Shown here: positions 1 to 52,577 of the stretch, one piece after another
How positions within the stretch are numbered: the first letter of the stretch is position 1
Layout of the letters: each line of letters starts with the position of its first letter
From: Methylococcus sp.
Lineage (GTDB): Bacteria; Pseudomonadota; Gammaproteobacteria; Methylococcales; Methylococcaceae
DNA: 52,577 nucleotides
Direction: 5' to 3'
NCBI GenBank assembly: GCA_007280285.1
Contig: QYQA01000049.1
Location: forward strand, 1 to 52,577
Made by a program: the position numbers and the translations under genes
Notes under the pieces: generated by a model
The model's input: only the letters and a program-made list of their open reading frames with translations
Databases searched by the model: none
Told to the model about the DNA's origin: nothing

Positions 1-1059
1 GGCTTCTCCCGATTCATCCTGCCCCATGGTGGTGACCATGAAATCAGGACTCTGGCTCCGATGAAGCAGCTTCATCCAATCGACATGACGTTGGACCTTT
101 GAGATCTGGACTTCATCCATAGATCCTTGGAAGTTGCCACCTGCTGCTGATGCACCCAAGATGATCTGTGGATTCATGGCTTGAGCCGCCACGGGAACCG
201 AAGACGTATTGGCTCCATCGAGGAACAGTTCAACTTTGTCTGACCTTAGAACAACGCCAACGTGATGCCACTGCCCGGGCTGCCCAAGATCAGCTGGGGC
301 CGTTTCAACCACCTGGCCATTGACGCTGTAGCGAGCGATCAGCATATTGTTACGGGTCAAAAGAGCGATTTCATTGGGACCTGAGACCGCACTGAGAATA
401 TAGGTATCCCCCACCAATTGATCCGCCTTGATCCAGGCAGCAAAAGTCCAACCTTTCTGAGGGTCGATGGCAAGTGATGGGGCCGGCTTGATGCTCAAGG
501 AGGCGGTGCCGGCAAATTTGAGGGCGCCACCAATCCAGCCCGTCGGGTCCGGTTGGGCGGTCGTTACATCGCCATGGTTCGCGTACGCTGTCGCGTCCTG
601 GGGCGGACCTGCTTCATCACTAAAGTGATAAACCGCGACAAAGTCATCACTATAAACATCATTCCCCGCCGCGGGCTTTGGGGCATCCTCGTTGCCGTAA
701 TACATGTAGAAACCGTCGGTGTTTGCACCCGGCGTGATGTTGGGCTGGCGCACCCAAACCAGCGCCATCTCATTGACACCATCAAACTTCTCGATTTGGA
801 ATTTCAACGGCGTCTTATCATCCGCCATCATCCGAATGTCGTTGCCGTCTTTATTGACTTCACTGAAATAGCTGAAATTTCCAGGATGCAAACGAACCAA
901 AACTGGAAAATCAGTCATCGGCTCTTTGGTATCGGCACCCGTGATCGTGGTATCGAGAGAGATTTTCTTACGAGACGTCCAATCATCATTCCACCAAGCC
1001 TGTGAAACTTGAGGAAGAGCAATCAATGCCAACAAGAGACCTAACGACGGAAATTTCAT
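1..1059 (-). CDS. DUF2341/LamG-domain exported protein (C-terminus beyond window)
   Basis: The reading frame is open from the ATG at 1057-1059 to the left edge, giving 353 codons with no stop, so the gene is partial at its 3' end. Residues 1-21 form a signal peptide ending VSQA. After it comes WWNDDWTSRKKISLD, typical of the start of a DUF2341 domain (about residues 25-125, including FYMYYGN). From about residue 170 (GWIGGALKFAG) to 335 there is a LamG/concanavalin A-like fold with WTFAAWIKAD, GQWHHVGVVL and GSMDEVQIS. In many proteobacteria proteins of this architecture continue into a MotA/TolQ/ExbB proton-channel domain and sit beside ExbD/TonB genes; that part would lie outside the window, so this is inference. 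The product is probably an envelope protein. It is transcribed in the same direction as tpsBA but after a 221-bp gap. Confidence 0.8.
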   Translation of the reverse strand, partial: MKFPSLGLLLALIALPQVSQAWWNDDWTSRKKISLDTTITGADTKEPMTDFPVLVRLHPGNFSYFSEVNKDGNDIRMMADDKTPLKFQIEKFDGVNEMALVWVRQPNITPGANTDGFYMYYGNEDAPKPAAGNDVYSDDFVAVYHFSDEAGPPQDATAYANHGDVTTAQPDPTGWIGGALKFAGTASLSIKPAPSLAIDPQKGWTFAAWIKADQLVGDTYILSAVSGPNEIALLTRNNMLIARYSVNGQVVETAPADLGQPGQWHHVGVVLRSDKVELFLDGANTSSVPVAAQAMNPQIILGASAAGGNFQGSMDEVQISKVQRHVDWMKLLHRSQSPDFMVTTMGQDESGEA

Positions 1060-1128
1060 GGTAATGGCCAGACAGTTTTTCGTTCCACAATTATCGAGTT
1101 TCGATGTGACGATCTCATGACTATAATA

Positions 1129-1145
1129 TGTCATAAGTGTGACAT
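1129..1145. promoter_or_regulatory. TGTCAT-N5-TGACAT quasi-palindrome (PhoB-box-like)
   Basis: Upstream of the DUF2341 gene lies TGTCAT-AAGTG-TGACAT. Because the halves are nearly inverted copies, the 11-bp repeat pattern of a PhoB box can be read on either strand. A TATTAT lies next to it on the minus strand at 1123-1128. The same TGTCAT-N5-TGACAT arrangement recurs upstream of the porin (32845-32861). The usual 10-bp gap to a -10 element is not seen here, so regulation by PhoB is only a suggestion. Confidence 0.35.
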
Positions 1146-1280
1146 AGAATAAAATGAGCCGAAAATAAGGGTGTTTTAAACCAGCACCGACACGCTCGAT
1201 GATAAAAAATAAGGGTTAGGGAGGGTCAGAGGCTCAAAAAGCGCTGAGGCCAAAGCCCTCAGCGCTGAAGCCTCATATCT

Positions 1281-4200
1281 CTAGACGCAGCCGGGCTTCC
1301 CGTCTCTGATATCCGCGACACCACATTCGCCAAAGCCCAAGATGTCAACCGACAAAGGATTCAAGCGGTTTTCAGCAAGAGAATTCTTTTCTTGCGCTTG
1401 ATTGGTGTCGTTGTTCACAGCATCTGCAGCCGTATTACTGGCTGCGGTCGCCGCTGCAGCAGCACCTGCGGGCGCGATCGGTACCGAAACGCTAGTCGAT
1501 GGAACACCGCTCGAAGATCCACTGACTTGAATATTATTGGCACCCAAAACGGCCGTGGCCGCAATGGTGATATTGGAGCCTCCAATACCGGCTTCACCCG
1601 CATCAACGATCCCTTTGGGCGCTGCAAGATAAACGTCACCCGGCTTTGGCGCAGAACTAGCAGCGGTTCTGATACCACTTCCTGAAACTGCCGGCGGGAA
1701 GAGCACCTTCAAGTTCCCTTGTGCATCAAAGGTCACTTGAGGCGGTGGCACCGATAGGGCGGCCTTAGCACCTCGACCGGCATCGATGTTGCCATTCGAA
1801 GACCAGAGGGTGATATCACCGCCATTCAAGGCAAAGACACGAGACTGGTTGACCATGAAGTCGTTATTAACCATACCATTAATGGAGCCATCTCCCTGTA
1901 CAACAATCCCAAGATCACTAGGACTCTTAGAGCCTGCAAAGGCAGAAGCTAGACCCGCATTGACAGAGCCACCTGGCGTCAGAAGATTGATGTCGCCCCC
2001 TGCAAAGGTCGAAATCTTACTGAAGAAGAGGCGAATATCCCCCGCATAGCTAGAATCCTTGGCCCCAGAGCCTGGGAACAAGGCAGCAATCGCGTCATAC
2101 CCTTGCTGATAATCCTTTGCCAAACCACTTTTCGCAGCCGCTGAAGCTGACTGACGAATCTCTGAGAAAAGGATATTCAATAGGAATATATTCTTCTGAG
2201 GCGCAGGGAGCGCTTGATAACTCGTGGAAGCGGCTGCATAAGTCAGGGTCGGATCACCCGTAACCGTTTGCATATAGCTCGTCAGCAAGGTGCTGTAAGG
2301 CTTTGATAAGGGATCATATTTTTGGGCAAAGGCATCAAATTGAGCCCCATTGGCCCCGAGACCACCCATCACCGACACTGAAGCCCCCTCTCCCGCCAAG
2401 GCGCTGTTGACGGTATTCCCCGTGGAGAAGATACCAATAGAGGCCCCGAGATCAACATTTTTCCCGGCGGTCACCAGAAGCTGACCTGGACCCGCGACAC
2501 TAATCTGACCTGACGAATTAATCAAATTGCCGAGCGTGTTACGGGGCGAATTGAACTTTATATCGCCGCCTGCAGTAATCGTCGACAGCGCATAATCGGG
2601 ATGCTGGACGGTAAAGCTAGTATCGACAATATCATTCCCCGCTTGAGCATCCAAGGAAATCGGCAAGGAGAACAACAAGGGATCTATCCCTTTAATTGAA
2701 CCACCTGCATAGACTAGAGCCTGAGACGTGTCTCCTTTATGGACCGGCGTCTGGGCATGGATATAACTTGGATTACCGAAGGGCTGCAGACTCTTACTCG
2801 CCTCTGTCCAGGTTGTTGAAGGCGTATTGACGCTTGGCAGCAACAAAGGATCAGCATCCGACATCGTCACACTGACAAAGCTGTCCAGTGCGGCCGACTG
2901 AACGTTCCCTCCGGCCAGCATACGGAAGCGTCCATCACTGGAAGGGAACATGACAAGACTTCGCTGAATCTCAATATTGCCCTGAACCGAGGTCGCATCC
3001 AGTGCTGCCGGGTAGACACTCAGGGCTTCTAGGGATGGTCCTGGGAACAGAATGCTATTGGATGCTTCGCGGAGGCCATTTAGATTGCTTACCAGGCGAT
3101 TTGTATCATTCTGCAAAATCACATCGCCCGAAAGGGTCTTCAGATTGATGCTGCTTTGAGGGGAATAGGTGAAGAAGTAGTCTCGGCTCTTAGCATTACT
3201 GATAACCGTTGGATTCAAGGCGGCACCCACTTCAATCTTATCTCCAGCCTTGAGATTAAATCGGGCATCGCCCAAGGCCAGCACCGGACCAAGACTCGTC
3301 TCGCCCGAAGCTTTGATAGCACCTTGGGCGCTCAAATTGGCCTCGCCTTTACCGTTATAGAACGTACCACCCAACACGTTGTTTCCGGCCGTCACGGCCA
3401 GGTTACCACCGCCACTGACAGCGACCTGATTCGTTAGGAAATTATTATTCTTGGGGTCCGAAGCATTGACCCGCTGCCCCGTTTGCTTCCCGGAAGTTGG
3501 CAGCACGACTGAGAGATTCTGCACATCATGCCCGGCGCTCACGGTAACATTGCCACCACCTAAGGCTCCAATATTCTGCTTAAAGTTAACGGGCTTATTG
3601 GAGTCAACCCCGCCGATTGCTATAGCCCAAGCGGTCGGCGTTTCCCCAGCATGATCGGGGTTATTGGACCAATCACCCGTCCGAACCATCCAGCCATCAA
3701 AGAATTGTCCACTCAAGGCCCCAACAACATCCCTTCCAGCTGTGATGTTGATATCTCCGCCATTGATCGGATATTCCCCAAAGAAGGTCGTCGCTACTGT
3801 TTGGTTACTCAACGTACCATAGCGTTGGACGTCATCCGGTCGTCCAATCGTATAAATTGCTGAACCGTCATTGGTCAGCTTTAGATCACGTCCGGCGGTT
3901 GCATCAATGCTCCCCGTCCCAGTTCTCACATACGTATCTGCAGCAACCACAAGGTCTTGCCCAGCCTTGAGGCGGTAACCCCAGGATTCACCAGGCTGAA
4001 GCTGATCGGTTACAGCAGCGTATTGACCATTACCGAGATCAAACCCCTTCTCATTATTCTTAAAGCCGTCACTCAAATTACCATTGATCGACAAATTGCC
4101 CGCCGCACTTAAAGTAAGAACACCCGTTCTGCCGCCATAACGCCAATCAATGAGATCCCAACCCTTCGTCCCCAAACTCAGATCCGATGAACTGGTGACT

Positions 4201-7200
4201 GAAAGACCCGCACGAAGTGACCCAGGCAAATTCAAGCGCCCTTCAATGGCCGCAGCATTGGCCATAAAGCTATCCGTTGCAGATTTCCAGCTGCTGATCT
4301 GGGCGCCAGTGATCTCGCCACTGGCATCAACAGTTTCAACCGCCTCAACGGTTGTCTCCTTGGATCCCGCAATCGCTGAGCCAACGTTGCCTTTGACGGC
4401 AACATCTCCGCCATTTCTGGCGGCAATGAGATTGACCTGACCGTTACTAGCACCAGCAGAGCCTGTGACATCTATCCGTGCCCCAGAATCGATCGTAATG
4501 CCTTTTTGGTTCTTGGCATTGAGATTGACGGCATCGAGCACAACCCGACCACCTTGCTCTGAGGTTCCCTGCGCAGCTAAAAGGGCTGTGGAGTCTAGCT
4601 TAAGGTCATTAGCCGCAAGGAGGTTAATCGCGGCTTCTGCCCCCTTCGCCGTGATGGTTCCGGCCACCTCAACATTGCCTGATTCCGCTACCAGCGATAC
4701 CGACCGGGCGATGAGGGATTCACCCGCATTTAAGACCCAATCACCCGCCTTGGAATCAAGCCGAATAGTGTCGGTAAATCCTGCCGTATTCAATCGTTTT
4801 CCAAGACCCCCTAGACTTCCAGCGCCACTCGCGTTGCCTGCAGCCAAATCAAAAATAGAACCCTTGGCAAGACCCTTGGCATTGATGGTTCCCTGCCAGT
4901 TGAAGGTGCCTTTCGGCACAGACAGCTTGAGGGATCCCCCCTCCTGACCCGACAGCAACATCGAGGCTTGCGTTGAGAGATTGATATCCCCCTGTTGTGC
5001 GAGTAATTCGATTGAACCACCATCGGTATTCACCTTGGCCTTACCGATAAGAGGACTCCGCCCTGAGACATCGATTTGAGAGCCATCCAAAAGATCGACG
5101 CTCCCCTTCAGGGCATTCAACCGAACGCCACCCGACGGAAGGTCGATGAGCGTAGCATTCTTAATGGTATCAGCCGTGATGCCCAGACGAGCGCCCAAGT
5201 ACTCCTTGGCAGGGGCTTTGGTTGCTCCATTTGCCTGCAAATTTACCGCATAGCCACTGGCATCAATTTGGGTATTGCCCCCTTGACCGCCCGTTATCAC
5301 CGACGATGCGATATTAAGGTTGCTCGCGACACGAATCGACCCCGAACCAACCCCCGTCACCCCAGTCGCTGCCGAAAGATTGGTTTGGTTAAACCCCCCA
5401 ACGGCATAGCTTCCTTCACCCAAGGTGAGGCTTTGGGCATTGACGGCCAAAGTCCCATTACCCTGACCAACCAACGTGGAAGCCGAAAGATTTCTATTAT
5501 CAATAACGACATTATCAGCAGTGATTGTCGACGTGAGCCCGGCATTAACAAAACCCAGGATTCCGCCGGCGTGGAGGGTAATGTTCTTTGCGGAGACATT
5601 CGTGCCCCCATAAAGACTGATATCACTCCCACTACTCAAGGTGAGGTCATTAGCGCCAAGTGCTGTCAGCTGTGCCGCACTGAGAATCAGGCCACTCGCC
5701 GAGGAGTCTCCTGCCCCAAGGCTGATGCGGTTAGCACCCAATGCGAGCGAGCCGCCCTTGATATCGACCGTACCATCCAGTCGATTGGTGCCGGTCGCAT
5801 CTAGCATCACAGAACCGTTGGCGGAAACGGTTGCCCCTGATTCGACCAGCACACTGCCCTGAGCCCCTTTGGCTTCTGTTCTGAAAAGATCAGCCTGAGG
5901 CCCTGCCGCAACGCGAACCACCGCGGCGTCTCCCTTGACATTAAGAACCTGCTTTTGATTACTATCCGGGGTACCTTCAGCCTTCAGTGATGAACCACTC
6001 TGGAGAACCACACTGTCCTTAGCAGCGAGAATATATTCCTTGCCAGTCAACGAAGCTTTTGATGCGAGCTGAACCTTTGAGGCTTTGACTTCAAGATCGG
6101 TTTCGCCCTTATCGTAGCTCCGAAGGACACCAAGAGCGATACTTGAAACACCGAGCTGATTGAGTGAATCCGCCGATAGATTGATCGCGCCACCAAGTGT
6201 TTGACCCGCATCAGATGCCGAAATGATATTGATATTATCGGCAGCTATATCGAGACGCCCACCGCGACCATTCAGATCCGCCCCAGCCTCAACTGAGCCA
6301 TCCAATAGGAGCCCTGTTTTCGCAGAGACCTGAATAGAGCCGCCATCCTGTGGCAGGTAATTGGCTGTAGTTCCGGCCTGCTTGGCCTTGTCTGTGTAGA
6401 AGCTATTCGCATAGGAGATTGCGAATTCGGACCGAGTTTTAGCCCTAGCGCCGGGCTCAACAGCGAAACCACTCCATGTATCATCCTTGATTGTGGTTCC
6501 AGAAACATTTCGATAACCCGCGACAATTTGTGCGCCATCACCGCGCGAAATGGTTTCACCTGGGACGATCGGGGTTTTGAGTGTCGCTGGGGTAATCAAG
6601 AATGCCCCCGGAAGTAGCGCGTAATGCGCGGGCAATAGGACGTAGTTACCCGCCTTGAGACCCTTTGCTCCTGCGAGATAGATACTGTCACCGACCTTCA
6701 ATCCACTGATCGCCGTTTCAAGGGGATCGATGGGGGCAGAACCTGAAGTAAATCCTGGAAGGACGGCATAAGCCCCTTGGTAACCCTTGCTGGTTGGATC
6801 CAATCGATCGTAACTGCCACCTGGTCCTGGAAGGAACTCAAACGCTGAGAGGTCACCACCACCCCGCGTATCGATCACCGCACCCGCTTCAAGATTAATG
6901 GTCTTGCCGTTTAAGGTAAGGTTCTTAGTTGGTGCGTCATTGAAGACCAAATTTTGAGAACCTAAGGGGTAAATCCAGTCCAGCCCACCCTGCACACGAC
7001 CAAATGGGATGACTAAATCCTTGGCTGAATTTGAAGTGATACTCCCTGGCGTCAAATCAAGGTTATTTGCCGCATTTAAAATTATTTCGCCCATGGGGGC
7101 TTTCAGGGTACCGCTTTGAACGATATTAGGGGCATCGATCGTGAGTTTGCCGGCAGCAGATAAAACGGGCGTGTCACTGGCATTACCCTGAAGAATAGTT

Positions 7201-10200
7201 ACCGTTCCACCGGCGTTGTTTTCAAGTCCAATATGGAAGTCACTTAAAGTGGTGGGGTAGATCTGCTTGGCGGTCATATTAAGATCGCCCGACAACAGGA
7301 GTTCGCCCTTGAAATCCCTTTGACTTTCAAGAAGCCTAATACCCTGAAGGCGAATATCGCCCTGGCTCACAAGATCTGCCTGTCCGTAACCCTGAAGGGC
7401 ACTTTCACCCCGGACGTCAATGAGATCAGCGTTAATAGCCAGATCAGCAGAACCACCCTTGGATGAGGCCACACCCGGCCTGATCACATCAGACCCTAAT
7501 GCCACATAGGCAGCATTAACATTAACAGCCCCCGGAGAACCTGAGGCATCAGCCTTATAGGATACGACAGGAGCATTCAATGCGATGGAACGATTCGTTG
7601 ATAGCGCGACATCACCCGTAAACTGAAGCTTGTCGAGCGTTTTAAGTGAAAGATTCGAAAAGCCACCCCCGCTCACTTGGTCAGCGGCAATATCGACTAG
7701 ACCAAATTGGGAGGTGCCGACACCCACCTCACGCTTATTAGCGATAGTTTCTGGATCCTGAGACTGAATAACATTGACGATCTTTGTAGTATTAGGGAAA
7801 TAACGCTGACCGGCACCAATAAAGATAGGATCTCGTCGGTTGAGAATACTGAGTTCGACATTAAGTGTTCCCCCTGAGGTACCTTCACCTTGACCTTTCT
7901 GAGCATTAAGATTACCCAACAGCTGCATCCCTTCAGCCGCAACAAGGCTAATCGTTCCGCCATCAGAGCCAACGACCGTTGGCGCATAAGCAATGCTCCC
8001 ATTAGATCCTTTGTAGGGTTGGTCAATGACTGTTGAACTTCCAGATACATCAATCGAAGCGGTTGGATCGACCTCAATGAATCCTCGGTCAGCAACGAGG
8101 CTAACCGCCCCTCCATCCAATACCTTACCAAGGGTCTTGCCACGACCATCATGGTAGGTCAGTGCGATGCCACTGGCATCGATCTTGCTGTTTTCTCCAA
8201 GCCAAATCCCTTGATTCGCCAGGAATCCCTTTTCACCTTGATCAGTCGGTGGGGTGACCTGGAGGCCAATACTCCCAGCACGAGAACTCAATTCTCCATT
8301 CAAAATAATACTGGTATCAGAACTTAGATTGATTTTGCCGCCTGCATCCGTTCTGATCTTTGCACCGCTACCGACTGTGAGTGTCGCGTTAGCTGCAGGC
8401 AGAACAGCGTTAAGACCCAATTTCAGGTTCAATTCACCCGAAGGGCGCGACAACTCCGGCAATAGCTCCACATGACTCAAATCCTTGATGTTCGTGCCGG
8501 TAAAGCTTTTTGCAGCAATGGGATCAATCACTCGGCTTTCGACCTCGACCTTCACATCGGTGTTGTCACTGATCAACAAGCCTGACTTATTGGATTGGAT
8601 GTTATACGTCTGGAATCCACCCGCTTTGAATAGCGAAGGATCAATGACTGAGGGATTGACTAAAGATCCTGAAGCCAGCTGAGAATCAAAGGCACCCACC
8701 ACAACCTGATCTGAAGCGAGTGAGAGCGTTCCTCCCTTGCCGCCCGTTACCGCATAACCTGAAACCTTGCCCTCAAAGTTGAGATCTGATCCTTCAATTC
8801 CCTGTGCATTGAGAGTAATGGCCCCTGCATTACCCGCCTTGATCGCGCCTTTTGCCGTTCTTTGAGCACCGCCACTGACATCGATATCACTCCCGGCCTT
8901 CACACTCACATCACCCTGAGCAACCACAGAGAGTTTTCCGCCATTCGTCCATAGAGGCGACGAATCAAGCCTCTGACCCCGCGAGGTCAATGGCGGATGA
9001 TCGTTATTCCAGTTGCCGGTCAAATCGATCCGACTTGTTTCACTGAGGGTGATCTCACCTTTAGTCGATCCGGAGCCGGTAAAAACAGAGCGAAGGTCCA
9101 CGGAGCCTGCATGATCGATGATGTGCCCTTCGATATTCACATCACCACCCGTCAGAGCGATCGCACTGCCATCCAAGAGTTTCAGTTCGGTGTCCTTCTC
9201 AAGACTGATCGTGCTGTTGGTCTTGATCGTGGTTGAAAGGATACCGGACTGGCGAAGCGTATCGCCGGCAAACACTAGAGGAGAAGGGTTCTCGAGGGTT
9301 GGAGCCGTAAGGCCTGGGGCATTGGCAAATGAGACCGATTGGTTATTATCAAGCGTCCTAGCAAGATCAATATTCAGAGAACCGCCCTTTGCCATTTGTA
9401 GAGGCGTTCGCTGCAAACGTCCATTGACGGCCGTTGCATCCATCTCACCCTGAAGATCAAGAACCGCCGCCTTGATGTTGAGAGATCCCGCTGACTTTCC
9501 TTCAACATAACTCTCTTCATAACGCCCCGTTCCTTGAGGCCCCGCCCGGTCATAGACAATCTTCTTATTAAAGTCCTTGAAGAATTGAGTCACCTTGCCA
9601 GCGATCCCAACAAACTGCTGATTGGGATCCGCATTACTGATATCAACGGTTTTACCGTCCGCCGTCACCAGGCGAGAAGTATTGACGTAGCCTGACTTAT
9701 AAAAGAGGGATCCACCCGAAAAATCAACCTTTGAACCGGCACCAACCGATACCGCGCCTTCAGCGTTGAGGTTCAAGCTCCCGCCGAGCGTACTCCGCTC
9801 AGCGACGGTTCTTGAGATACGATCAATGGCACCACTAATATCTGCAAAGGGGGTGCCTTTTCTGATGTCGACTTGAACCTTCTCCGCATAGAGAGGACCC
9901 TTGCGCTGCAACGGTGAATCTCTCAATTCGTTGCTGCGAAGCTCCACCGTGACGACGTTCCTTGAAACCGGAAGTTTGACGTCCTTTACACCTGAAACAT
10001 CAATCACTGCACCGGATTCAATATTAATTTGACTCTTATTCTTAACACCTACCGCTAAAGGCTGGGTGGGACTATCGGTGGCCGTGATGTCAACCTGACC
10101 AGATTTTGACTGGACAAATGCCTTGTCACGAATATTAACCTTCTGTCCCTGAATTTCGATCTTGGACTGATATTGGGTCTGGCCATCCACCGCCGTGGTT

Positions 10201-11315
10201 TTATCCTTGAGATTCGGCGTTGCAATCGTTTGGCTCCCATTGGCCAAATTAACGGTTGCATCAAGCCCTAGACCATCCCCTTGATCTTGATCGCGTTTGG
10301 TCGTTCCAGGTTGCAGCAAATAGCCGCTACTGGTCTTTTGAACGGTTGCCCCTTCCCTTGCAAGAAGGCGAATGGAGCCATTGGCTGAAACCGAGGTGTT
10401 CGCCGTAATTCTTCCCTGCTGATTGACCGCGAAACCCATCATGGTGGTGTTGCCACGATCCGTAATGAGCTGCCCTGCATTCGTGACATCACCTCCGGTC
10501 TGAACTTCGACAACCAGCCCACGGAGAGAGGGATCGCCACTCGCTTCCTGGAGATAAACCTTATCTTTAGCAGCCACCAGAAGAATCTGGCCATCCGGTG
10601 CTGTTAAAGTCCCTGCATTTTGGACGGAGGGAGCAGCAGCAATAATTCGACCATTCTTGCCCGAAGTGATCTTGGCGCCCTCCAAGATCTGAATTGAAAT
10701 CTTTTGCTTATTGCCTTGGGCATCAAGGACGAAATTGCCCTGAGCATCTTTTCGATAGATCTCTCCGGAACCGACCAGGGCTACTCGGCCATCTTGGTTA
10801 ATGACCTTGGTAATCCCACGCTGAAAGGTGTCGTCACTGATATCAAGGGTACTGGTCAATAGAGTATTGACGTCAACCTGGGCGCCCTTCTCAAAAACGA
10901 AACCGTTTTGGTTGACCAAATAGACCTGGCCATTGGCACTCAGCTTTCCAAAAATCTTACTGGGATCACTTTGGAAGATCCGATTCAAGGCAACCGATGA
11001 TGCGTTTGGCTGCTTGAACTGCACAGAACTGTCGGCGCCAATATTGAAACTTTTCCAGTTAAGGACCGCTTGATCCGTGTACTGGTTAATGATCATCTTG
11101 CTGCCGGTGGTGACTTGGTCCGCACGGCCCAAGGTGGCAAGAGCAGCTGCAGGAATCGGCAATTCACCCGCCGCTGCAATCGAAATCCCATCGACCAGAA
11201 TTCCGAACAGAACCCCCTTGACAGACAACTTCAGGGTGTATCGCGGGAGATTAAACGAAGTTGGGGTCATACCACACATCCGCTTGTTTTCTTTGAAGTC
11301 TGTCTTAGAACTCAT
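1281..11315 (-). CDS. Giant filamentous-haemagglutinin-type exoprotein (TpsA)
   Basis: This is the secreted partner of a two-partner (type Vb) secretion system, about 3,344 residues. I chose the ATG at 11315 because it overlaps the tpsB stop by 11 bp; in-frame ATGs at 11279 and 11270 are alternatives. A long signal region with hydrophobic core VKGVLFGILVDG precedes the TPS domain (about residues 50-175), recognised by NQYTDQAVLNWKSFNIG, the LNRIFQSDPSKIFGKL segment and NGQVYLVNQNGFVF. The rest is a long Gly/Asn/Ser/Asp-rich beta-helix made of repeated SGA.IDVSG-like strands. Around residues 2,700-2,800 a DUF3739-like segment contains YPAALDATSVQGNI. The end is VDILGFGECGVADIRDGKPG followed by Cys-Val, with a Cys pair separated by 11 residues. 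An RGD tripeptide occurs near residue 1,590. Likely role: adhesin or biofilm matrix protein; ligand unknown. The frame is intact throughout. Confidence 0.93.
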   Translation of the reverse strand: MSSKTDFKENKRMCGMTPTSFNLPRYTLKLSVKGVLFGILVDGISIAAAGELPIPAAALATLGRADQVTTGSKMIINQYTDQAVLNWKSFNIGADSSVQFKQPNASSVALNRIFQSDPSKIFGKLSANGQVYLVNQNGFVFEKGAQVDVNTLLTSTLDISDDTFQRGITKVINQDGRVALVGSGEIYRKDAQGNFVLDAQGNKQKISIQILEGAKITSGKNGRIIAAAPSVQNAGTLTAPDGQILLVAAKDKVYLQEASGDPSLRGLVVEVQTGGDVTNAGQLITDRGNTTMMGFAVNQQGRITANTSVSANGSIRLLAREGATVQKTSSGYLLQPGTTKRDQDQGDGLGLDATVNLANGSQTIATPNLKDKTTAVDGQTQYQSKIEIQGQKVNIRDKAFVQSKSGQVDITATDSPTQPLAVGVKNKSQINIESGAVIDVSGVKDVKLPVSRNVVTVELRSNELRDSPLQRKGPLYAEKVQVDIRKGTPFADISGAIDRISRTVAERSTLGGSLNLNAEGAVSVGAGSKVDFSGGSLFYKSGYVNTSRLVTADGKTVDISNADPNQQFVGIAGKVTQFFKDFNKKIVYDRAGPQGTGRYEESYVEGKSAGSLNIKAAVLDLQGEMDATAVNGRLQRTPLQMAKGGSLNIDLARTLDNNQSVSFANAPGLTAPTLENPSPLVFAGDTLRQSGILSTTIKTNSTISLEKDTELKLLDGSAIALTGGDVNIEGHIIDHAGSVDLRSVFTGSGSTKGEITLSETSRIDLTGNWNNDHPPLTSRGQRLDSSPLWTNGGKLSVVAQGDVSVKAGSDIDVSGGAQRTAKGAIKAGNAGAITLNAQGIEGSDLNFEGKVSGYAVTGGKGGTLSLASDQVVVGAFDSQLASGSLVNPSVIDPSLFKAGGFQTYNIQSNKSGLLISDNTDVKVEVESRVIDPIAAKSFTGTNIKDLSHVELLPELSRPSGELNLKLGLNAVLPAANATLTVGSGAKIRTDAGGKINLSSDTSIILNGELSSRAGSIGLQVTPPTDQGEKGFLANQGIWLGENSKIDASGIALTYHDGRGKTLGKVLDGGAVSLVADRGFIEVDPTASIDVSGSSTVIDQPYKGSNGSIAYAPTVVGSDGGTISLVAAEGMQLLGNLNAQKGQGEGTSGGTLNVELSILNRRDPIFIGAGQRYFPNTTKIVNVIQSQDPETIANKREVGVGTSQFGLVDIAADQVSGGGFSNLSLKTLDKLQFTGDVALSTNRSIALNAPVVSYKADASGSPGAVNVNAAYVALGSDVIRPGVASSKGGSADLAINADLIDVRGESALQGYGQADLVSQGDIRLQGIRLLESQRDFKGELLLSGDLNMTAKQIYPTTLSDFHIGLENNAGGTVTILQGNASDTPVLSAAGKLTIDAPNIVQSGTLKAPMGEIILNAANNLDLTPGSITSNSAKDLVIPFGRVQGGLDWIYPLGSQNLVFNDAPTKNLTLNGKTINLEAGAVIDTRGGGDLSAFEFLPGPGGSYDRLDPTSKGYQGAYAVLPGFTSGSAPIDPLETAISGLKVGDSIYLAGAKGLKAGNYVLLPAHYALLPGAFLITPATLKTPIVPGETISRGDGAQIVAGYRNVSGTTIKDDTWSGFAVEPGARAKTRSEFAISYANSFYTDKAKQAGTTANYLPQDGGSIQVSAKTGLLLDGSVEAGADLNGRGGRLDIAADNINIISASDAGQTLGGAINLSADSLNQLGVSSIALGVLRSYDKGETDLEVKASKVQLASKASLTGKEYILAAKDSVVLQSGSSLKAEGTPDSNQKQVLNVKGDAAVVRVAAGPQADLFRTEAKGAQGSVLVESGATVSANGSVMLDATGTNRLDGTVDIKGGSLALGANRISLGAGDSSASGLILSAAQLTALGANDLTLSSGSDISLYGGTNVSAKNITLHAGGILGFVNAGLTSTITADNVVIDNRNLSASTLVGQGNGTLAVNAQSLTLGEGSYAVGGFNQTNLSAATGVTGVGSGSIRVASNLNIASSVITGGQGGNTQIDASGYAVNLQANGATKAPAKEYLGARLGITADTIKNATLIDLPSGGVRLNALKGSVDLLDGSQIDVSGRSPLIGKAKVNTDGGSIELLAQQGDINLSTQASMLLSGQEGGSLKLSVPKGTFNWQGTINAKGLAKGSIFDLAAGNASGAGSLGGLGKRLNTAGFTDTIRLDSKAGDWVLNAGESLIARSVSLVAESGNVEVAGTITAKGAEAAINLLAANDLKLDSTALLAAQGTSEQGGRVVLDAVNLNAKNQKGITIDSGARIDVTGSAGASNGQVNLIAARNGGDVAVKGNVGSAIAGSKETTVEAVETVDASGEITGAQISSWKSATDSFMANAAAIEGRLNLPGSLRAGLSVTSSSDLSLGTKGWDLIDWRYGGRTGVLTLSAAGNLSINGNLSDGFKNNEKGFDLGNGQYAAVTDQLQPGESWGYRLKAGQDLVVAADTYVRTGTGSIDATAGRDLKLTNDGSAIYTIGRPDDVQRYGTLSNQTVATTFFGEYPINGGDINITAGRDVVGALSGQFFDGWMVRTGDWSNNPDHAGETPTAWAIAIGGVDSNKPVNFKQNIGALGGGNVTVSAGHDVQNLSVVLPTSGKQTGQRVNASDPKNNNFLTNQVAVSGGGNLAVTAGNNVLGGTFYNGKGEANLSAQGAIKASGETSLGPVLALGDARFNLKAGDKIEVGAALNPTVISNAKSRDYFFTYSPQSSINLKTLSGDVILQNDTNRLVSNLNGLREASNSILFPGPSLEALSVYPAALDATSVQGNIEIQRSLVMFPSSDGRFRMLAGGNVQSAALDSFVSVTMSDADPLLLPSVNTPSTTWTEASKSLQPFGNPSYIHAQTPVHKGDTSQALVYAGGSIKGIDPLLFSLPISLDAQAGNDIVDTSFTVQHPDYALSTITAGGDIKFNSPRNTLGNLINSSGQISVAGPGQLLVTAGKNVDLGASIGIFSTGNTVNSALAGEGASVSVMGGLGANGAQFDAFAQKYDPLSKPYSTLLTSYMQTVTGDPTLTYAAASTSYQALPAPQKNIFLLNILFSEIRQSASAAAKSGLAKDYQQGYDAIAALFPGSGAKDSSYAGDIRLFFSKISTFAGGDINLLTPGGSVNAGLASAFAGSKSPSDLGIVVQGDGSINGMVNNDFMVNQSRVFALNGGDITLWSSNGNIDAGRGAKAALSVPPPQVTFDAQGNLKVLFPPAVSGSGIRTAASSAPKPGDVYLAAPKGIVDAGEAGIGGSNITIAATAVLGANNIQVSGSSSGVPSTSVSVPIAPAGAAAAATAASNTAADAVNNDTNQAQEKNSLAENRLNPLSVDILGFGECGVADIRDGKPGCV

Positions 11316-12939
11316 ACGCCACCCTGAAATCGATGCGCTGTTGGCCGGGTTGCACATACTGCGTCCCGACAAAGGGGTATTCCCAATAGAGTTCGCTCAC
11401 GAGGCCCCTAAAGGCTCTCAAGCGAAAACCAGCGCCACTACTAAAAAGATCATAGCCAGTATCCGTCCCTGGTAAGGGATCAATCAACCAAAGCTGTGCA
11501 GCATCGGTAAAGGCTAACATTCGAAAATCATTCAGATACTCGAGCCCATCAAGACCCATATCCCCAAAGTCGGGGCTCCAGAATTCCATCGAGCCCACCA
11601 CACCATTATCGCCCAATCGCTCGACTTCGTGGTAGCCACGAACGGTGAGCATCCCGCCGGCACCCATCTGCTCGTTGCTGATCAAAGGTTCATTAGCAAC
11701 CTGGCCACTCAATCGTACCTGCAGGGCTAAATCTTCGGGGAGTGCCTGCTTATGCTTCACTTCACCAGCGAGATAAAAATAATTGGGTGTTGCGCCATAA
11801 CGCCTTTTGGCAAACTGTTCATAGCTACTACCCATACCAGCAAAATTGAAATTGAGCTCTGTATTCAACTGCGTCAGTGAACCACCCTCTTGGTAGAGCG
11901 ACGCGCTGTAACCTAATTGAAAGGGAGAATACTGCACCGGTGAACTTTGACCTGGCTGTGAGGTATCCCCAATTGGATTGATGCTTTGCCCAAAATCTTT
12001 GTAATCCCAACCAAAGCTCAAGGTTTGAATGATATCTTTATTTTCTTCTAGGGGCTTATTAAGGCGAAGTCCAAAGATGTTGCCGTTACCCACGACATTG
12101 AGAGAACCGGCTGTTGTGACATCACTTGATGAGTCAAGACCAATCCCGTACATCGCAAGCCGAGACCCAATCACGTCAATGGGCATCACATAGGTTCCAG
12201 ACCACACCTGAACGTTCTGAGTGTCCTCGGGGGAGACCTGATACTGAAGAGAAGCGCTATGATTTAACTGCCAAAGGTTGTCATAACGGAGCATCACCGG
12301 CAAACGAAGACGGGTCGTATTGATGCTGTTACGTGCATTCAATTCGACAGAACCATGAATGGGAAGCTCATCCTTGACTTCAAGGTCAATATCAATGGTT
12401 CCGGGCGTAGTACCGGCCCGCATCACAGGGGTCACTTGACGATCAGGGCTTTCAGCAGAGAGCTTAGAGAGCTCCTTCTGAGCCTGAGGAAGATTTAAAG
12501 GCTTGCCTTCAGCCAATGCCGGTACTTTTTCTTTGATGTGACCCGGAGAAAAGTAGCGTGAACCCGTCACTCGAAGGCGATCCACGCTGCCTTCAGTGAC
12601 CTTGAGGATAACGACCCCTTCCCTCACATCCTGCTCAGGGATGTCGACCAAAGCGGCTTGATAGCCTGCATCATGGTAGGCCTTTTCGAGGGCCCCTCGG
12701 GCCTCTTCGACGGTAGCAATGTTTTTATTGTTACCTAAAAATGGGTACACCGTCTTCTCGACAATTTGGTTATCAAGAATGGTGTTGCCTTCGATACGGA
12801 ATTCCCAGACATCAAAGGGATGCGATGACTCATCAGCTGGCGCCTTTGTCATATTGGCTTCAACAACAGGAGTGATCGCCATGAACCACAGAGTGATGAG
12901 CACCCATCGAACAAAGACCAAAAGCATTGTTTTGAACAT
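11305..12939 (-). CDS. TpsB outer-membrane transporter (FhaC/ShlB/HecB family)
   Basis: This Omp85-type pore exports the adjacent TpsA across the outer membrane. The ATG at 12939 is preferred; a TTG at 12960 and an ATG at 12927 are alternatives. A hydrophobic signal ends near ITPVVEA. Two POTRA domains follow (about residues 45-200: FRIEGNTILDNQIV, then VTGSRYFSPGHIKEKV). The C-terminal half is a 16-strand-type barrel with the conserved VRGY motif (LTVRGYHEVERLG) that packs inside the barrel, and the protein ends in aromatic FRVAYEF, as barrel proteins do. Length (about 544 residues) is normal for FhaC-type proteins. It lies directly upstream of tpsA with an 11-bp overlap, so the two are translationally coupled. 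It starts about 90 bp after the terminator of the preceding PstS-like unit, so it probably has its own promoter, which I could not identify clearly. Confidence 0.93.
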   Translation of the reverse strand: MFKTMLLVFVRWVLITLWFMAITPVVEANMTKAPADESSHPFDVWEFRIEGNTILDNQIVEKTVYPFLGNNKNIATVEEARGALEKAYHDAGYQAALVDIPEQDVREGVVILKVTEGSVDRLRVTGSRYFSPGHIKEKVPALAEGKPLNLPQAQKELSKLSAESPDRQVTPVMRAGTTPGTIDIDLEVKDELPIHGSVELNARNSINTTRLRLPVMLRYDNLWQLNHSASLQYQVSPEDTQNVQVWSGTYVMPIDVIGSRLAMYGIGLDSSSDVTTAGSLNVVGNGNIFGLRLNKPLEENKDIIQTLSFGWDYKDFGQSINPIGDTSQPGQSSPVQYSPFQLGYSASLYQEGGSLTQLNTELNFNFAGMGSSYEQFAKRRYGATPNYFYLAGEVKHKQALPEDLALQVRLSGQVANEPLISNEQMGAGGMLTVRGYHEVERLGDNGVVGSMEFWSPDFGDMGLDGLEYLNDFRMLAFTDAAQLWLIDPLPGTDTGYDLFSSGAGFRLRAFRGLVSELYWEYPFVGTQYVQPGQQRIDFRVAYEF

Positions 12940-13029
12940 AATTGAGAGTAAGTATCGCAATCAAAGGTGGACTAAACCAATTTTCAGCCCATGACAACTT
13001 GCTAAAAAACCACTTCTTTCATAACAAAG

Positions 13030-13061
13030 GAAGCCGATGAGACAAAAGTCTCATCGGCTTC
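13030..13061 (-). terminator. Intrinsic terminator-like hairpin after the PstS-like gene
   Basis: A perfect 14-bp inverted repeat (GAAGCCGATGAGAC and its complement) closes a 4-nt loop. It lies 53 bp after the stop of the PstS-like gene and before tpsB. On the minus strand it is followed by the T-rich CTTTGTT, a weak tract. It most likely separates the two transcription units. Confidence 0.7.
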
Positions 13062-13114
13062 AATCTATCCATCAGCACCAGATCATGGTGCTATCAGGAA
13101 ACTCCCCGAGTGCA

Positions 13115-14560
13115 TTACCAAGAAGAGGTCGGCGCAACACAATTGTTGGGGAAATCAGCTGCATTCTTAGCAAACCGAACATTAGTCACCGGATTCGTTG
13201 CACACGTGTTGGTGGTGTTACAAGAAGCACCATCCGTTACGGCCATATAGCCTGAATCACCAAAGTTCAGCTTATAGCCAGCAGTCGCATTTCCCTTAGC
13301 GATAATCGAAGGATCGACCATTTTCTGGACGATCGCATCCATAATCGCAACCTCAGCAGCCGTTCCGGCCCCCGTCTGTTGGCGCTGGAAAGTCCCCTGG
13401 GTCACAAATTTATAACCCCCAGAAGCTATTTCAGTCAGCGTCGGTGATTTCCCATCAATCTTAATGATGCGGTAATTCTTGGTCTGAGCTGCATCGGCAC
13501 CTGTTCCATTTCTGGGTGCTGACACCAAACCAATCGCGTAATCACCGTTCAGATTAGCGTTAACCAGTGCGGTTTCAACTTCACCAGTTGTTCCAGACGT
13601 ACTTATATTTTTACCGTAAAGGGCGGTAGGTTGAGCGCCGGTGGTGCAAGGATAAGCCTTACTCATATCAGAATAGAGCTTGCTTGGCACAGCGACCATC
13701 AGGGAAGCTTGGGTACCAGATCCGATTTCTCTTCGCGCTAACGTTATAGGCTTTGCTTGAAGGTTCGGATCCACCTTATCCCAAGAGGTGACAGCACCAG
13801 TCCAGATGTCGGCTAACTGGCTTGCCGTCAAGCTGGGTGTACAGACACCCAATTCACGGGTCGAAGAACACGTAGCGGCCAAAGCACCTGATTTAATTTG
13901 GCTATCTTGCAATGCATCTCTTAGATTTAGAGACACTGGCGTGTTGAATGGTGTCACAATCCCTGACGTAATTTTCATCTTACTCAAACCAGTAGCCTGA
14001 GTAGCCCCAGCTTCAACCGGCGCGTTCTGAAGTACGAACCATTTTGGATGAAGATCCGTCAGCCCGAGCTGTGGAACGAATACATCCACGAGACCCGGTT
14101 TTGAGTCGTCGCAAACATTCTTCGCATCACAAAGCGCCGCTGTGCTAGGTGAAACCGCCATGAATTGAATCTTTGACCCATTAATGACAGGGTTAGCTCC
14201 GAGAATCGACCCACCCGCACTAGTGCCTGGGGCAAAAGTAGTGGCTCCAATCACGGTGGTATAGCCTGAGTACCGAACCATAATTGGCGTGCCATTACTG
14301 ATACCGCTGATATCCTGTGACAAGCAGTAATAGGTAATATAACGATCACCACCCAGGGCATTCGTATATTTCTCATAGGTTCCAGTCTGACACACCCCGT
14401 TCAGGATGGCGTTATCAAGATTCAATTTCTGTGCAGATGAACCAGATAAGTAGACAATATATTGAGGTACTTTGCTGAGAGCGTCCTGGGCCGCCAGGGC
14501 GCTTCCAGAACCCAGTAATGCCGCGACATTCGCAGCAAGTACAAAACTAATTTTTTTCAT
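13115..14560 (-). CDS. Exported PstS-like phosphate-binding-family protein
   Basis: A 481-residue protein starting at the ATG at 14560, preceded by GGAGTTTGATC as ribosome site. Residues 1-23 are a signal peptide (KKISFVLAANVAALLGSGSA, cleaved near ALA). Two elements point to the PstS/PBP-like-2 fold: YLSGSSAQ near the mature N-terminus (position of the phosphate-binding GS(S/T) loop) and LADIWTGAVTSWDKVDPNLQ followed by RREIGSGTQAS, which matches the I(F/W).G..W.......R..GSGT signature of PstS. It is longer than E. coli PstS (about 346 aa) and contains several Cys pairs in the C-terminal third, which suits an extracytoplasmic location. It sits 42 bp after the exported Thr-Pro-linker protein and probably shares its transcript, and is not in the pst operon 24 kb away. 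It could be the Pst binding protein, a secreted phosphate scavenger (DING-like), or bind another oxyanion. Confidence 0.75.
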   Translation of the reverse strand: MKKISFVLAANVAALLGSGSALAAQDALSKVPQYIVYLSGSSAQKLNLDNAILNGVCQTGTYEKYTNALGGDRYITYYCLSQDISGISNGTPIMVRYSGYTTVIGATTFAPGTSAGGSILGANPVINGSKIQFMAVSPSTAALCDAKNVCDDSKPGLVDVFVPQLGLTDLHPKWFVLQNAPVEAGATQATGLSKMKITSGIVTPFNTPVSLNLRDALQDSQIKSGALAATCSSTRELGVCTPSLTASQLADIWTGAVTSWDKVDPNLQAKPITLARREIGSGTQASLMVAVPSKLYSDMSKAYPCTTGAQPTALYGKNISTSGTTGEVETALVNANLNGDYAIGLVSAPRNGTGADAAQTKNYRIIKIDGKSPTLTEIASGGYKFVTQGTFQRQQTGAGTAAEVAIMDAIVQKMVDPSIIAKGNATAGYKLNFGDSGYMAVTDGASCNTTNTCATNPVTNVRFAKNAADFPNNCVAPTSSW

Positions 14561-14602
14561 GATCAAACTCCGATCTATCACTTTTAATGAGTTGCGAGGC
14601 GA

Positions 14603-15595
14603 TTACTTACTGATCGTAATCTTTGCAGTGCCACACTTGAGCGTCTTCTGCGTGCAAACTGAAATGGTGTCAGTACCGATATCTTTAAGAGTCGGCCTAA
14701 AGGTGAAACTGGTCACTTTTGCAGCTTTAAGACCCAATGACCGTTGGTTAATCCTTGCAACGACCTTTTCATTAGCATAAGCGGCTGACTTGGTGAAGCT
14801 GACCGACACAGCCTTTCCAACCTTACCGGTCGAAGGAGCCGTTACTTTCACATCAGCAGCTGGGACTGGAGTCGGGATTGGAGTCGGCGTTGGAGTCGGC
14901 GTTGGGGTGTAGTTACAGATCTTAGTCGTACCCGCACCACTTGCAGAGGTGAACGAGAGAACACCTGAAGCCAGTGAGAAGGTGCCGAGCTTGGTCGCTG
15001 TATTTGACTTGCCGCTGACAAAGAAGAAGCCAGGGTTCAAGGTCTTGCTACCCTCGGTGCTGCCCTTGACGCTCAGATTGATCTGAGCGCCCCAGGCGCC
15101 GCCAAGGTAGCCCGCCAGGGGGTCGCCGGTTGAATCGTAAACACCTGAAAGGTTAGCTGAAGGGTTACCAATATTGGTGCCGTTCAGTTCAACCGCATAA
15201 CCCTGGACATTCTGGGTGGTTTGATCAACGAGGCTAGAGGCCGTTGGGAAGATCGTGCCATCCGTCGCTGACGTTAGCATGTAGCCCCAATCGTTGTCGT
15301 TAGCTTTAACATAGGGGTTAAAGGCAGCAACGTTGAACACCGTGGTGGCTGAAGACAGGAAGCTGGCGAAATTAGCATCGCCTGCAATATTGCCATCGAC
15401 ACATGACGTGGCGGCTCCAGCAACAAAGTCAGTCGCCGTGATTCCGAGATCCTTGTAATAGGTTTTCTTAGAGGTGCTGTCATAGACCACCAAGAAGAGT
15501 TCGCTGGGTCCAGAGGTAGAAGCGCTGATGGTGGCACCAGCCTGATTCGCTGCGGCCAAAAGGCCCGCCAGCAACAGAACATTTGTCTTTTTCAT
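14603..15595 (-). CDS. Exported protein with Thr-Pro linker and Ig-like C-terminal domain
   Basis: I do not recognise the family. The ATG at 15595 gives 330 residues; upstream in-frame ATGs exist, but this one starts the signal peptide (KKTNVLLLAGLLAAANQAGA). The N-terminal domain (about residues 24-225) starts SGPSELFLVVYDSTSKKTYY and is rich in Ser, Gly, Asn and Thr. A linker of alternating Thr-Pro (TPTPTPTPTPIPTPVP) separates it from a C-terminal beta-sandwich-like domain (VKVTAPSTGKVGKAVSVSFT to the end) resembling bacterial Ig-like domains. It is first in a probable two-gene unit with the PstS-like protein and is preceded by a PhoB-box-like element at 15827. A role at the cell surface under phosphate limitation is likely, but the biochemical function is unknown. 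Confidence 0.75.
   Translation of the reverse strand: MKKTNVLLLAGLLAAANQAGATISASTSGPSELFLVVYDSTSKKTYYKDLGITATDFVAGAATSCVDGNIAGDANFASFLSSATTVFNVAAFNPYVKANDNDWGYMLTSATDGTIFPTASSLVDQTTQNVQGYAVELNGTNIGNPSANLSGVYDSTGDPLAGYLGGAWGAQINLSVKGSTEGSKTLNPGFFFVSGKSNTATKLGTFSLASGVLSFTSASGAGTTKICNYTPTPTPTPTPIPTPVPAADVKVTAPSTGKVGKAVSVSFTKSAAYANEKVVARINQRSLGLKAAKVTSFTFRPTLKDIGTDTISVCTQKTLKCGTAKITISK
14862..14907 (-). repeat. Short tandem repeat encoding the Thr-Pro linker
   Basis: On the plus strand a 12-nt unit close to GGAGTCGGCGTT is repeated with small changes. It encodes the alternating Thr-Pro hinge of the exported protein. Such repeats can vary in copy number between strains. Confidence 0.7.
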
Positions 15596-15810
15596 ATTCG
15601 GTCTCATTTCAGTTGAGAGAGTGGTAATTTTTGGTGGAAGACCTTGCAAACGTAACGGCAAATGACATCAATCCGAGGGGCCTGCCCATTCATTTATGAA
15701 TGAAAACATCCATCAAATCTCTTCATGCTGCGATCAGAGCGCACCGATCAGGGCGCCCCAAAGGGCACCTTCCTCCAAACTCCGCTGTAGCCTAGTGGTC
15801 AATTGTTACT

Positions 15811-15844
15811 AAATAATCACGATTATGTGACATTTACGTGAACT
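15811..15844 (-). promoter_or_regulatory. PhoB-box-like promoter for the exported protein/PstS-like unit
   Basis: Read on the minus strand: aGTTCAC-GTAA-aTGTCAC (15827-15844), two half-sites 11 bp apart, then 10 bp and a TTATTT -10 hexamer (15811-15816). This 7+4+7 layout with a 10-bp gap matches enteric PhoB-activated promoters. It leaves a leader of about 215 bp before the start codon. A second, weaker candidate (TGTCAT-TTGCC-GTTACG) lies closer to the gene near 15646-15663. Confidence 0.5.
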
Positions 15845-15909
15845 CTACGGTTTGTAGGCCCATAGCAACCAGTCATCCTCTCACCCATCTCTTCATCGTA
15901 TTTTGCGCG

Positions 15910-15943
15910 AGGTAACACCTTTGTCACATTTATGGGGTAAATT
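15910..15943 (+). promoter_or_regulatory. PhoB-box-like promoter of the degenerate regulator gene
   Basis: On the plus strand aGGTAAC-ACCT-tTGTCAC (15910-15927), then 10 bp and TAAATT (15938-15943), 30 bp before the TTG start. Together with the minus-strand box at 15827 it makes this 311-bp region a divergent, apparently phosphate-responsive promoter region. I see no gene in it. Confidence 0.45.
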
Positions 15944-15973
15944 TTTCGTTTTGATTTTGCTTGGAGCGACCAA

Positions 15974-16663
15974 TTGACTGCGGTTCTCATCATCGAAGGT
16001 ATAAATGAGCGGCATACGATCTTGCGTGAAACCCTGGAAAATTCCGGAATGAGGGTGATGTTCGCCAGTGACGCCAAAAAGGCGCTGTCAACCATTGAAG
16101 CCTCGCCTCCCAACCTGATCGTCTTCGACGTCCCCGATCATGACCCCCATCTTATTGGCTCAGAACTCATGGCCGAACTTCGGCAACATAAAGACTTTGA
16201 GGATATTCCCGCGATTATCGTTGCCCATCGCCACAATGGTCAGGGATTTCGGGGCCCTGAATCTGGGGCTGATGACACCATTTATAAGCCGCTTGACCCT
16301 CATGAACTGATCACCCGCATCAAGGCGGTTCTAAGAAAGCGATCTCATCGCATTTCGTCTGGGCATCTCGAACTAGGCGGCATTGAAATGTATCTCGATG
16401 AACACCGCATCATCATTGAAGGGAAGGAAGCCTTGCTCCGACCCATGGAGTTTAGGCTCCTCGAATTCTTCATGCGAAACGCCGAGAAAGTCTTTAGCCG
16501 AAGGCAATTGCTTGATAAGGTCTGGGGCCAGTCGGTGTTCATTGAAGAGCGCACCGTCGATGTTCACATCAGACGCCTTCGAAACATTCTGGACGTTCAC
16601 CATAAAGGTGAACTAATCCAAACGGTTCGAGGCTTCGGTTACCGATTCTCCGAACGGGTATAG
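15974..16663 (+). CDS. OmpR/PhoB-type response regulator with degenerate receiver
   Basis: A 229-residue regulator. The start is TTG at 15974, supported by GGAGCGACC just upstream. Residues 1-118 form a receiver domain: the phospho-acceptor Asp is kept (LIVFDVPD, about residue 51), as is the Lys (IYKPLDP). The acidic pair after strand 1 is reduced (LIIEGINE instead of VVEDD), and the switch Thr is replaced (IIVAHR instead of IMLTAR). Residues 125-229 are a winged-helix DNA-binding domain with RPMEFRLLEFF, EERTVDVHIRRLR and QTVRGFGYRFSE, close to the canonical PhoB at 29857. Phosphorylation may therefore be weak or absent, making it a constitutive or competing binder of the same sites. No histidine kinase is adjacent. 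It is divergent from the exported/PstS-like unit. Confidence 0.9.
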   Translation: MTAVLIIEGINERHTILRETLENSGMRVMFASDAKKALSTIEASPPNLIVFDVPDHDPHLIGSELMAELRQHKDFEDIPAIIVAHRHNGQGFRGPESGADDTIYKPLDPHELITRIKAVLRKRSHRISSGHLELGGIEMYLDEHRIIIEGKEALLRPMEFRLLEFFMRNAEKVFSRRQLLDKVWGQSVFIEERTVDVHIRRLRNILDVHHKGELIQTVRGFGYRFSERV

Positions 16664-16744
16664 CCCGAACCCACGGCGGCCTCATCGACATCTCCTTTTA
16701 ACACCCATACTTTCTGGAACGATTAAATCCTGGATAGCTTACTC

Positions 16745-17332
16745 ATGAACAAGAACACGTTTTCTCTTCCATTGTCGGCCACCCTCCTCGCCTCCCTCAT
16801 GGGGTGTGCATCGGGGCCCATCCAATTAGCCGTTCCATTTGACGCGAAGGAAGCCAAAACCATGTTGGCTAAAGGCAACAACCAGATTAGCGGCAAAATT
16901 CATTTTGAACCGGATCGTGGCCATGTCTTCGCATACCCCAACACCGTAGTGAGCTGTGAGGGCAACGAAGTCACCCTGATTCCTTACACCGACTATGCCC
17001 GCGAATGGGCCACGAAATACTACGGCAAGCCGGTGACCGATTTGGCCTACAAGTTGACCCACCGTGCCCGCGACCAGAAATTCATTGGCTATGAAGCCTT
17101 CATGGCCCAAACCATAAAAACCTCGTGTGATGATAGCGGCAACTTCGCCTTTAAAAATGTCGCTGACGGCGAATATTTTGTGATGGCCAAGGTCGAGTGG
17201 AAAGGGCGCGATGAGGAAATCTATAAGTTTGCCTTTGCCCCTGAAGATATCGACGAAGAAGATGGCACGGTGATTAAGAAAGTGTCCGTCAAAGGGAACG
17301 CCAACTTAAAGCTTGATGGACCCTGGCCATAA
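16745..17332 (+). CDS. Lipoprotein of unknown function
   Basis: A 195-residue protein with a lipoprotein signal peptide (ATLLASLMGC, lipidated Cys about residue 22). The mature part has FEPDRGHVFAYPNTVVSCEG and a terminal beta-rich stretch (DDSGNFAFKNVADGEYFVMAKVEW) resembling carboxypeptidase-regulatory-like or transthyretin-like folds, where a Gly/Asp turn precedes Tyr and Val strands. I do not recognise a named family. It follows the degenerate regulator by 81 bp and could be co-transcribed. A bidirectional terminator follows at 17371. Confidence 0.75.
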   Translation: MNKNTFSLPLSATLLASLMGCASGPIQLAVPFDAKEAKTMLAKGNNQISGKIHFEPDRGHVFAYPNTVVSCEGNEVTLIPYTDYAREWATKYYGKPVTDLAYKLTHRARDQKFIGYEAFMAQTIKTSCDDSGNFAFKNVADGEYFVMAKVEWKGRDEEIYKFAFAPEDIDEEDGTVIKKVSVKGNANLKLDGPWP

Positions 17333-17370
17333 GCCGATAAAATCCTTTGGTCTCATGAAAAGAGGCATAA

Positions 17371-17399
17371 AAAACCCGGCCATTGGCCGGGTTTTTTTT
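17371..17399. terminator. Bidirectional intrinsic terminator
   Basis: CCCGGCC-ATT-GGCCGGG (17375-17391) is flanked by an A-run on the left and eight Ts on the right. It lies between two convergent genes, the lipoprotein at 16745 and the metallophosphoesterase at 17434, and can serve both. Confidence 0.9.
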
Positions 17400-17433
17400 G
17401 TTCCCTAAGGAACGGGGCTTTAGTTACCCGTTA

Positions 17434-18552
17434 TCAAAAGTTGCAGGTCGTCAAAGGATCCTTACAGTATGGAACGTTTTCAACAGTGAAAAGATCTTTG
17501 CTGCGTGGATTAACCGTCAAGCGAACCCATTCAGCTGGTGCGTTGGTTGAACCTTGGACGATCACGCGGATGAGATTCGTCACCGCCTGGGTGTTGTGGA
17601 TCTTACCTGAAGCGCTGTTGGGATCTGCCAGTGGCTGGTCCTTCCCATAAAGATGAGAATCACCATTAAAAAGGAGAACCGGATTACCAAAATCCACTGA
17701 TGCATTAGCCAATGCCTTCACGAAGGGAGTATAGCCTGCAAGACCATCACCAGCGGGTGGCAAGGCAGCAGGATCCCACATGTCAGCCTGAATACCAATG
17801 ACCACACCCTTTGCATGACGCTTCTTAGCAAGGTCAAATGCCTTCTGGAGCCAACGAATATCAGCAGCGGTTCGCGTTGCGACTTCATCAGCCTGAGCGG
17901 CTACATTCACAAAAGGAGCCGCCCATGGCAGGGTGTCATTATTAGAACCTGGCATGTTGACGGTCACAAAAACAATGCGGTTGGTTTCCCACATCACGTT
18001 TTCAACGTACTGCGCATCCTTAGGGAAAGCAGGATCAAAGTCGCTCGCCTGCGTCGTTACAGGTTGATCATTGATACCGAGGGTACGGCCAGGTACTGAG
18101 AAAAACAGCTGACGAACAGCGGTTAATTCATTGAGAGGAGCACCGGCACTTTTCTGCTTGGTCTTCTGACAGTCTGTCCACTCATTATCGCCTGGGGTAT
18201 AAACCAAAGGTGCTTTGAATTGTTGGAACTTACCAAAAACGCCCTGGTTCCAGCCTGGGTCAGAGGTTGCAATCGGAGGCAGAATCCCAGCGCTCGTGCA
18301 AGGCATGCTGCCTGAGTGGATGTCACCCACATGCAAGACGCGAGTGATCTTGCTTGGATCATTATTGATCGAATCGATCAGCAGTTTGGCGTTATTCAAA
18401 AGCAGTGCGTTATAAGGCCAGTCACCAAAGACCGCCATGGAAAATGGCTTGGTTGAACCATAGTTATCCGCATAGTTATCGCGGGCGAACGCCTGCGATC
18501 CCGTCGCCATCAATGCCACCAACAGCATGGATGAAATATTCATTTTTTTCAT
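17434..18552 (-). CDS. Secreted calcineurin-like metallophosphoesterase
   Basis: A 372-residue exported phosphoesterase. Residues 1-23 are a signal peptide (MLLVALMATGSQAFA). The metal-binding motifs of the calcineurin-like superfamily are present in order: FGDWPYN (GD of motif 1), HVGDIHSG (motif 2), TPGDNEWTDC (GD-N-E in place of GNHE, motif 3) and LFNGDSHLYGKD (GDSH in place of GHxH). It probably releases phosphate from organic phosphoesters or phosphodiesters in the periplasm or medium; the substrate cannot be read from sequence. It has its own transcription unit with a PhoB-box-like promoter closely resembling that of phoA, which supports a role in phosphate scavenging. An in-frame ATG at 18543 is an alternative start. 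Confidence 0.85.
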   Translation of the reverse strand: MKKMNISSMLLVALMATGSQAFARDNYADNYGSTKPFSMAVFGDWPYNALLLNNAKLLIDSINNDPSKITRVLHVGDIHSGSMPCTSAGILPPIATSDPGWNQGVFGKFQQFKAPLVYTPGDNEWTDCQKTKQKSAGAPLNELTAVRQLFFSVPGRTLGINDQPVTTQASDFDPAFPKDAQYVENVMWETNRIVFVTVNMPGSNNDTLPWAAPFVNVAAQADEVATRTAADIRWLQKAFDLAKKRHAKGVVIGIQADMWDPAALPPAGDGLAGYTPFVKALANASVDFGNPVLLFNGDSHLYGKDQPLADPNSASGKIHNTQAVTNLIRVIVQGSTNAPAEWVRLTVNPRSKDLFTVENVPYCKDPLTTCNF

Positions 18553-18657
18553 ATCGTTGTCTCGTGAAGGATGAGCCTTTGGCTCTAAAATTTTGAAGCT
18601 TTCTTACCGTGAGTCACCTTAGGAACCTCATTACTTGGTTACCTTCATGGCATGACC

Positions 18658-18691
18658 ATTCTATGTATGCCTTGTTACGGTTTTGTTTCAA
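18658..18691 (-). promoter_or_regulatory. PhoB-box-like promoter of the metallophosphoesterase
   Basis: Minus strand tTGAAAC-AAAA-cCGTAAC (18674-18691), 10 bp, then TAGAAT (18658-18663). The element shares GTTACGGTNNTGTTTC (plus-strand sense) with the phoA promoter at 21265, including spacing to the -10. Confidence 0.5.
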
Positions 18692-18718
18692 AGTCGTGGT
18701 AGCAACTCTGCATGCTCA

Positions 18719-19477
18719 CTATTCGTGATGATCGCCATGATCATGGGTGTGCTCGCCACTCAACCGCATGATTTTCTGAACCGCGGGGTCTTGCTCCATA
18801 TCCCCGAGATCGGTGAAATCGATATGGCGGTAATCATTGAGCTTGGCGGTCGTCATCGGTTTGATCGAGGCTGTCGATGGTGACTTGCAAGAAACTAAGT
18901 CTAAATCCTCATCTATCGCCGGCCCATGCCTTGAGATTGATTTCGGCAGCTTGAGTGATGGGAGCCACTCCATCTTGACATCGACCCCATCCAGCTTCCC
19001 CTGATAGGTCTCGAGGATCACGCCATAAGAGGTCTCTTTAGCCGCCAACTTAAGATCCTTACCCAACTGACGGGTATCGACAATCGACCAGATCGTTGAC
19101 CAAGGGACTAAACGATTGGACGCCTTAAGATCCCCATCGGTGTATTCGAGTGCAACCCGATCTTGATTGAAGAGCCGGATCTTAAACAGTCGATCCTGAT
19201 TGTCACGCTCCCAGATTTCACCCTGGTCGGTCGCAAGATCGCGCGTTTCCGTGCGATTGGGTTGCCGCATAAAATACCAATTCGCATGGAACGTCTTTTG
19301 ATCCTTCACCCAGGTCTTTTGATACTCACAGGTCATGGGATCCATGTCCTTAAGACCATGGAGCATTTCAGCACTCAAAGGCCTTGAATCTTTCCCAGAC
19401 AGGGATGCACAACCCAGAAACAGTGTAGGTAAAGCTGCCAACAACAATCTTTTTTTATTAAGAGAGAACATCGTCAT
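18719..19477 (-). CDS. Lipoprotein with histidine-rich tail
   Basis: About 252 residues from the ATG at 19477; GTG at 19486 and ATG at 19471 are alternatives. The signal peptide LLLAALPTLFLGC gives a lipidated Cys. The mature protein is soluble, mostly beta and charged (IWERDNQDRLFKIRLFNQ, KMEWLPSLKLPKSIS), and ends in GEHTHDHGDHHE, a cluster of His and acidic residues that could bind zinc or another metal. It follows phoA across a terminator, so it is either a read-through second gene or separately transcribed. I do not recognise the family. A link with PhoA, a zinc enzyme, is only a suggestion from position and the His tail. Confidence 0.75.
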   Translation of the reverse strand: MTMFSLNKKRLLLAALPTLFLGCASLSGKDSRPLSAEMLHGLKDMDPMTCEYQKTWVKDQKTFHANWYFMRQPNRTETRDLATDQGEIWERDNQDRLFKIRLFNQDRVALEYTDGDLKASNRLVPWSTIWSIVDTRQLGKDLKLAAKETSYGVILETYQGKLDGVDVKMEWLPSLKLPKSISRHGPAIDEDLDLVSCKSPSTASIKPMTTAKLNDYRHIDFTDLGDMEQDPAVQKIMRLSGEHTHDHGDHHE

Positions 19478-19493
19478 AGAGATCACTGGACAA

Positions 19494-19521
19494 ATAAAAA
19501 CAGGGGCTTAAAAAGCCCCTG
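19494..19521 (-). terminator. Intrinsic terminator of phoA
   Basis: CAGGGGCTT and its complement form a 9-bp stem with a 3-nt loop (19501-19521). On the minus strand it is followed by TTTTTATTTG. It lies 24 bp after the phoA stop. Confidence 0.85.
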
Positions 19522-19544
19522 TCGTTCAGTCTGACGAATTGGAT

Positions 19545-21170
19545 TTATTTAAATCCAAGCGCCGCCGCCATCACGTGATAGATCACGAGATTTTCTTGGG
19601 TACCATGGAAGAGCCACGCATAAGGGCCCGTGGCATAGATCGCAACGTCTTCACCGGCATGAGTTTCACTACCACCGGTACCCGTTGGAACCAAGGCTTG
19701 CTGATGAAAGTTCTTAGCCGTGGTGTCAACGTCCGTCATATTAACCGTACGCCCCGTGTTGGTTGGATAAGCCGCATCCCCGTCAGCACCCACATTGTAG
19801 CCGCCACCATTCGCATAGCTCAGCGTGGTGTAGGGTGCCTTGTCAACCGCCTGCACATACCCTGCTTGAGGGTTATCAAACCCGACGACCTTCCCGAGGA
19901 TATTGTTACCACGCTGTGGGTAACCAGCGATCGTGAAGACATGGCTGTGGTCCGCGGAGACCACAATCAAGGTGTCCTTATCAAGCTTCAGCTCGGCAAG
20001 GGTCGCTTGCGCTTGCTTGACTGCATCAGACAGAGCGATCGCGTCGGTCAGAGCGCGGTAAGCATTACCGGCGTGGTGACCATGATCGATACGGCCCGCT
20101 TCAACATGAAGGTAAAAACCTTTCTTGTTGTTCTTGAGGATACGGATCGACTTGTCGGTCAGAGCAGCAAGGCTCGGCTCACCCGCTGAGGTCGTATTCC
20201 GATCCGCTTCATACTGCATGTGAGATGGCTCAAAAAGACCCAAGACATGACTGGCTGATGCAGGATTGATTTGGTTGAAGCCCGCCGTATCGGTAATGAA
20301 TGAGGCCCCTGTGTGCGCTTTAACCCAATCTTCGGTCAAATTACGACCGTCCTTACGTTTCCCTAAGACCGTTGTATACTCTGGATCCTTGACGGTGTTT
20401 GGGAGGAAATAGGTACGGCCGCCACCAAAGACGACGTCAATGCCATCGCCATGCTTAAATTCAATCAACTGGCGAGCGATGTCTGGAATCACGCAGCCTG
20501 CTGCTGGCTGATTGGAATCTGCTTCCCAGTCACGATTGGTCGTATGCGCATAGTTGGCTGCAGGCGTTGCGTGGGTGATCCGCGCGGTACTGACAACACC
20601 GGTTGAAAGACCTGCATCTTCTGCACGCTCAAGAATCGTCGGGAGGGAATTGGCTGCAAGATCCGGCCGATTACAATCAGCCACCGTAGTGCCATGGGTC
20701 ATGGTCTGGTTAACCGAGAGCTCATCACCGTTGGTCTTGATACCCGTGACCATGGCGGTCATGGTTGGCGCAGAATCAGGGGTCTGCTGGTTGACGCTAT
20801 AGGTCTTTGAATGAGCCAAATAGGGGAAGCTTTCGAAGCTCAGGAAATTTTCTTCACCACTAGATGCGGTGGCGCCATTGCCTGTTCCGATGATACCGGG
20901 CTGCTGACCTTGAAGAATACGGGCGGCCGTGACCGTAGAAACGCCCATCCCGTCACCGACGAAGAAGATGACATTCTTCGCTCTACGGATATTTTTCTGC
21001 AGTTTCTTGGCATCGGCAACTGCCAGCTTACCGGCATCAAACCAGGAGGTTGCACTTGACATTGGGGGGGTAAAGGAATCCGGTGTCGGTGCAGCGATTG
21101 CACCGAGACTCAGGGTCGCTAACAAGGAGGCGGCCATCACCACCATTCCCTGCTTCAGATTTGTATTCAT
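19545..21170 (-). CDS. phoA: Alkaline phosphatase PhoA
   Basis: A 541-residue exported alkaline phosphatase that hydrolyses phosphomonoesters in the periplasm. ATG at 21170 with GGAGCGAATGT upstream. Signal peptide to about residue 27 (LATLSLGAIA). Active-site features in order: FFVGDGMGVSTV (first metal Asp), QTPDSAPTMTAMVTG (nucleophile Ser in DSA), THATPAANYAH, HVEAGRIDHGHHAGNA (metal-binding Asp/His), VSADHSHVF and ETHAGEDVAIYATGP (metal His). The length is somewhat above the E. coli enzyme (471 aa), as in many environmental PhoA proteins. It is a single-gene unit with a PhoB-box-like promoter at 21265 and a strong terminator downstream, so phosphate-starvation control is likely. Confidence 0.95.
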   Translation of the reverse strand: MNTNLKQGMVVMAASLLATLSLGAIAAPTPDSFTPPMSSATSWFDAGKLAVADAKKLQKNIRRAKNVIFFVGDGMGVSTVTAARILQGQQPGIIGTGNGATASSGEENFLSFESFPYLAHSKTYSVNQQTPDSAPTMTAMVTGIKTNGDELSVNQTMTHGTTVADCNRPDLAANSLPTILERAEDAGLSTGVVSTARITHATPAANYAHTTNRDWEADSNQPAAGCVIPDIARQLIEFKHGDGIDVVFGGGRTYFLPNTVKDPEYTTVLGKRKDGRNLTEDWVKAHTGASFITDTAGFNQINPASASHVLGLFEPSHMQYEADRNTTSAGEPSLAALTDKSIRILKNNKKGFYLHVEAGRIDHGHHAGNAYRALTDAIALSDAVKQAQATLAELKLDKDTLIVVSADHSHVFTIAGYPQRGNNILGKVVGFDNPQAGYVQAVDKAPYTTLSYANGGGYNVGADGDAAYPTNTGRTVNMTDVDTTAKNFHQQALVPTGTGGSETHAGEDVAIYATGPYAWLFHGTQENLVIYHVMAAALGFK

Positions 21171-21248
21171 ACATTCGCTCCGTAAGCTATTTCAGACTTT
21201 ATGGGGCGACCATTAAAGGGCGCCGGCTTCTCAATATTTCACTGTGGA

Positions 21249-21282
21249 ACCATATAGTCAGATTGTTACGGTAATGTTTCTC
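21249..21282 (-). promoter_or_regulatory. PhoB-box-like promoter of phoA
   Basis: Minus strand gAGAAAC-ATTA-cCGTAAC (21265-21282), 10 bp, then TATGGT (21249-21254). It shares GTTACGGTNNTGTTTC with the metallophosphoesterase promoter. The rest of the 320-bp gap 21171-21490 holds no gene that I can see. Confidence 0.5.
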
Positions 21283-21490
21283 AAAGATGAAATGTCTATG
21301 AATTTTCCAAGCAGAAGAGTCAACTCATAGCGGCCATCCCCACTGCTGCGACCACATCACGCACTGATGAAGCGATGGACCGAGCCATGCCATTTTTCTT
21401 TTGATGACGTATCCTGTACAAAAGGCACTAACAGCATCAAGGTCAAACCCTTTTTAGCCCGCCCCATCATTTATTCAAGAGGACTTCAGA

Positions 21491-22693
21491 TTGACGCAGT
21501 ATTGGGGCAACCGATTTAAACGATCTTTCCTAGTTCTTTTGTTGACCGGCGCTTCAAGCGGCTGCTTTTCGCCACCGGCATTGGACCTCTCGGTCATGAG
21601 CTATGACCGAGTGACCAGCGATCTCCTCTCCCAGCAACTGCTTCTTAATATTGCCCGGGCAAGGCATCACCAGCCCATCCACTTCACGGCCGTTTCAAAT
21701 ATCGCGGCCACCTTTGATTTTCGGTTTAACGCAGGCGCGGGACCTGCGATGACCGGAAGTTCAGGCGGGATGCTGGTTCCGACCATTGGTGGCAGCGTCG
21801 CTGAAAATCCAACGATCACCATTGTCCCGATCGAGGGGGAAGAGTTCACCAAGCGGCTCCTCACCCCCATTAAGGAAAGCATGCTGACGCTCTTAATTGA
21901 ACAGGGCGCCGATGTTGATCTCGTGCTTCGGCTCATTGCCGGGGAATTTAGAAGCCCAAAACAAAAGGGCTCGCATGAGGTGGTCTATCACAACAGGCCC
22001 AATGACCCGAAGGACTACGCCTATTTCAGGCGCATCGTTCTTCACCTGTCATCGATCCAGGATCGCAATGCACTCTACATCGAACCCCTTCGTTTTGAGC
22101 AGCATTGGGATTTTCCCTTGACCCAGTTCACCCCGGAAACGCTCGCCACCGTTGGAAAGGACTACGATGTAGTGCTGACGCCAGATGGCCGACACTACCG
22201 ACTGTCAAAAATTGTGAGCGGTCGCGTGGTGATGTCCAATTACGATCCCAAAACGCTCTCCAATAATGAAAAGATGCGCTTAAATGAGTGGGCAGAGGTC
22301 AGCCCTGACAACGAACTCATTGTTGATATCCGAAAGGAATACACGGGAGGAGACTTCCCCATCGAAGGGAACTTCCATCTTCGAAGCCTCGCCAACGTCA
22401 TTGATTTTATTGGAAAAAGCATGACTGAAGAACCTGAGTTTCAGGTGGCGCCGGATGCAAGAACCCCAAAAACGACCGAAAACCCCACCAAAACCCTCGA
22501 GATCATAGAAAGCGAGGACTATCCTGACGACACCGATATCGCCATCAAGCTTAATGGTCTCTACTATGCCGTTGGGCCTGAACATGGATACCAGTGGAAC
22601 CGGGAGGCCTTTACTCTTCTCCACCAAATGTTCCAGATGACCGTCACAGAACTCCCCCGCGCGGGCATTCCAAGCCTGACGATCGCGAAGTAG
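21491..22693 (+). CDS. Large lipoprotein of unknown function
   Basis: A 400-residue protein with TTG start at 21491, supported by AAGAGGACTTCAGA just before it. The signal peptide FLVLLLTGASSGC places a lipidated Cys near residue 25. The mature N-terminus LDLSVMSYDRVTSDLLSQQL and the stretch LLNIARARHHQPIHFTAVSNI are followed by a Gly-rich segment (FRFNAGAGPAM to MLVPTIGGSV) and a mostly soluble body with IEGEEFTKRLLTPI. I recall uncharacterised envelope proteins with the same LLNIARAR..P..F region but cannot give a function. It is transcribed away from phoA and ends 7 bp before the convergent membrane-protein gene. Confidence 0.75.
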   Translation: MTQYWGNRFKRSFLVLLLTGASSGCFSPPALDLSVMSYDRVTSDLLSQQLLLNIARARHHQPIHFTAVSNIAATFDFRFNAGAGPAMTGSSGGMLVPTIGGSVAENPTITIVPIEGEEFTKRLLTPIKESMLTLLIEQGADVDLVLRLIAGEFRSPKQKGSHEVVYHNRPNDPKDYAYFRRIVLHLSSIQDRNALYIEPLRFEQHWDFPLTQFTPETLATVGKDYDVVLTPDGRHYRLSKIVSGRVVMSNYDPKTLSNNEKMRLNEWAEVSPDNELIVDIRKEYTGGDFPIEGNFHLRSLANVIDFIGKSMTEEPEFQVAPDARTPKTTENPTKTLEIIESEDYPDDTDIAIKLNGLYYAVGPEHGYQWNREAFTLLHQMFQMTVTELPRAGIPSLTIAK

Positions 22694-22700
22694 CGAGACC

Positions 22701-23096
22701 TTAACCGACGTCCTTAGGGATCTTGACCGTGGTCAGGGCTTGGGCCGGTTGCGGGTTCGACAAAGGCGCAGTCCGAGGGGGATAGCGGGCATCGAGATCT
22801 CCTGCAAAGCGGTTGACTAGCTGAAGGGCGCCATCAAAGGCCTTAGGAAAACGCCGGTGAATAGGACGGGTGACTTTGACGCCCATTTCTGGCCAAAGAA
22901 TCAGAATCCCAAAAATCCAGTAAGGTGGCACCCCCGGCATGCCCACCTCGCTTAAAAGCCCCGTCACCAGAAGTAACCAGCCCACATCCCGAGGCAAATG
23001 CTCGATCGCTTTGAGCGCGTCAAGATGCTCTTGATGACGCTGTTCGCGGGAGACTTTGAGGCTTTTATTCTTTGGGTCAGACTCGGGAGCATTCAT
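22701..23096 (-). CDS. Small membrane protein (PGPGW-like)
   Basis: A 131-residue protein. A charged N-terminal segment (SREQRHQEHLDALKAIEHLP) precedes a hydrophobic core, VGWLLLVTGLLSEVGMPGVP and YWIFGILILWPEMG, that makes one or two membrane segments with a Gly/Pro turn like that of PGPGW-family putative membrane proteins. The tail is basic, then Pro-rich. Function unknown. It is read towards the lipoprotein gene at 21491 and follows the small ORF at 23294. Confidence 0.65.
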   Translation of the reverse strand: MNAPESDPKNKSLKVSREQRHQEHLDALKAIEHLPRDVGWLLLVTGLLSEVGMPGVPPYWIFGILILWPEMGVKVTRPIHRRFPKAFDGALQLVNRFAGDLDARYPPRTAPLSNPQPAQALTTVKIPKDVG

Positions 23097-23169
23097 AGGA
23101 GGGCTTCAATGAAGGAGGGAGATATCGTCCATACTGACAAGATTAAGGGCCAATGGCCATTCTAGCGAT

Positions 23170-23200
23170 AAAAAAAATCCCGCCCCAGATGAGGCGGGAT
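23170..23200 (-). terminator. Intrinsic terminator
   Basis: ATCCCGCC and its complement form an 8-bp stem around an 8-nt loop (23177-23200). On the minus strand it is followed by seven or more Ts. It ends a minus-strand transcript from the small ORF at 23294 or from the LpxH-like gene. Confidence 0.85.
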
Positions 23201-23293
23201 GATAGCCAGTCAAACGTGAAACGCTGCCTGGGTCCCCCAACTTGCGGCTCTTCAGAGTGGGCGCCCTCAAAAGCCTCCAACCATAGTGATAAC

Positions 23294-23476
23294 TTAACTG
23301 GCCCCGCAAAGAGACGAAAGCGGGCTCCATAGGCTCTCAGCGACCCCACAGAAGCCTAAGGGACCCTTCTCTCCAATCCACCCCATCAAAAAAAGGGCAA
23401 GCACTGTGACGATGGCCGTCATGGTCACCCCCCATTCGGCCAAATAGTGCAGTACCTTGCTTTTTTCGCTCGCCAC
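23294..23476 (-). CDS. Possible small membrane protein
   Basis: A 60-residue frame with GTG start at 23476 and AAAGGGATA upstream. The middle is one clear transmembrane segment (VTMTAIVTVLALFLMGWIG) after a charged N-terminus (ASEKSKVLHYLAEWG). The last 15 residues look less natural, and the next frame stays open for another 50 codons, so a frameshift or a different true end is possible. It lies between the LpxH-like gene and a strong terminator, which supports transcription here. Function unknown. Confidence 0.4.
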   Translation of the reverse strand: MASEKSKVLHYLAEWGVTMTAIVTVLALFLMGWIGEKGPLGFCGVAESLWSPLSSLCGAS

Positions 23477-23543
23477 CAGAGATATCCCTTTAGGTCTTCG
23501 TTATCTTAAAAAATATATCAATCTAGGATGACGGCTTGATGAA

Positions 23544-23564
23544 AGCTTCAGCCCCTCTGAAGCT
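23544..23564 (-). terminator. Hairpin after the LpxH-like gene
   Basis: AGCTTCAG-CCCCT-CTGAAGCT, an 8-bp perfect stem immediately after the stop codon of the LpxH-like gene. The following minus-strand bases TTTCATC give only a weak T-tract, so termination may be partial. Confidence 0.45.
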
Positions 23565-23565
23565 G

Positions 23566-24402
23566 TCAGACGCCAGCACCGACGTCAGTCACTCCTGACG
23601 GCACATCCTGTTCCTCCGTCATGTCCTCGACCAGGTCCCCACCTTTGCTAATCAAAGAAGGATCCCAGCGGATCAGCTCTAGACGCCCACAATCATGCTC
23701 GACGATCGCAGTGCAGCTCTCCACGAAATCACCGGTATTGACGTAAAGAAAGCCGTCCATTTCCTTGATCTCAGGATGGTGAATATGCCCACAAATGACC
23801 CCATCAAGGCCTTCATCTTTGAGGGTCATCACAATGCTCTCCTCATAATCTGAAATAAACTGGACGGCATTCTTGACCTTGAATTTGATATAGGCGGCCA
23901 GGGAGAAATGAGACTGGATGCCCATCACCCGACGAACCGCCCGAACCGCCCGATTGACCTCTAGGAGGAAGTCATAGCCCTTGCTGCCCAACTTAGCGAT
24001 CCATTGATGGTATTTCGCAATCGTGTCGTATTCATCACCGTGCACGACCAGAAAGCGCTTGCCATCGACCGTGGTATGGACGATCGAATTACGGACTTCG
24101 ATATCCCCAAAGACATGCTCGTCGTATTCCCGCACATTTTCATCATGATTCCCTGGGACATAGATGACCTTGGTGTCATGACGCGCCTTTCTGAGAATCT
24201 TCTGGATGATGGTGTTATGGTCCCGCGGCCAATAGACCCTTTTTGAGAGCGCCCAGAAGTCGATAATGTCACCGACAAGATAGAGCTTTTCACTCTCGTT
24301 ATGCTTCAGAAAATCCAACAGGGTGTCCGCCTGACATTGGGTTGATCCAATGTGGAGGTCCGAAATGAAGATCGTTTTGTAGCGTCTGGTGATCATAATC
24401 AA
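23566..24402 (-). CDS. LpxH-like UDP-2,3-diacylglucosamine diphosphatase family protein
   Basis: A 278-residue cytoplasmic metallophosphoesterase. It has the full motif set: ISDLHIGS (motif 1), LVGDIIDFW (motif 2), VPGNHDENV (motif 3), VVHGDEYD (motif 4) and CGHIHHPEI (motif 5). The long-form layout and FLLEVNRAVRAVRRVMG insert match the LpxH-related subgroup found in many proteobacteria, which hydrolyses UDP-2,3-diacylglucosamine in lipid A synthesis or an equivalent phosphoester. Members of this subgroup are not all proven LpxH enzymes. It is read divergently from olsB (225-bp gap), so it borders the lipid genes. Confidence 0.8.
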   Translation of the reverse strand: MIMITRRYKTIFISDLHIGSTQCQADTLLDFLKHNESEKLYLVGDIIDFWALSKRVYWPRDHNTIIQKILRKARHDTKVIYVPGNHDENVREYDEHVFGDIEVRNSIVHTTVDGKRFLVVHGDEYDTIAKYHQWIAKLGSKGYDFLLEVNRAVRAVRRVMGIQSHFSLAAYIKFKVKNAVQFISDYEESIVMTLKDEGLDGVICGHIHHPEIKEMDGFLYVNTGDFVESCTAIVEHDCGRLELIRWDPSLISKGGDLVEDMTEEQDVPSGVTDVGAGV

Positions 24403-24538
24403 AGGTGCAACATAGACCGAGTCGAAGGGAATTCACGGAAGCAGACCCCTTGCTCCAAACTTTAGGGGCCAGCTGTCCCTGAGCGATGGCCAGCCGCGAT
24501 TATTTCAGCACGATGTTACAGCAAGGTGACCCAAAAGG

Positions 24539-24572
24539 CCGTCACAAAACCTTAACCCTTTTGCAATCATTC
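24539..24572 (+). promoter_or_regulatory. PhoB-box-like promoter of olsBA
   Basis: cCGTCAC-AAAA-cCTTAAC (24539-24556), 10 bp, then TCATTC (24567-24572), a weak -10. The half-sites and AAAA spacer resemble the metallophosphoesterase box. It lies 55 bp before the ATG at 24627, which favours that start over in-frame codons upstream. Confidence 0.4.
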
Positions 24573-24626
24573 CATCATGAAGCCTCGGTATCGTGCCCCG
24601 TCACCCTGACCCATCGCGGACCCTTA

Positions 24627-25418
24627 ATGAAATCATCCCCGACCGATCCGATCGCCGTTAAACCTCGCCGTTTTGTCGCTGAAGTCGCGGACTCTCTGGA
24701 TGATATTCGGGAGGCGCAGGCCCTTCGTTACCGAGTCTTCTCAGGGGAAATGGGGGCTCACCTTCATACCCTCATTGAAGGTCTTGATTACGATGAGGTG
24801 GACGATTACTGCGATCATCTCTTAGTGAAGGATTTGACGACAGGAAGGATCGTTGCCTCAACCCGGCTACTCCCTGATACAGGCGCTGCAAGACTCGGCC
24901 ATTTCTATTCCGAGGGCGAATTCCATATCGAAAAGGTTCTGGCTCTTCCCGGGCGTTTTCTCGAAATTGGCCGGACCTGCGTGGATCCCGACTATCGGGG
25001 TAGCGTCGTCCTAAGTGCGCTCTGGAACGGTCTTGCGGCTTACGCCTGCTCCAGGCGCTTTGACTACTTGATGGGCTGCGCGAGCATCTCCCCAGGTCCC
25101 AGTGGATTTGCGGTGGATGCGGTGTACCGCCAAATCAAGCCTGAGCAGTTTGGTCCGAGTGAGCTTCATGTCAGACCGAAAACCCCTGTGCCGGATACTC
25201 TGCGCTGCGTCCGTGATGAGAGCGGCATTCCTCCCCTACTATCGGCCTATCTTCGCCTTGGCTGCTGGATCCTCGGGGAACCCTGCCTCGATGCCGACTT
25301 TAATGTCATGGACGTTTTCATTCTGCTCGATCTTTCGCGCCTTCAGGAACGCTACGAAAGACGCTTTGTCGCCACCCAACCAGAAACCGATCGTGCCGTC
25401 TTTTCGGGTCTGGTTTAA
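24627..25418 (+). CDS. olsB: OlsB-type ornithine N-acyltransferase
   Basis: A 263-residue GNAT-fold acyltransferase that, in characterised homologues, transfers a 3-hydroxyacyl group from acyl carrier protein to ornithine, the first step of ornithine-lipid synthesis. Family features include LDDIREAQALRYRVFSGEMG at the start, EVDDYCDHLLVKD, VASTRLLP, FLEIGRTCVDPDYRG (the E-GRTCV-PDYR signature) and LMGCASI. The ATG at 24627 is preferred because a promoter-like element lies inside the longer frame starting at 24486. The stop overlaps the olsA start, so the two are coupled. Ornithine lipids contain no phosphorus and replace phospholipids under phosphate limitation in several bacteria, which fits this neighbourhood. 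Confidence 0.85.
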   Translation: MKSSPTDPIAVKPRRFVAEVADSLDDIREAQALRYRVFSGEMGAHLHTLIEGLDYDEVDDYCDHLLVKDLTTGRIVASTRLLPDTGAARLGHFYSEGEFHIEKVLALPGRFLEIGRTCVDPDYRGSVVLSALWNGLAAYACSRRFDYLMGCASISPGPSGFAVDAVYRQIKPEQFGPSELHVRPKTPVPDTLRCVRDESGIPPLLSAYLRLGCWILGEPCLDADFNVMDVFILLDLSRLQERYERRFVATQPETDRAVFSGLV

Positions 25419-26199
25419 AGGCTCTTTGGTTGCCGGCATGTTTGTGGCCGGCCTCCTCTCGGCGGTCATCCTGATCCCCGGAGGCCAACTACTGCTCGGG
25501 AGAGGCTCGAAACGATGGCGCGACACCCTTGTCGTCAACTGGAGCCGGATCGTTTGTGAGATCCTAAAGCTTCGCATTACGATCAGTGGCCACCAGGATC
25601 CAGAGGCCGGACTGATCGTCAGCAATCATGTGTCTTGGCTCGATATCATTGCGATTGGATCAAAAATTCCCTGCCAGTTCGTCTCGAAGGAGGATGTCGC
25701 TCACTGGCCCATCGTCGGTATTATCGCGAAAGGAATCGGAACCCTCTTCATTCGCCGAGGTGACGCCCAGCAGTCTTCTAGCGTCACCGAAACCATGGCC
25801 TGGCTCCTCAAACGGGGCTATCGCTTGGCCATTTTTCCAGAAGGAACCACCAGCCGGGGCGAGGGTGTTCTTCGCTTCCACAGCAAACTCTTCTGGCCGG
25901 CGGAGCTCGCTGGCATAAAGGTTCAAGCCTTATCGCTGTCCTACAGACACCGTGCAAAGACCGAGGCGCCCTTTGTTGATGATGACGAATTCCTCCCCCA
26001 CCTCCTCCGCATCCTGCGCCTTCCTTATATTGATCTCCATCTCACCTATTGCGACAGCATTCAAGGCGGACTGAGCTATCGGGAGATCAGCAAGAAAACG
26101 CGCGAACAGATCCTCGAAACACTCTGTCCCGCCCAAAGCCCGCGCCCTCAGCCGAAGGGACTGTTACACAAACGTCACACGACCTTCACGCAGGCTTAA
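25393..26199 (+). CDS. olsA: OlsA-type lyso-ornithine lipid acyltransferase (PlsC family)
   Basis: A 268-residue 1-acylglycerol-3-phosphate acyltransferase-type enzyme, predicted to add the second acyl chain to lyso-ornithine lipid. After one transmembrane segment (VAGMFVAGLLSAVILIPGG) come the catalytic NHVSWLDI (H-x4-D, block I), LFIRRGDA (block II) and FPEGTTSRG (block III). The frame is open well upstream inside olsB, but the family starts near RVWFKGSLVAG. I chose GTG at 25393, which overlaps the olsB stop by 26 bp; ATG at 25438 is an alternative that would trim the first membrane segment. The gene ends inside the upstream control region of the glycosyltransferase operon. A generic PlsC is possible, but the olsB partner argues for OlsA. 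Confidence 0.8.
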   Translation: MPSFRVWFKGSLVAGMFVAGLLSAVILIPGGQLLLGRGSKRWRDTLVVNWSRIVCEILKLRITISGHQDPEAGLIVSNHVSWLDIIAIGSKIPCQFVSKEDVAHWPIVGIIAKGIGTLFIRRGDAQQSSSVTETMAWLLKRGYRLAIFPEGTTSRGEGVLRFHSKLFWPAELAGIKVQALSLSYRHRAKTEAPFVDDDEFLPHLLRILRLPYIDLHLTYCDSIQGGLSYREISKKTREQILETLCPAQSPRPQPKGLLHKRHTTFTQA

Positions 26200-26205
26200 T
26201 ACTCC
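26161..26205 (+). promoter_or_regulatory. Three tandem PhoB half-sites before the glycolipid operon
   Basis: cTGTTAC-ACAA, aCGTCAC-ACGA and cCTTCAC occur at exact 11-bp steps (26161-26189). Ten bases later lies TACTCC (26200-26205), overlapping TTAATACT. The repeats overlap the last codons of olsA. Multiple phased half-sites are seen at strongly PhoB-activated promoters in other bacteria. Confidence 0.5.
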
Positions 26206-26356
26206 CATAATAAATTGGTCACGTTCGAGGACGCTTGGATCATGACAGAGTCCCACCCCGAATCCGAGGCGTGATTCCGGCCTAATCAAGGGGGGTCACC
26301 TCTTCCATGCGATGACGCGGATCTGATCTATTGCCGAGGCTCTAAGGAAACACATT

Positions 26357-27364
26357 GTGAAAATCGCCCTCATTACCGATGCTTGGCAGCCTCAAATCAA
26401 TGGCGTCGTGACGACCCTCAGAACCATCACTGAACGACTCAGAACGTTCGGCCACGAGGTCGAGACTGTTACCCCGGATCAGTTCAGAAATTGGCCCTGC
26501 CCCACCTATCCCGAAATTCGCCTTGCCCTAGGCGCGAAAGGAAAACTGATCCAGCGCCTTCAAGCCTTCCGCCCCGATGCCATCCATATTGCCACCGAAG
26601 GGCCTTTGGGGTTTGCCGCTAGAAGTTACTGTCTGAAGCACAAGCAACCCTTTACGACTTCTTTTCATACCCTTTTTGCAGAGTATGTGAATGTCAGAAC
26701 CGGCATTCCTTTGGGGGTAGGTTACCGCTTCCTGTCGTGGTTTCACAACGCCGGTGAGCGCGCCATGGCAGCAACACCTGGCCTCGTCGAACAGCTCCGT
26801 CAGCGCTGCATCAAGAACCCCGTTCTCTGGTCGAGGGGCGTTGACACCGACCTCTTTAAGCCTCGGCAAGGGGCGCTCCTTAAGGGGGAAGGCCCACACC
26901 TTCTTTATGTCGGCCGGGTTGCTGTCGAAAAAAATATCGAGGCCTTTCTCTCTCTAAAGACCCCGGGAACCAAATGGATCATCGGTGATGGCCCTCAAAG
27001 AGCGAGCCTTGAAAAGAAATACCCCGATGCGGTCTTTCTCGGCTACAAGCACGGCGAGGATCTTGCGACCCATATTGCAGGGGCTGGTGTCTTTGTCTTC
27101 CCTAGTAGGACCGATACCTTTGGTCTTGTTATGCTGGAAGCGCTCGCCTGCGGGGTGCCTGTTGCAGCCTATCCCGTTCAAGGTCCCAAGGACGTCATCT
27201 TGAGTGAGCGCGCTGGAATCCTCGATGAGGACCTCAAAAAGGCGGTCGAAAGGGCAGTCCTATTAAACCGAGACGATTGCCGGGAGTATGCCCTCAAGTA
27301 CAGTTGGGACGAGTGCGCCCGCCTCTTTGAGAGCCATTTGGCGCCCATTCAGTATTCAACCTAA
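26357..27364 (+). CDS. GT4-family glycosyltransferase (predicted glycolipid synthesis)
   Basis: A 335-residue glycosyltransferase with GTG start at 26357 and AAGGAAA upstream. The N-terminal half starts KIALITDAWQPQINGVVTTL, typical of GT4 lipid glycosyltransferases (SqdX, MgtA and relatives), and the C-terminal half has LLYVGRVAVEKNIEAFL for nucleotide-sugar binding and FVFPSRTDTFGLVMLEALAC. In the latter the usual EX7E catalytic motif is DX7E, as in several members of this group. It is first in a probable operon with PAP2, a second glycosyltransferase and DgkA. It probably glycosylates diacylglycerol to make a phosphorus-free glycolipid. The sugar donor cannot be read from sequence. Confidence 0.85.
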   Translation: MKIALITDAWQPQINGVVTTLRTITERLRTFGHEVETVTPDQFRNWPCPTYPEIRLALGAKGKLIQRLQAFRPDAIHIATEGPLGFAARSYCLKHKQPFTTSFHTLFAEYVNVRTGIPLGVGYRFLSWFHNAGERAMAATPGLVEQLRQRCIKNPVLWSRGVDTDLFKPRQGALLKGEGPHLLYVGRVAVEKNIEAFLSLKTPGTKWIIGDGPQRASLEKKYPDAVFLGYKHGEDLATHIAGAGVFVFPSRTDTFGLVMLEALACGVPVAAYPVQGPKDVILSERAGILDEDLKKAVERAVLLNRDDCREYALKYSWDECARLFESHLAPIQYST

Positions 27365-27379
27365 CGAGAGGTCATCGTC

Positions 27380-27904
27380 ATGAAAGTCATCGATACCATT
27401 CACCAATTCGATGTCAGCGTCTTCCTTTGGGTGGCTGAACGCAAAGCCAAAAAAACGCTGGTCCGCTTGGCCCGCATGACCTCTAAAACGGCAGATGGTC
27501 CCCTTTACCTGGTGTTAGGGGCCTTTCTTGTTGCCGGAAATCAGCCACAGCAGATGGCTCTTTTTTACTGTCTTCTGCTCGGCTTCGCCCTTGAAAGACC
27601 GCTTTATCTGATTCTTAAAAATCTCTTCAGAAGAAACCGGCCGGAAGCCGCACTCAATATTCCAAGCTTTGTGATCCCCTCCGACCGTTTCAGCTTTCCA
27701 TCGGGCCATACTTCGGCGGCCTTCTTGGTGGCCAACCTAGTCAGTGCCTTTCATCCCGATCTGACACCCTTCCTTCTGACCTGGGCCACGTTGGTGGGTA
27801 TGGCTCGTGTCGTTCTCGGGGTTCATTTCCCGACGGACACTCTGATCGGCGCCCTCATGGGGAGCCTCTTGGCGATTGAAAGCATGGAGATCTTGCTCAA
27901 GTGA
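27380..27904 (+). CDS. PAP2-family lipid phosphatase
   Basis: A 174-residue integral membrane phosphatase. The three PAP2 motifs are present: KNLFRRNRP (K-x6-RP), FPSGHTSAAF (PSGH) and ARVVLGVHFPTD (R-x5-H-x3-D, nucleophile His). Several membrane segments flank them (YLVLGAFLVAG, FYCLLLGFALERPLYLIL, LIGALMGSLLAI). It would convert phosphatidic acid, or a related lipid phosphate, to diacylglycerol and phosphate, giving the acceptor for the neighbouring glycosyltransferases. It starts 15 bp after the GT4 gene, and its stop overlaps the GTG of the next gene by 4 bp. An undecaprenyl-pyrophosphate phosphatase role is an alternative. Confidence 0.88.
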   Translation: MKVIDTIHQFDVSVFLWVAERKAKKTLVRLARMTSKTADGPLYLVLGAFLVAGNQPQQMALFYCLLLGFALERPLYLILKNLFRRNRPEAALNIPSFVIPSDRFSFPSGHTSAAFLVANLVSAFHPDLTPFLLTWATLVGMARVVLGVHFPTDTLIGALMGSLLAIESMEILLK

Positions 27905-28941
27905 AAATCTTTTATGGCGTCCAGGGAACTGGCAATGGTCACATCACACGGGCGCGCGCCATCGCTCCCAAACTGAAGGAAGCGGGCGCTGATGTGACCT
28001 GGCTTTTTACTGGCCGGCCCACGAGTAGTTTTTTCGACATGGGAATCTTTGGTGATTATCTGTGGCGGACGGGGCTGACCTTTGAAACCAAGCAGGGTCA
28101 TGTTCAATATCTAAAAACGGCACTGAAAAACAACATCCTTCAGTTCATCAACGACATTAGAACGCTGGATCTTTCAGCTTATGACCTCGTGGTCACTGAT
28201 TTCGAGCCGGTGACAGCTTGGGCTGCAAAACTTCAAGGCATTAAAACGGTCGGTATTGGCCATCAGTACGCGTTCGGCCACGATATTCCCATGGATGGCG
28301 CTGACTTTATGGGCATTCAGGTGCTGAAATATTTTGCGCCGGCGCATGTGGGCCTTGGGATCCATTGGGACCATTTTAATGGCCCAATTCTGCCGCCGAT
28401 GATCGAAACGACCCTGCCTAAAGTGCCCAAAAAGACGGGAAAGATTATTGTCTACCTCCCCTTTGAGGACGTTTATGAGGTCATTGAGTTGCTTCGGCCT
28501 TTCAATACCCACGAATTTCATCTCTACAATCCCGGCGGGGCGATCTCGGAAAATGAAAGCCCCGCCCATGTCTCGGTCAAGGGCCTGTCTCGGGAGGGCT
28601 TTCAGGCCGACTTTGCAGAATGCAGCGGCGTCATCTGTAATGCAGGTTTCGAATTACCCAGCGAATCCCTTCATTTCGGCAAGAAATTACTGGTGAAGCC
28701 CCTTCATGGCCAAATGGAACAACTCTCGAATGCGATGGCCCTCAAGACCCTGAGCCTTGGGGATGTCATGCACGATCTCGATCCTGAGGCGATTGCAACT
28801 TGGCTTGAACAGGATCACTCGCACACCGTTCGCTATCCAGACGTCGCCGGCTTGGTCGTCGAATGGCTGATGCGGGGCGATTTGGCGGTGCACCCCTCCT
28901 GGATTAAAGAGGTCTGGGCGCGCTGCGAACACATCAACTAA
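27901..28941 (+). CDS. MJ1255/VC2487-type glycosyltransferase
   Basis: A 346-residue protein with a GTG start at 27901 sharing GTGA with the PAP2 stop. KIFYGVQGTGNGHITRARAI is the nucleotide-sugar/acceptor loop (GTGNGHI) of the MJ1255/VC2487 family, a GT-B group related to GT28 enzymes such as MurG and MGDG synthases. Later segments include DLVVTDFEPVTAWAAK, IGHQYAFGHDIPMDG and CNAGFELPSESLHFGKKLLV (donor-binding region) with KPLHGQMEQLSNA. Members are mostly uncharacterised. In this operon it may glycosylate diacylglycerol, or extend a glycolipid made by the GT4 enzyme. Confidence 0.82.
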   Translation: MKIFYGVQGTGNGHITRARAIAPKLKEAGADVTWLFTGRPTSSFFDMGIFGDYLWRTGLTFETKQGHVQYLKTALKNNILQFINDIRTLDLSAYDLVVTDFEPVTAWAAKLQGIKTVGIGHQYAFGHDIPMDGADFMGIQVLKYFAPAHVGLGIHWDHFNGPILPPMIETTLPKVPKKTGKIIVYLPFEDVYEVIELLRPFNTHEFHLYNPGGAISENESPAHVSVKGLSREGFQADFAECSGVICNAGFELPSESLHFGKKLLVKPLHGQMEQLSNAMALKTLSLGDVMHDLDPEAIATWLEQDHSHTVRYPDVAGLVVEWLMRGDLAVHPSWIKEVWARCEHIN

Positions 28942-28991
28942 TTCCCCCATCATCAACCTCCCACCCCCTTACCATAACCATTACTTAAGCC

Positions 28992-29366
28992 ATGGCAGGA
29001 CAGAATCTCAAGGGTTTCGCCCGAATTTATGCAGCCTTCTTCCACTCCGTCAGAGGCTTCAAGGCCACCTGGATGCATGAGGAAGCTTTCCGGCAGGAGG
29101 TCTATCTCTTCGTTATTGCGGGACCTTTAGGTCTCTGGCTCGGGGAAACTCCCATCGAGAAGACTCTCCTGACCGGGAGCATCATCCTGGTGATGATTGT
29201 AGAACTCCTTAATACCGGCATTGAAATCGTGGTCGACCGCATCAGCTTTGAACGCCACGAACTCTCTGGGCGCGCTAAGGATGTCGGTTCTGCGGCGGTG
29301 CTCTCGTCCCTCGCCCTTGCAGGGCTTACCTGGGGCTTGATTATGTGGCCCAATCTGCCCTTTTGA
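28992..29366 (+). CDS. dgkA: Diacylglycerol kinase
   Basis: A 124-residue prokaryotic DgkA-type inner-membrane kinase. It contains the family signature VELLNTGIEIVVDRIS with the catalytic Glu, then HELSGRAKDVGSAAV, and three hydrophobic helices (VYLFVIAGPLGLWLG, LTGSIILVMIVELLNTGI, AAVLSSLALAGLTWGLIM). It phosphorylates diacylglycerol to phosphatidic acid using ATP. It follows the second glycosyltransferase by 50 bp and is probably last in the operon. Its opposing activity to PAP2 would set the diacylglycerol/phosphatidate ratio during lipid remodelling. Confidence 0.93.
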   Translation: MAGQNLKGFARIYAAFFHSVRGFKATWMHEEAFRQEVYLFVIAGPLGLWLGETPIEKTLLTGSIILVMIVELLNTGIEIVVDRISFERHELSGRAKDVGSAAVLSSLALAGLTWGLIMWPNLPF

Positions 29367-29374
29367 TCGGTTGA

Positions 29375-29394
29375 ATCGCCTTATTTAAGGCGAT
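29375..29394. terminator. Hairpin after dgkA
   Basis: ATCGCCTT-ATTT-AAGGCGAT is a perfect 8-bp stem just after the dgkA stop. No T-run follows, so it may act as an mRNA 3' stabiliser or a partial terminator. Confidence 0.45.
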
Positions 29395-29494
29395 GGGTTC
29401 GGGTGGTGATCGCTCGATGATAGGGGGGCGCTTCATGCTGGTGCGCCTCTGCCAATCGACCGGACCTTAAAGCCGAGCTAGGATAGAGGGAAGA

Positions 29495-29770
29495 ATGTTC
29501 CAAAAAAAAATGGCTGATTCACCTCATCAAGCGTCCACGAACCCCATGACACGCCCCTTGCTGATGGTCCTTTCTTTTATGTTTGTTACCGGATGTGCTG
29601 GCTTTTTGGCCGACATGTCATCGGACGGCGAACTGAATGCCGAATACAAACTGAAACACGACTATGCCGAATGCCTCAAGCAATCCGCCAAGGAAGGGGT
29701 TGATTGCAGCGAGATCAAGCAGCGGTTGCTCACCGAGCAGGAGTGGAATGCGATGGATGGCGGCGTCTAA
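29495..29770 (+). CDS. Small CX10C lipoprotein
   Basis: Up to 91 residues. ATG at 29495 has GAGGGAAGA before it; ATG at 29546 would start directly with the signal peptide TRPLLMVLSFMFVTGC, whose last Cys is lipidated. The mature domain is short and charged: YAECLKQSAKEGVDC puts two Cys 11 positions apart, then KQRLLTEQEWNAMD. The same plan (YEAC-x10-C, KEDLLDREEIELMD) occurs in the lipoprotein at 34824, so the two are probably paralogues. The gene precedes phoB by 86 bp. Function unknown. Confidence 0.75.
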   Translation: MFQKKMADSPHQASTNPMTRPLLMVLSFMFVTGCAGFLADMSSDGELNAEYKLKHDYAECLKQSAKEGVDCSEIKQRLLTEQEWNAMDGGV

Positions 29771-29793
29771 GATGCTGTTCGGTCAGGAAAACG

Positions 29794-29827
29794 CTGTAAC
29801 CCCTTAATCAAATTTATTCCGTAAACT
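29794..29827 (+). promoter_or_regulatory. Possible PhoB box before phoB
   Basis: cTGTAAC-CCCT-tAATCAA (29794-29811), 10 bp, then TAAACT (29822-29827), 30 bp before the phoB ATG. The second half-site is poor, so autoregulation is only a suggestion. Confidence 0.3.
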
Positions 29828-29856
29828 GGCGCGGCATCATACACTCGGGATCAGAC

Positions 29857-30543
29857 ATGCTAAACATACTGGTGGTGGAAGACGATAAAGGCATCAGAGA
29901 CATGTTGAAAGACATGCTGGAAGAAGCCGATTTTTCAGTGGAGCTCGCGGGCGATACCCAAAAGGCGCTGGCCTCCATTCAGCGCCAACTTCCGGACCTT
30001 ATACTCCTTGACTGGATGCTGCCAAGCCAAAGTGGGATCGAATGGTCTCGGCGACTTAAAAAGGATGAGCGCTTTGCCTCTATCCCCATCATCATGCTCA
30101 CCGCCCGGACTGAAGAAGAGGACAAGATCAAAAGCCTCGATTCAGGGGTGGATGACCATATCAGCAAGCCTTTCTCGAGTCGAGAACTGCTTGCGCGGAT
30201 TCGGGCCGTCCTCAGGCGTTGCGGCAAATTAGATAAGCTCAAAAGGATAGAAGCGGGCGGTATCACACTGATCTCGGATGAACATCGCGTCCTGATCCTC
30301 GGTCACCCCATCACCATCAGCCCCACCGAATATCGCCTATTGGAATTCTTTCTGAGCAACCAAGACCGCCTCTTTAGCCGCTCTCAGCTCCTTGATCAGG
30401 TGTGGGGAAGGCACAGCTCGATCGAGGAGCGGACCGTGGATGTCCACATCCGAAGACTCCGAAAGCTGTTATCTCACTTCAGCAAGGAAAACCTCATTCA
30501 GACCGTCAGGGGTTTCGGCTACCGGTTTTCTGAGAATCAGTAA
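29857..30543 (+). CDS. phoB: Phosphate-regulon response regulator PhoB
   Basis: A 228-residue OmpR-family regulator. The receiver has all functional residues: VVEDDKG (acidic pair), LILLDWMLPSQSG (phospho-Asp), IIMLTARTEE (switch Thr) and HISKPFSSREL (Lys). The C-terminal winged helix has SPTEYRLLEFF, EERTVDVHIRRLRKLL and QTVRGFGYRFSE, as in PhoB. The recognition helix is almost identical to that of the degenerate regulator at 15974. The assignment to PhoB rather than another OmpR-type regulator rests on the surrounding phosphate genes and on the box-like promoters. No phoR is adjacent; the gene 23 bp downstream is a transporter fusion. Confidence 0.85.
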   Translation: MLNILVVEDDKGIRDMLKDMLEEADFSVELAGDTQKALASIQRQLPDLILLDWMLPSQSGIEWSRRLKKDERFASIPIIMLTARTEEEDKIKSLDSGVDDHISKPFSSRELLARIRAVLRRCGKLDKLKRIEAGGITLISDEHRVLILGHPITISPTEYRLLEFFLSNQDRLFSRSQLLDQVWGRHSSIEERTVDVHIRRLRKLLSHFSKENLIQTVRGFGYRFSENQ

Positions 30544-30566
30544 TCCATAACGGAGCCTTAAGGATC

Positions 30567-32711
30567 ATGAGCCTCAGCGGTAAAATCACCCTAGGGCTCA
30601 TCAGCGGCATTGCCTTGGGTCTTTTTTTGGGGGAATGGGCTAAGCCTTTTGAGACGATCGGCCAAATCTATATTGGCCTCATGCAAATGACGATCGTCCC
30701 CTACATCGTCTTCTCACTGATCGGCAACATTGGCCGCCTCTCGTCTCGGGAACTGCGTCTCCTGACGGGTTCAGGCCTATTGATGTACGCCTTGATCCTC
30801 ATCGCCAGCGGAACGGTTGCCCTCGTTTTAGCGGAATCCTTTCCCGATATCCCGGCCTCAAGATTCTTTAGTGCCAGCATGGTGGAGCCAGCTCCGAACC
30901 TTGGCTGGTACGATCTATTTGTACCGGCTAACCCTTTGAAGGCCATGGCAGAGAATCATGTCCCTGCCGTGGTCATCTTCTGCCTCTTATTTGGCGTCAG
31001 CATGAGTGGTCTCAAAGAGGCCGACCGCCTTTTGGATCACATGAGTCTCATCGCCAAAAACCTTCACCGCGTCAATGGCATGGTGATTCGGCTGACCCCT
31101 ATAGGCGTCATGGCCATTGCCGCCCATACCGCCGGCACCATGAGCCTTGAAGAATTCGAACGCCTCGAAGGTTATTACCTTGTTTTTGGGGTCTACAGCT
31201 TGATCATGGCGTTTTGCATTCTCCCCCTCCTGGTGACGAGCCTGACGACCTATAGCTATAGACATGTGATGACCGCCGCGTGGAACGGCTGCCTGACCGT
31301 CTTTGCAACGGGCAGTATTCTTTCGGTCATTCCGCTGATGATCGACGGCCTCAATGGCCTCTTCAGACAAAAGGCGCAGGATCGAAGCCAAAAAAGTGTT
31401 GCTGAATTTATTCTCCCCCTCGCCTACCCTTTCCCCAACGCCGGCAACATCGGCGCCTTATTGTTCATTCCCTTTGCCGCCTGGTTTATTGGAGAACCCC
31501 TAGACCTCCATGAAGAGGGCCTCCTCCTCGGTCTAGGCTTTTTTTTGTTGTTCGGCAAAATCTTTGTGGCCATCCCTTTTTTGCTGAACCATTTTCAGCT
31601 GCCTGAAGATATGTTTGAACTCTTTATCACCGGGGGAGTTTTTGCCGGTCGTTTTGGGGATATGGTGGGCGCGATGCACTTTATCGTCTTCACCATCCTA
31701 GCCACGTGTGCTATGCGGGGCGAGCTTTCGATTCAGTGGATAAGGCTCCCCGTCCATCTTTCATGGGTCGTTCTATTGCTTATGGCGTCAAGCTTTGGGA
31801 TTCAGACCGTCTTGGACCGTTTGGAAGATCAAAGTGCCAGCGAACAGAAGCTACTGACGCGGAACAGCACCATCCGCCCTGATCACCTTTTAGCTCATTT
31901 AGTTTCAAAAGAACCCAATCCCGTGGCTCTCGCCCCCAATGAAAACCGCCTGGAGCGAATCCACCGTCGAGGTGTCCTTCGCGCAGGAATCCTCGTCGAT
32001 AACCTCCCCTATTCCTACCGTAACCAAGCTGGCGATGTGGTGGGTTTTGATGTTGACCTCCTAACCCGGCTCGCCAACGACCTTCATGTGTCCCTGGAAT
32101 TAGTGCCTTATGAGCCAGTGAGCCTTGACGAACAGCTGGCCAAAGATCATTTTGATATCGCTGTTTCGGGCCTCTCGATCACGTTCGAGCGCGCCACCAA
32201 AATGCTCATGACGGAGCCTTACTTTGTCGCGAGCTTCTGCCTTGTGGTGAAGGATCATCTGAGGCGGGATTTTGAACAAGAGGCGTCGATCGCTCGCATG
32301 AAAAGTCCTCGTCTCGGCGTGGCGGTCGACGGACTGCTTGCCGAAAGCGTTGATGAATATTTCCCAAACGCCACCATTATTCCTCTTGATTCAACCCGTG
32401 AATTCTTCGAAACCCCACCATCCCCGATGGATGCCCTCGTGATTCAGGCTGAAAGTGGGGCTAGTTGGACGCTCCTTTACCCCTCCTACAGCATCGTCAA
32501 TCCTTTTAATCACCCGATCAGGTTACCGATTAGCATCGCTGTCGCTGGCTATGACAGGGTCCTCGCTGACACCTTGAACACCTGGATCACCCTTGAAAAG
32601 ATGAAGGGTCATATAGAACGGCTCGCTGATTATTGGATGAGCGGTAAGGATCTACGTCCTCAAACACCCCGTTGGTCGATCCTCCGTAACGTGCTTGGCT
32701 GGACCCCCTAA
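30567..32711 (+). CDS. DAACS symporter fused to a periplasmic solute-binding domain
   Basis: A 714-residue fusion. Residues 1-415 are a dicarboxylate/amino acid:cation symporter: many membrane helices, an N-terminal LISGIALGLFLGEWA helix, IGLMQMTIVPYIVFSLIGNI, NPLKAMAENHVPAVVIFCLLFG, FPNAGNIGALLFIPF and a hairpin-like TGGVFAGRFGDMVGA. Residues 470-714 are a type-3 extracellular solute-binding domain: RIHRRGVLRAGILVDNLPYS, GDVVGFDVDLLTRLANDL, FDIAVSGLSIT. It forms an operon with phoB, where phoR normally lies. The ligand is unknown: classical DAACS substrates are C4-dicarboxylates or Glu/Asp, and the binding domain is of the amino-acid type. Direct uptake and a sensory role are both possible. 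Confidence 0.85.
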   Translation: MSLSGKITLGLISGIALGLFLGEWAKPFETIGQIYIGLMQMTIVPYIVFSLIGNIGRLSSRELRLLTGSGLLMYALILIASGTVALVLAESFPDIPASRFFSASMVEPAPNLGWYDLFVPANPLKAMAENHVPAVVIFCLLFGVSMSGLKEADRLLDHMSLIAKNLHRVNGMVIRLTPIGVMAIAAHTAGTMSLEEFERLEGYYLVFGVYSLIMAFCILPLLVTSLTTYSYRHVMTAAWNGCLTVFATGSILSVIPLMIDGLNGLFRQKAQDRSQKSVAEFILPLAYPFPNAGNIGALLFIPFAAWFIGEPLDLHEEGLLLGLGFFLLFGKIFVAIPFLLNHFQLPEDMFELFITGGVFAGRFGDMVGAMHFIVFTILATCAMRGELSIQWIRLPVHLSWVVLLLMASSFGIQTVLDRLEDQSASEQKLLTRNSTIRPDHLLAHLVSKEPNPVALAPNENRLERIHRRGVLRAGILVDNLPYSYRNQAGDVVGFDVDLLTRLANDLHVSLELVPYEPVSLDEQLAKDHFDIAVSGLSITFERATKMLMTEPYFVASFCLVVKDHLRRDFEQEASIARMKSPRLGVAVDGLLAESVDEYFPNATIIPLDSTREFFETPPSPMDALVIQAESGASWTLLYPSYSIVNPFNHPIRLPISIAVAGYDRVLADTLNTWITLEKMKGHIERLADYWMSGKDLRPQTPRWSILRNVLGWTP

Positions 32712-32830
32712 AAGGCCCTCTCTGTCGCCCCCTTCGGCAGATGCTTTGATCTTTTTTTTCAGCGGCTTTTAATGCGCTTTTCAAACATGAAACTCTCCCG
32801 CCATGGTGAACGGCCATCGCCAATCCGCCA

Positions 32831-32868
32831 TAGAATCACGGGATTGTCATCTTCGTGACATGATTCTA
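32831..32868. promoter_or_regulatory. Nested palindrome upstream of the porin (PhoB-box-like core)
   Basis: An outer repeat TAGAATCA (32831-32838) / TGATTCTA (32861-32868) encloses TGTCAT-CTTCG-TGACAT (32845-32861). The core repeats the arrangement at 1129-1145. It could be an operator for the porin, or the end of the symporter transcript, since a TATTTTG stretch follows. A -10 at the standard distance is missing. Confidence 0.35.
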
Positions 32869-32913
32869 TTTTGTGGTCGCCCCCGCCTATTCCCAACGCC
32901 AAGAGACCGTCTT

Positions 32914-34677
32914 ATGATGTATTTTCTAAACCTTAAGCGCCCCGGCCTCATGGCTGGATTTTTTTTATTAGGTTTTACCAGCCCTTTGAGCCTGGCCTCA
33001 ACCGGTTCGCAGGATAGCGCTCTGTTGGAGACCCTTTTAAAAAATGGCGTCATCAACCAAGAACAGTTCGCATCCCTCAGTAAAGCCAGCGGCCAGCTCG
33101 GCAGCAATGAGCTGATTGACATCCTCGCTAAGAACGGCGCGATCACCAAGGATCAGGCCAAAAATCTTGGCAGCTCCACAGCCAGTGCCGACAGCAGTAA
33201 GGTGGGCGGCGTTAAAATGGTCAATGCCGATACCAAGAAAGATGAGGGCTATGTTCACCTGAATGAAAAGGGCCTCGAATTCGGTTCTCAGGATGGCAAC
33301 TTCAAGGCCAAGATAGGTGGCCGTGTGCAGGTCGACTCCCAGGTCAACTGGAATGACAAGAATGCCCCCCCCGGCACCGATCTCTCCAACGGCGTAGGCC
33401 TGCGCCGCGCCCGTCTGTTCAGTGAGGGCCTCTTTTTTGGTGACTACGAATATCGTTTTGAATACGACTTTGTGAGAAACAATGGGGGTACGCAGGGCAT
33501 CACCGATGCCTTCGTGAAGTACATTCATTTCAAACCGATTGCGATCACCATCGGTCAGCAAAATGAAGGGAAGTCGCTTGACTCTTACATGTCGAACAAC
33601 TACCTCACCTTCATCGAACGGTCGCTGCCGAATAATGCCTTTATTGAACAGGGCTCCAACAGTAAATATCAATTGGGCCTCACCGCAGAAACCTTCGAAG
33701 AAGTCTTCGACTTGCCCTACTTCCTTCGAGGCGGCATCACCACGGAATCACTGGGTGCTCCAGGGCCTGGCAATAGTTCAGACAACACCGTCGGAGGCAT
33801 TAATAATACCGGCGGCACCAACGGCACAGCCACTAACGCCAACCGCAACGGCTTCAGCGGCAACACCAGCTATCAGCTGGTTGGGCGTGGGGTTCTGGTT
33901 CCCTTCAAGGACGAGGAAGGCAACCTCCTCCATACCGGCTTATGGGGCTCAGGCCGCGTTCTGAACCATAATTATAACCAGAACGGCAGTCTCAGAACGG
34001 GGGGTTGGTCCTACCAATCACAACCGGATACCGACGTCGATCGGACCAACTGGATCAACACCGGCAACCTCACCAACACCAAGTGCGTAGGCGGAACCTA
34101 TAACAGCGCAACCGGTGTTTGTGCGGGCGGCCACAACGTCGTCCAGCATCAGGCCAACAGTGTCAATATGTTCGGTGCGGAACTTGCGGGCGCCTACGGC
34201 CCTTTCCACACCACGTCTGAATTCATGATGGCACAGGTGAATGGTTACAACTACAGCAGCGCCGATCTCCTGCAAGGCTTCTATGTGTCAGGTGGCTGGT
34301 TCATCACCGGTGAGACGCGACCCTATGATGAAAAGAAAGGGACCTGGAACCGTCTGATTCCGCGGTCCAACTTCCTTTCGGGTGATGGCTGGGGCGCCTG
34401 GGAAGTCGCGACCCGTTACGATCTGATGGATATGAACACCAAGCACATCAATGGTGGCGCCATCGATATCGGAACCTTAGCCCTCAACTGGTACATGACG
34501 CCGAGAATTCGGTTCATGACCAACTGGGTTCATGTCTTTGCCACTAACACCTCTCAGGCCTTAAAGGCATCGGGCAGCAAGTGCAATTTCCCAGCACAAG
34601 GAGCCAGCGCCAGCATTGGATGTTTTAACGGCCTTAGCCCAAATGTCTGGGAAACGGCGGTTCGTATCGACTTCTAA
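32914..34677 (+). CDS. OprP/OprO-like porin
   Basis: About 587 residues from ATG 32914, with AAGAGACCG upstream. A signal peptide ends near SPLSLAS. An N-terminal region has two short repeats, LLKNGVINQEQFASLSK and LAKNGAITKDQAKNL. The barrel follows: GLEFGSQDGNFKAKIGGRVQ, GLRRARLFSEGLFFGDYEYR, GITDAFVKYIHFKPIAITIG, then LTFIERSLPNNAF, and a C-terminus VWETAVRIDF typical of outer-membrane barrels. The RRAR, EGLFFGDYEYRFEYDF and IERSLP elements are characteristic of the phosphate- and polyphosphate-selective Porin_O_P family. It probably lets phosphate or polyphosphate through the outer membrane. It is larger than OprP (440 aa), mainly through the N-terminal region and Gly/Asn/Thr-rich loops. 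Confidence 0.88.
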   Translation: MMYFLNLKRPGLMAGFFLLGFTSPLSLASTGSQDSALLETLLKNGVINQEQFASLSKASGQLGSNELIDILAKNGAITKDQAKNLGSSTASADSSKVGGVKMVNADTKKDEGYVHLNEKGLEFGSQDGNFKAKIGGRVQVDSQVNWNDKNAPPGTDLSNGVGLRRARLFSEGLFFGDYEYRFEYDFVRNNGGTQGITDAFVKYIHFKPIAITIGQQNEGKSLDSYMSNNYLTFIERSLPNNAFIEQGSNSKYQLGLTAETFEEVFDLPYFLRGGITTESLGAPGPGNSSDNTVGGINNTGGTNGTATNANRNGFSGNTSYQLVGRGVLVPFKDEEGNLLHTGLWGSGRVLNHNYNQNGSLRTGGWSYQSQPDTDVDRTNWINTGNLTNTKCVGGTYNSATGVCAGGHNVVQHQANSVNMFGAELAGAYGPFHTTSEFMMAQVNGYNYSSADLLQGFYVSGGWFITGETRPYDEKKGTWNRLIPRSNFLSGDGWGAWEVATRYDLMDMNTKHINGGAIDIGTLALNWYMTPRIRFMTNWVHVFATNTSQALKASGSKCNFPAQGASASIGCFNGLSPNVWETAVRIDF

Positions 34678-34679
34678 GA

Positions 34680-34760
34680 ACACCTCAAGGGGTGTAAAAC
34701 GAGCCTTTGGATGATCGCGGAAAAAGACGCGGCCCCAAGGCTCCCGACAGAGCCCTGTCG
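34680..34760. other. Three consecutive hairpins after the porin
   Basis: ACACCT-CAAG-GGGTGT (34680-34695), then GAGCCTTTGG paired with CCAAGGCTC (34701-34743, one bulged T, with an inner CGCG pair), then CGACAG-AGCC-CTGTCG (34745-34760). None has a T-run. They may stabilise the porin mRNA 3' end or attenuate transcription into the lipoprotein gene. Confidence 0.4.
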
Positions 34761-34823
34761 TGAAGCCCTATCGCTTTTTGAGACCAAAGACTTAAGAACC
34801 AAACCGATTCAGCGAGAAAACCC

Positions 34824-35036
34824 ATGTTCAAGATCATCCTCCCCCTTCTCATCGTCGTCTTGATGGCTGGCTGCACCAACATGAACAAACCGAACCCGAA
34901 CATCAAGCGGAGCCCTGAACGCCTGGCCTATGAAGCCTGCAAGAAGAAAAACAATGGCGATACGAGCCTGTGCAAAAAGGAAAAGGAAGATCTCCTCGAC
35001 CGCGAAGAAATCGAATTAATGGACGAAGATACCTGA
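34824..35036 (+). CDS. Small CX10C lipoprotein, second copy
   Basis: A 70-residue protein with a lipoprotein signal (FKIILPLLIVVLMAGC). The mature part is short: YEACKKKNNGDTSLC has Cys residues 11 positions apart, then KEKEDLLDREEIELMDED. It shares this plan with the lipoprotein at 29495. It sits 146 bp after the porin and ends 32 bp before the convergent phoU. Function unknown; a surface partner of the porin or transporter is only a positional guess. Confidence 0.75.
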   Translation: MFKIILPLLIVVLMAGCTNMNKPNPNIKRSPERLAYEACKKKNNGDTSLCKKEKEDLLDREEIELMDEDT

Positions 35037-35068
35037 TTGATCAGATGACTTACTGCGACCTTCGCCCT

Positions 35069-35761
35069 TTAAGCCTCGGAAGATAGATCGAAACCCCCAT
35101 AGATTTCGAACATCGCATATTCAGCAAGATTAAGCGCATGATGAATAATACGGTCGAGAGATTTTGCAAGGAGAACCAGACGGACTGCCGCCTTGACGTC
35201 AAGGCTCTCCTCAAGAAGACAGGTCATCACGCGATGGAGTTCTGCCTGAAAGTCGCCATCCATCCGTTGGTGCCCGGCGATGACATAGAGCGCTTTCTGT
35301 TCATCCCACTGATCAAAGAGACCAACCGCCGTATCAAGATGGGATAACACCAAAACACCCATTCGATCCACCCCATCCATCAAGCTCTCGATCAAGGGTG
35401 TTGAAGACTCCAGTCGGATTTCCTCAAGCAGGAGGGCCATACGCGTCGCTTCTTCACCTATTTTTTGAAGATCCCCAACACTTTTTGAGACCGCCACCAC
35501 CAGACGAAGGTCTGAGGCAAGCGGTGAATTCCGAGCGATCACCTCGACGATCTCGGCATCGGCAGCGAGTTCCATCCGATCAATGTCGCTGTGGCGCGCT
35601 AAAACCTTCTGGGCCAACGCGATATCCTGGGTCCTGAAGGCCGTCAGCGCATCTTGAACCTGCTGATGGACCGACTGCCCCATCTTCGTCACCATCAGAT
35701 GGAGATTCGATAACTGTCCATCAAATCGTTTGAAAGTATGGCCTTCGCCGCGATCATTCAT
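35069..35761 (-). CDS. phoU: Phosphate regulator PhoU
   Basis: A 230-residue PhoU protein, chosen to start at ATG 35761 with GGAGCTTTTAACG before it. The two three-helix PhoU repeats are visible: LSNLHLMVTKMGQSVHQQVQ, DRMELAADAEIVEVIARNSP and LRLVVAVSKSVGDLQKIGEE in the first half, then DQWDEQKALYVIAGHQRMD, LLLAKSLDRIIHHALNLAEY in the second. PhoU couples Pst transport to the PhoR-PhoB signal and restrains the regulon when phosphate is plentiful. It is the second gene of a unit with the divergent PstB paralogue (22-bp gap), on the opposite strand from pstCAB; in most bacteria phoU follows pstB directly. Confidence 0.93.
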   Translation of the reverse strand: MNDRGEGHTFKRFDGQLSNLHLMVTKMGQSVHQQVQDALTAFRTQDIALAQKVLARHSDIDRMELAADAEIVEVIARNSPLASDLRLVVAVSKSVGDLQKIGEEATRMALLLEEIRLESSTPLIESLMDGVDRMGVLVLSHLDTAVGLFDQWDEQKALYVIAGHQRMDGDFQAELHRVMTCLLEESLDVKAAVRLVLLAKSLDRIIHHALNLAEYAMFEIYGGFDLSSEA

Positions 35762-35783
35762 CGTTAAAAGCTCCAAAAAGGGA

Positions 35784-36674
35784 TTATTCGCTGCACCCAC
35801 TGATAAACCGATCGGTCAAGGGATGACTCGGCGTCGTGAACATCCTGTCGGTAGGGCCTACCTCCACCAGTCTCCCCTGACGAATAAAGGCCGTTCGCTG
35901 CGACACCCGGGCAGCGGACTTTAGAGAATGAGAGACGAGCACGATGGTATAGGCCTGACGCAACTCATCAATCATCTGTTCGATCTTGGCACCCGAGCCG
36001 AGATCAAGACTCGAGCAAGGCTCATCCATTAAAATCACTTCAGGATTCACCGCGAGCGCCCTTGCAATGCAAAGCCGTTGCTGTTCCCCCGCAGTTAATG
36101 ACAACGCCGGCGCAAACAGGCGGCGACTGAACTCTCGCCAAAGCCCCGCCTGACGAAACACCAGTTCAACCAAGGAGCTTTCTTCACTCTTACAAGAGAC
36201 CAGCCCATGGATCCTAAGACCATAGGCCACGTTCTCATAAATCGATTTGGGATAGGGGTTCGGCTTTGGAAAGACCATACCGATTCGCCCCCTAAAACTG
36301 ACCGCATCAACACCGGGGGCATAAATATCCTCGCCATCCAGGAAGACACGCCCCTGAACCTCACAATGTTCGCTCGCTTCGACCATCCGATTAAGGCATC
36401 GAAGGAACGTCGATTTCCCGGCACCCGAAGGACCGATGACAGAAATCACTTCATTACGACCAATATCAAGAGTGACCCCCTTGAGGACTTCTCGCCCGGC
36501 AAAACGCACCCGAAGATCTTCACAACGGACCCGAGGTTTCGGTGAACGCCATTCGCCGACCGAGGGGGCCAGCTGATCGGAGGCAAAAGGATCTTGCTCG
36601 GGGCCTCCCCTCAAGATTTTCTGGGCAACTTCAGCACCCGAAAAGAGCGGTGGACCAAGAGTGCGTTGCGCCAT
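35784..36674 (-). CDS. Divergent PstB paralogue (ABC ATPase with altered Q-loop and signature)
   Basis: A 296-residue ABC ATPase closest to PstB. It keeps Walker A (GPSGAGKST), Walker B with catalytic Glu ([12 protein letters not shown]), the H-loop His (VLVSHS) and the PstB-type stretches FLRCLNRM and QQRLCIAR. It differs from the standard PstB at 39989 in two functional places: the Q-loop is MVFPKPNPYPKS, with Pro for the conserved Gln, and the signature is LTAGEQQR rather than LSGGQQQR. It also has a 45-residue N-terminal extension. It is followed 22 bp later by phoU. It may be a PstB replacement with low ATPase activity, or a dedicated partner of PhoU in signalling. A sequencing error is possible for single residues, but two separate sites are changed. 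Confidence 0.85.
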   Translation of the reverse strand: MAQRTLGPPLFSGAEVAQKILRGGPEQDPFASDQLAPSVGEWRSPKPRVRCEDLRVRFAGREVLKGVTLDIGRNEVISVIGPSGAGKSTFLRCLNRMVEASEHCEVQGRVFLDGEDIYAPGVDAVSFRGRIGMVFPKPNPYPKSIYENVAYGLRIHGLVSCKSEESSLVELVFRQAGLWREFSRRLFAPALSLTAGEQQRLCIARALAVNPEVILMDEPCSSLDLGSGAKIEQMIDELRQAYTIVLVSHSLKSAARVSQRTAFIRQGRLVEVGPTDRMFTTPSHPLTDRFISGCSE

Positions 36675-36757
36675 GCATTAAGGGTACGAGGAAAATAAGC
36701 CCAGGAAGCCCCCTGATGTCACCAGAGGCCAAGCACCTCGTTTGAGGGATGGAGAAG

Positions 36758-36791
36758 ATTCTAAGATCGATTTGTTACAATTGACCCGTGA
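36758..36791 (-). promoter_or_regulatory. PhoB-box-like promoter of the PstB paralogue/phoU unit
   Basis: Minus strand tCACGGG-TCAA-tTGTAAC (36774-36791), 10 bp, then TAGAAT (36758-36763), the same -10 as the metallophosphoesterase. Only the second half-site is good. Confidence 0.35.
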
Positions 36792-36842
36792 TCCTTGTCC
36801 CATTCTCATAACCGCGAGCGCTAGGACGGCCTCAAAGCCTTA

Positions 36843-37094
36843 TTAACGCTGACGGGACCAGGCAAAGACGGACCCCATCAGGAGGGAGACGGTCCCCTTG
36901 GAGGAGGGCGCATCACTCTCAGCCCCATGAAGGATCAAGGGCGTATCATCAGCCTCGTCACCCAAAACGCCGTCATCTTCTAAGAAATCGGCATCGCATC
37001 CACCATCCATCAAATCATCACCACCCAACATGACACCATCCTTCCTCAAAAGGGCATAAAAAAGTGTGCGAAGCCTGCCACGCAAAGATTTCAA
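36843..37094 (-). CDS. Possible small protein between phoU unit and pstCAB
   Basis: An 83-codon frame with TTG start at 37094. It has a basic N-terminus (KSLRGRLRTLFYALLRKDG), an acidic middle (GGDDLMDGGCDADFLEDDG) and a weakly hydrophobic end (VSLLMGSVFAWS). I do not recognise it, and no convincing ribosome site precedes it. It lies in the 578-bp divergent region; apart from it and the two PhoB-box-like promoters I see nothing there. Confidence 0.3.
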   Translation of the reverse strand: MKSLRGRLRTLFYALLRKDGVMLGGDDLMDGGCDADFLEDDGVLGDEADDTPLILHGAESDAPSSKGTVSLLMGSVFAWSRQR

Positions 37095-37171
37095 ATTGAT
37101 GTCAGTCCCGCGAAAGAACCCACGCCATTGGTCATAACCTTTCGAGTCCAGCCGCCCTCAAAATGGGCCTG

Positions 37172-37205
37172 ATGTCATCACAATGTAAACTAGGCCCCCT
37201 ATAGT
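37172..37205 (+). promoter_or_regulatory. PhoB box and promoter of pstCAB
   Basis: aTGTCAT-CACA-aTGTAAA (37172-37189) are two half-sites with 11-bp period, followed after exactly 10 bp by TATAGT (37200-37205). This reproduces the layout of E. coli PhoB-activated promoters, where the box replaces the -35 element. It is the best PhoB box in the window. Confidence 0.7.
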
Positions 37206-37252
37206 GGGATCACTCACCATAACTGTGGTTTCTGCGATAGGAGCGTCCATCG

Positions 37253-38635
37253 GTGGAAAAATCGACCTTATTCCTGCTGATACTCCTTGGCAGCACTATC
37301 GCTTACATGAGGACTACTTGGCGTGCAAGGACCCTCGCAGAAACTTCCGGACGAAAGCTCCATTCTCTTCCAGGGTTCTATGGTTATTACACCGCCCTTT
37401 GGTGCGCCCTCCCGGGACTTCTCCTTCTGCTCCTGTGGCTTTTAGGAGAAGGTAGCCTCCTCACGGCGGGCGCCCTCGCTAGACTCCCCGAAAGCTTTCT
37501 TGATGGCGCCGCACCCGAGAAGATCCAGTTATTGGTCAACGACATCAAGAGCATTGCCCAAGGCAGCTTCGAAGGCCAAATTGATCCCGCCATCCAGATG
37601 GCAGCCGATCGATTTTCGGAGCTCACGCAATGGAGCCGAATCCTTTTGACGGTGCTATCGATCACCGCCAGTCTCAGTGGCCTTTTATTTGCTCAAACCC
37701 GAATCAACCCGGACTTTAGGGCAAGAAACCACGTTGAAACGGTCGTTCGTGTTGTTCTGATCGGCTGCGCCTTAACCGCCATCTTTACCACCGTAGGCAT
37801 CGTCCTATCCGTCCTGATTGAATCGTTACGTTTTTTCAACATGGTGCCCATCACCGACTTTCTGTTTGGCCTCAAATGGAGCCCACAGATTGCGATGCGA
37901 GCCGATCAGGCCGGATCCTCAGGGGCCTTTGGGGTGATCCCCCTCTTGCTGGGTACCCTCCTTATCTCAACGGTCGCGCTCGTGGTCGCGGTTCCTATTG
38001 GACTTCTCTCAGCGATTTATCTCTCAGAATATGCAACGCCAAATTTCAGAGCGATCGCTAAGCCGCTGATCGAGATTCTTGCAGGCATCCCAACCGTGGT
38101 TTACGGCTTCTTTGCGGCGCTCGTGGTAGCCCCATTCCTAAGAAATATGGGGGCCGAGATCGGGCTTGAAATTTCATCCGAAAGCGCCCTGGCAGCAGGG
38201 TTGGTGATGGGCATCATGATCATTCCCTTCGTGTCATCACTGTCAGATGACTTCATCAATGCCGTCCCACAGTCACTCAGGGACGGTGCCTACGCCTTAG
38301 GCGCCACCCAGTCGGAAACGATCCGGCAGGTGGTCATCCCTGCCGCGCTCCCTGGGATTGTCGGTGGGATTCTGCTCGCGGCTTCCAGAGCCATTGGAGA
38401 AACCATGATTGTGGTGATGGCCGCTGGCCTCAGCGCCAACTTGACCCTGAACCCCTTGGCCGCAGTGACCACGGTCACCACACAAATCGTCACGCTGCTC
38501 GTCGGTGATCAAGAATTCGATAGCCCGAAGACTCTGGCCGCCTTTGCGCTTGGCCTGATACTCTTCATCCTAACGCTGTGCCTCAATATCTTGGCTCTGC
38601 GCATTGTCCGCAAATACCGTGAACAATATGAGTGA
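37253..38635 (+). CDS. pstC: Phosphate ABC transporter permease PstC
   Basis: A 460-residue permease, GTG start at 37253 with TAGGAG 10 bases upstream. The long N-terminal part (about residues 1-190), with membrane segments and a soluble loop (EKIQLLVNDIKSIAQGSFEG), is the extended form of PstC seen in many proteobacteria. The transport core follows: FGVIPLLLGTLLISTVALVV, VPIGLLSAIYLSEYA, EILAGIPTVVYGFFAAL and the EAA-like loop DGAYALGATQSETIRQVVIP, then GGILLAASRAIGETM. It forms the inner-membrane channel with PstA. It overlaps pstA by 8 bp. No pstS precedes it in this operon. Confidence 0.95.
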   Translation: MEKSTLFLLILLGSTIAYMRTTWRARTLAETSGRKLHSLPGFYGYYTALWCALPGLLLLLLWLLGEGSLLTAGALARLPESFLDGAAPEKIQLLVNDIKSIAQGSFEGQIDPAIQMAADRFSELTQWSRILLTVLSITASLSGLLFAQTRINPDFRARNHVETVVRVVLIGCALTAIFTTVGIVLSVLIESLRFFNMVPITDFLFGLKWSPQIAMRADQAGSSGAFGVIPLLLGTLLISTVALVVAVPIGLLSAIYLSEYATPNFRAIAKPLIEILAGIPTVVYGFFAALVVAPFLRNMGAEIGLEISSESALAAGLVMGIMIIPFVSSLSDDFINAVPQSLRDGAYALGATQSETIRQVVIPAALPGIVGGILLAASRAIGETMIVVMAAGLSANLTLNPLAAVTTVTTQIVTLLVGDQEFDSPKTLAAFALGLILFILTLCLNILALRIVRKYREQYE

Positions 38636-39929
38636 TTCAAGCCATCAACCCCTCTCGAGGGGTCATACCCACGACATTGTCATGGCCGGACTCGCCAAGC
38701 GTCGCAGCGCCGAGAAACGGTTTCGGCTTTTTGGACTGGCCTCCATTGTGGCGGGTCTTATCTTTCTTCTCGTCCTCTTTGTCAGCATTATCGGCAACGG
38801 TTACTCGGCCTTCACTTACGCCAATGTCGCACTCGACATTACCTTTGATCAAGCCGTCATTGACCCTGAAGGCCACCGCAATCCCGGGACGCTCGCTGCT
38901 GCCGACTACGACACCTTATGGAAGGCCTCCTTGGAGAAACTTTTCCCGGACGTGACGGGGCGTCAACAAAAAAGGGCTCTCAATGCCTTCATGGGTTTCT
39001 CAGCCGACAAGCGCCTCAAGGACATGGTGATCGGAGATCCTAGCCTGATCGGGACCACAAAGACCGTTTGGCTGCCGGTGGATGACACCATCGACATGCT
39101 GATCAAGGGTAAGTTGGGCAAGGAAGAGGAGCTCAACGAGCGCCATCTTCTTGACCAAGCCTGGATCAAGACGCTTCAAGATCAGAACCGGATCCGCTCA
39201 TCATTCAACCGTGAGTTCTTCACCAACGGCGATTCCAGAGAGCCTGAGGCCGCTGGGATCTGGGGCGCCGTCACCGGCTCCGCCCTGACCCTCCTGATCA
39301 CCATTGGCCTCTCGCTCCCGATCGGGATCGCGGCCGCTATTTACCTTGAGGAGTTTGCCCCAAGGAATCGCTGGACCGACTTGATTGAAGTCAATATCAA
39401 CAATCTTGCCGCGGTCCCTTCCATCGTATTCGGTCTGCTGGGTTTGGCCGTTTTCATTAATTTCTTCGGCCTGCCCCGATCCTCCCCCTTGGTGGGTGGC
39501 CTGGTTCTCACCTTGATGACGCTTCCGGTGATCATCATTGCCGCCCGCTCAGCCCTCAAATCAGTGCCACCATCGGTGCGTGAGGCCGCCCTCGGCATTG
39601 GCGCCTCACCCGTCCAGATGGTCTTCGATCACGTGCTACCATTGGCCGTACCGGGCATAATGACCGGGGCGATCATTGGCACGGCAAGAGCTCTTGGTGA
39701 AAGCGCGCCACTCCTGATGATCGGAATGGTGGCCTTCATTGTCGACATTCCCAAAACATTTACCAGCGCCGCCACTGTCCTACCGGTCCAGATTTATCTT
39801 TGGGCCGACAGCCCCGAGCGTGCCTTCAACGAACGCACCTCGGCCGCGATCATGGTCCTTCTGGCCTTTCTGATGATCATGAATGGTTTCGCTGTTTACG
39901 TCAGAAGGCGCTATGAGCGTCGCTGGTAA
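38628..39929 (+). CDS. pstA: Phosphate ABC transporter permease PstA
   Basis: A 433-residue permease starting at ATG 38628, which overlaps the pstC stop. An upstream in-frame TTG is not needed. The N-terminal extension (IGNGYSAFTYANVALDITFD to DTIDMLIKG, about residues 50-170) matches the DUF3333 domain common in proteobacterial PstA. The core has ALTLLITIGLSLPIGIAAAI, YLEEFAPRNRWTDLIEV, NLAAVPSIVFGLLGLAVF, the EAA loop REAALGIGASPVQMVFDHVL and IIGTARALGESAPLLMIGM. It pairs with PstC for high-affinity phosphate uptake. Confidence 0.95.
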   Translation: MSDSSHQPLSRGHTHDIVMAGLAKRRSAEKRFRLFGLASIVAGLIFLLVLFVSIIGNGYSAFTYANVALDITFDQAVIDPEGHRNPGTLAAADYDTLWKASLEKLFPDVTGRQQKRALNAFMGFSADKRLKDMVIGDPSLIGTTKTVWLPVDDTIDMLIKGKLGKEEELNERHLLDQAWIKTLQDQNRIRSSFNREFFTNGDSREPEAAGIWGAVTGSALTLLITIGLSLPIGIAAAIYLEEFAPRNRWTDLIEVNINNLAAVPSIVFGLLGLAVFINFFGLPRSSPLVGGLVLTLMTLPVIIIAARSALKSVPPSVREAALGIGASPVQMVFDHVLPLAVPGIMTGAIIGTARALGESAPLLMIGMVAFIVDIPKTFTSAATVLPVQIYLWADSPERAFNERTSAAIMVLLAFLMIMNGFAVYVRRRYERRW

Positions 39930-39988
39930 ACCCAGGTATCCGGTTTCAATTGCACCCCCAACCCAAGCTCCCATGAAGGGATAACCCC

Positions 39989-40825
39989 ATGACTAAACTC
40001 GAAAACAGCACCATGGAAAGACCGTTCCACCGGGAACATCGGAGTACCGTTGGGACCTTTACCTCAGACAACCCTCGGATTGTCTGTCGGTCGGTCGATG
40101 TCTATTACGGCGAGAAACACGCCGTTCAAAATATTAATATCGACGTCGGCCGACATCAGGTGATCGCCCTGATTGGCCCATCAGGCTGCGGCAAATCAAC
40201 TTTTCTTCGGTGCCTCAATCGAATGAATGACACCATTCCTGATTGTCGGGTGACCGGCGATATCAGCATGGATGGCATCGCCATCAACGGCCCTGAGGTT
40301 GACGTCGTTCCCCTAAGGGCCCAGGTCGGCATGGTCTTTCAAAAGCCTAATCCCTTTCCCAAAAGTATCTTTGAGAATGTCGCTTATGGCCCAAGGATCC
40401 ATGGCCTAGCCAGCAACCCCAGTGACCTTGAGGAGATCGTCGAGAACTCGCTTCGCCGCGCTGGCCTTTGGGACGAGGTCAAGGACCGCCTGCCGCAGCC
40501 CGGTACCGGCCTTTCCGGGGGACAGCAACAACGCCTCTGTATTGCAAGGACCATTGCGGTCAACCCTGAAGTCATCCTGATGGATGAACCCTGCTCAGCG
40601 CTTGATCCGATTGCAACCGCCAAAATCGAACAGCTGATTGATGAACTCCGGGCCCTTTACACCATCGTCATCGTGACCCATTCAATGCAGCAGGCGGCCC
40701 GCGTTTCACAGAGAACCGCCTTCTTCCATCTGGGCCACCTCATCGAGGTGGGAGAAACCGCTCAAGTCTTTACCAATCCTCAGCATCAGCTGACTGAAGA
40801 ATACATCACCGGCCGCTTCGGCTAA
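39989..40825 (+). CDS. pstB: Phosphate ABC transporter ATPase PstB
   Basis: A 278-residue ATPase with all canonical motifs: Walker [11 protein letters not shown]-loop [20 protein letters not shown], signature [13 protein letters not shown], Walker [14 protein letters not shown] and H-loop [20 protein letters not shown]. It powers PstCA. ATG at 39989 has AAGGGATAACCCC upstream, 59 bp after pstA. It is the last gene of the unit and is followed by a strong terminator. It differs from the paralogue at 35784 at the Q-loop and signature. Confidence 0.96.
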
Positions 40826-40851
40826 GGCCCTTCTCTTTAGGCCACCCGGGG

Positions 40852-40887
40852 AAAGGGGGCACCCCTGTGGTCGCCCCCCTTTTTTTG
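40852..40887 (+). terminator. Intrinsic terminator of pstCAB
   Basis: AAAGGGGGC pairs with GCCCCCCTTT around a GC-rich loop, then seven Ts. It lies about 27 bp after the pstB stop and just before the end of the convergent phoH gene. Confidence 0.8.
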
Positions 40888-40891
40888 GACC

Positions 40892-42310
40892 CTAAAGGAC
40901 TTCAGCCGCAAAATCAGCGAGACGCGACCGTTCTCCTCTCCGCATGCTGATATGGGCAGCATGCGGCCAATTCTTGAAACGATCCACCGCATAGGTCAGT
41001 CCAGAGGTGGTCCCGGTCAGATAGGGCGTATCAATCTGGGCAATGTCACCCAGGCAGACAATCTTGGTTCCAGGGCCCGCCCGCGTGATCAAGGTCTTGA
41101 TCTGTTTTGAGGTGAGATTTTGCGCCTCATCGAGGATCAGAAAGCGGTTGAGGAAGGTACGGCCCCGCATAAAATTGAGAGAACGGACCGTAATCTTGCT
41201 CATGAGGAGCTGTTGCGTGGCCCCCCGTTCCCATTGTGTGTTATTAAGCGGATCGGCGCCGCTTAAGAGTTCGAGATTATCGTGGAGAGCGCCCATCCAA
41301 GGCGACATCTTTTCTTCCTCCGTCCCCGGCAAGAAGCCGATGTCCTCACCCAGAGGCACGGTCTCTCGGGTCATAATGATCTCCCGATAGCCCTTCCCTT
41401 CGAGCGTCATCATGAGCCCACTCGCAAGGGTCAGCAGCGTCTTCCCAGTCCCCGCCGTCCCCAAGAGGGTCACAAAATCAATGGAAGGATCCATCAGGAC
41501 ATTCAGTGCAAAGTTTTGCTCGCGATTGCGCGCCTGAATCCCCCAAACCGCATGCTGGGCGCTCCGGTAGTCCTTAGCCAACTCAAGGACGGCTGAACCA
41601 TTATCTTTCGACCGAACGATGGCCTCGAATTCCGATTCATTGTCGAGATACACAAACTGGTTGACGTACCAGGACTTTACCAAAGGACCCGAAACCCGAT
41701 AAAAGGTCCGACCTGTTGGATCCTTCCAGGACTCCATCGAGTGACCATGGGTCTCCCAGAAATCATTCGGCAACAGCTGGGCACCGCTGTAGAGATGACT
41801 GATGTCATCAAGAACCTGGTCATTGTGATAATCCTCGGCGATCAAACCCAGAATCGAGGCCTTGATTCTGAGATTAATATCCTTCGAGACGAGGACAACC
41901 TGTCGCTCCGTGTCATCTCGAACTAAAGCCAGCGTACTGGCAAGGATTGAATTGTCTGGAAGATTCCCCGGCATATCATCCGGAAGTACCGACTCTAATC
42001 GATTTGTTTGAAAAAATAGACGCCCAGAACATCCTTCATTTTGCTGTTTGGCGACGTCAAGTCGACTCAAGGGAATGCCATCCCTGATCTCCGACAGCAT
42101 GGTCCGGCCGATCAACTCATCCAGAAAGCGGCTCGTTTGGCGCGCATTTCTGGCAATGTCTGAAATGCCTTTCTTACACTGATCCAGTTCCTCGAGAACA
42201 ATCATCGGAATAAACAAATCATGTTCTTGAAAGCGGAACAAAGACGCCGGGTCATGCATAAGCACATTGGTATCGAGCACAAAAAGCTTCCGGTCGGAGG
42301 ATCGATTCAT
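40892..42310 (-). CDS. PIN-PhoH protein (PhoH2-type)
   Basis: A 472-residue two-domain protein. Residues 7-150 are a PIN ribonuclease-like domain: KLFVLDTNVLMHD, IVLEELDQCKKG and VVLVSKDINLRIKA. Residues about 250-472 are a PhoH ATPase: DFVTLLGTAGTGKTLLTLAS (Walker A), IIMTRETVPLGEDIGFLPG, FLILDEAQNLTSKQ (Walker B) and VCLGDIAQIDTPYL. The PIN-PhoH form has RNA helicase/RNase activity in characterised examples; PhoH itself is phosphate-starvation induced in E. coli, but the family's role varies. It is convergent with pstB and upstream of nothing phosphate-specific in the same unit. Confidence 0.9.
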   Translation of the reverse strand: MNRSSDRKLFVLDTNVLMHDPASLFRFQEHDLFIPMIVLEELDQCKKGISDIARNARQTSRFLDELIGRTMLSEIRDGIPLSRLDVAKQQNEGCSGRLFFQTNRLESVLPDDMPGNLPDNSILASTLALVRDDTERQVVLVSKDINLRIKASILGLIAEDYHNDQVLDDISHLYSGAQLLPNDFWETHGHSMESWKDPTGRTFYRVSGPLVKSWYVNQFVYLDNESEFEAIVRSKDNGSAVLELAKDYRSAQHAVWGIQARNREQNFALNVLMDPSIDFVTLLGTAGTGKTLLTLASGLMMTLEGKGYREIIMTRETVPLGEDIGFLPGTEEEKMSPWMGALHDNLELLSGADPLNNTQWERGATQQLLMSKITVRSLNFMRGRTFLNRFLILDEAQNLTSKQIKTLITRAGPGTKIVCLGDIAQIDTPYLTGTTSGLTYAVDRFKNWPHAAHISMRRGERSRLADFAAEVL

Positions 42311-42463
42311 GAGGATGTGAATAAGATAGGGCCAATGAGAAGCTGCCGTCCTTATGATGGCAACCGTTAAAAAAAGCGACGAACCTTTTGACCTCCCGGT
42401 GTCAGGATGAAGGGATCCATGACCACAGACACCCGATGCGTGACTCTGCTGGCGGGCATGGGT

Positions 42464-43489
42464 TTAATAAATCTCCGGAACCATCATGTCTGGTATTACC
42501 GGATGCCGCTGATAGTCGGGATGATGCTCGCGTTCCGGCAAGACGATCGGTGACCGCTCGATCTCCTGATAGGGAAACTGGTTCAAGAGATGATGAATGC
42601 AGTTAAGCCGCGCCTTCTTTTTATCGACCGCCTGCACCACCCACCAAGGCGCCTCCGAAATATGGGTTCTTTCCATCATCACCTCCTTAGCCTCGGTGTA
42701 TTGCTCCCAACGGCTTCGCGCGAAGAGGTCCATGGGACTCAGCTTCCATTGCTTCAAGGGATCATGAATCCTGCTAAAAAAGCGAAGCCGCTGCTCTTCA
42801 TCCGTGATCGAGAACCAGTACTTGATAACCTTGATACCGGATCGAACGAGCATCCGCTCGAATTCAGGAACGGAACGAAAGAATTCTTCGTATTCCGCAT
42901 CGTTGCAGAATCCCATGACCCGCTCGACGCCAGCCCGGTTGTACCAACTGCGATCAAACAGGACGATCTCACCGGCCGCCGGCAAATGCGGCACGTAACG
43001 CTGAAAGTACCACTGCGTTCGTTCACGATCACTCGGTGCCGGCAAGGCCACTGTCCTACAGACCCTGGGATCAAGGCGCTGAACAATCCGCTTAATAACG
43101 CCGCCCTTACCGGCTGCATCTCGGCCCTCAAAGAGGATGACCGCCTTCTGGCCGGTTGCTGCAATCCAGTCCTGAAGCTTAACCAACTCCCCCTGAAGCC
43201 TGAAAAGTTCATAAAAATATTGCCGCCTGAAGGCAGCCTCTTCCCCTGAAAGGACCGAAAATTCCCTTGCCTCAATCTGTGGTTGATCCTGAAGCTCCAT
43301 CTCAAGCTCTGCATCATCATCATCCATGAACTTTGATTGAAGACGCTCGAGGAACGCCTCTTCCCTGAGACGATCGGCCAGACGCCCTTCAGCACCAGAT
43401 AAAGGGAGACCCGCCTTCCCGAAAAGGACCCGAGAAGCGAGCACGATGCGGCGCCGAAAGCCGTTATGAGGGTCTTTCACGGGGGGCAT
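42464..43489 (-). CDS. ppk2: Polyphosphate kinase 2
   Basis: A 341-residue PPK2 enzyme. The kinase core starts FYELFRLQGELVKLQDWIAA and has Walker A FEGRDAAGKGGVIKR, a lid region RERTQWYFQRYVPHL, Walker B VLFDRSWYNRAGVERVMGFC and IKYWFSITDEEQ, then WKLSPMDLFARSRWEQYTEA. It transfers phosphate between polyphosphate and nucleoside di- or monophosphates, often ADP or GDP to the triphosphate. The domain is single. The N-terminal 90 residues are variable. ATG at 43489 overlaps the preceding small gene by 13 bp; a later ATG at about residue 55 is possible. Confidence 0.92.
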   Translation of the reverse strand: MPPVKDPHNGFRRRIVLASRVLFGKAGLPLSGAEGRLADRLREEAFLERLQSKFMDDDDAELEMELQDQPQIEAREFSVLSGEEAAFRRQYFYELFRLQGELVKLQDWIAATGQKAVILFEGRDAAGKGGVIKRIVQRLDPRVCRTVALPAPSDRERTQWYFQRYVPHLPAAGEIVLFDRSWYNRAGVERVMGFCNDAEYEEFFRSVPEFERMLVRSGIKVIKYWFSITDEEQRLRFFSRIHDPLKQWKLSPMDLFARSRWEQYTEAKEVMMERTHISEAPWWVVQAVDKKKARLNCIHHLLNQFPYQEIERSPIVLPEREHHPDYQRHPVIPDMMVPEIY

Positions 43490-43689
43490 TTATTGGACTT
43501 CAAACAAAGGGACGCCTCTTTAAAACGCCCTTCGAATAAAGGGTGGGCCAAAGGTCTTAATATCAGCCACTGAGGGTCGGGTTTAGGGAGAGAAGATCCA
43601 GAGAGGGTCTCTTTAGGTGGCAGCCGATAAACCGGATCATCCACCCGGTATAGGCTCCATTCATCAATAACACGGCGACTTAGATGCAT
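43477..43689 (-). CDS. Possible small protein coupled to ppk2
   Basis: A 70-residue frame from ATG 43689, with GAGGTGTG as a good ribosome site, whose stop overlaps the ppk2 start by 13 bp. It contains WSLYRVDDPVYRLPPK and DPQWLILRPLAHPLFEGRF, with no signal or membrane segment. I do not recognise it. The ribosome site and the coupling overlap argue that it is translated, perhaps to set ppk2 expression. Confidence 0.45.
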   Translation of the reverse strand: MHLSRRVIDEWSLYRVDDPVYRLPPKETLSGSSLPKPDPQWLILRPLAHPLFEGRFKEASLCLKSNKCPP

Positions 43690-43821
43690 CACACCTCAGG
43701 ATCGCTTTGAAACAAACGGGGGTTTCACGAGGCCCACGCGAAGGAGGGCATGAACCGTCCTCATCGTTAGGCCCAAATCTATCACGCTTTTGTGGCAGTC
43801 ACATGAAGTTCCTTAAACCCC

Positions 43822-44064
43822 CTAAGGGGGACTCTGAGAGGAAGGGTCTTTACAGGGAATCTCCTTCCCTTCCGAGGTAAAGGCCTCATCAGTCCCATTC
43901 GTAAAGGGCAGATAGCGATGGCCATGCAGGCAGGTTTTAGGGTCGGTGCTTAAATCCTCTTCGATGTCCTGATTGAGCGGCGCACACCCTCCGAATAAAG
44001 CCCCCATGGCCAGACCCATGATCAAAAAATCACGCCATGGCCTCGGGTTTGGGCTCAACATCAT
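43822..44064 (-). CDS. Small lipoprotein downstream of galE
   Basis: An 80-residue protein starting at ATG 44064 with AAGG upstream. The signal FLIMGLAMGALFGGC is followed by the lipidated Cys. The mature part is short and polar (APLNQDIEEDLSTDPKTC, then GKEIPCKDP) with two Cys that could form a disulfide. It lies 32 bp after galE and probably shares its transcript. Function unknown. The last codons overlap a CCCCC-TAA-GGGGG hairpin near 43819-43831. Confidence 0.7.
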   Translation of the reverse strand: MMLSPNPRPWRDFLIMGLAMGALFGGCAPLNQDIEEDLSTDPKTCLHGHRYLPFTNGTDEAFTSEGKEIPCKDPSSQSPP

Positions 44065-44096
44065 GAAAAAACCTTTTGAATACGGCCAATAATGTT

Positions 44097-45110
44097 TTAG
44101 GGCTCGATCTCTTTTCGCCAAGGCCACTGCTGCTCCCACCGCCAGGCATCCGCCACAATCGTTTGAAGATCCCCACGTTCAGGTGTCCAGCCGAGAACCT
44201 TGTAAGCGAGACATGAATCAGCGACTAAGCGGGCGGGATCCCCTTCTCGTCGCTCGCCATAGGCGACGGGGATCGCGTGCCCACAAACCTCTTCGGCCGC
44301 CTTGATGACCTCACGGACGGAGAAGCCATGGCCATTACCGAGATTAAAGGCCGCGGTGGGCCTGCCCGCTAAGAGATAATCAAGCGCACAGACATGCGCC
44401 TTCGCTAAATCCTCTACGTGGATGTAATCCCTGATGCACGTCCCATCCGGGGTGTCGTAATCCTCGCCGTAGACGGTGATGGAAGGTCGTCGACCCGAGG
44501 CGGCTTGCAAAATCAAGGGAATCAGATGGGTCTCAGGCTCATGGCGTTCGCCCAGCGCGCCTTTAGGATCCGCGCCTGCCGCATTAAAATAGCGAAGAGA
44601 GACCGAGCGGAGGCCATACGCCCGATCAAAATCCCGAAGTATCTGCTCAACCATCCATTTTGAGTGGCCGTAAGGATTAATGGGCGCCTTGGGGTGATCC
44701 TCATCGATCGGAACCCGAACCGGTGTTCCGTAAACCGCGGCCGTCGATGAGAAGATAAAACGGAAGACACCTGCCCGAACCATGGCTTTTAAAAGGGTCA
44801 GCGTCGCCGAGACATTATTCTCATAGTACTTAGCGGGCGCCGTGACCGATTCCCCAACCTGGATGAAGGAGGCAAAGTGCAAAACAGCATCGATTCCCTC
44901 ACGGGCAAAAAGTCGATCGAGAGCTGGCTCATCAGCGATATCAACCTCGACCAAGACCTCTTCAGGAACGGCATCACGGTTCCCGGTCGAAAGATTATCA
45001 GCAACCACCACCCGATGACCCATGGCCATCAAATGCTTCACCATATGTGATCCAATATAGCCGCAACCACCGACCACGAGGATGTTTTTTGGATCTTTAA
45101 TCGACGTCAT
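44097..45110 (-). CDS. galE: UDP-glucose 4-epimerase
   Basis: A 337-residue extended short-chain dehydrogenase from ATG 45110. The NAD-binding loop is VVGGCGYIGSH. VADNLSTGNRDAV and VLHFASFIQVGES follow, then the catalytic Ser and Tyr-x3-Lys (FSSTAAVYG and NPYGHSKWMVEQILRD), SLRYFNAAGADP, and the UDP-sugar region DYDTPDGTCIRDYIHVEDLA. It interconverts UDP-glucose and UDP-galactose and feeds galactose into lipopolysaccharide, exopolysaccharide or glycolipids. It has no clear link to the phosphate genes except that it could supply sugar for the glycosyltransferases. Length is normal for GalE. Confidence 0.93.
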   Translation of the reverse strand: MTSIKDPKNILVVGGCGYIGSHMVKHLMAMGHRVVVADNLSTGNRDAVPEEVLVEVDIADEPALDRLFAREGIDAVLHFASFIQVGESVTAPAKYYENNVSATLTLLKAMVRAGVFRFIFSSTAAVYGTPVRVPIDEDHPKAPINPYGHSKWMVEQILRDFDRAYGLRSVSLRYFNAAGADPKGALGERHEPETHLIPLILQAASGRRPSITVYGEDYDTPDGTCIRDYIHVEDLAKAHVCALDYLLAGRPTAAFNLGNGHGFSVREVIKAAEEVCGHAIPVAYGERREGDPARLVADSCLAYKVLGWTPERGDLQTIVADAWRWEQQWPWRKEIEP

Positions 45111-45257
45111 GAAGAACTGAACCTCGTCAACGTTGAAGGGACTCATCAGGCTAAAATAGGTCCTTAGACTAACCTAGAGAGGCCCTCCTAGAAAAGCCCT
45201 AGGTCCCCATCGATTGCAACGATCCCTTGCCTCCGAATAAAACCCTAGGAGCTCTTG

Positions 45258-46109
45258 ATGCCCCCCTTGACCGTCTCAGATCATTGCCGCGATAGCGCTG
45301 GACTTCTCTATGTCTATCCCGTCCTTTCTAGGCGCTCAGGCGGACTATCGATCGGCATCAATCTCAACCCCAACAATGCCTGCAACTGGGCCTGCAGGTA
45401 CTGTCAGGTCCCCGATCTTCAGCGAGGCTCAGGGCCTCCGATCGATCTTGAGCGACTTGAAACAGAACTTCGTTCACTGCTCGAAGACGCCGCCAGCGGT
45501 GATTTCTTCGATCGCCATGAACTCCCTGCGGACCAGCGATCGATTCGGGATATTGCCCTTTCTGGCAACGGCGAACCCACCAGTTCCCCAGCGCTGCGGG
45601 AGGTTGTTGGGCTGATCGGCGGCATCGTCGCCGAACAGAATCTCCTTGGCCATATCAAGCTCGTCCTGATCAGCAATGGCAGCTTGATGCGGCGCGACAG
45701 CGTCCAGCAGGCCCTCGCCCACTGGGGAGAACTCGGCGGGGAAGTCTGGTTCAAGCTAGATCGTGCCACCACCGAAGGAATGGCCGCAATCAACCAGATT
45801 CAAATGACCCCAGATACCGTTCTTGAAAACCTCAAGGCTTCGGCGAGACTTTGCCCCACCTTCATTCAGACCTGTGTGGTGGCGATGAAAGGCGAGGCGC
45901 CCTCAGCCGAAGAACAAGCGGCCTACCGGGCGTTCCTTGAAAGAGCGCTTGATGAAGGGATTGAATTAGCTGGCGTCTTGATTTATGGCCTAGCCAGAAA
46001 GCCCCTTCAGCCTGGCGCAGAAGACATCAGCCCGGTGACCACGGACGTCCTTGAGGCCTATGGAGACGCTGCACGGGGTCTTGGCATTGAGGCCAAGGTC
46101 CACCTCTAA
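45258..46109 (+). CDS. Radical SAM protein of unknown function
   Basis: A 283-residue protein from ATG 45258, preceded by TAGGAGCTC. The cluster-binding motif is CNWACRYC (CX3CX2C), in GINLNPNNACNWACRYCQVP. It is followed by LSGNGEPTSSPAL, the GE-type SAM-binding loop, and KLVLISNGSLMRR. No extra C-terminal cluster motif is seen. This layout (CNWACRYCQV, then SGNGEPT) resembles uncharacterised radical SAM proteins near COG0731; the substrate cannot be assigned. It is divergent from galE and starts about 150 bp from it. Confidence 0.85.
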   Translation: MPPLTVSDHCRDSAGLLYVYPVLSRRSGGLSIGINLNPNNACNWACRYCQVPDLQRGSGPPIDLERLETELRSLLEDAASGDFFDRHELPADQRSIRDIALSGNGEPTSSPALREVVGLIGGIVAEQNLLGHIKLVLISNGSLMRRDSVQQALAHWGELGGEVWFKLDRATTEGMAAINQIQMTPDTVLENLKASARLCPTFIQTCVVAMKGEAPSAEEQAAYRAFLERALDEGIELAGVLIYGLARKPLQPGAEDISPVTTDVLEAYGDAARGLGIEAKVHL

Positions 46110-46119
46110 AGAGGAGTCC

Positions 46120-46539
46120 TCAAGCGCCTTGAAGGGTCACCATAAGACGCCGAAGCCCCCCATGATCCCGATGTTCACCCAAGGTAATCCCCTGCCAGAC
46201 TCCAAGGGCTAGGCGCCCGTCTTGAACCGGGATCAGAAGACTCACCCCAAGGAGACTACTTTTCACATGCGCGGGCATGTCGTCATCGCCTTCAAGAACA
46301 TGGATGAAATGCGGGGCACCATCAGGGACGAGATGGTTAAGATGGGCCTCAAGATCGCGCCGAACATCAGGGTCGGCGTTCTCGTTGAGGGTCAGGGAGG
46401 CGGAGGTGTGCTGAAGAAAGAAATGGGCAAGACCCACCGAGAGGCCTTGGATCTCGGGGAGCTGAGCCAAAACCTCGGCGGTCACCCAATGAAAACCACG
46501 GGGTCTTGGTTTGAGGACAATCTCTTTCTGGAACCACAT
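46120..46539 (-). CDS. YjbQ/UPF0047 family protein
   Basis: A 139-residue single-domain protein: GFHWVTAEVLAQLPEIQGLS, LAHFFLQHTSASLTLNENAD (the H-TSASLT-NENAD signature), DMPAHVKSSLLGVSLLIPVQ (the D-PAH-K-S-G signature) and LALGVWQGITLGEHRDHGG (the GTWQGI--E-R-----R signature). Family members have been linked to thiamine-phosphate synthase-like activity in E. coli, but the physiological role is unsettled. It is convergent with the radical SAM gene, with 10 bp between. Confidence 0.9.
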   Translation of the reverse strand: MWFQKEIVLKPRPRGFHWVTAEVLAQLPEIQGLSVGLAHFFLQHTSASLTLNENADPDVRRDLEAHLNHLVPDGAPHFIHVLEGDDDMPAHVKSSLLGVSLLIPVQDGRLALGVWQGITLGEHRDHGGLRRLMVTLQGA

Positions 46540-46580
46540 ACGGCATGATACACCGACGGTCTTTTAAGACTCAAACCCGC

Positions 46581-46586
46581 TACAAT
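46581..46586 (+). promoter_or_regulatory. Probable -10 element of proS
   Basis: TACAAT lies 43 bp before the proS ATG at 46630. No convincing -35 is seen at 16-18 bp, so this is a -10 match only. Confidence 0.35.
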
Positions 46587-46629
46587 AGTGGGCTTTAGTC
46601 CCTCATTCGACACGACTCAGATCACTCCC

Positions 46630-48333
46630 ATGCGCACCAGCCAATTCCCTCTTAACACCGTCAAGGAAACCCCTGCCGACGCCGAGATCATCAGCCACCA
46701 GCTCATGATACGGGCCGGATTGATTCGTAAATTGGCCGCCGGACTCTATAGCTGGTTGCCCCTCGGGCTTAGAGTCCTTCGAAAAGTCGAGCAGGTCGTC
46801 CGCGAGGAAATGGAGCGTGCCGGCGCGCTTGAAGTGTTGATGCCCTCGGTGCAACCCGCGGAGCTTTGGCAGGATTCCGGCCGCTGGGATATTTTCGGTC
46901 CCGAGCTCTGCCGCTTCAAGGATCGTCATCAGCGCAATTTCTGTCTCGGGCCAACTCATGAGGAAATCATTACCGATTTGGTGCGGAACGAAATCAAAAG
47001 CTATAAACAAATTCCCCTCACCTACTACCAAATTCAGAGTAAATTCCGCGATGAAATCCGCCCTCGATTCGGGGTCATGCGGGCCCGGGAATTTCTTATG
47101 AAGGATGCCTACTCCTTCCACATGACCCAAGAGTCCCTGAACGAGACCTACGAGACCATGTATGCGGCTTATTCCCGTATTTTCGAGCGTCTCGGGCTTG
47201 AATTTAGGGCCGTATTAGCCGATACCGGCGCGATTGGCGGCAGCCTTTCCCACGAATTTCACGTTCTTGCTGATTCCGGCGAAGATGCCATTGCCTTTTC
47301 CGAGCAAAGTGATTACGCCGCCAACGTCGAAATGGCGGAAGCCAAGGCCCTCATGATGGCTCAGAGCCCGGCCATTGCCCTCAGCACCGTGGACACTCCC
47401 GGCCAACACAGCATCGAGCAGGTCAGCAGTTTCCTGTCAGTGTCCCCTGAAAAAATCGTCAAAACCCTCCTCGTTAAAGGTTCCGGCGGCGGCGTGGTTG
47501 CCCTCCTTTTACGCGGCGATCACGCGTTGAATCCCGTTAAAGCCTCAAAAATCGAGGCCGTCGCCAACCCCTTCGAATTTGCCAGCGAAGCCGAAGTGCT
47601 AAAAGCAGCCGGATGTGCCCCAGGGTCCCTAGGACCCTGCGGTCTTGAGATACCGATCATTGCCGATCTTAGCGTGGGCTCACTGACTAATTTCACCTGT
47701 GGCGCCAATCAGAATGGCCGCCACTTTCAAGGCGTCAATTTCGGCCGCGATTTGCCGCTGCCTGAAATGAAGGACCTGCGCCTGGTCACCGAAGGGGACG
47801 CCAGCCCTGATGGCCTCGGGTCTTTAAGAATCGCTCGAGGCATTGAGGTGGGTCATATCTTCCAACTCGGCACCAAATATTCAGAAGCCATGAGTGCGAC
47901 CGTCCTTAATGAAGAGGGGAAGAATCAGGTACTGACCATGGGCTGCTACGGCATTGGGGTCTCCCGCGTCGTAGCGGCTGCGATCGAACAGAATCACGAT
48001 GACAGGGGGATCATCTGGCCCGCCGCCCTAGCGCCTTTCGAGGTCGCTTTGACGCCTATTAACATGGCCACCTCAAAGACCCTTGAAGCAGCCGCCACGC
48101 GCCTTTACGAGGCGATGAAACAGGCGGGACTCGAGGTCCTCTTTGATGATCGGAAGGCACGGCCTGGCGTCATGTTTGCCGACATGGAATTGGTCGGGAT
48201 CCCCCATAGGATTGTCATCAGCGATCGACTACTTGACACCGGAAGAGCCGAGTACAAGGGACGGAAGGAGTCGGAGGCCATCGAGATGGCGATCGATGAA
48301 GTGGTCCCCTTCCTTTTAACCCGAAGGGCCTGA
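46630..48333 (+). CDS. proS: Prolyl-tRNA synthetase
   Basis: A 567-residue class II aminoacyl-tRNA synthetase that charges tRNA-Pro. I start at ATG 46630 ([20 protein letters not shown]); an upstream in-frame codon at 46588 is less likely. Motif 1 is [20 protein letters not shown], motif 2 [21 protein letters not shown], and motif 3 [20 protein letters not shown]. An editing (INS) domain between motifs 2 and 3 covers about residues 225-400, so this is the bacterial-type long ProS with editing against Ala-tRNA-Pro. The anticodon-binding domain is C-terminal. Length is normal. Confidence 0.97.
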
Positions 48334-48390
48334 GGAATGACCCTCACCGCTGGGGCCCCGATGCTTCGCCTGGGGGTCCTAGAGGATGTG

Positions 48391-48417
48391 GTGACACCCA
48401 AAGGTTTAGCCTATAAT
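48391..48417 (+). promoter_or_regulatory. Probable promoter of dapC-dapD
   Basis: A perfect TATAAT at 48412-48417, 50 bp before dapC, with GTGACA at 48391-48396, giving a 15-bp spacer that is shorter than usual. Confidence 0.5.
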
Positions 48418-48467
48418 TCCTCAAAAATCAGATCCTTCAAAGTTTACCCCTTCCCCCCGTTGCATCG

Positions 48468-49691
48468 ATGAACCCCCTTCTGGACCGTCTCCAGCCCTAC
48501 CCGTTTGAGCGGCTGGCCCGACTGAAGGCGGGACTGACGCCACCGGCGCACCTCGATCACATCGCCCTCTCTATGGGCGAACCACAGCATCCAACACCCG
48601 ACTTGATCAAGGACGCCTTGGCCAACCATCTGGCCAGTTTGACCCAGTACCCGGCCACCAAAGGCCTTTTGGAGCTTCGTTGTGTGATTGCAAAGTGGCT
48701 CACACGCCGGTTCAAGCTTCCGGCGGAGGCCATCGACCCAGAACACCAGATCCTCCCCTGCAGCGGAACCCGTGAAGCCCTCTTCGCCCTTGCGCAGGCG
48801 CTGATCGATCCTACCCGGGCGGCGAGAGTGGTCATGCCCAATCCTTTCTATCAGATCTATGAAGGCGCGGCCCTCCTGGCGGGTGGCACGCCGACCTTCC
48901 TTCAAACAACCCGAGAAACCGACTATCTGCCAGACTTCGATGCTGTTCCAGATGCACTGTGGAACGAATGCCAGCTGGTCTACCTCTGCTCCCCAGGCAA
49001 TCCAACTGGAGCCATCCTGCCCGCCAGGGGTATGGCTAAGCTCATGAACCTCGCTGAGAAGTTTGATTTCGTGGTGGCTTCTGATGAGTGTTACTCTGAA
49101 CTCTACATGGATGAAAACAATCCGCCACAAGGCCTCCTGGAGGTCGCCCACAGCATGGGCAATACCGATTTTAAGCGTTGTATCGTTTTTCATAGCCTCT
49201 CCAAGCGCTCTAACGCCCCTGGCCTTCGTTCAGGCTTTATCGCCGGTGATAAAGCACTCATGTCCCCGTTTCTTCGCTACCGAACCTACCACGGCGCCGC
49301 CTTATCGATTCCGGTGCAATATGCGAGCATGGCGGCGTGGGGCGATGAACAACACGTCATCGCGAACCGGGCCCTCTACCGAGAGAAGTTCAAGCATGTC
49401 GCCGAGATTCTTGGCCACGTCATGACGATCAAGCTCCCCCCGGCCGGTTTTTATCTCTGGCCTGATATCGGTGGGGACGATCAACGCTTTGCAAGAGACC
49501 TTTTTGCCCAAGAGCATGTCACTATCCTCCCAGGGAGCTTCCTTTCAAGGGAAGCGCAAGGCCGTAATCCAGGGCATAGTCATGTTCGACTGGCCCTGGT
49601 CGCCCCCCTCGATCAATGCCTAGAGGCCGCGCACCGGATCACCCGTTTTGTCCTTTCCAACCCTTCCTTTCAAACATCAACATGTCACTAG
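48468..49691 (+). CDS. dapC: Succinyldiaminopimelate transaminase (DapC)
   Basis: A 407-residue fold-type I PLP aminotransferase. [15 protein letters not shown] is the substrate-side start, [13 protein letters not shown] precedes [14 protein letters not shown], and [13 protein letters not shown] is the Asn/Tyr region. SDECYSELY carries the PLP Asp and Tyr, and [16 protein letters not shown] carries the Schiff-base Lys. The C-terminal part has [12 protein letters not shown] and SHVRLALV with the carboxylate Arg. It makes N-succinyl-LL-diaminopimelate from the keto precursor in lysine and peptidoglycan synthesis. dapD follows with a 10-bp overlap, which supports DapC rather than a general aminotransferase. 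Confidence 0.9.
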
Positions 49692-50497
49692 AAACCATCA
49701 TTAACGCGGCCTTTGAAGACCGCGCCCACATCAGCCCCACCACGGTCAGCCAAGAAGTGCGCGCCGCCATCCAAGAATCCCTCGACCTCCTCGATCAGGG
49801 TAAAGCCCGCGTCGCAGAAAAAATCAAGGGTGAATGGACCGTCAACCAGTGGCTCAAGAAGGCTGTCCTGCTGTCCTTTAGAGTCACGAACAATCGCGTC
49901 ATGGAAGGCGCTGAAACCAAGTATTTCGACAAGGTCGAGCCGAAGTTCAGCAGTTATTCCCCGGAAGATTTTGCAGCAAGGGGGGTTCGTATCGTCCCTC
50001 CCGCCGCCGTTCGGCGCGGCGCTCATATCGCCTCTGGCGTGATTTTGATGCCTTCTTTTGTCAATATCGGAGCCTATGTTGATTCCGGAACGATGGTCGA
50101 TACTTGGGCTACAGTTGGCTCCTGCGCTCAAATCGGCAAGAATGTTCACTTGTCGGGCGGCGTAGGTATTGGCGGGGTCCTTGAGCCTCTGCAAGCGGGA
50201 CCGACCATCATTGAAGATAACTGCTTCATTGGTGCCCGTTCTGAAGTGGTGGAAGGGGTGATTGTTGAAGAGGGTTCGGTCATCTCCATGGGGGTCTATA
50301 TCGGCCAGAGCACCAAGATCTATAACCGGATGACGGGGGAGATCAGTTATGGCAGGATCCCAAAAGGCTCCGTGGTGGTTTCTGGAAACCTCCCCGCGGC
50401 TGACGGCAGTCACAGCCTCTACTGCGCCGTCATTATCAAGCACGTCGACGAGAAGACGAGGAGCAAGGTCGGCATCAACGAACTGCTTCGCGACTAA
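49682..50497 (+). CDS. dapD: Tetrahydrodipicolinate N-succinyltransferase (DapD)
   Basis: A 271-residue left-handed beta-helix succinyltransferase. ATG at 49682 overlaps the dapC stop. The N-terminal domain has [12 protein letters not shown] and [16 protein letters not shown]. The hexapeptide-repeat domain includes [58 protein letters not shown] and [20 protein letters not shown]. It transfers succinyl from succinyl-CoA to tetrahydrodipicolinate, the step before DapC. Length is typical of the proteobacterial enzyme. Confidence 0.96.
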
Positions 50498-50531
50498 GAC
50501 TTAATTTTGATCACACTTTAAGAGAATCGTT

Positions 50532-50936
50532 ATGAACAATATCCTCCTTGCCCTGATTGCCTTCATGGTCTCAACCTCGGCCATAGCCAGCACCGAGCAT
50601 TACATCCGAAAGGATGGCAACCACGTCCAACATCTCAAAATTACCCAGGTCGGCGATGACCTGAGTGGCAGCATGGATGTCAATTTTGAGCCGAATGGCA
50701 CCACAGAAGCAGACCGCAAGCCTTGTGCGGCTGAAGTCTCGGGCGATGCTAAAAAAACCGGAGAGAACGAGATCACCATCAAAAAGCAAATTGAAGGCGA
50801 AACGAAGCATTGTGCACTCAAAGTACACCTGAGCAATGATGGCGCTAAGGTGGAACAATCACCAGAGTGTGGTTATTTCGTCGCCGGCATCTGCCATTTC
50901 GACAGCGAAGGCAAGGAGCTGACGAAAATCAAATAA
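50532..50936 (+). CDS. Exported protein of unknown function
   Basis: A 134-residue protein with signal peptide (LLALIAFMVSTSAIA) and AAGAG ribosome site. The mature part is beta-rich with four Cys (KPCAAEVSGD, KHCALKVHLS, PECGYFVAGIC), suggesting two disulfides in the periplasm. I do not recognise the family. It follows dapD by 34 bp and is closed by a strong terminator, so it may be the last gene of the dap unit. Confidence 0.75.
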   Translation: MNNILLALIAFMVSTSAIASTEHYIRKDGNHVQHLKITQVGDDLSGSMDVNFEPNGTTEADRKPCAAEVSGDAKKTGENEITIKKQIEGETKHCALKVHLSNDGAKVEQSPECGYFVAGICHFDSEGKELTKIK

Positions 50937-50956
50937 CAACGCCGTTTGGTGACCTC

Positions 50957-50985
50957 AAAAAAGCCCCGTAAATCGGGGCTTTTTT
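50957..50985. terminator. Bidirectional intrinsic terminator
   Basis: AAAAAAGCCCCG-TAAAT-CGGGGCTTTTTT. It lies between the exported-protein gene and the convergent tatC, with A- and T-runs suiting both directions. Confidence 0.92.
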
Positions 50986-50996
50986 ACGGTCAAAAA

Positions 50997-51752
50997 TCAA
51001 GCTGAAGGCACGGTCTCTTTGACGAAGAAACGAGAGAAGATGAGCCCAAGCTCAAAAAGAATCCAGATAGGAACGGCCATCAAGGTTTGCGAAACCACGT
51101 CTGGCGGCGTCAGCACCGCCCCTATGACAAAGGCAAAAACAATCGCGTAGGGCCGCTTATCTGCAATGGACTCCCGCGTCACAAGCCCCGAGACCACGAG
51201 CAGGATCGTTGCAATCGGAACCTGAAAGGAGACCCCAAAAGCGATAAACAGCGTCAGCACAAAATCCATGTACTGATTGATGTCGGTCATGACGGCCACC
51301 CCCTTTGGGGCCGTCGTGACCATGAACTTAAAGATCAAGGGAAATACCAAAAAATAGGCAAATGCCATACCGCCATAAAAAAGCAGAATACTGGCCACCA
51401 GGAGCGGCAGAGCCATTCTCTTTTCGTGCTGGTAAAGACCCGGCGCAATGAAGGCCCAGGCCTGGTAGAGGAGATAGGGAACGCCGAGGACCACAGCAAC
51501 AAAAAGGGTCAACTTCAAAGGGGCCATAAATGGCGACGCGACCCCGATGGCAATCATTTGAGCACCGGGCGGCAGGTGGCGAGTCAACGGGCCCGCCAAA
51601 AGGGCATAGAGGTCATTTGCCCAGAATGAAAGCCCTGCAAAAAGAAGAGCAACCACCACAATAGAACGAATCAGACGATCACGAAGCTCAACGAGATGCG
51701 TTATAAAAGGTTGTTCCCCATCCTCCCTCAGCGCGTCCTTACGTCTCAGCAT
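50997..51752 (-). CDS. tatC: Twin-arginine translocase subunit TatC
   Basis: A 251-residue six-helix membrane protein, the receptor core of the Tat pathway that exports folded proteins. The conserved FITHLVELRDRLIRSIV at the N-terminus and MAPLKLTLFVAVVLGVPYLLYQAWAFIAPGLYQHEKR in pieces, then YFLVFPLIFKFM and GVSFQVPIA, identify it. The ATG overlaps the tatB stop by 14 bp, so the genes are coupled. It is the last of the tatABC unit. Confidence 0.95.
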   Translation of the reverse strand: MLRRKDALREDGEQPFITHLVELRDRLIRSIVVVALLFAGLSFWANDLYALLAGPLTRHLPPGAQMIAIGVASPFMAPLKLTLFVAVVLGVPYLLYQAWAFIAPGLYQHEKRMALPLLVASILLFYGGMAFAYFLVFPLIFKFMVTTAPKGVAVMTDINQYMDFVLTLFIAFGVSFQVPIATILLVVSGLVTRESIADKRPYAIVFAFVIGAVLTPPDVVSQTLMAVPIWILFELGLIFSRFFVKETVPSA

Positions 51753-52059
51753 TGGGCTTCTCAGGCTCTTTTGACGGTGGCTCCAAAGATAACGGAGGGA
51801 CAGCGCCTTGTGCTGGAGGTGCGATTGTCATGGATTCCACCTCTTCTTGGAACTTGAGACGCTTGGCCTCCATCGCCTCCCGCAGCTCAATCAGCTGGAA
51901 CTCTCGGTCAATTTCAGACTTTGCAGAATGAACAACGGTGCGAATTTTGTGGATCCAGCCAGAGACCTCTCGAACCAAACGAGGCAATCTTTCAGGCCCA
52001 AAGACCAGAAGACCCACTATACCAATGAGCAGCAACTCACTAAACCCAACATCAAACAT
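51739..52059 (-). CDS. tatB: Twin-arginine translocase subunit TatB
   Basis: A 106-residue protein with one N-terminal membrane helix (FDVGFSELLLIGIVGLLVFG), the conserved GPERLPRLVREVSGWI amphipathic segment, then a helical region (FQLIELREAMEAKRLKFQEE) and a Pro-rich tail. The FDVGFSELLLI start and the longer tail distinguish TatB from TatA. It lies 5 bp after tatA. Confidence 0.93.
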   Translation of the reverse strand: MFDVGFSELLLIGIVGLLVFGPERLPRLVREVSGWIHKIRTVVHSAKSEIDREFQLIELREAMEAKRLKFQEEVESMTIAPPAQGAVPPLSLEPPSKEPEKPNAET

Positions 52060-52064
52060 GTCGC

Positions 52065-52277
52065 CTAAGCGTCCTTAGCGCTCGTTTTATCGTCTTCTTG
52101 AGAGATTTCAGGGGTCGGTGGCTGAGGCTTTTCGCCAGAATCCTGATCGTTTACCGCCGATCTGAAACTCTTGATAGCAGAACCAAGGTCACCGCCGATA
52201 TTTCTGAGGCGTTTGGTTCCAAACAGCAGCAAGACAATCATGAACAGCAACAGCAGTTCCCAGATACCAATTCCCAT
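52065..52277 (-). CDS. tatA: Twin-arginine translocase subunit TatA
   Basis: A 70-residue pore-forming subunit: GIGIWELLLLFMIVLLLFG membrane helix, FGTKRLRNIGGDLGSAIKSF amphipathic helix with the FG hinge, and a short acidic tail (EISQEDDKTSAKDA). It is the first gene of tatABC, and AGGGAGATGCAAC precedes the ATG. Confidence 0.93.
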   Translation of the reverse strand: MGIGIWELLLLFMIVLLLFGTKRLRNIGGDLGSAIKSFRSAVNDQDSGEKPQPPTPEISQEDDKTSAKDA

Positions 52278-52339
52278 GTTGCATCTCCCTTGGTTTTAAT
52301 GCGTTATCTTAGCAAAATAAACAGCGCCTCCTCAGCATT

Positions 52340-52366
52340 CACCCTGTAGCGAACGCCTTCAGGGTG
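52340..52366. other. Hairpin between tatA and panD
   Basis: CACCCTG and CAGGGTG pair around a 13-nt loop in the divergent tatA-panD gap. Possible 5' leader structure or chance; no further support. Confidence 0.3.
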
Positions 52367-52406
52367 AGTCGGTGCGCCTCAGAACGCACGTTAAGGCCTA
52401 ATATGA

Positions 52407-52435
52407 TTGCGAGCGACGCTAATTTTATAGATAAT
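52407..52435 (+). promoter_or_regulatory. Probable promoter of panD
   Basis: TTGCGA (52407-52412), 17 bp, then GATAAT (52430-52435), 34 bp before the panD ATG. Sigma-70-type hexamers with standard spacing. Confidence 0.6.
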
Positions 52436-52469
52436 CCCGCTCTTGGTCTTTGCTAACAGGCGCTCACTC

Positions 52470-52577
52470 ATGCTGACAACGATGCTGAAAGCTAAACTCC
52501 ATCGCGCCCGGGTGACCCACTCGGAACTGGAGTATGAAGGTTCATGCGCCATCGATGGCCATTTACTGGACCAATCA
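52470..52577 (+). CDS. panD: Aspartate 1-decarboxylase (5' part only)
   Basis: The first 36 codons run to the right edge. [19 protein letters not shown] followed by SCAIDG matches the start of PanD. The self-cleavage Gly24-Ser25 (YEG-SCAID), which becomes the pyruvoyl group, is present at the expected position if translation starts at ATG 52470, as in E. coli; ATG 52482 would be shorter than usual. It makes beta-alanine for pantothenate and CoA. Partial at the 3' end. Confidence 0.93.

Follow-up and report, generated by a model that had tools for sequence, protein, structure and literature searches.

Introduction

High-affinity solute-binding proteins (SBPs) serve membrane transporters in the TRAP and ABC importers, and fusions of the SBP to the transporter are known in ABC systems (PMC8276074). 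The transporters of the DAACS (SLC1) fold, among them GltPh, DctA and the ancestral protein AncInt (9bgy), have eight transmembrane segments, two hairpins and a broken TM7. The residues that define Na+ coupling, H+ coupling and the binding of acidic substrates in this fold have been described, as has AncInt, an uncoupled protein in which the site for ion and substrate is preserved (PMC12668577). In a third system, PstSCAB–PhoU, a transporter informs a kinase by signalling to PhoR, the partner of PhoB in the phoB–phoR two-component system.

How does the present locus compare? The window, a stretch of 52,577 nucleotides, is contig C16 of a Methylococcus sp. assembly (2.22 Mb in 125 contigs, 88% complete). 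Directly 3′ of its phoB, after 23 bp, the initial annotation had recognized a gene that fuses a DAACS (SDF) domain to a type-3 SBP, and Pfam and the sequence agree. Nor does the 52 kb hold a PhoR-like kinase, again as had been claimed: the genome has 15 HATPase_c matches, all of them on other contigs. As in TRAP systems and in ABC importers that carry a fused SBP, a high-affinity SBP would serve a membrane transporter, but here the membrane part is of DAACS fold rather than DctQM or ABC (Pfam finds no DctQ or DctM domain in it, only SDF) and the SBP belongs to family 3. The fold is that of GltPh, DctA and AncInt; on the other hand, the canonical substrate and cation motifs are missing (in 64 of 64 relatives), HP2 is shorter, and a ninth helix, TM9, and a predicted periplasmic SBP have been added. 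PhoB and PhoR both exceed their equivalog cut-offs, but their genes stand at separate loci, and there are two full PhoBs and a degenerate third. All the parts of PstSCAB–PhoU are present in the host genome, and nothing in our analysis assigns a signalling role of that kind to the fusion.

The fusion gene and its protein

Is the fusion a real gene? AAGGA lies upstream of its start codon. Its orthologues in two congeners (G003 and G004) are 78–80% identical and occupy the same place, with the 23-bp gap kept, and comparison with them gives a dN/dS of about 0.14–0.20 in both halves, overall about 0.17, a sign of purifying selection. Because of these syntenic orthologues and the low dN/dS, we conclude that the gene is real. 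Chance as the origin of its two domains is excluded. A decayed pseudogene, also considered, is ruled out by the overall dN/dS together with a site that is conserved family-wide.

Pfam assigns residues 4–370 to SDF (PF00375, 158.7 bits against a cut-off of 27.9) and residues 471–691 to SBP_bac_3 (PF00497, 71.7 bits against 26.4), and finds neither a histidine kinase nor any other signalling domain. The AlphaFold2 model (pLDDT 79.1, pTM 0.67) has a DAACS fold in which both hairpins and the broken TM7 are present, then a helix at residues 393–423 and the SBP at 461–691. With matches above both cut-offs and both folds in the model, the protein falls within the DAACS family and within solute-binding protein family 3. 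Its membrane part superimposes on the ancestral aspartate transporter 9bgy with Z 38.1 and an rmsd of 3.0 over 367 residues, and on GltPh with Z about 32. By the topology of the model, TM9 would bring the C-terminal domain to the periplasmic side of the membrane. That domain matches amino-acid SBPs, both in phmmer (AncCDT-1, 9.5e-24) and in Foldseek (9e2b and AncCDT-1, TMt 0.82–0.88). In amino-acid-binding SBPs of family 3 an arginine that follows SGxxIT binds the carboxylate of the ligand; this residue, R542, is present in the window protein, but in only 37 of 64 relatives.

Table 1. Features of the window (bit scores against family cut-offs; Pho-box scores are relative).
Feature	Position	Strand	Evidence or remark
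PstS-like PBP_like_2 protein	13115-14581	-	extends phosphate island leftward
Third PhoB-like regulator, degenerate phosphorylation pocket	15974-16663	+	TIGR02154 205 bits, under cut-off
PhoA-type alkaline phosphatase	19545-21170	-	extends phosphate island leftward
Weakened Pho-box remnant upstream of phoB, CTGTAACCCCTTAATCAA	29794..29811	+	score 12.4, expected 0.17 per region
phoB, window-type copy	29857-30543	+	TIGR02154 306.5 bits, equivalog cut-off 296.2
Gap between phoB and fusion, 23 bp	30544..30566	+	too short for a separate Pho box
SDF–SBP_bac_3 fusion gene, 714 aa, ATG start	30567-32711	+	intact ORF; Pfam, AlphaFold2 model, dN/dS
DAACS domain, residues 1-385, 8 TM and two hairpins, non-canonical site	30567..31721	+	structure match
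Extra helix TM9, residues 393-423	31743..31835	+	AlphaFold2 model; hydropathy peak at residues 401-410
Type-3 solute-binding domain, residues 461-691	31947..32639	+	PF00497, phmmer, Foldseek
Pho box of porin gene, 3′ of fusion end	32844-32861	+	score 19.2, expected 0.0007 in region
Porin O/P gene (probable start)	32915..34677	+	PF07396 151 bits; listed ORF starts 32803
phoU and second pstB-like gene	35069..36674	-	phoU TIGR02135 144.6 bits, above cut-off
Of these, the second PstB-like ATPase, next to phoU	35784-36674	-	TIGR00972 304 bits, under cut-off 343
pstC, pstA, pstB	37253..40825	+	TIGR02138, TIGR00974, TIGR00972 above cut-offs

phoB without phoR at its side

If phoR does not follow phoB in the window, where is it? 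A genome-wide search located a full-length PhoR of 429 aa on contig C58 (TIGR02966, 400–401 bits against a cut-off of 334.2). Its absence from the genome is thereby ruled out, and of the options first offered it is the one that placed the kinase elsewhere that proved correct. Among the 18 genomes outside the window's genus in which both genes were found, phoB and phoR are adjacent in 17, at a nearly constant spacing; in the eighteenth they lie on separate contigs of a fragmented assembly. Within the window's genus of the Methylococcaceae they are together in none of six genomes. Five of these six have a PhoR match, a contig edge cutting two of the five, and none was found in the sixth, whose assembly is incomplete.

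Which of the two genes moved? G006, from the same family, has phoB, phoR and an OmpA-like gene in that order. In the window's genus the OmpA-like gene (47% identical) still follows phoR, and phoB has gone from phoR's side. Since phoR has kept this neighbour and lost the other, it was phoB that left and phoR that stayed. We conclude that the phoB–phoR pairing of this bacterial order has been broken up in the window's genus; the comparison shows that phoB was relocated to the dagK locus, inside a phosphate-acquisition island, and duplicated. The initial annotation had spoken of a ‘phoR position’ for the fusion. Because of the adjacency seen in nearly all the outside genomes, the spot after phoB is indeed an unusual one for it, but the fusion does not replace phoR.

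The second PhoB that scores above the TIGR02154 cut-off is encoded on contig C34, beside a gene that is PstS-like by PF12849 and falls under the TIGR02136 cut-off. It is 72% identical to the window PhoB, whose receiver and DNA-binding residues are intact, and the two have GIRDMLKDMLE (helix 1) and the recognition helix in common. Together with the PhoBs of the congeners they form one clade (support 95/96). An assembly artefact was considered and is ruled out, G003 carrying both copies. The G003 contig that bears the C34-type genes also has a homologue of the first ORF in the window, which probably places C34 immediately to the left of this stretch. The third, PhoB-like regulator stands where G005 has an intact PhoB. 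In it EDD has become EGI and MLTAR has become IVAHR, with loss of the acidic pair and the conserved threonine; its DNA-binding domain is intact, and it may act without phosphorylation.

The phosphate-acquisition island and its transcription

Phosphate genes abound throughout the window, among them those for PhoA, PhoU, the Pst proteins and porin O/P (table 1). Beside them, at 1281-12960 on the minus strand, lies a two-partner secretion pair, a 3363-aa filamentous-haemagglutinin-like protein (TPS, DUF3739) and a ShlB-type transporter.

How might the fusion be transcribed? From the 23-bp gap we infer that it is probably co-transcribed with phoB. The weights with which we scored Pho boxes were modelled on E. 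coli boxes in general, which makes the values, 19.0 for the phoB on C34 and 18.2 and 16.7 upstream of phoB in the sister lineage, relative only. The remnant upstream of the window phoB aligns with the better box of the sister lineage, ATGTAACCGCATTGTCAT. At 12.4, with 0.17 expected, it makes a weak case for control of the phoB–fusion unit by PhoB in the window's species.

The porin gene has an upstream Pho box of its own and belongs by this sequence criterion to the Pho regulon; in G003, G004 and G001 repeat arrays occupy the position of the box. Because the box lies upstream of the ATG at 32915, which precedes a signal-peptide-like sequence, that ATG is probably the true start. A single phoB–fusion–porin operon was rejected as the whole account, given the porin's own box; read-through from the fusion into the porin is possible. 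Between 29300 and 37300 there was no Rfam match, and a scan for consensus promoters and terminators gave matches no more frequent than in shuffled sequence.

Spread of the fusion and its neighbours

A scan across genomes found at least 535 stretches that encode the fusion. The 80 best loci are spread over gammaproteobacteria, deltaproteobacteria, planctomycetes, Bacteroidota, cyanobacteria, Acidobacteria, Nitrospirota and others, and within the bacterial order the fusion is present in 24 of 301 genomes. The literature searched, with thin coverage of subscription journals, gave no account of SDF–SBP3 fusions, and these fusions apparently form a large, undescribed family in which a DAACS-fold transporter has an SBP tethered to it. 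One copy, in G104, is shortened to 522 aa (L094:6140-7708) and possibly broken.

Is the fusion a partner of PhoB? The fusion gene is readable at 76 loci, and at four of these, all in the window's genus, a true phoB lies within two genes of it. Only the window and two congeners have the two genes side by side; the other two congeners have a phytase-like gene between them. Because many phyla carry the fusion and phoB is nearby only in this one genus, the fusion is no PhoB partner.

What, then, connects it with phosphate? The connection is drawn from the island, with its alkaline phosphatase, PhoU, Pst and porin genes, and from the recurrence of phosphate-type neighbours in two genera. A second genus of the family (G006 and G020, 33% identity) has the order phytase-like gene, fusion, DUF3616, with PstS nearby and without phoB. 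In G001, phytase-like and PstS genes adjoin the fusion. Outside the Methylococcaceae phosphate-type neighbours are usually absent. Porin O/P genes flank the fusion in several phyla.

Might the neighbourhood nevertheless be incidental, the fusion riding as a passenger in the phoB transcription unit and serving some unrelated purpose, for example the uptake of amino acids? Its neighbours elsewhere do differ (SulP permease, sulfatase and others), its SBP resembles amino-acid binders and keeps their conserved arginine, and the Pho box before phoB is weak in the window. Against this stand the phytase-like and PstS genes that accompany the fusion in a second genus where no phoB is at hand, the porin O/P genes at its side in several phyla, and the abundance of phosphate genes across the window. 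We regard an incidental neighbourhood as the strongest of the competing explanations, and as unlikely.

The alternative set beside a distant kinase in the initial annotation, that nutrient uptake is tied to the Pho regulon, is plausible by the same genomic context: the fusion lies in a phosphate island, the gap leaves no room for a promoter, and relatives have phytase-like, PstS or porin O/P neighbours. What falls short is the Pho box upstream of phoB, which is convincing only in the sister lineage.

Two further neighbours were recorded. A gene for a SulP-type sulfate permease lies near the fusion in several Methylococcales (L085 and L090; also L111 and L112), a possible clue to the substrate. 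A sulfatase gene adjoins it at eight of the 76 loci, mostly in planctomycetes (L163, L165, L169, L171, L172 and others); this is a raw count, sensitive to the base rate in planctomycetes, and we do not take it as such a clue.

The substrate and cation site

In GltPh numbering, Na+-coupled members of the DAACS family carry N310, M/S311, D/E312 and D/E405, and H+-coupled members L311 and N405. In our alignment of 64 fusion relatives the full Na+ signature occurs in 0/64 and so does the full H+ signature. The substrate residues R397 and N401 are both glycine in the window protein; across the family the arginine is found in 8/64 and the asparagine in 0/64. The NMDGT, serine-rich HP1, HP2 tip and TM8 motifs are absent from the 64 aligned relatives. 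All seven canonical homologues examined from the same order have the NMDG-type and TM8 motifs. P290, G293, F329 and P337, which are specific to the fusion family, are kept in 64/64. Because these new motifs are retained throughout where the canonical residues are gone, the alignment indicates a site that is rebuilt, not decayed.

With every canonical coupling residue lost, the fusion could be a protein that does not transport. Could it be a sensor instead, its SBP ligand acting via a transport-dead DAACS domain to modulate PhoR and PhoB, in the way of PstSCAB–PhoU? The window and two congeners have it right beside phoB, two more congeners have it one gene away, and the canonical transport residues have all been replaced in a conserved fold with a conserved SBP. 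The same replaced site is found, however, in relatives from many phyla that have no phoB beside them, and the new site is strongly conserved, as would be expected of a working transporter. The fusion has no signalling domain, and the ordinary inputs, the PhoR, PhoU and Pst genes, are all present. We hold such a sensor to be quite improbable. A transceptor, in which an SBP-gated DAACS domain without ordinary coupling would report a phosphorus-containing solute to PhoR–PhoB, seems a shade more improbable still. The early suggestion that the fusion might also sense has found no backing: in all other genera seen, the family occurs without phoB.

Least probable of all is that the fusion works as a symporter of the classical kind for glutamate/aspartate or dicarboxylates, coupled to Na+ or H+ and differing only in the SBP that it bears, for although the SDF match and the Z of about 32 to GltPh would suit it, neither coupling signature occurs in any of the 64 relatives and all four canonical motifs are absent.

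Discussion

The reading that we prefer, at a probability of about 0.62, is that phoB and phoR were split and that the fusion is a single-chain, SBP-fed importer with a rebuilt site, read together with phoB. As far as sequence and model allow, the fusion is most likely an importer of elevator type in which the binding protein forms part of the same chain, set within a phosphate-acquisition island. Its periplasmic SBP domain would catch a small solute, probably anionic or amino-acid-like, and hand it to the DAACS-fold elevator domain. Because the substrate and cation site of that domain is rebuilt, it would not be a glutamate symporter of either classical kind, Na+ or H+. The fusion would be read from the phoB transcript, and so made together with phoB, and the porin would answer to PhoB via its own Pho box. 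A single distant PhoR would presumably serve both full PhoBs.

What does this mean for the organism and for the family? The story of a transporter that stands in for PhoR is removed. In its place the window's genus offers a natural experiment on how two-component systems are wired: its phoB moved away from phoR and was multiplied, and its phoR remained single. The family, with a DAACS fold, an SBP tethered to it and a completely rebuilt site, bears on how a well-studied fold can change its substrate and its coupling.
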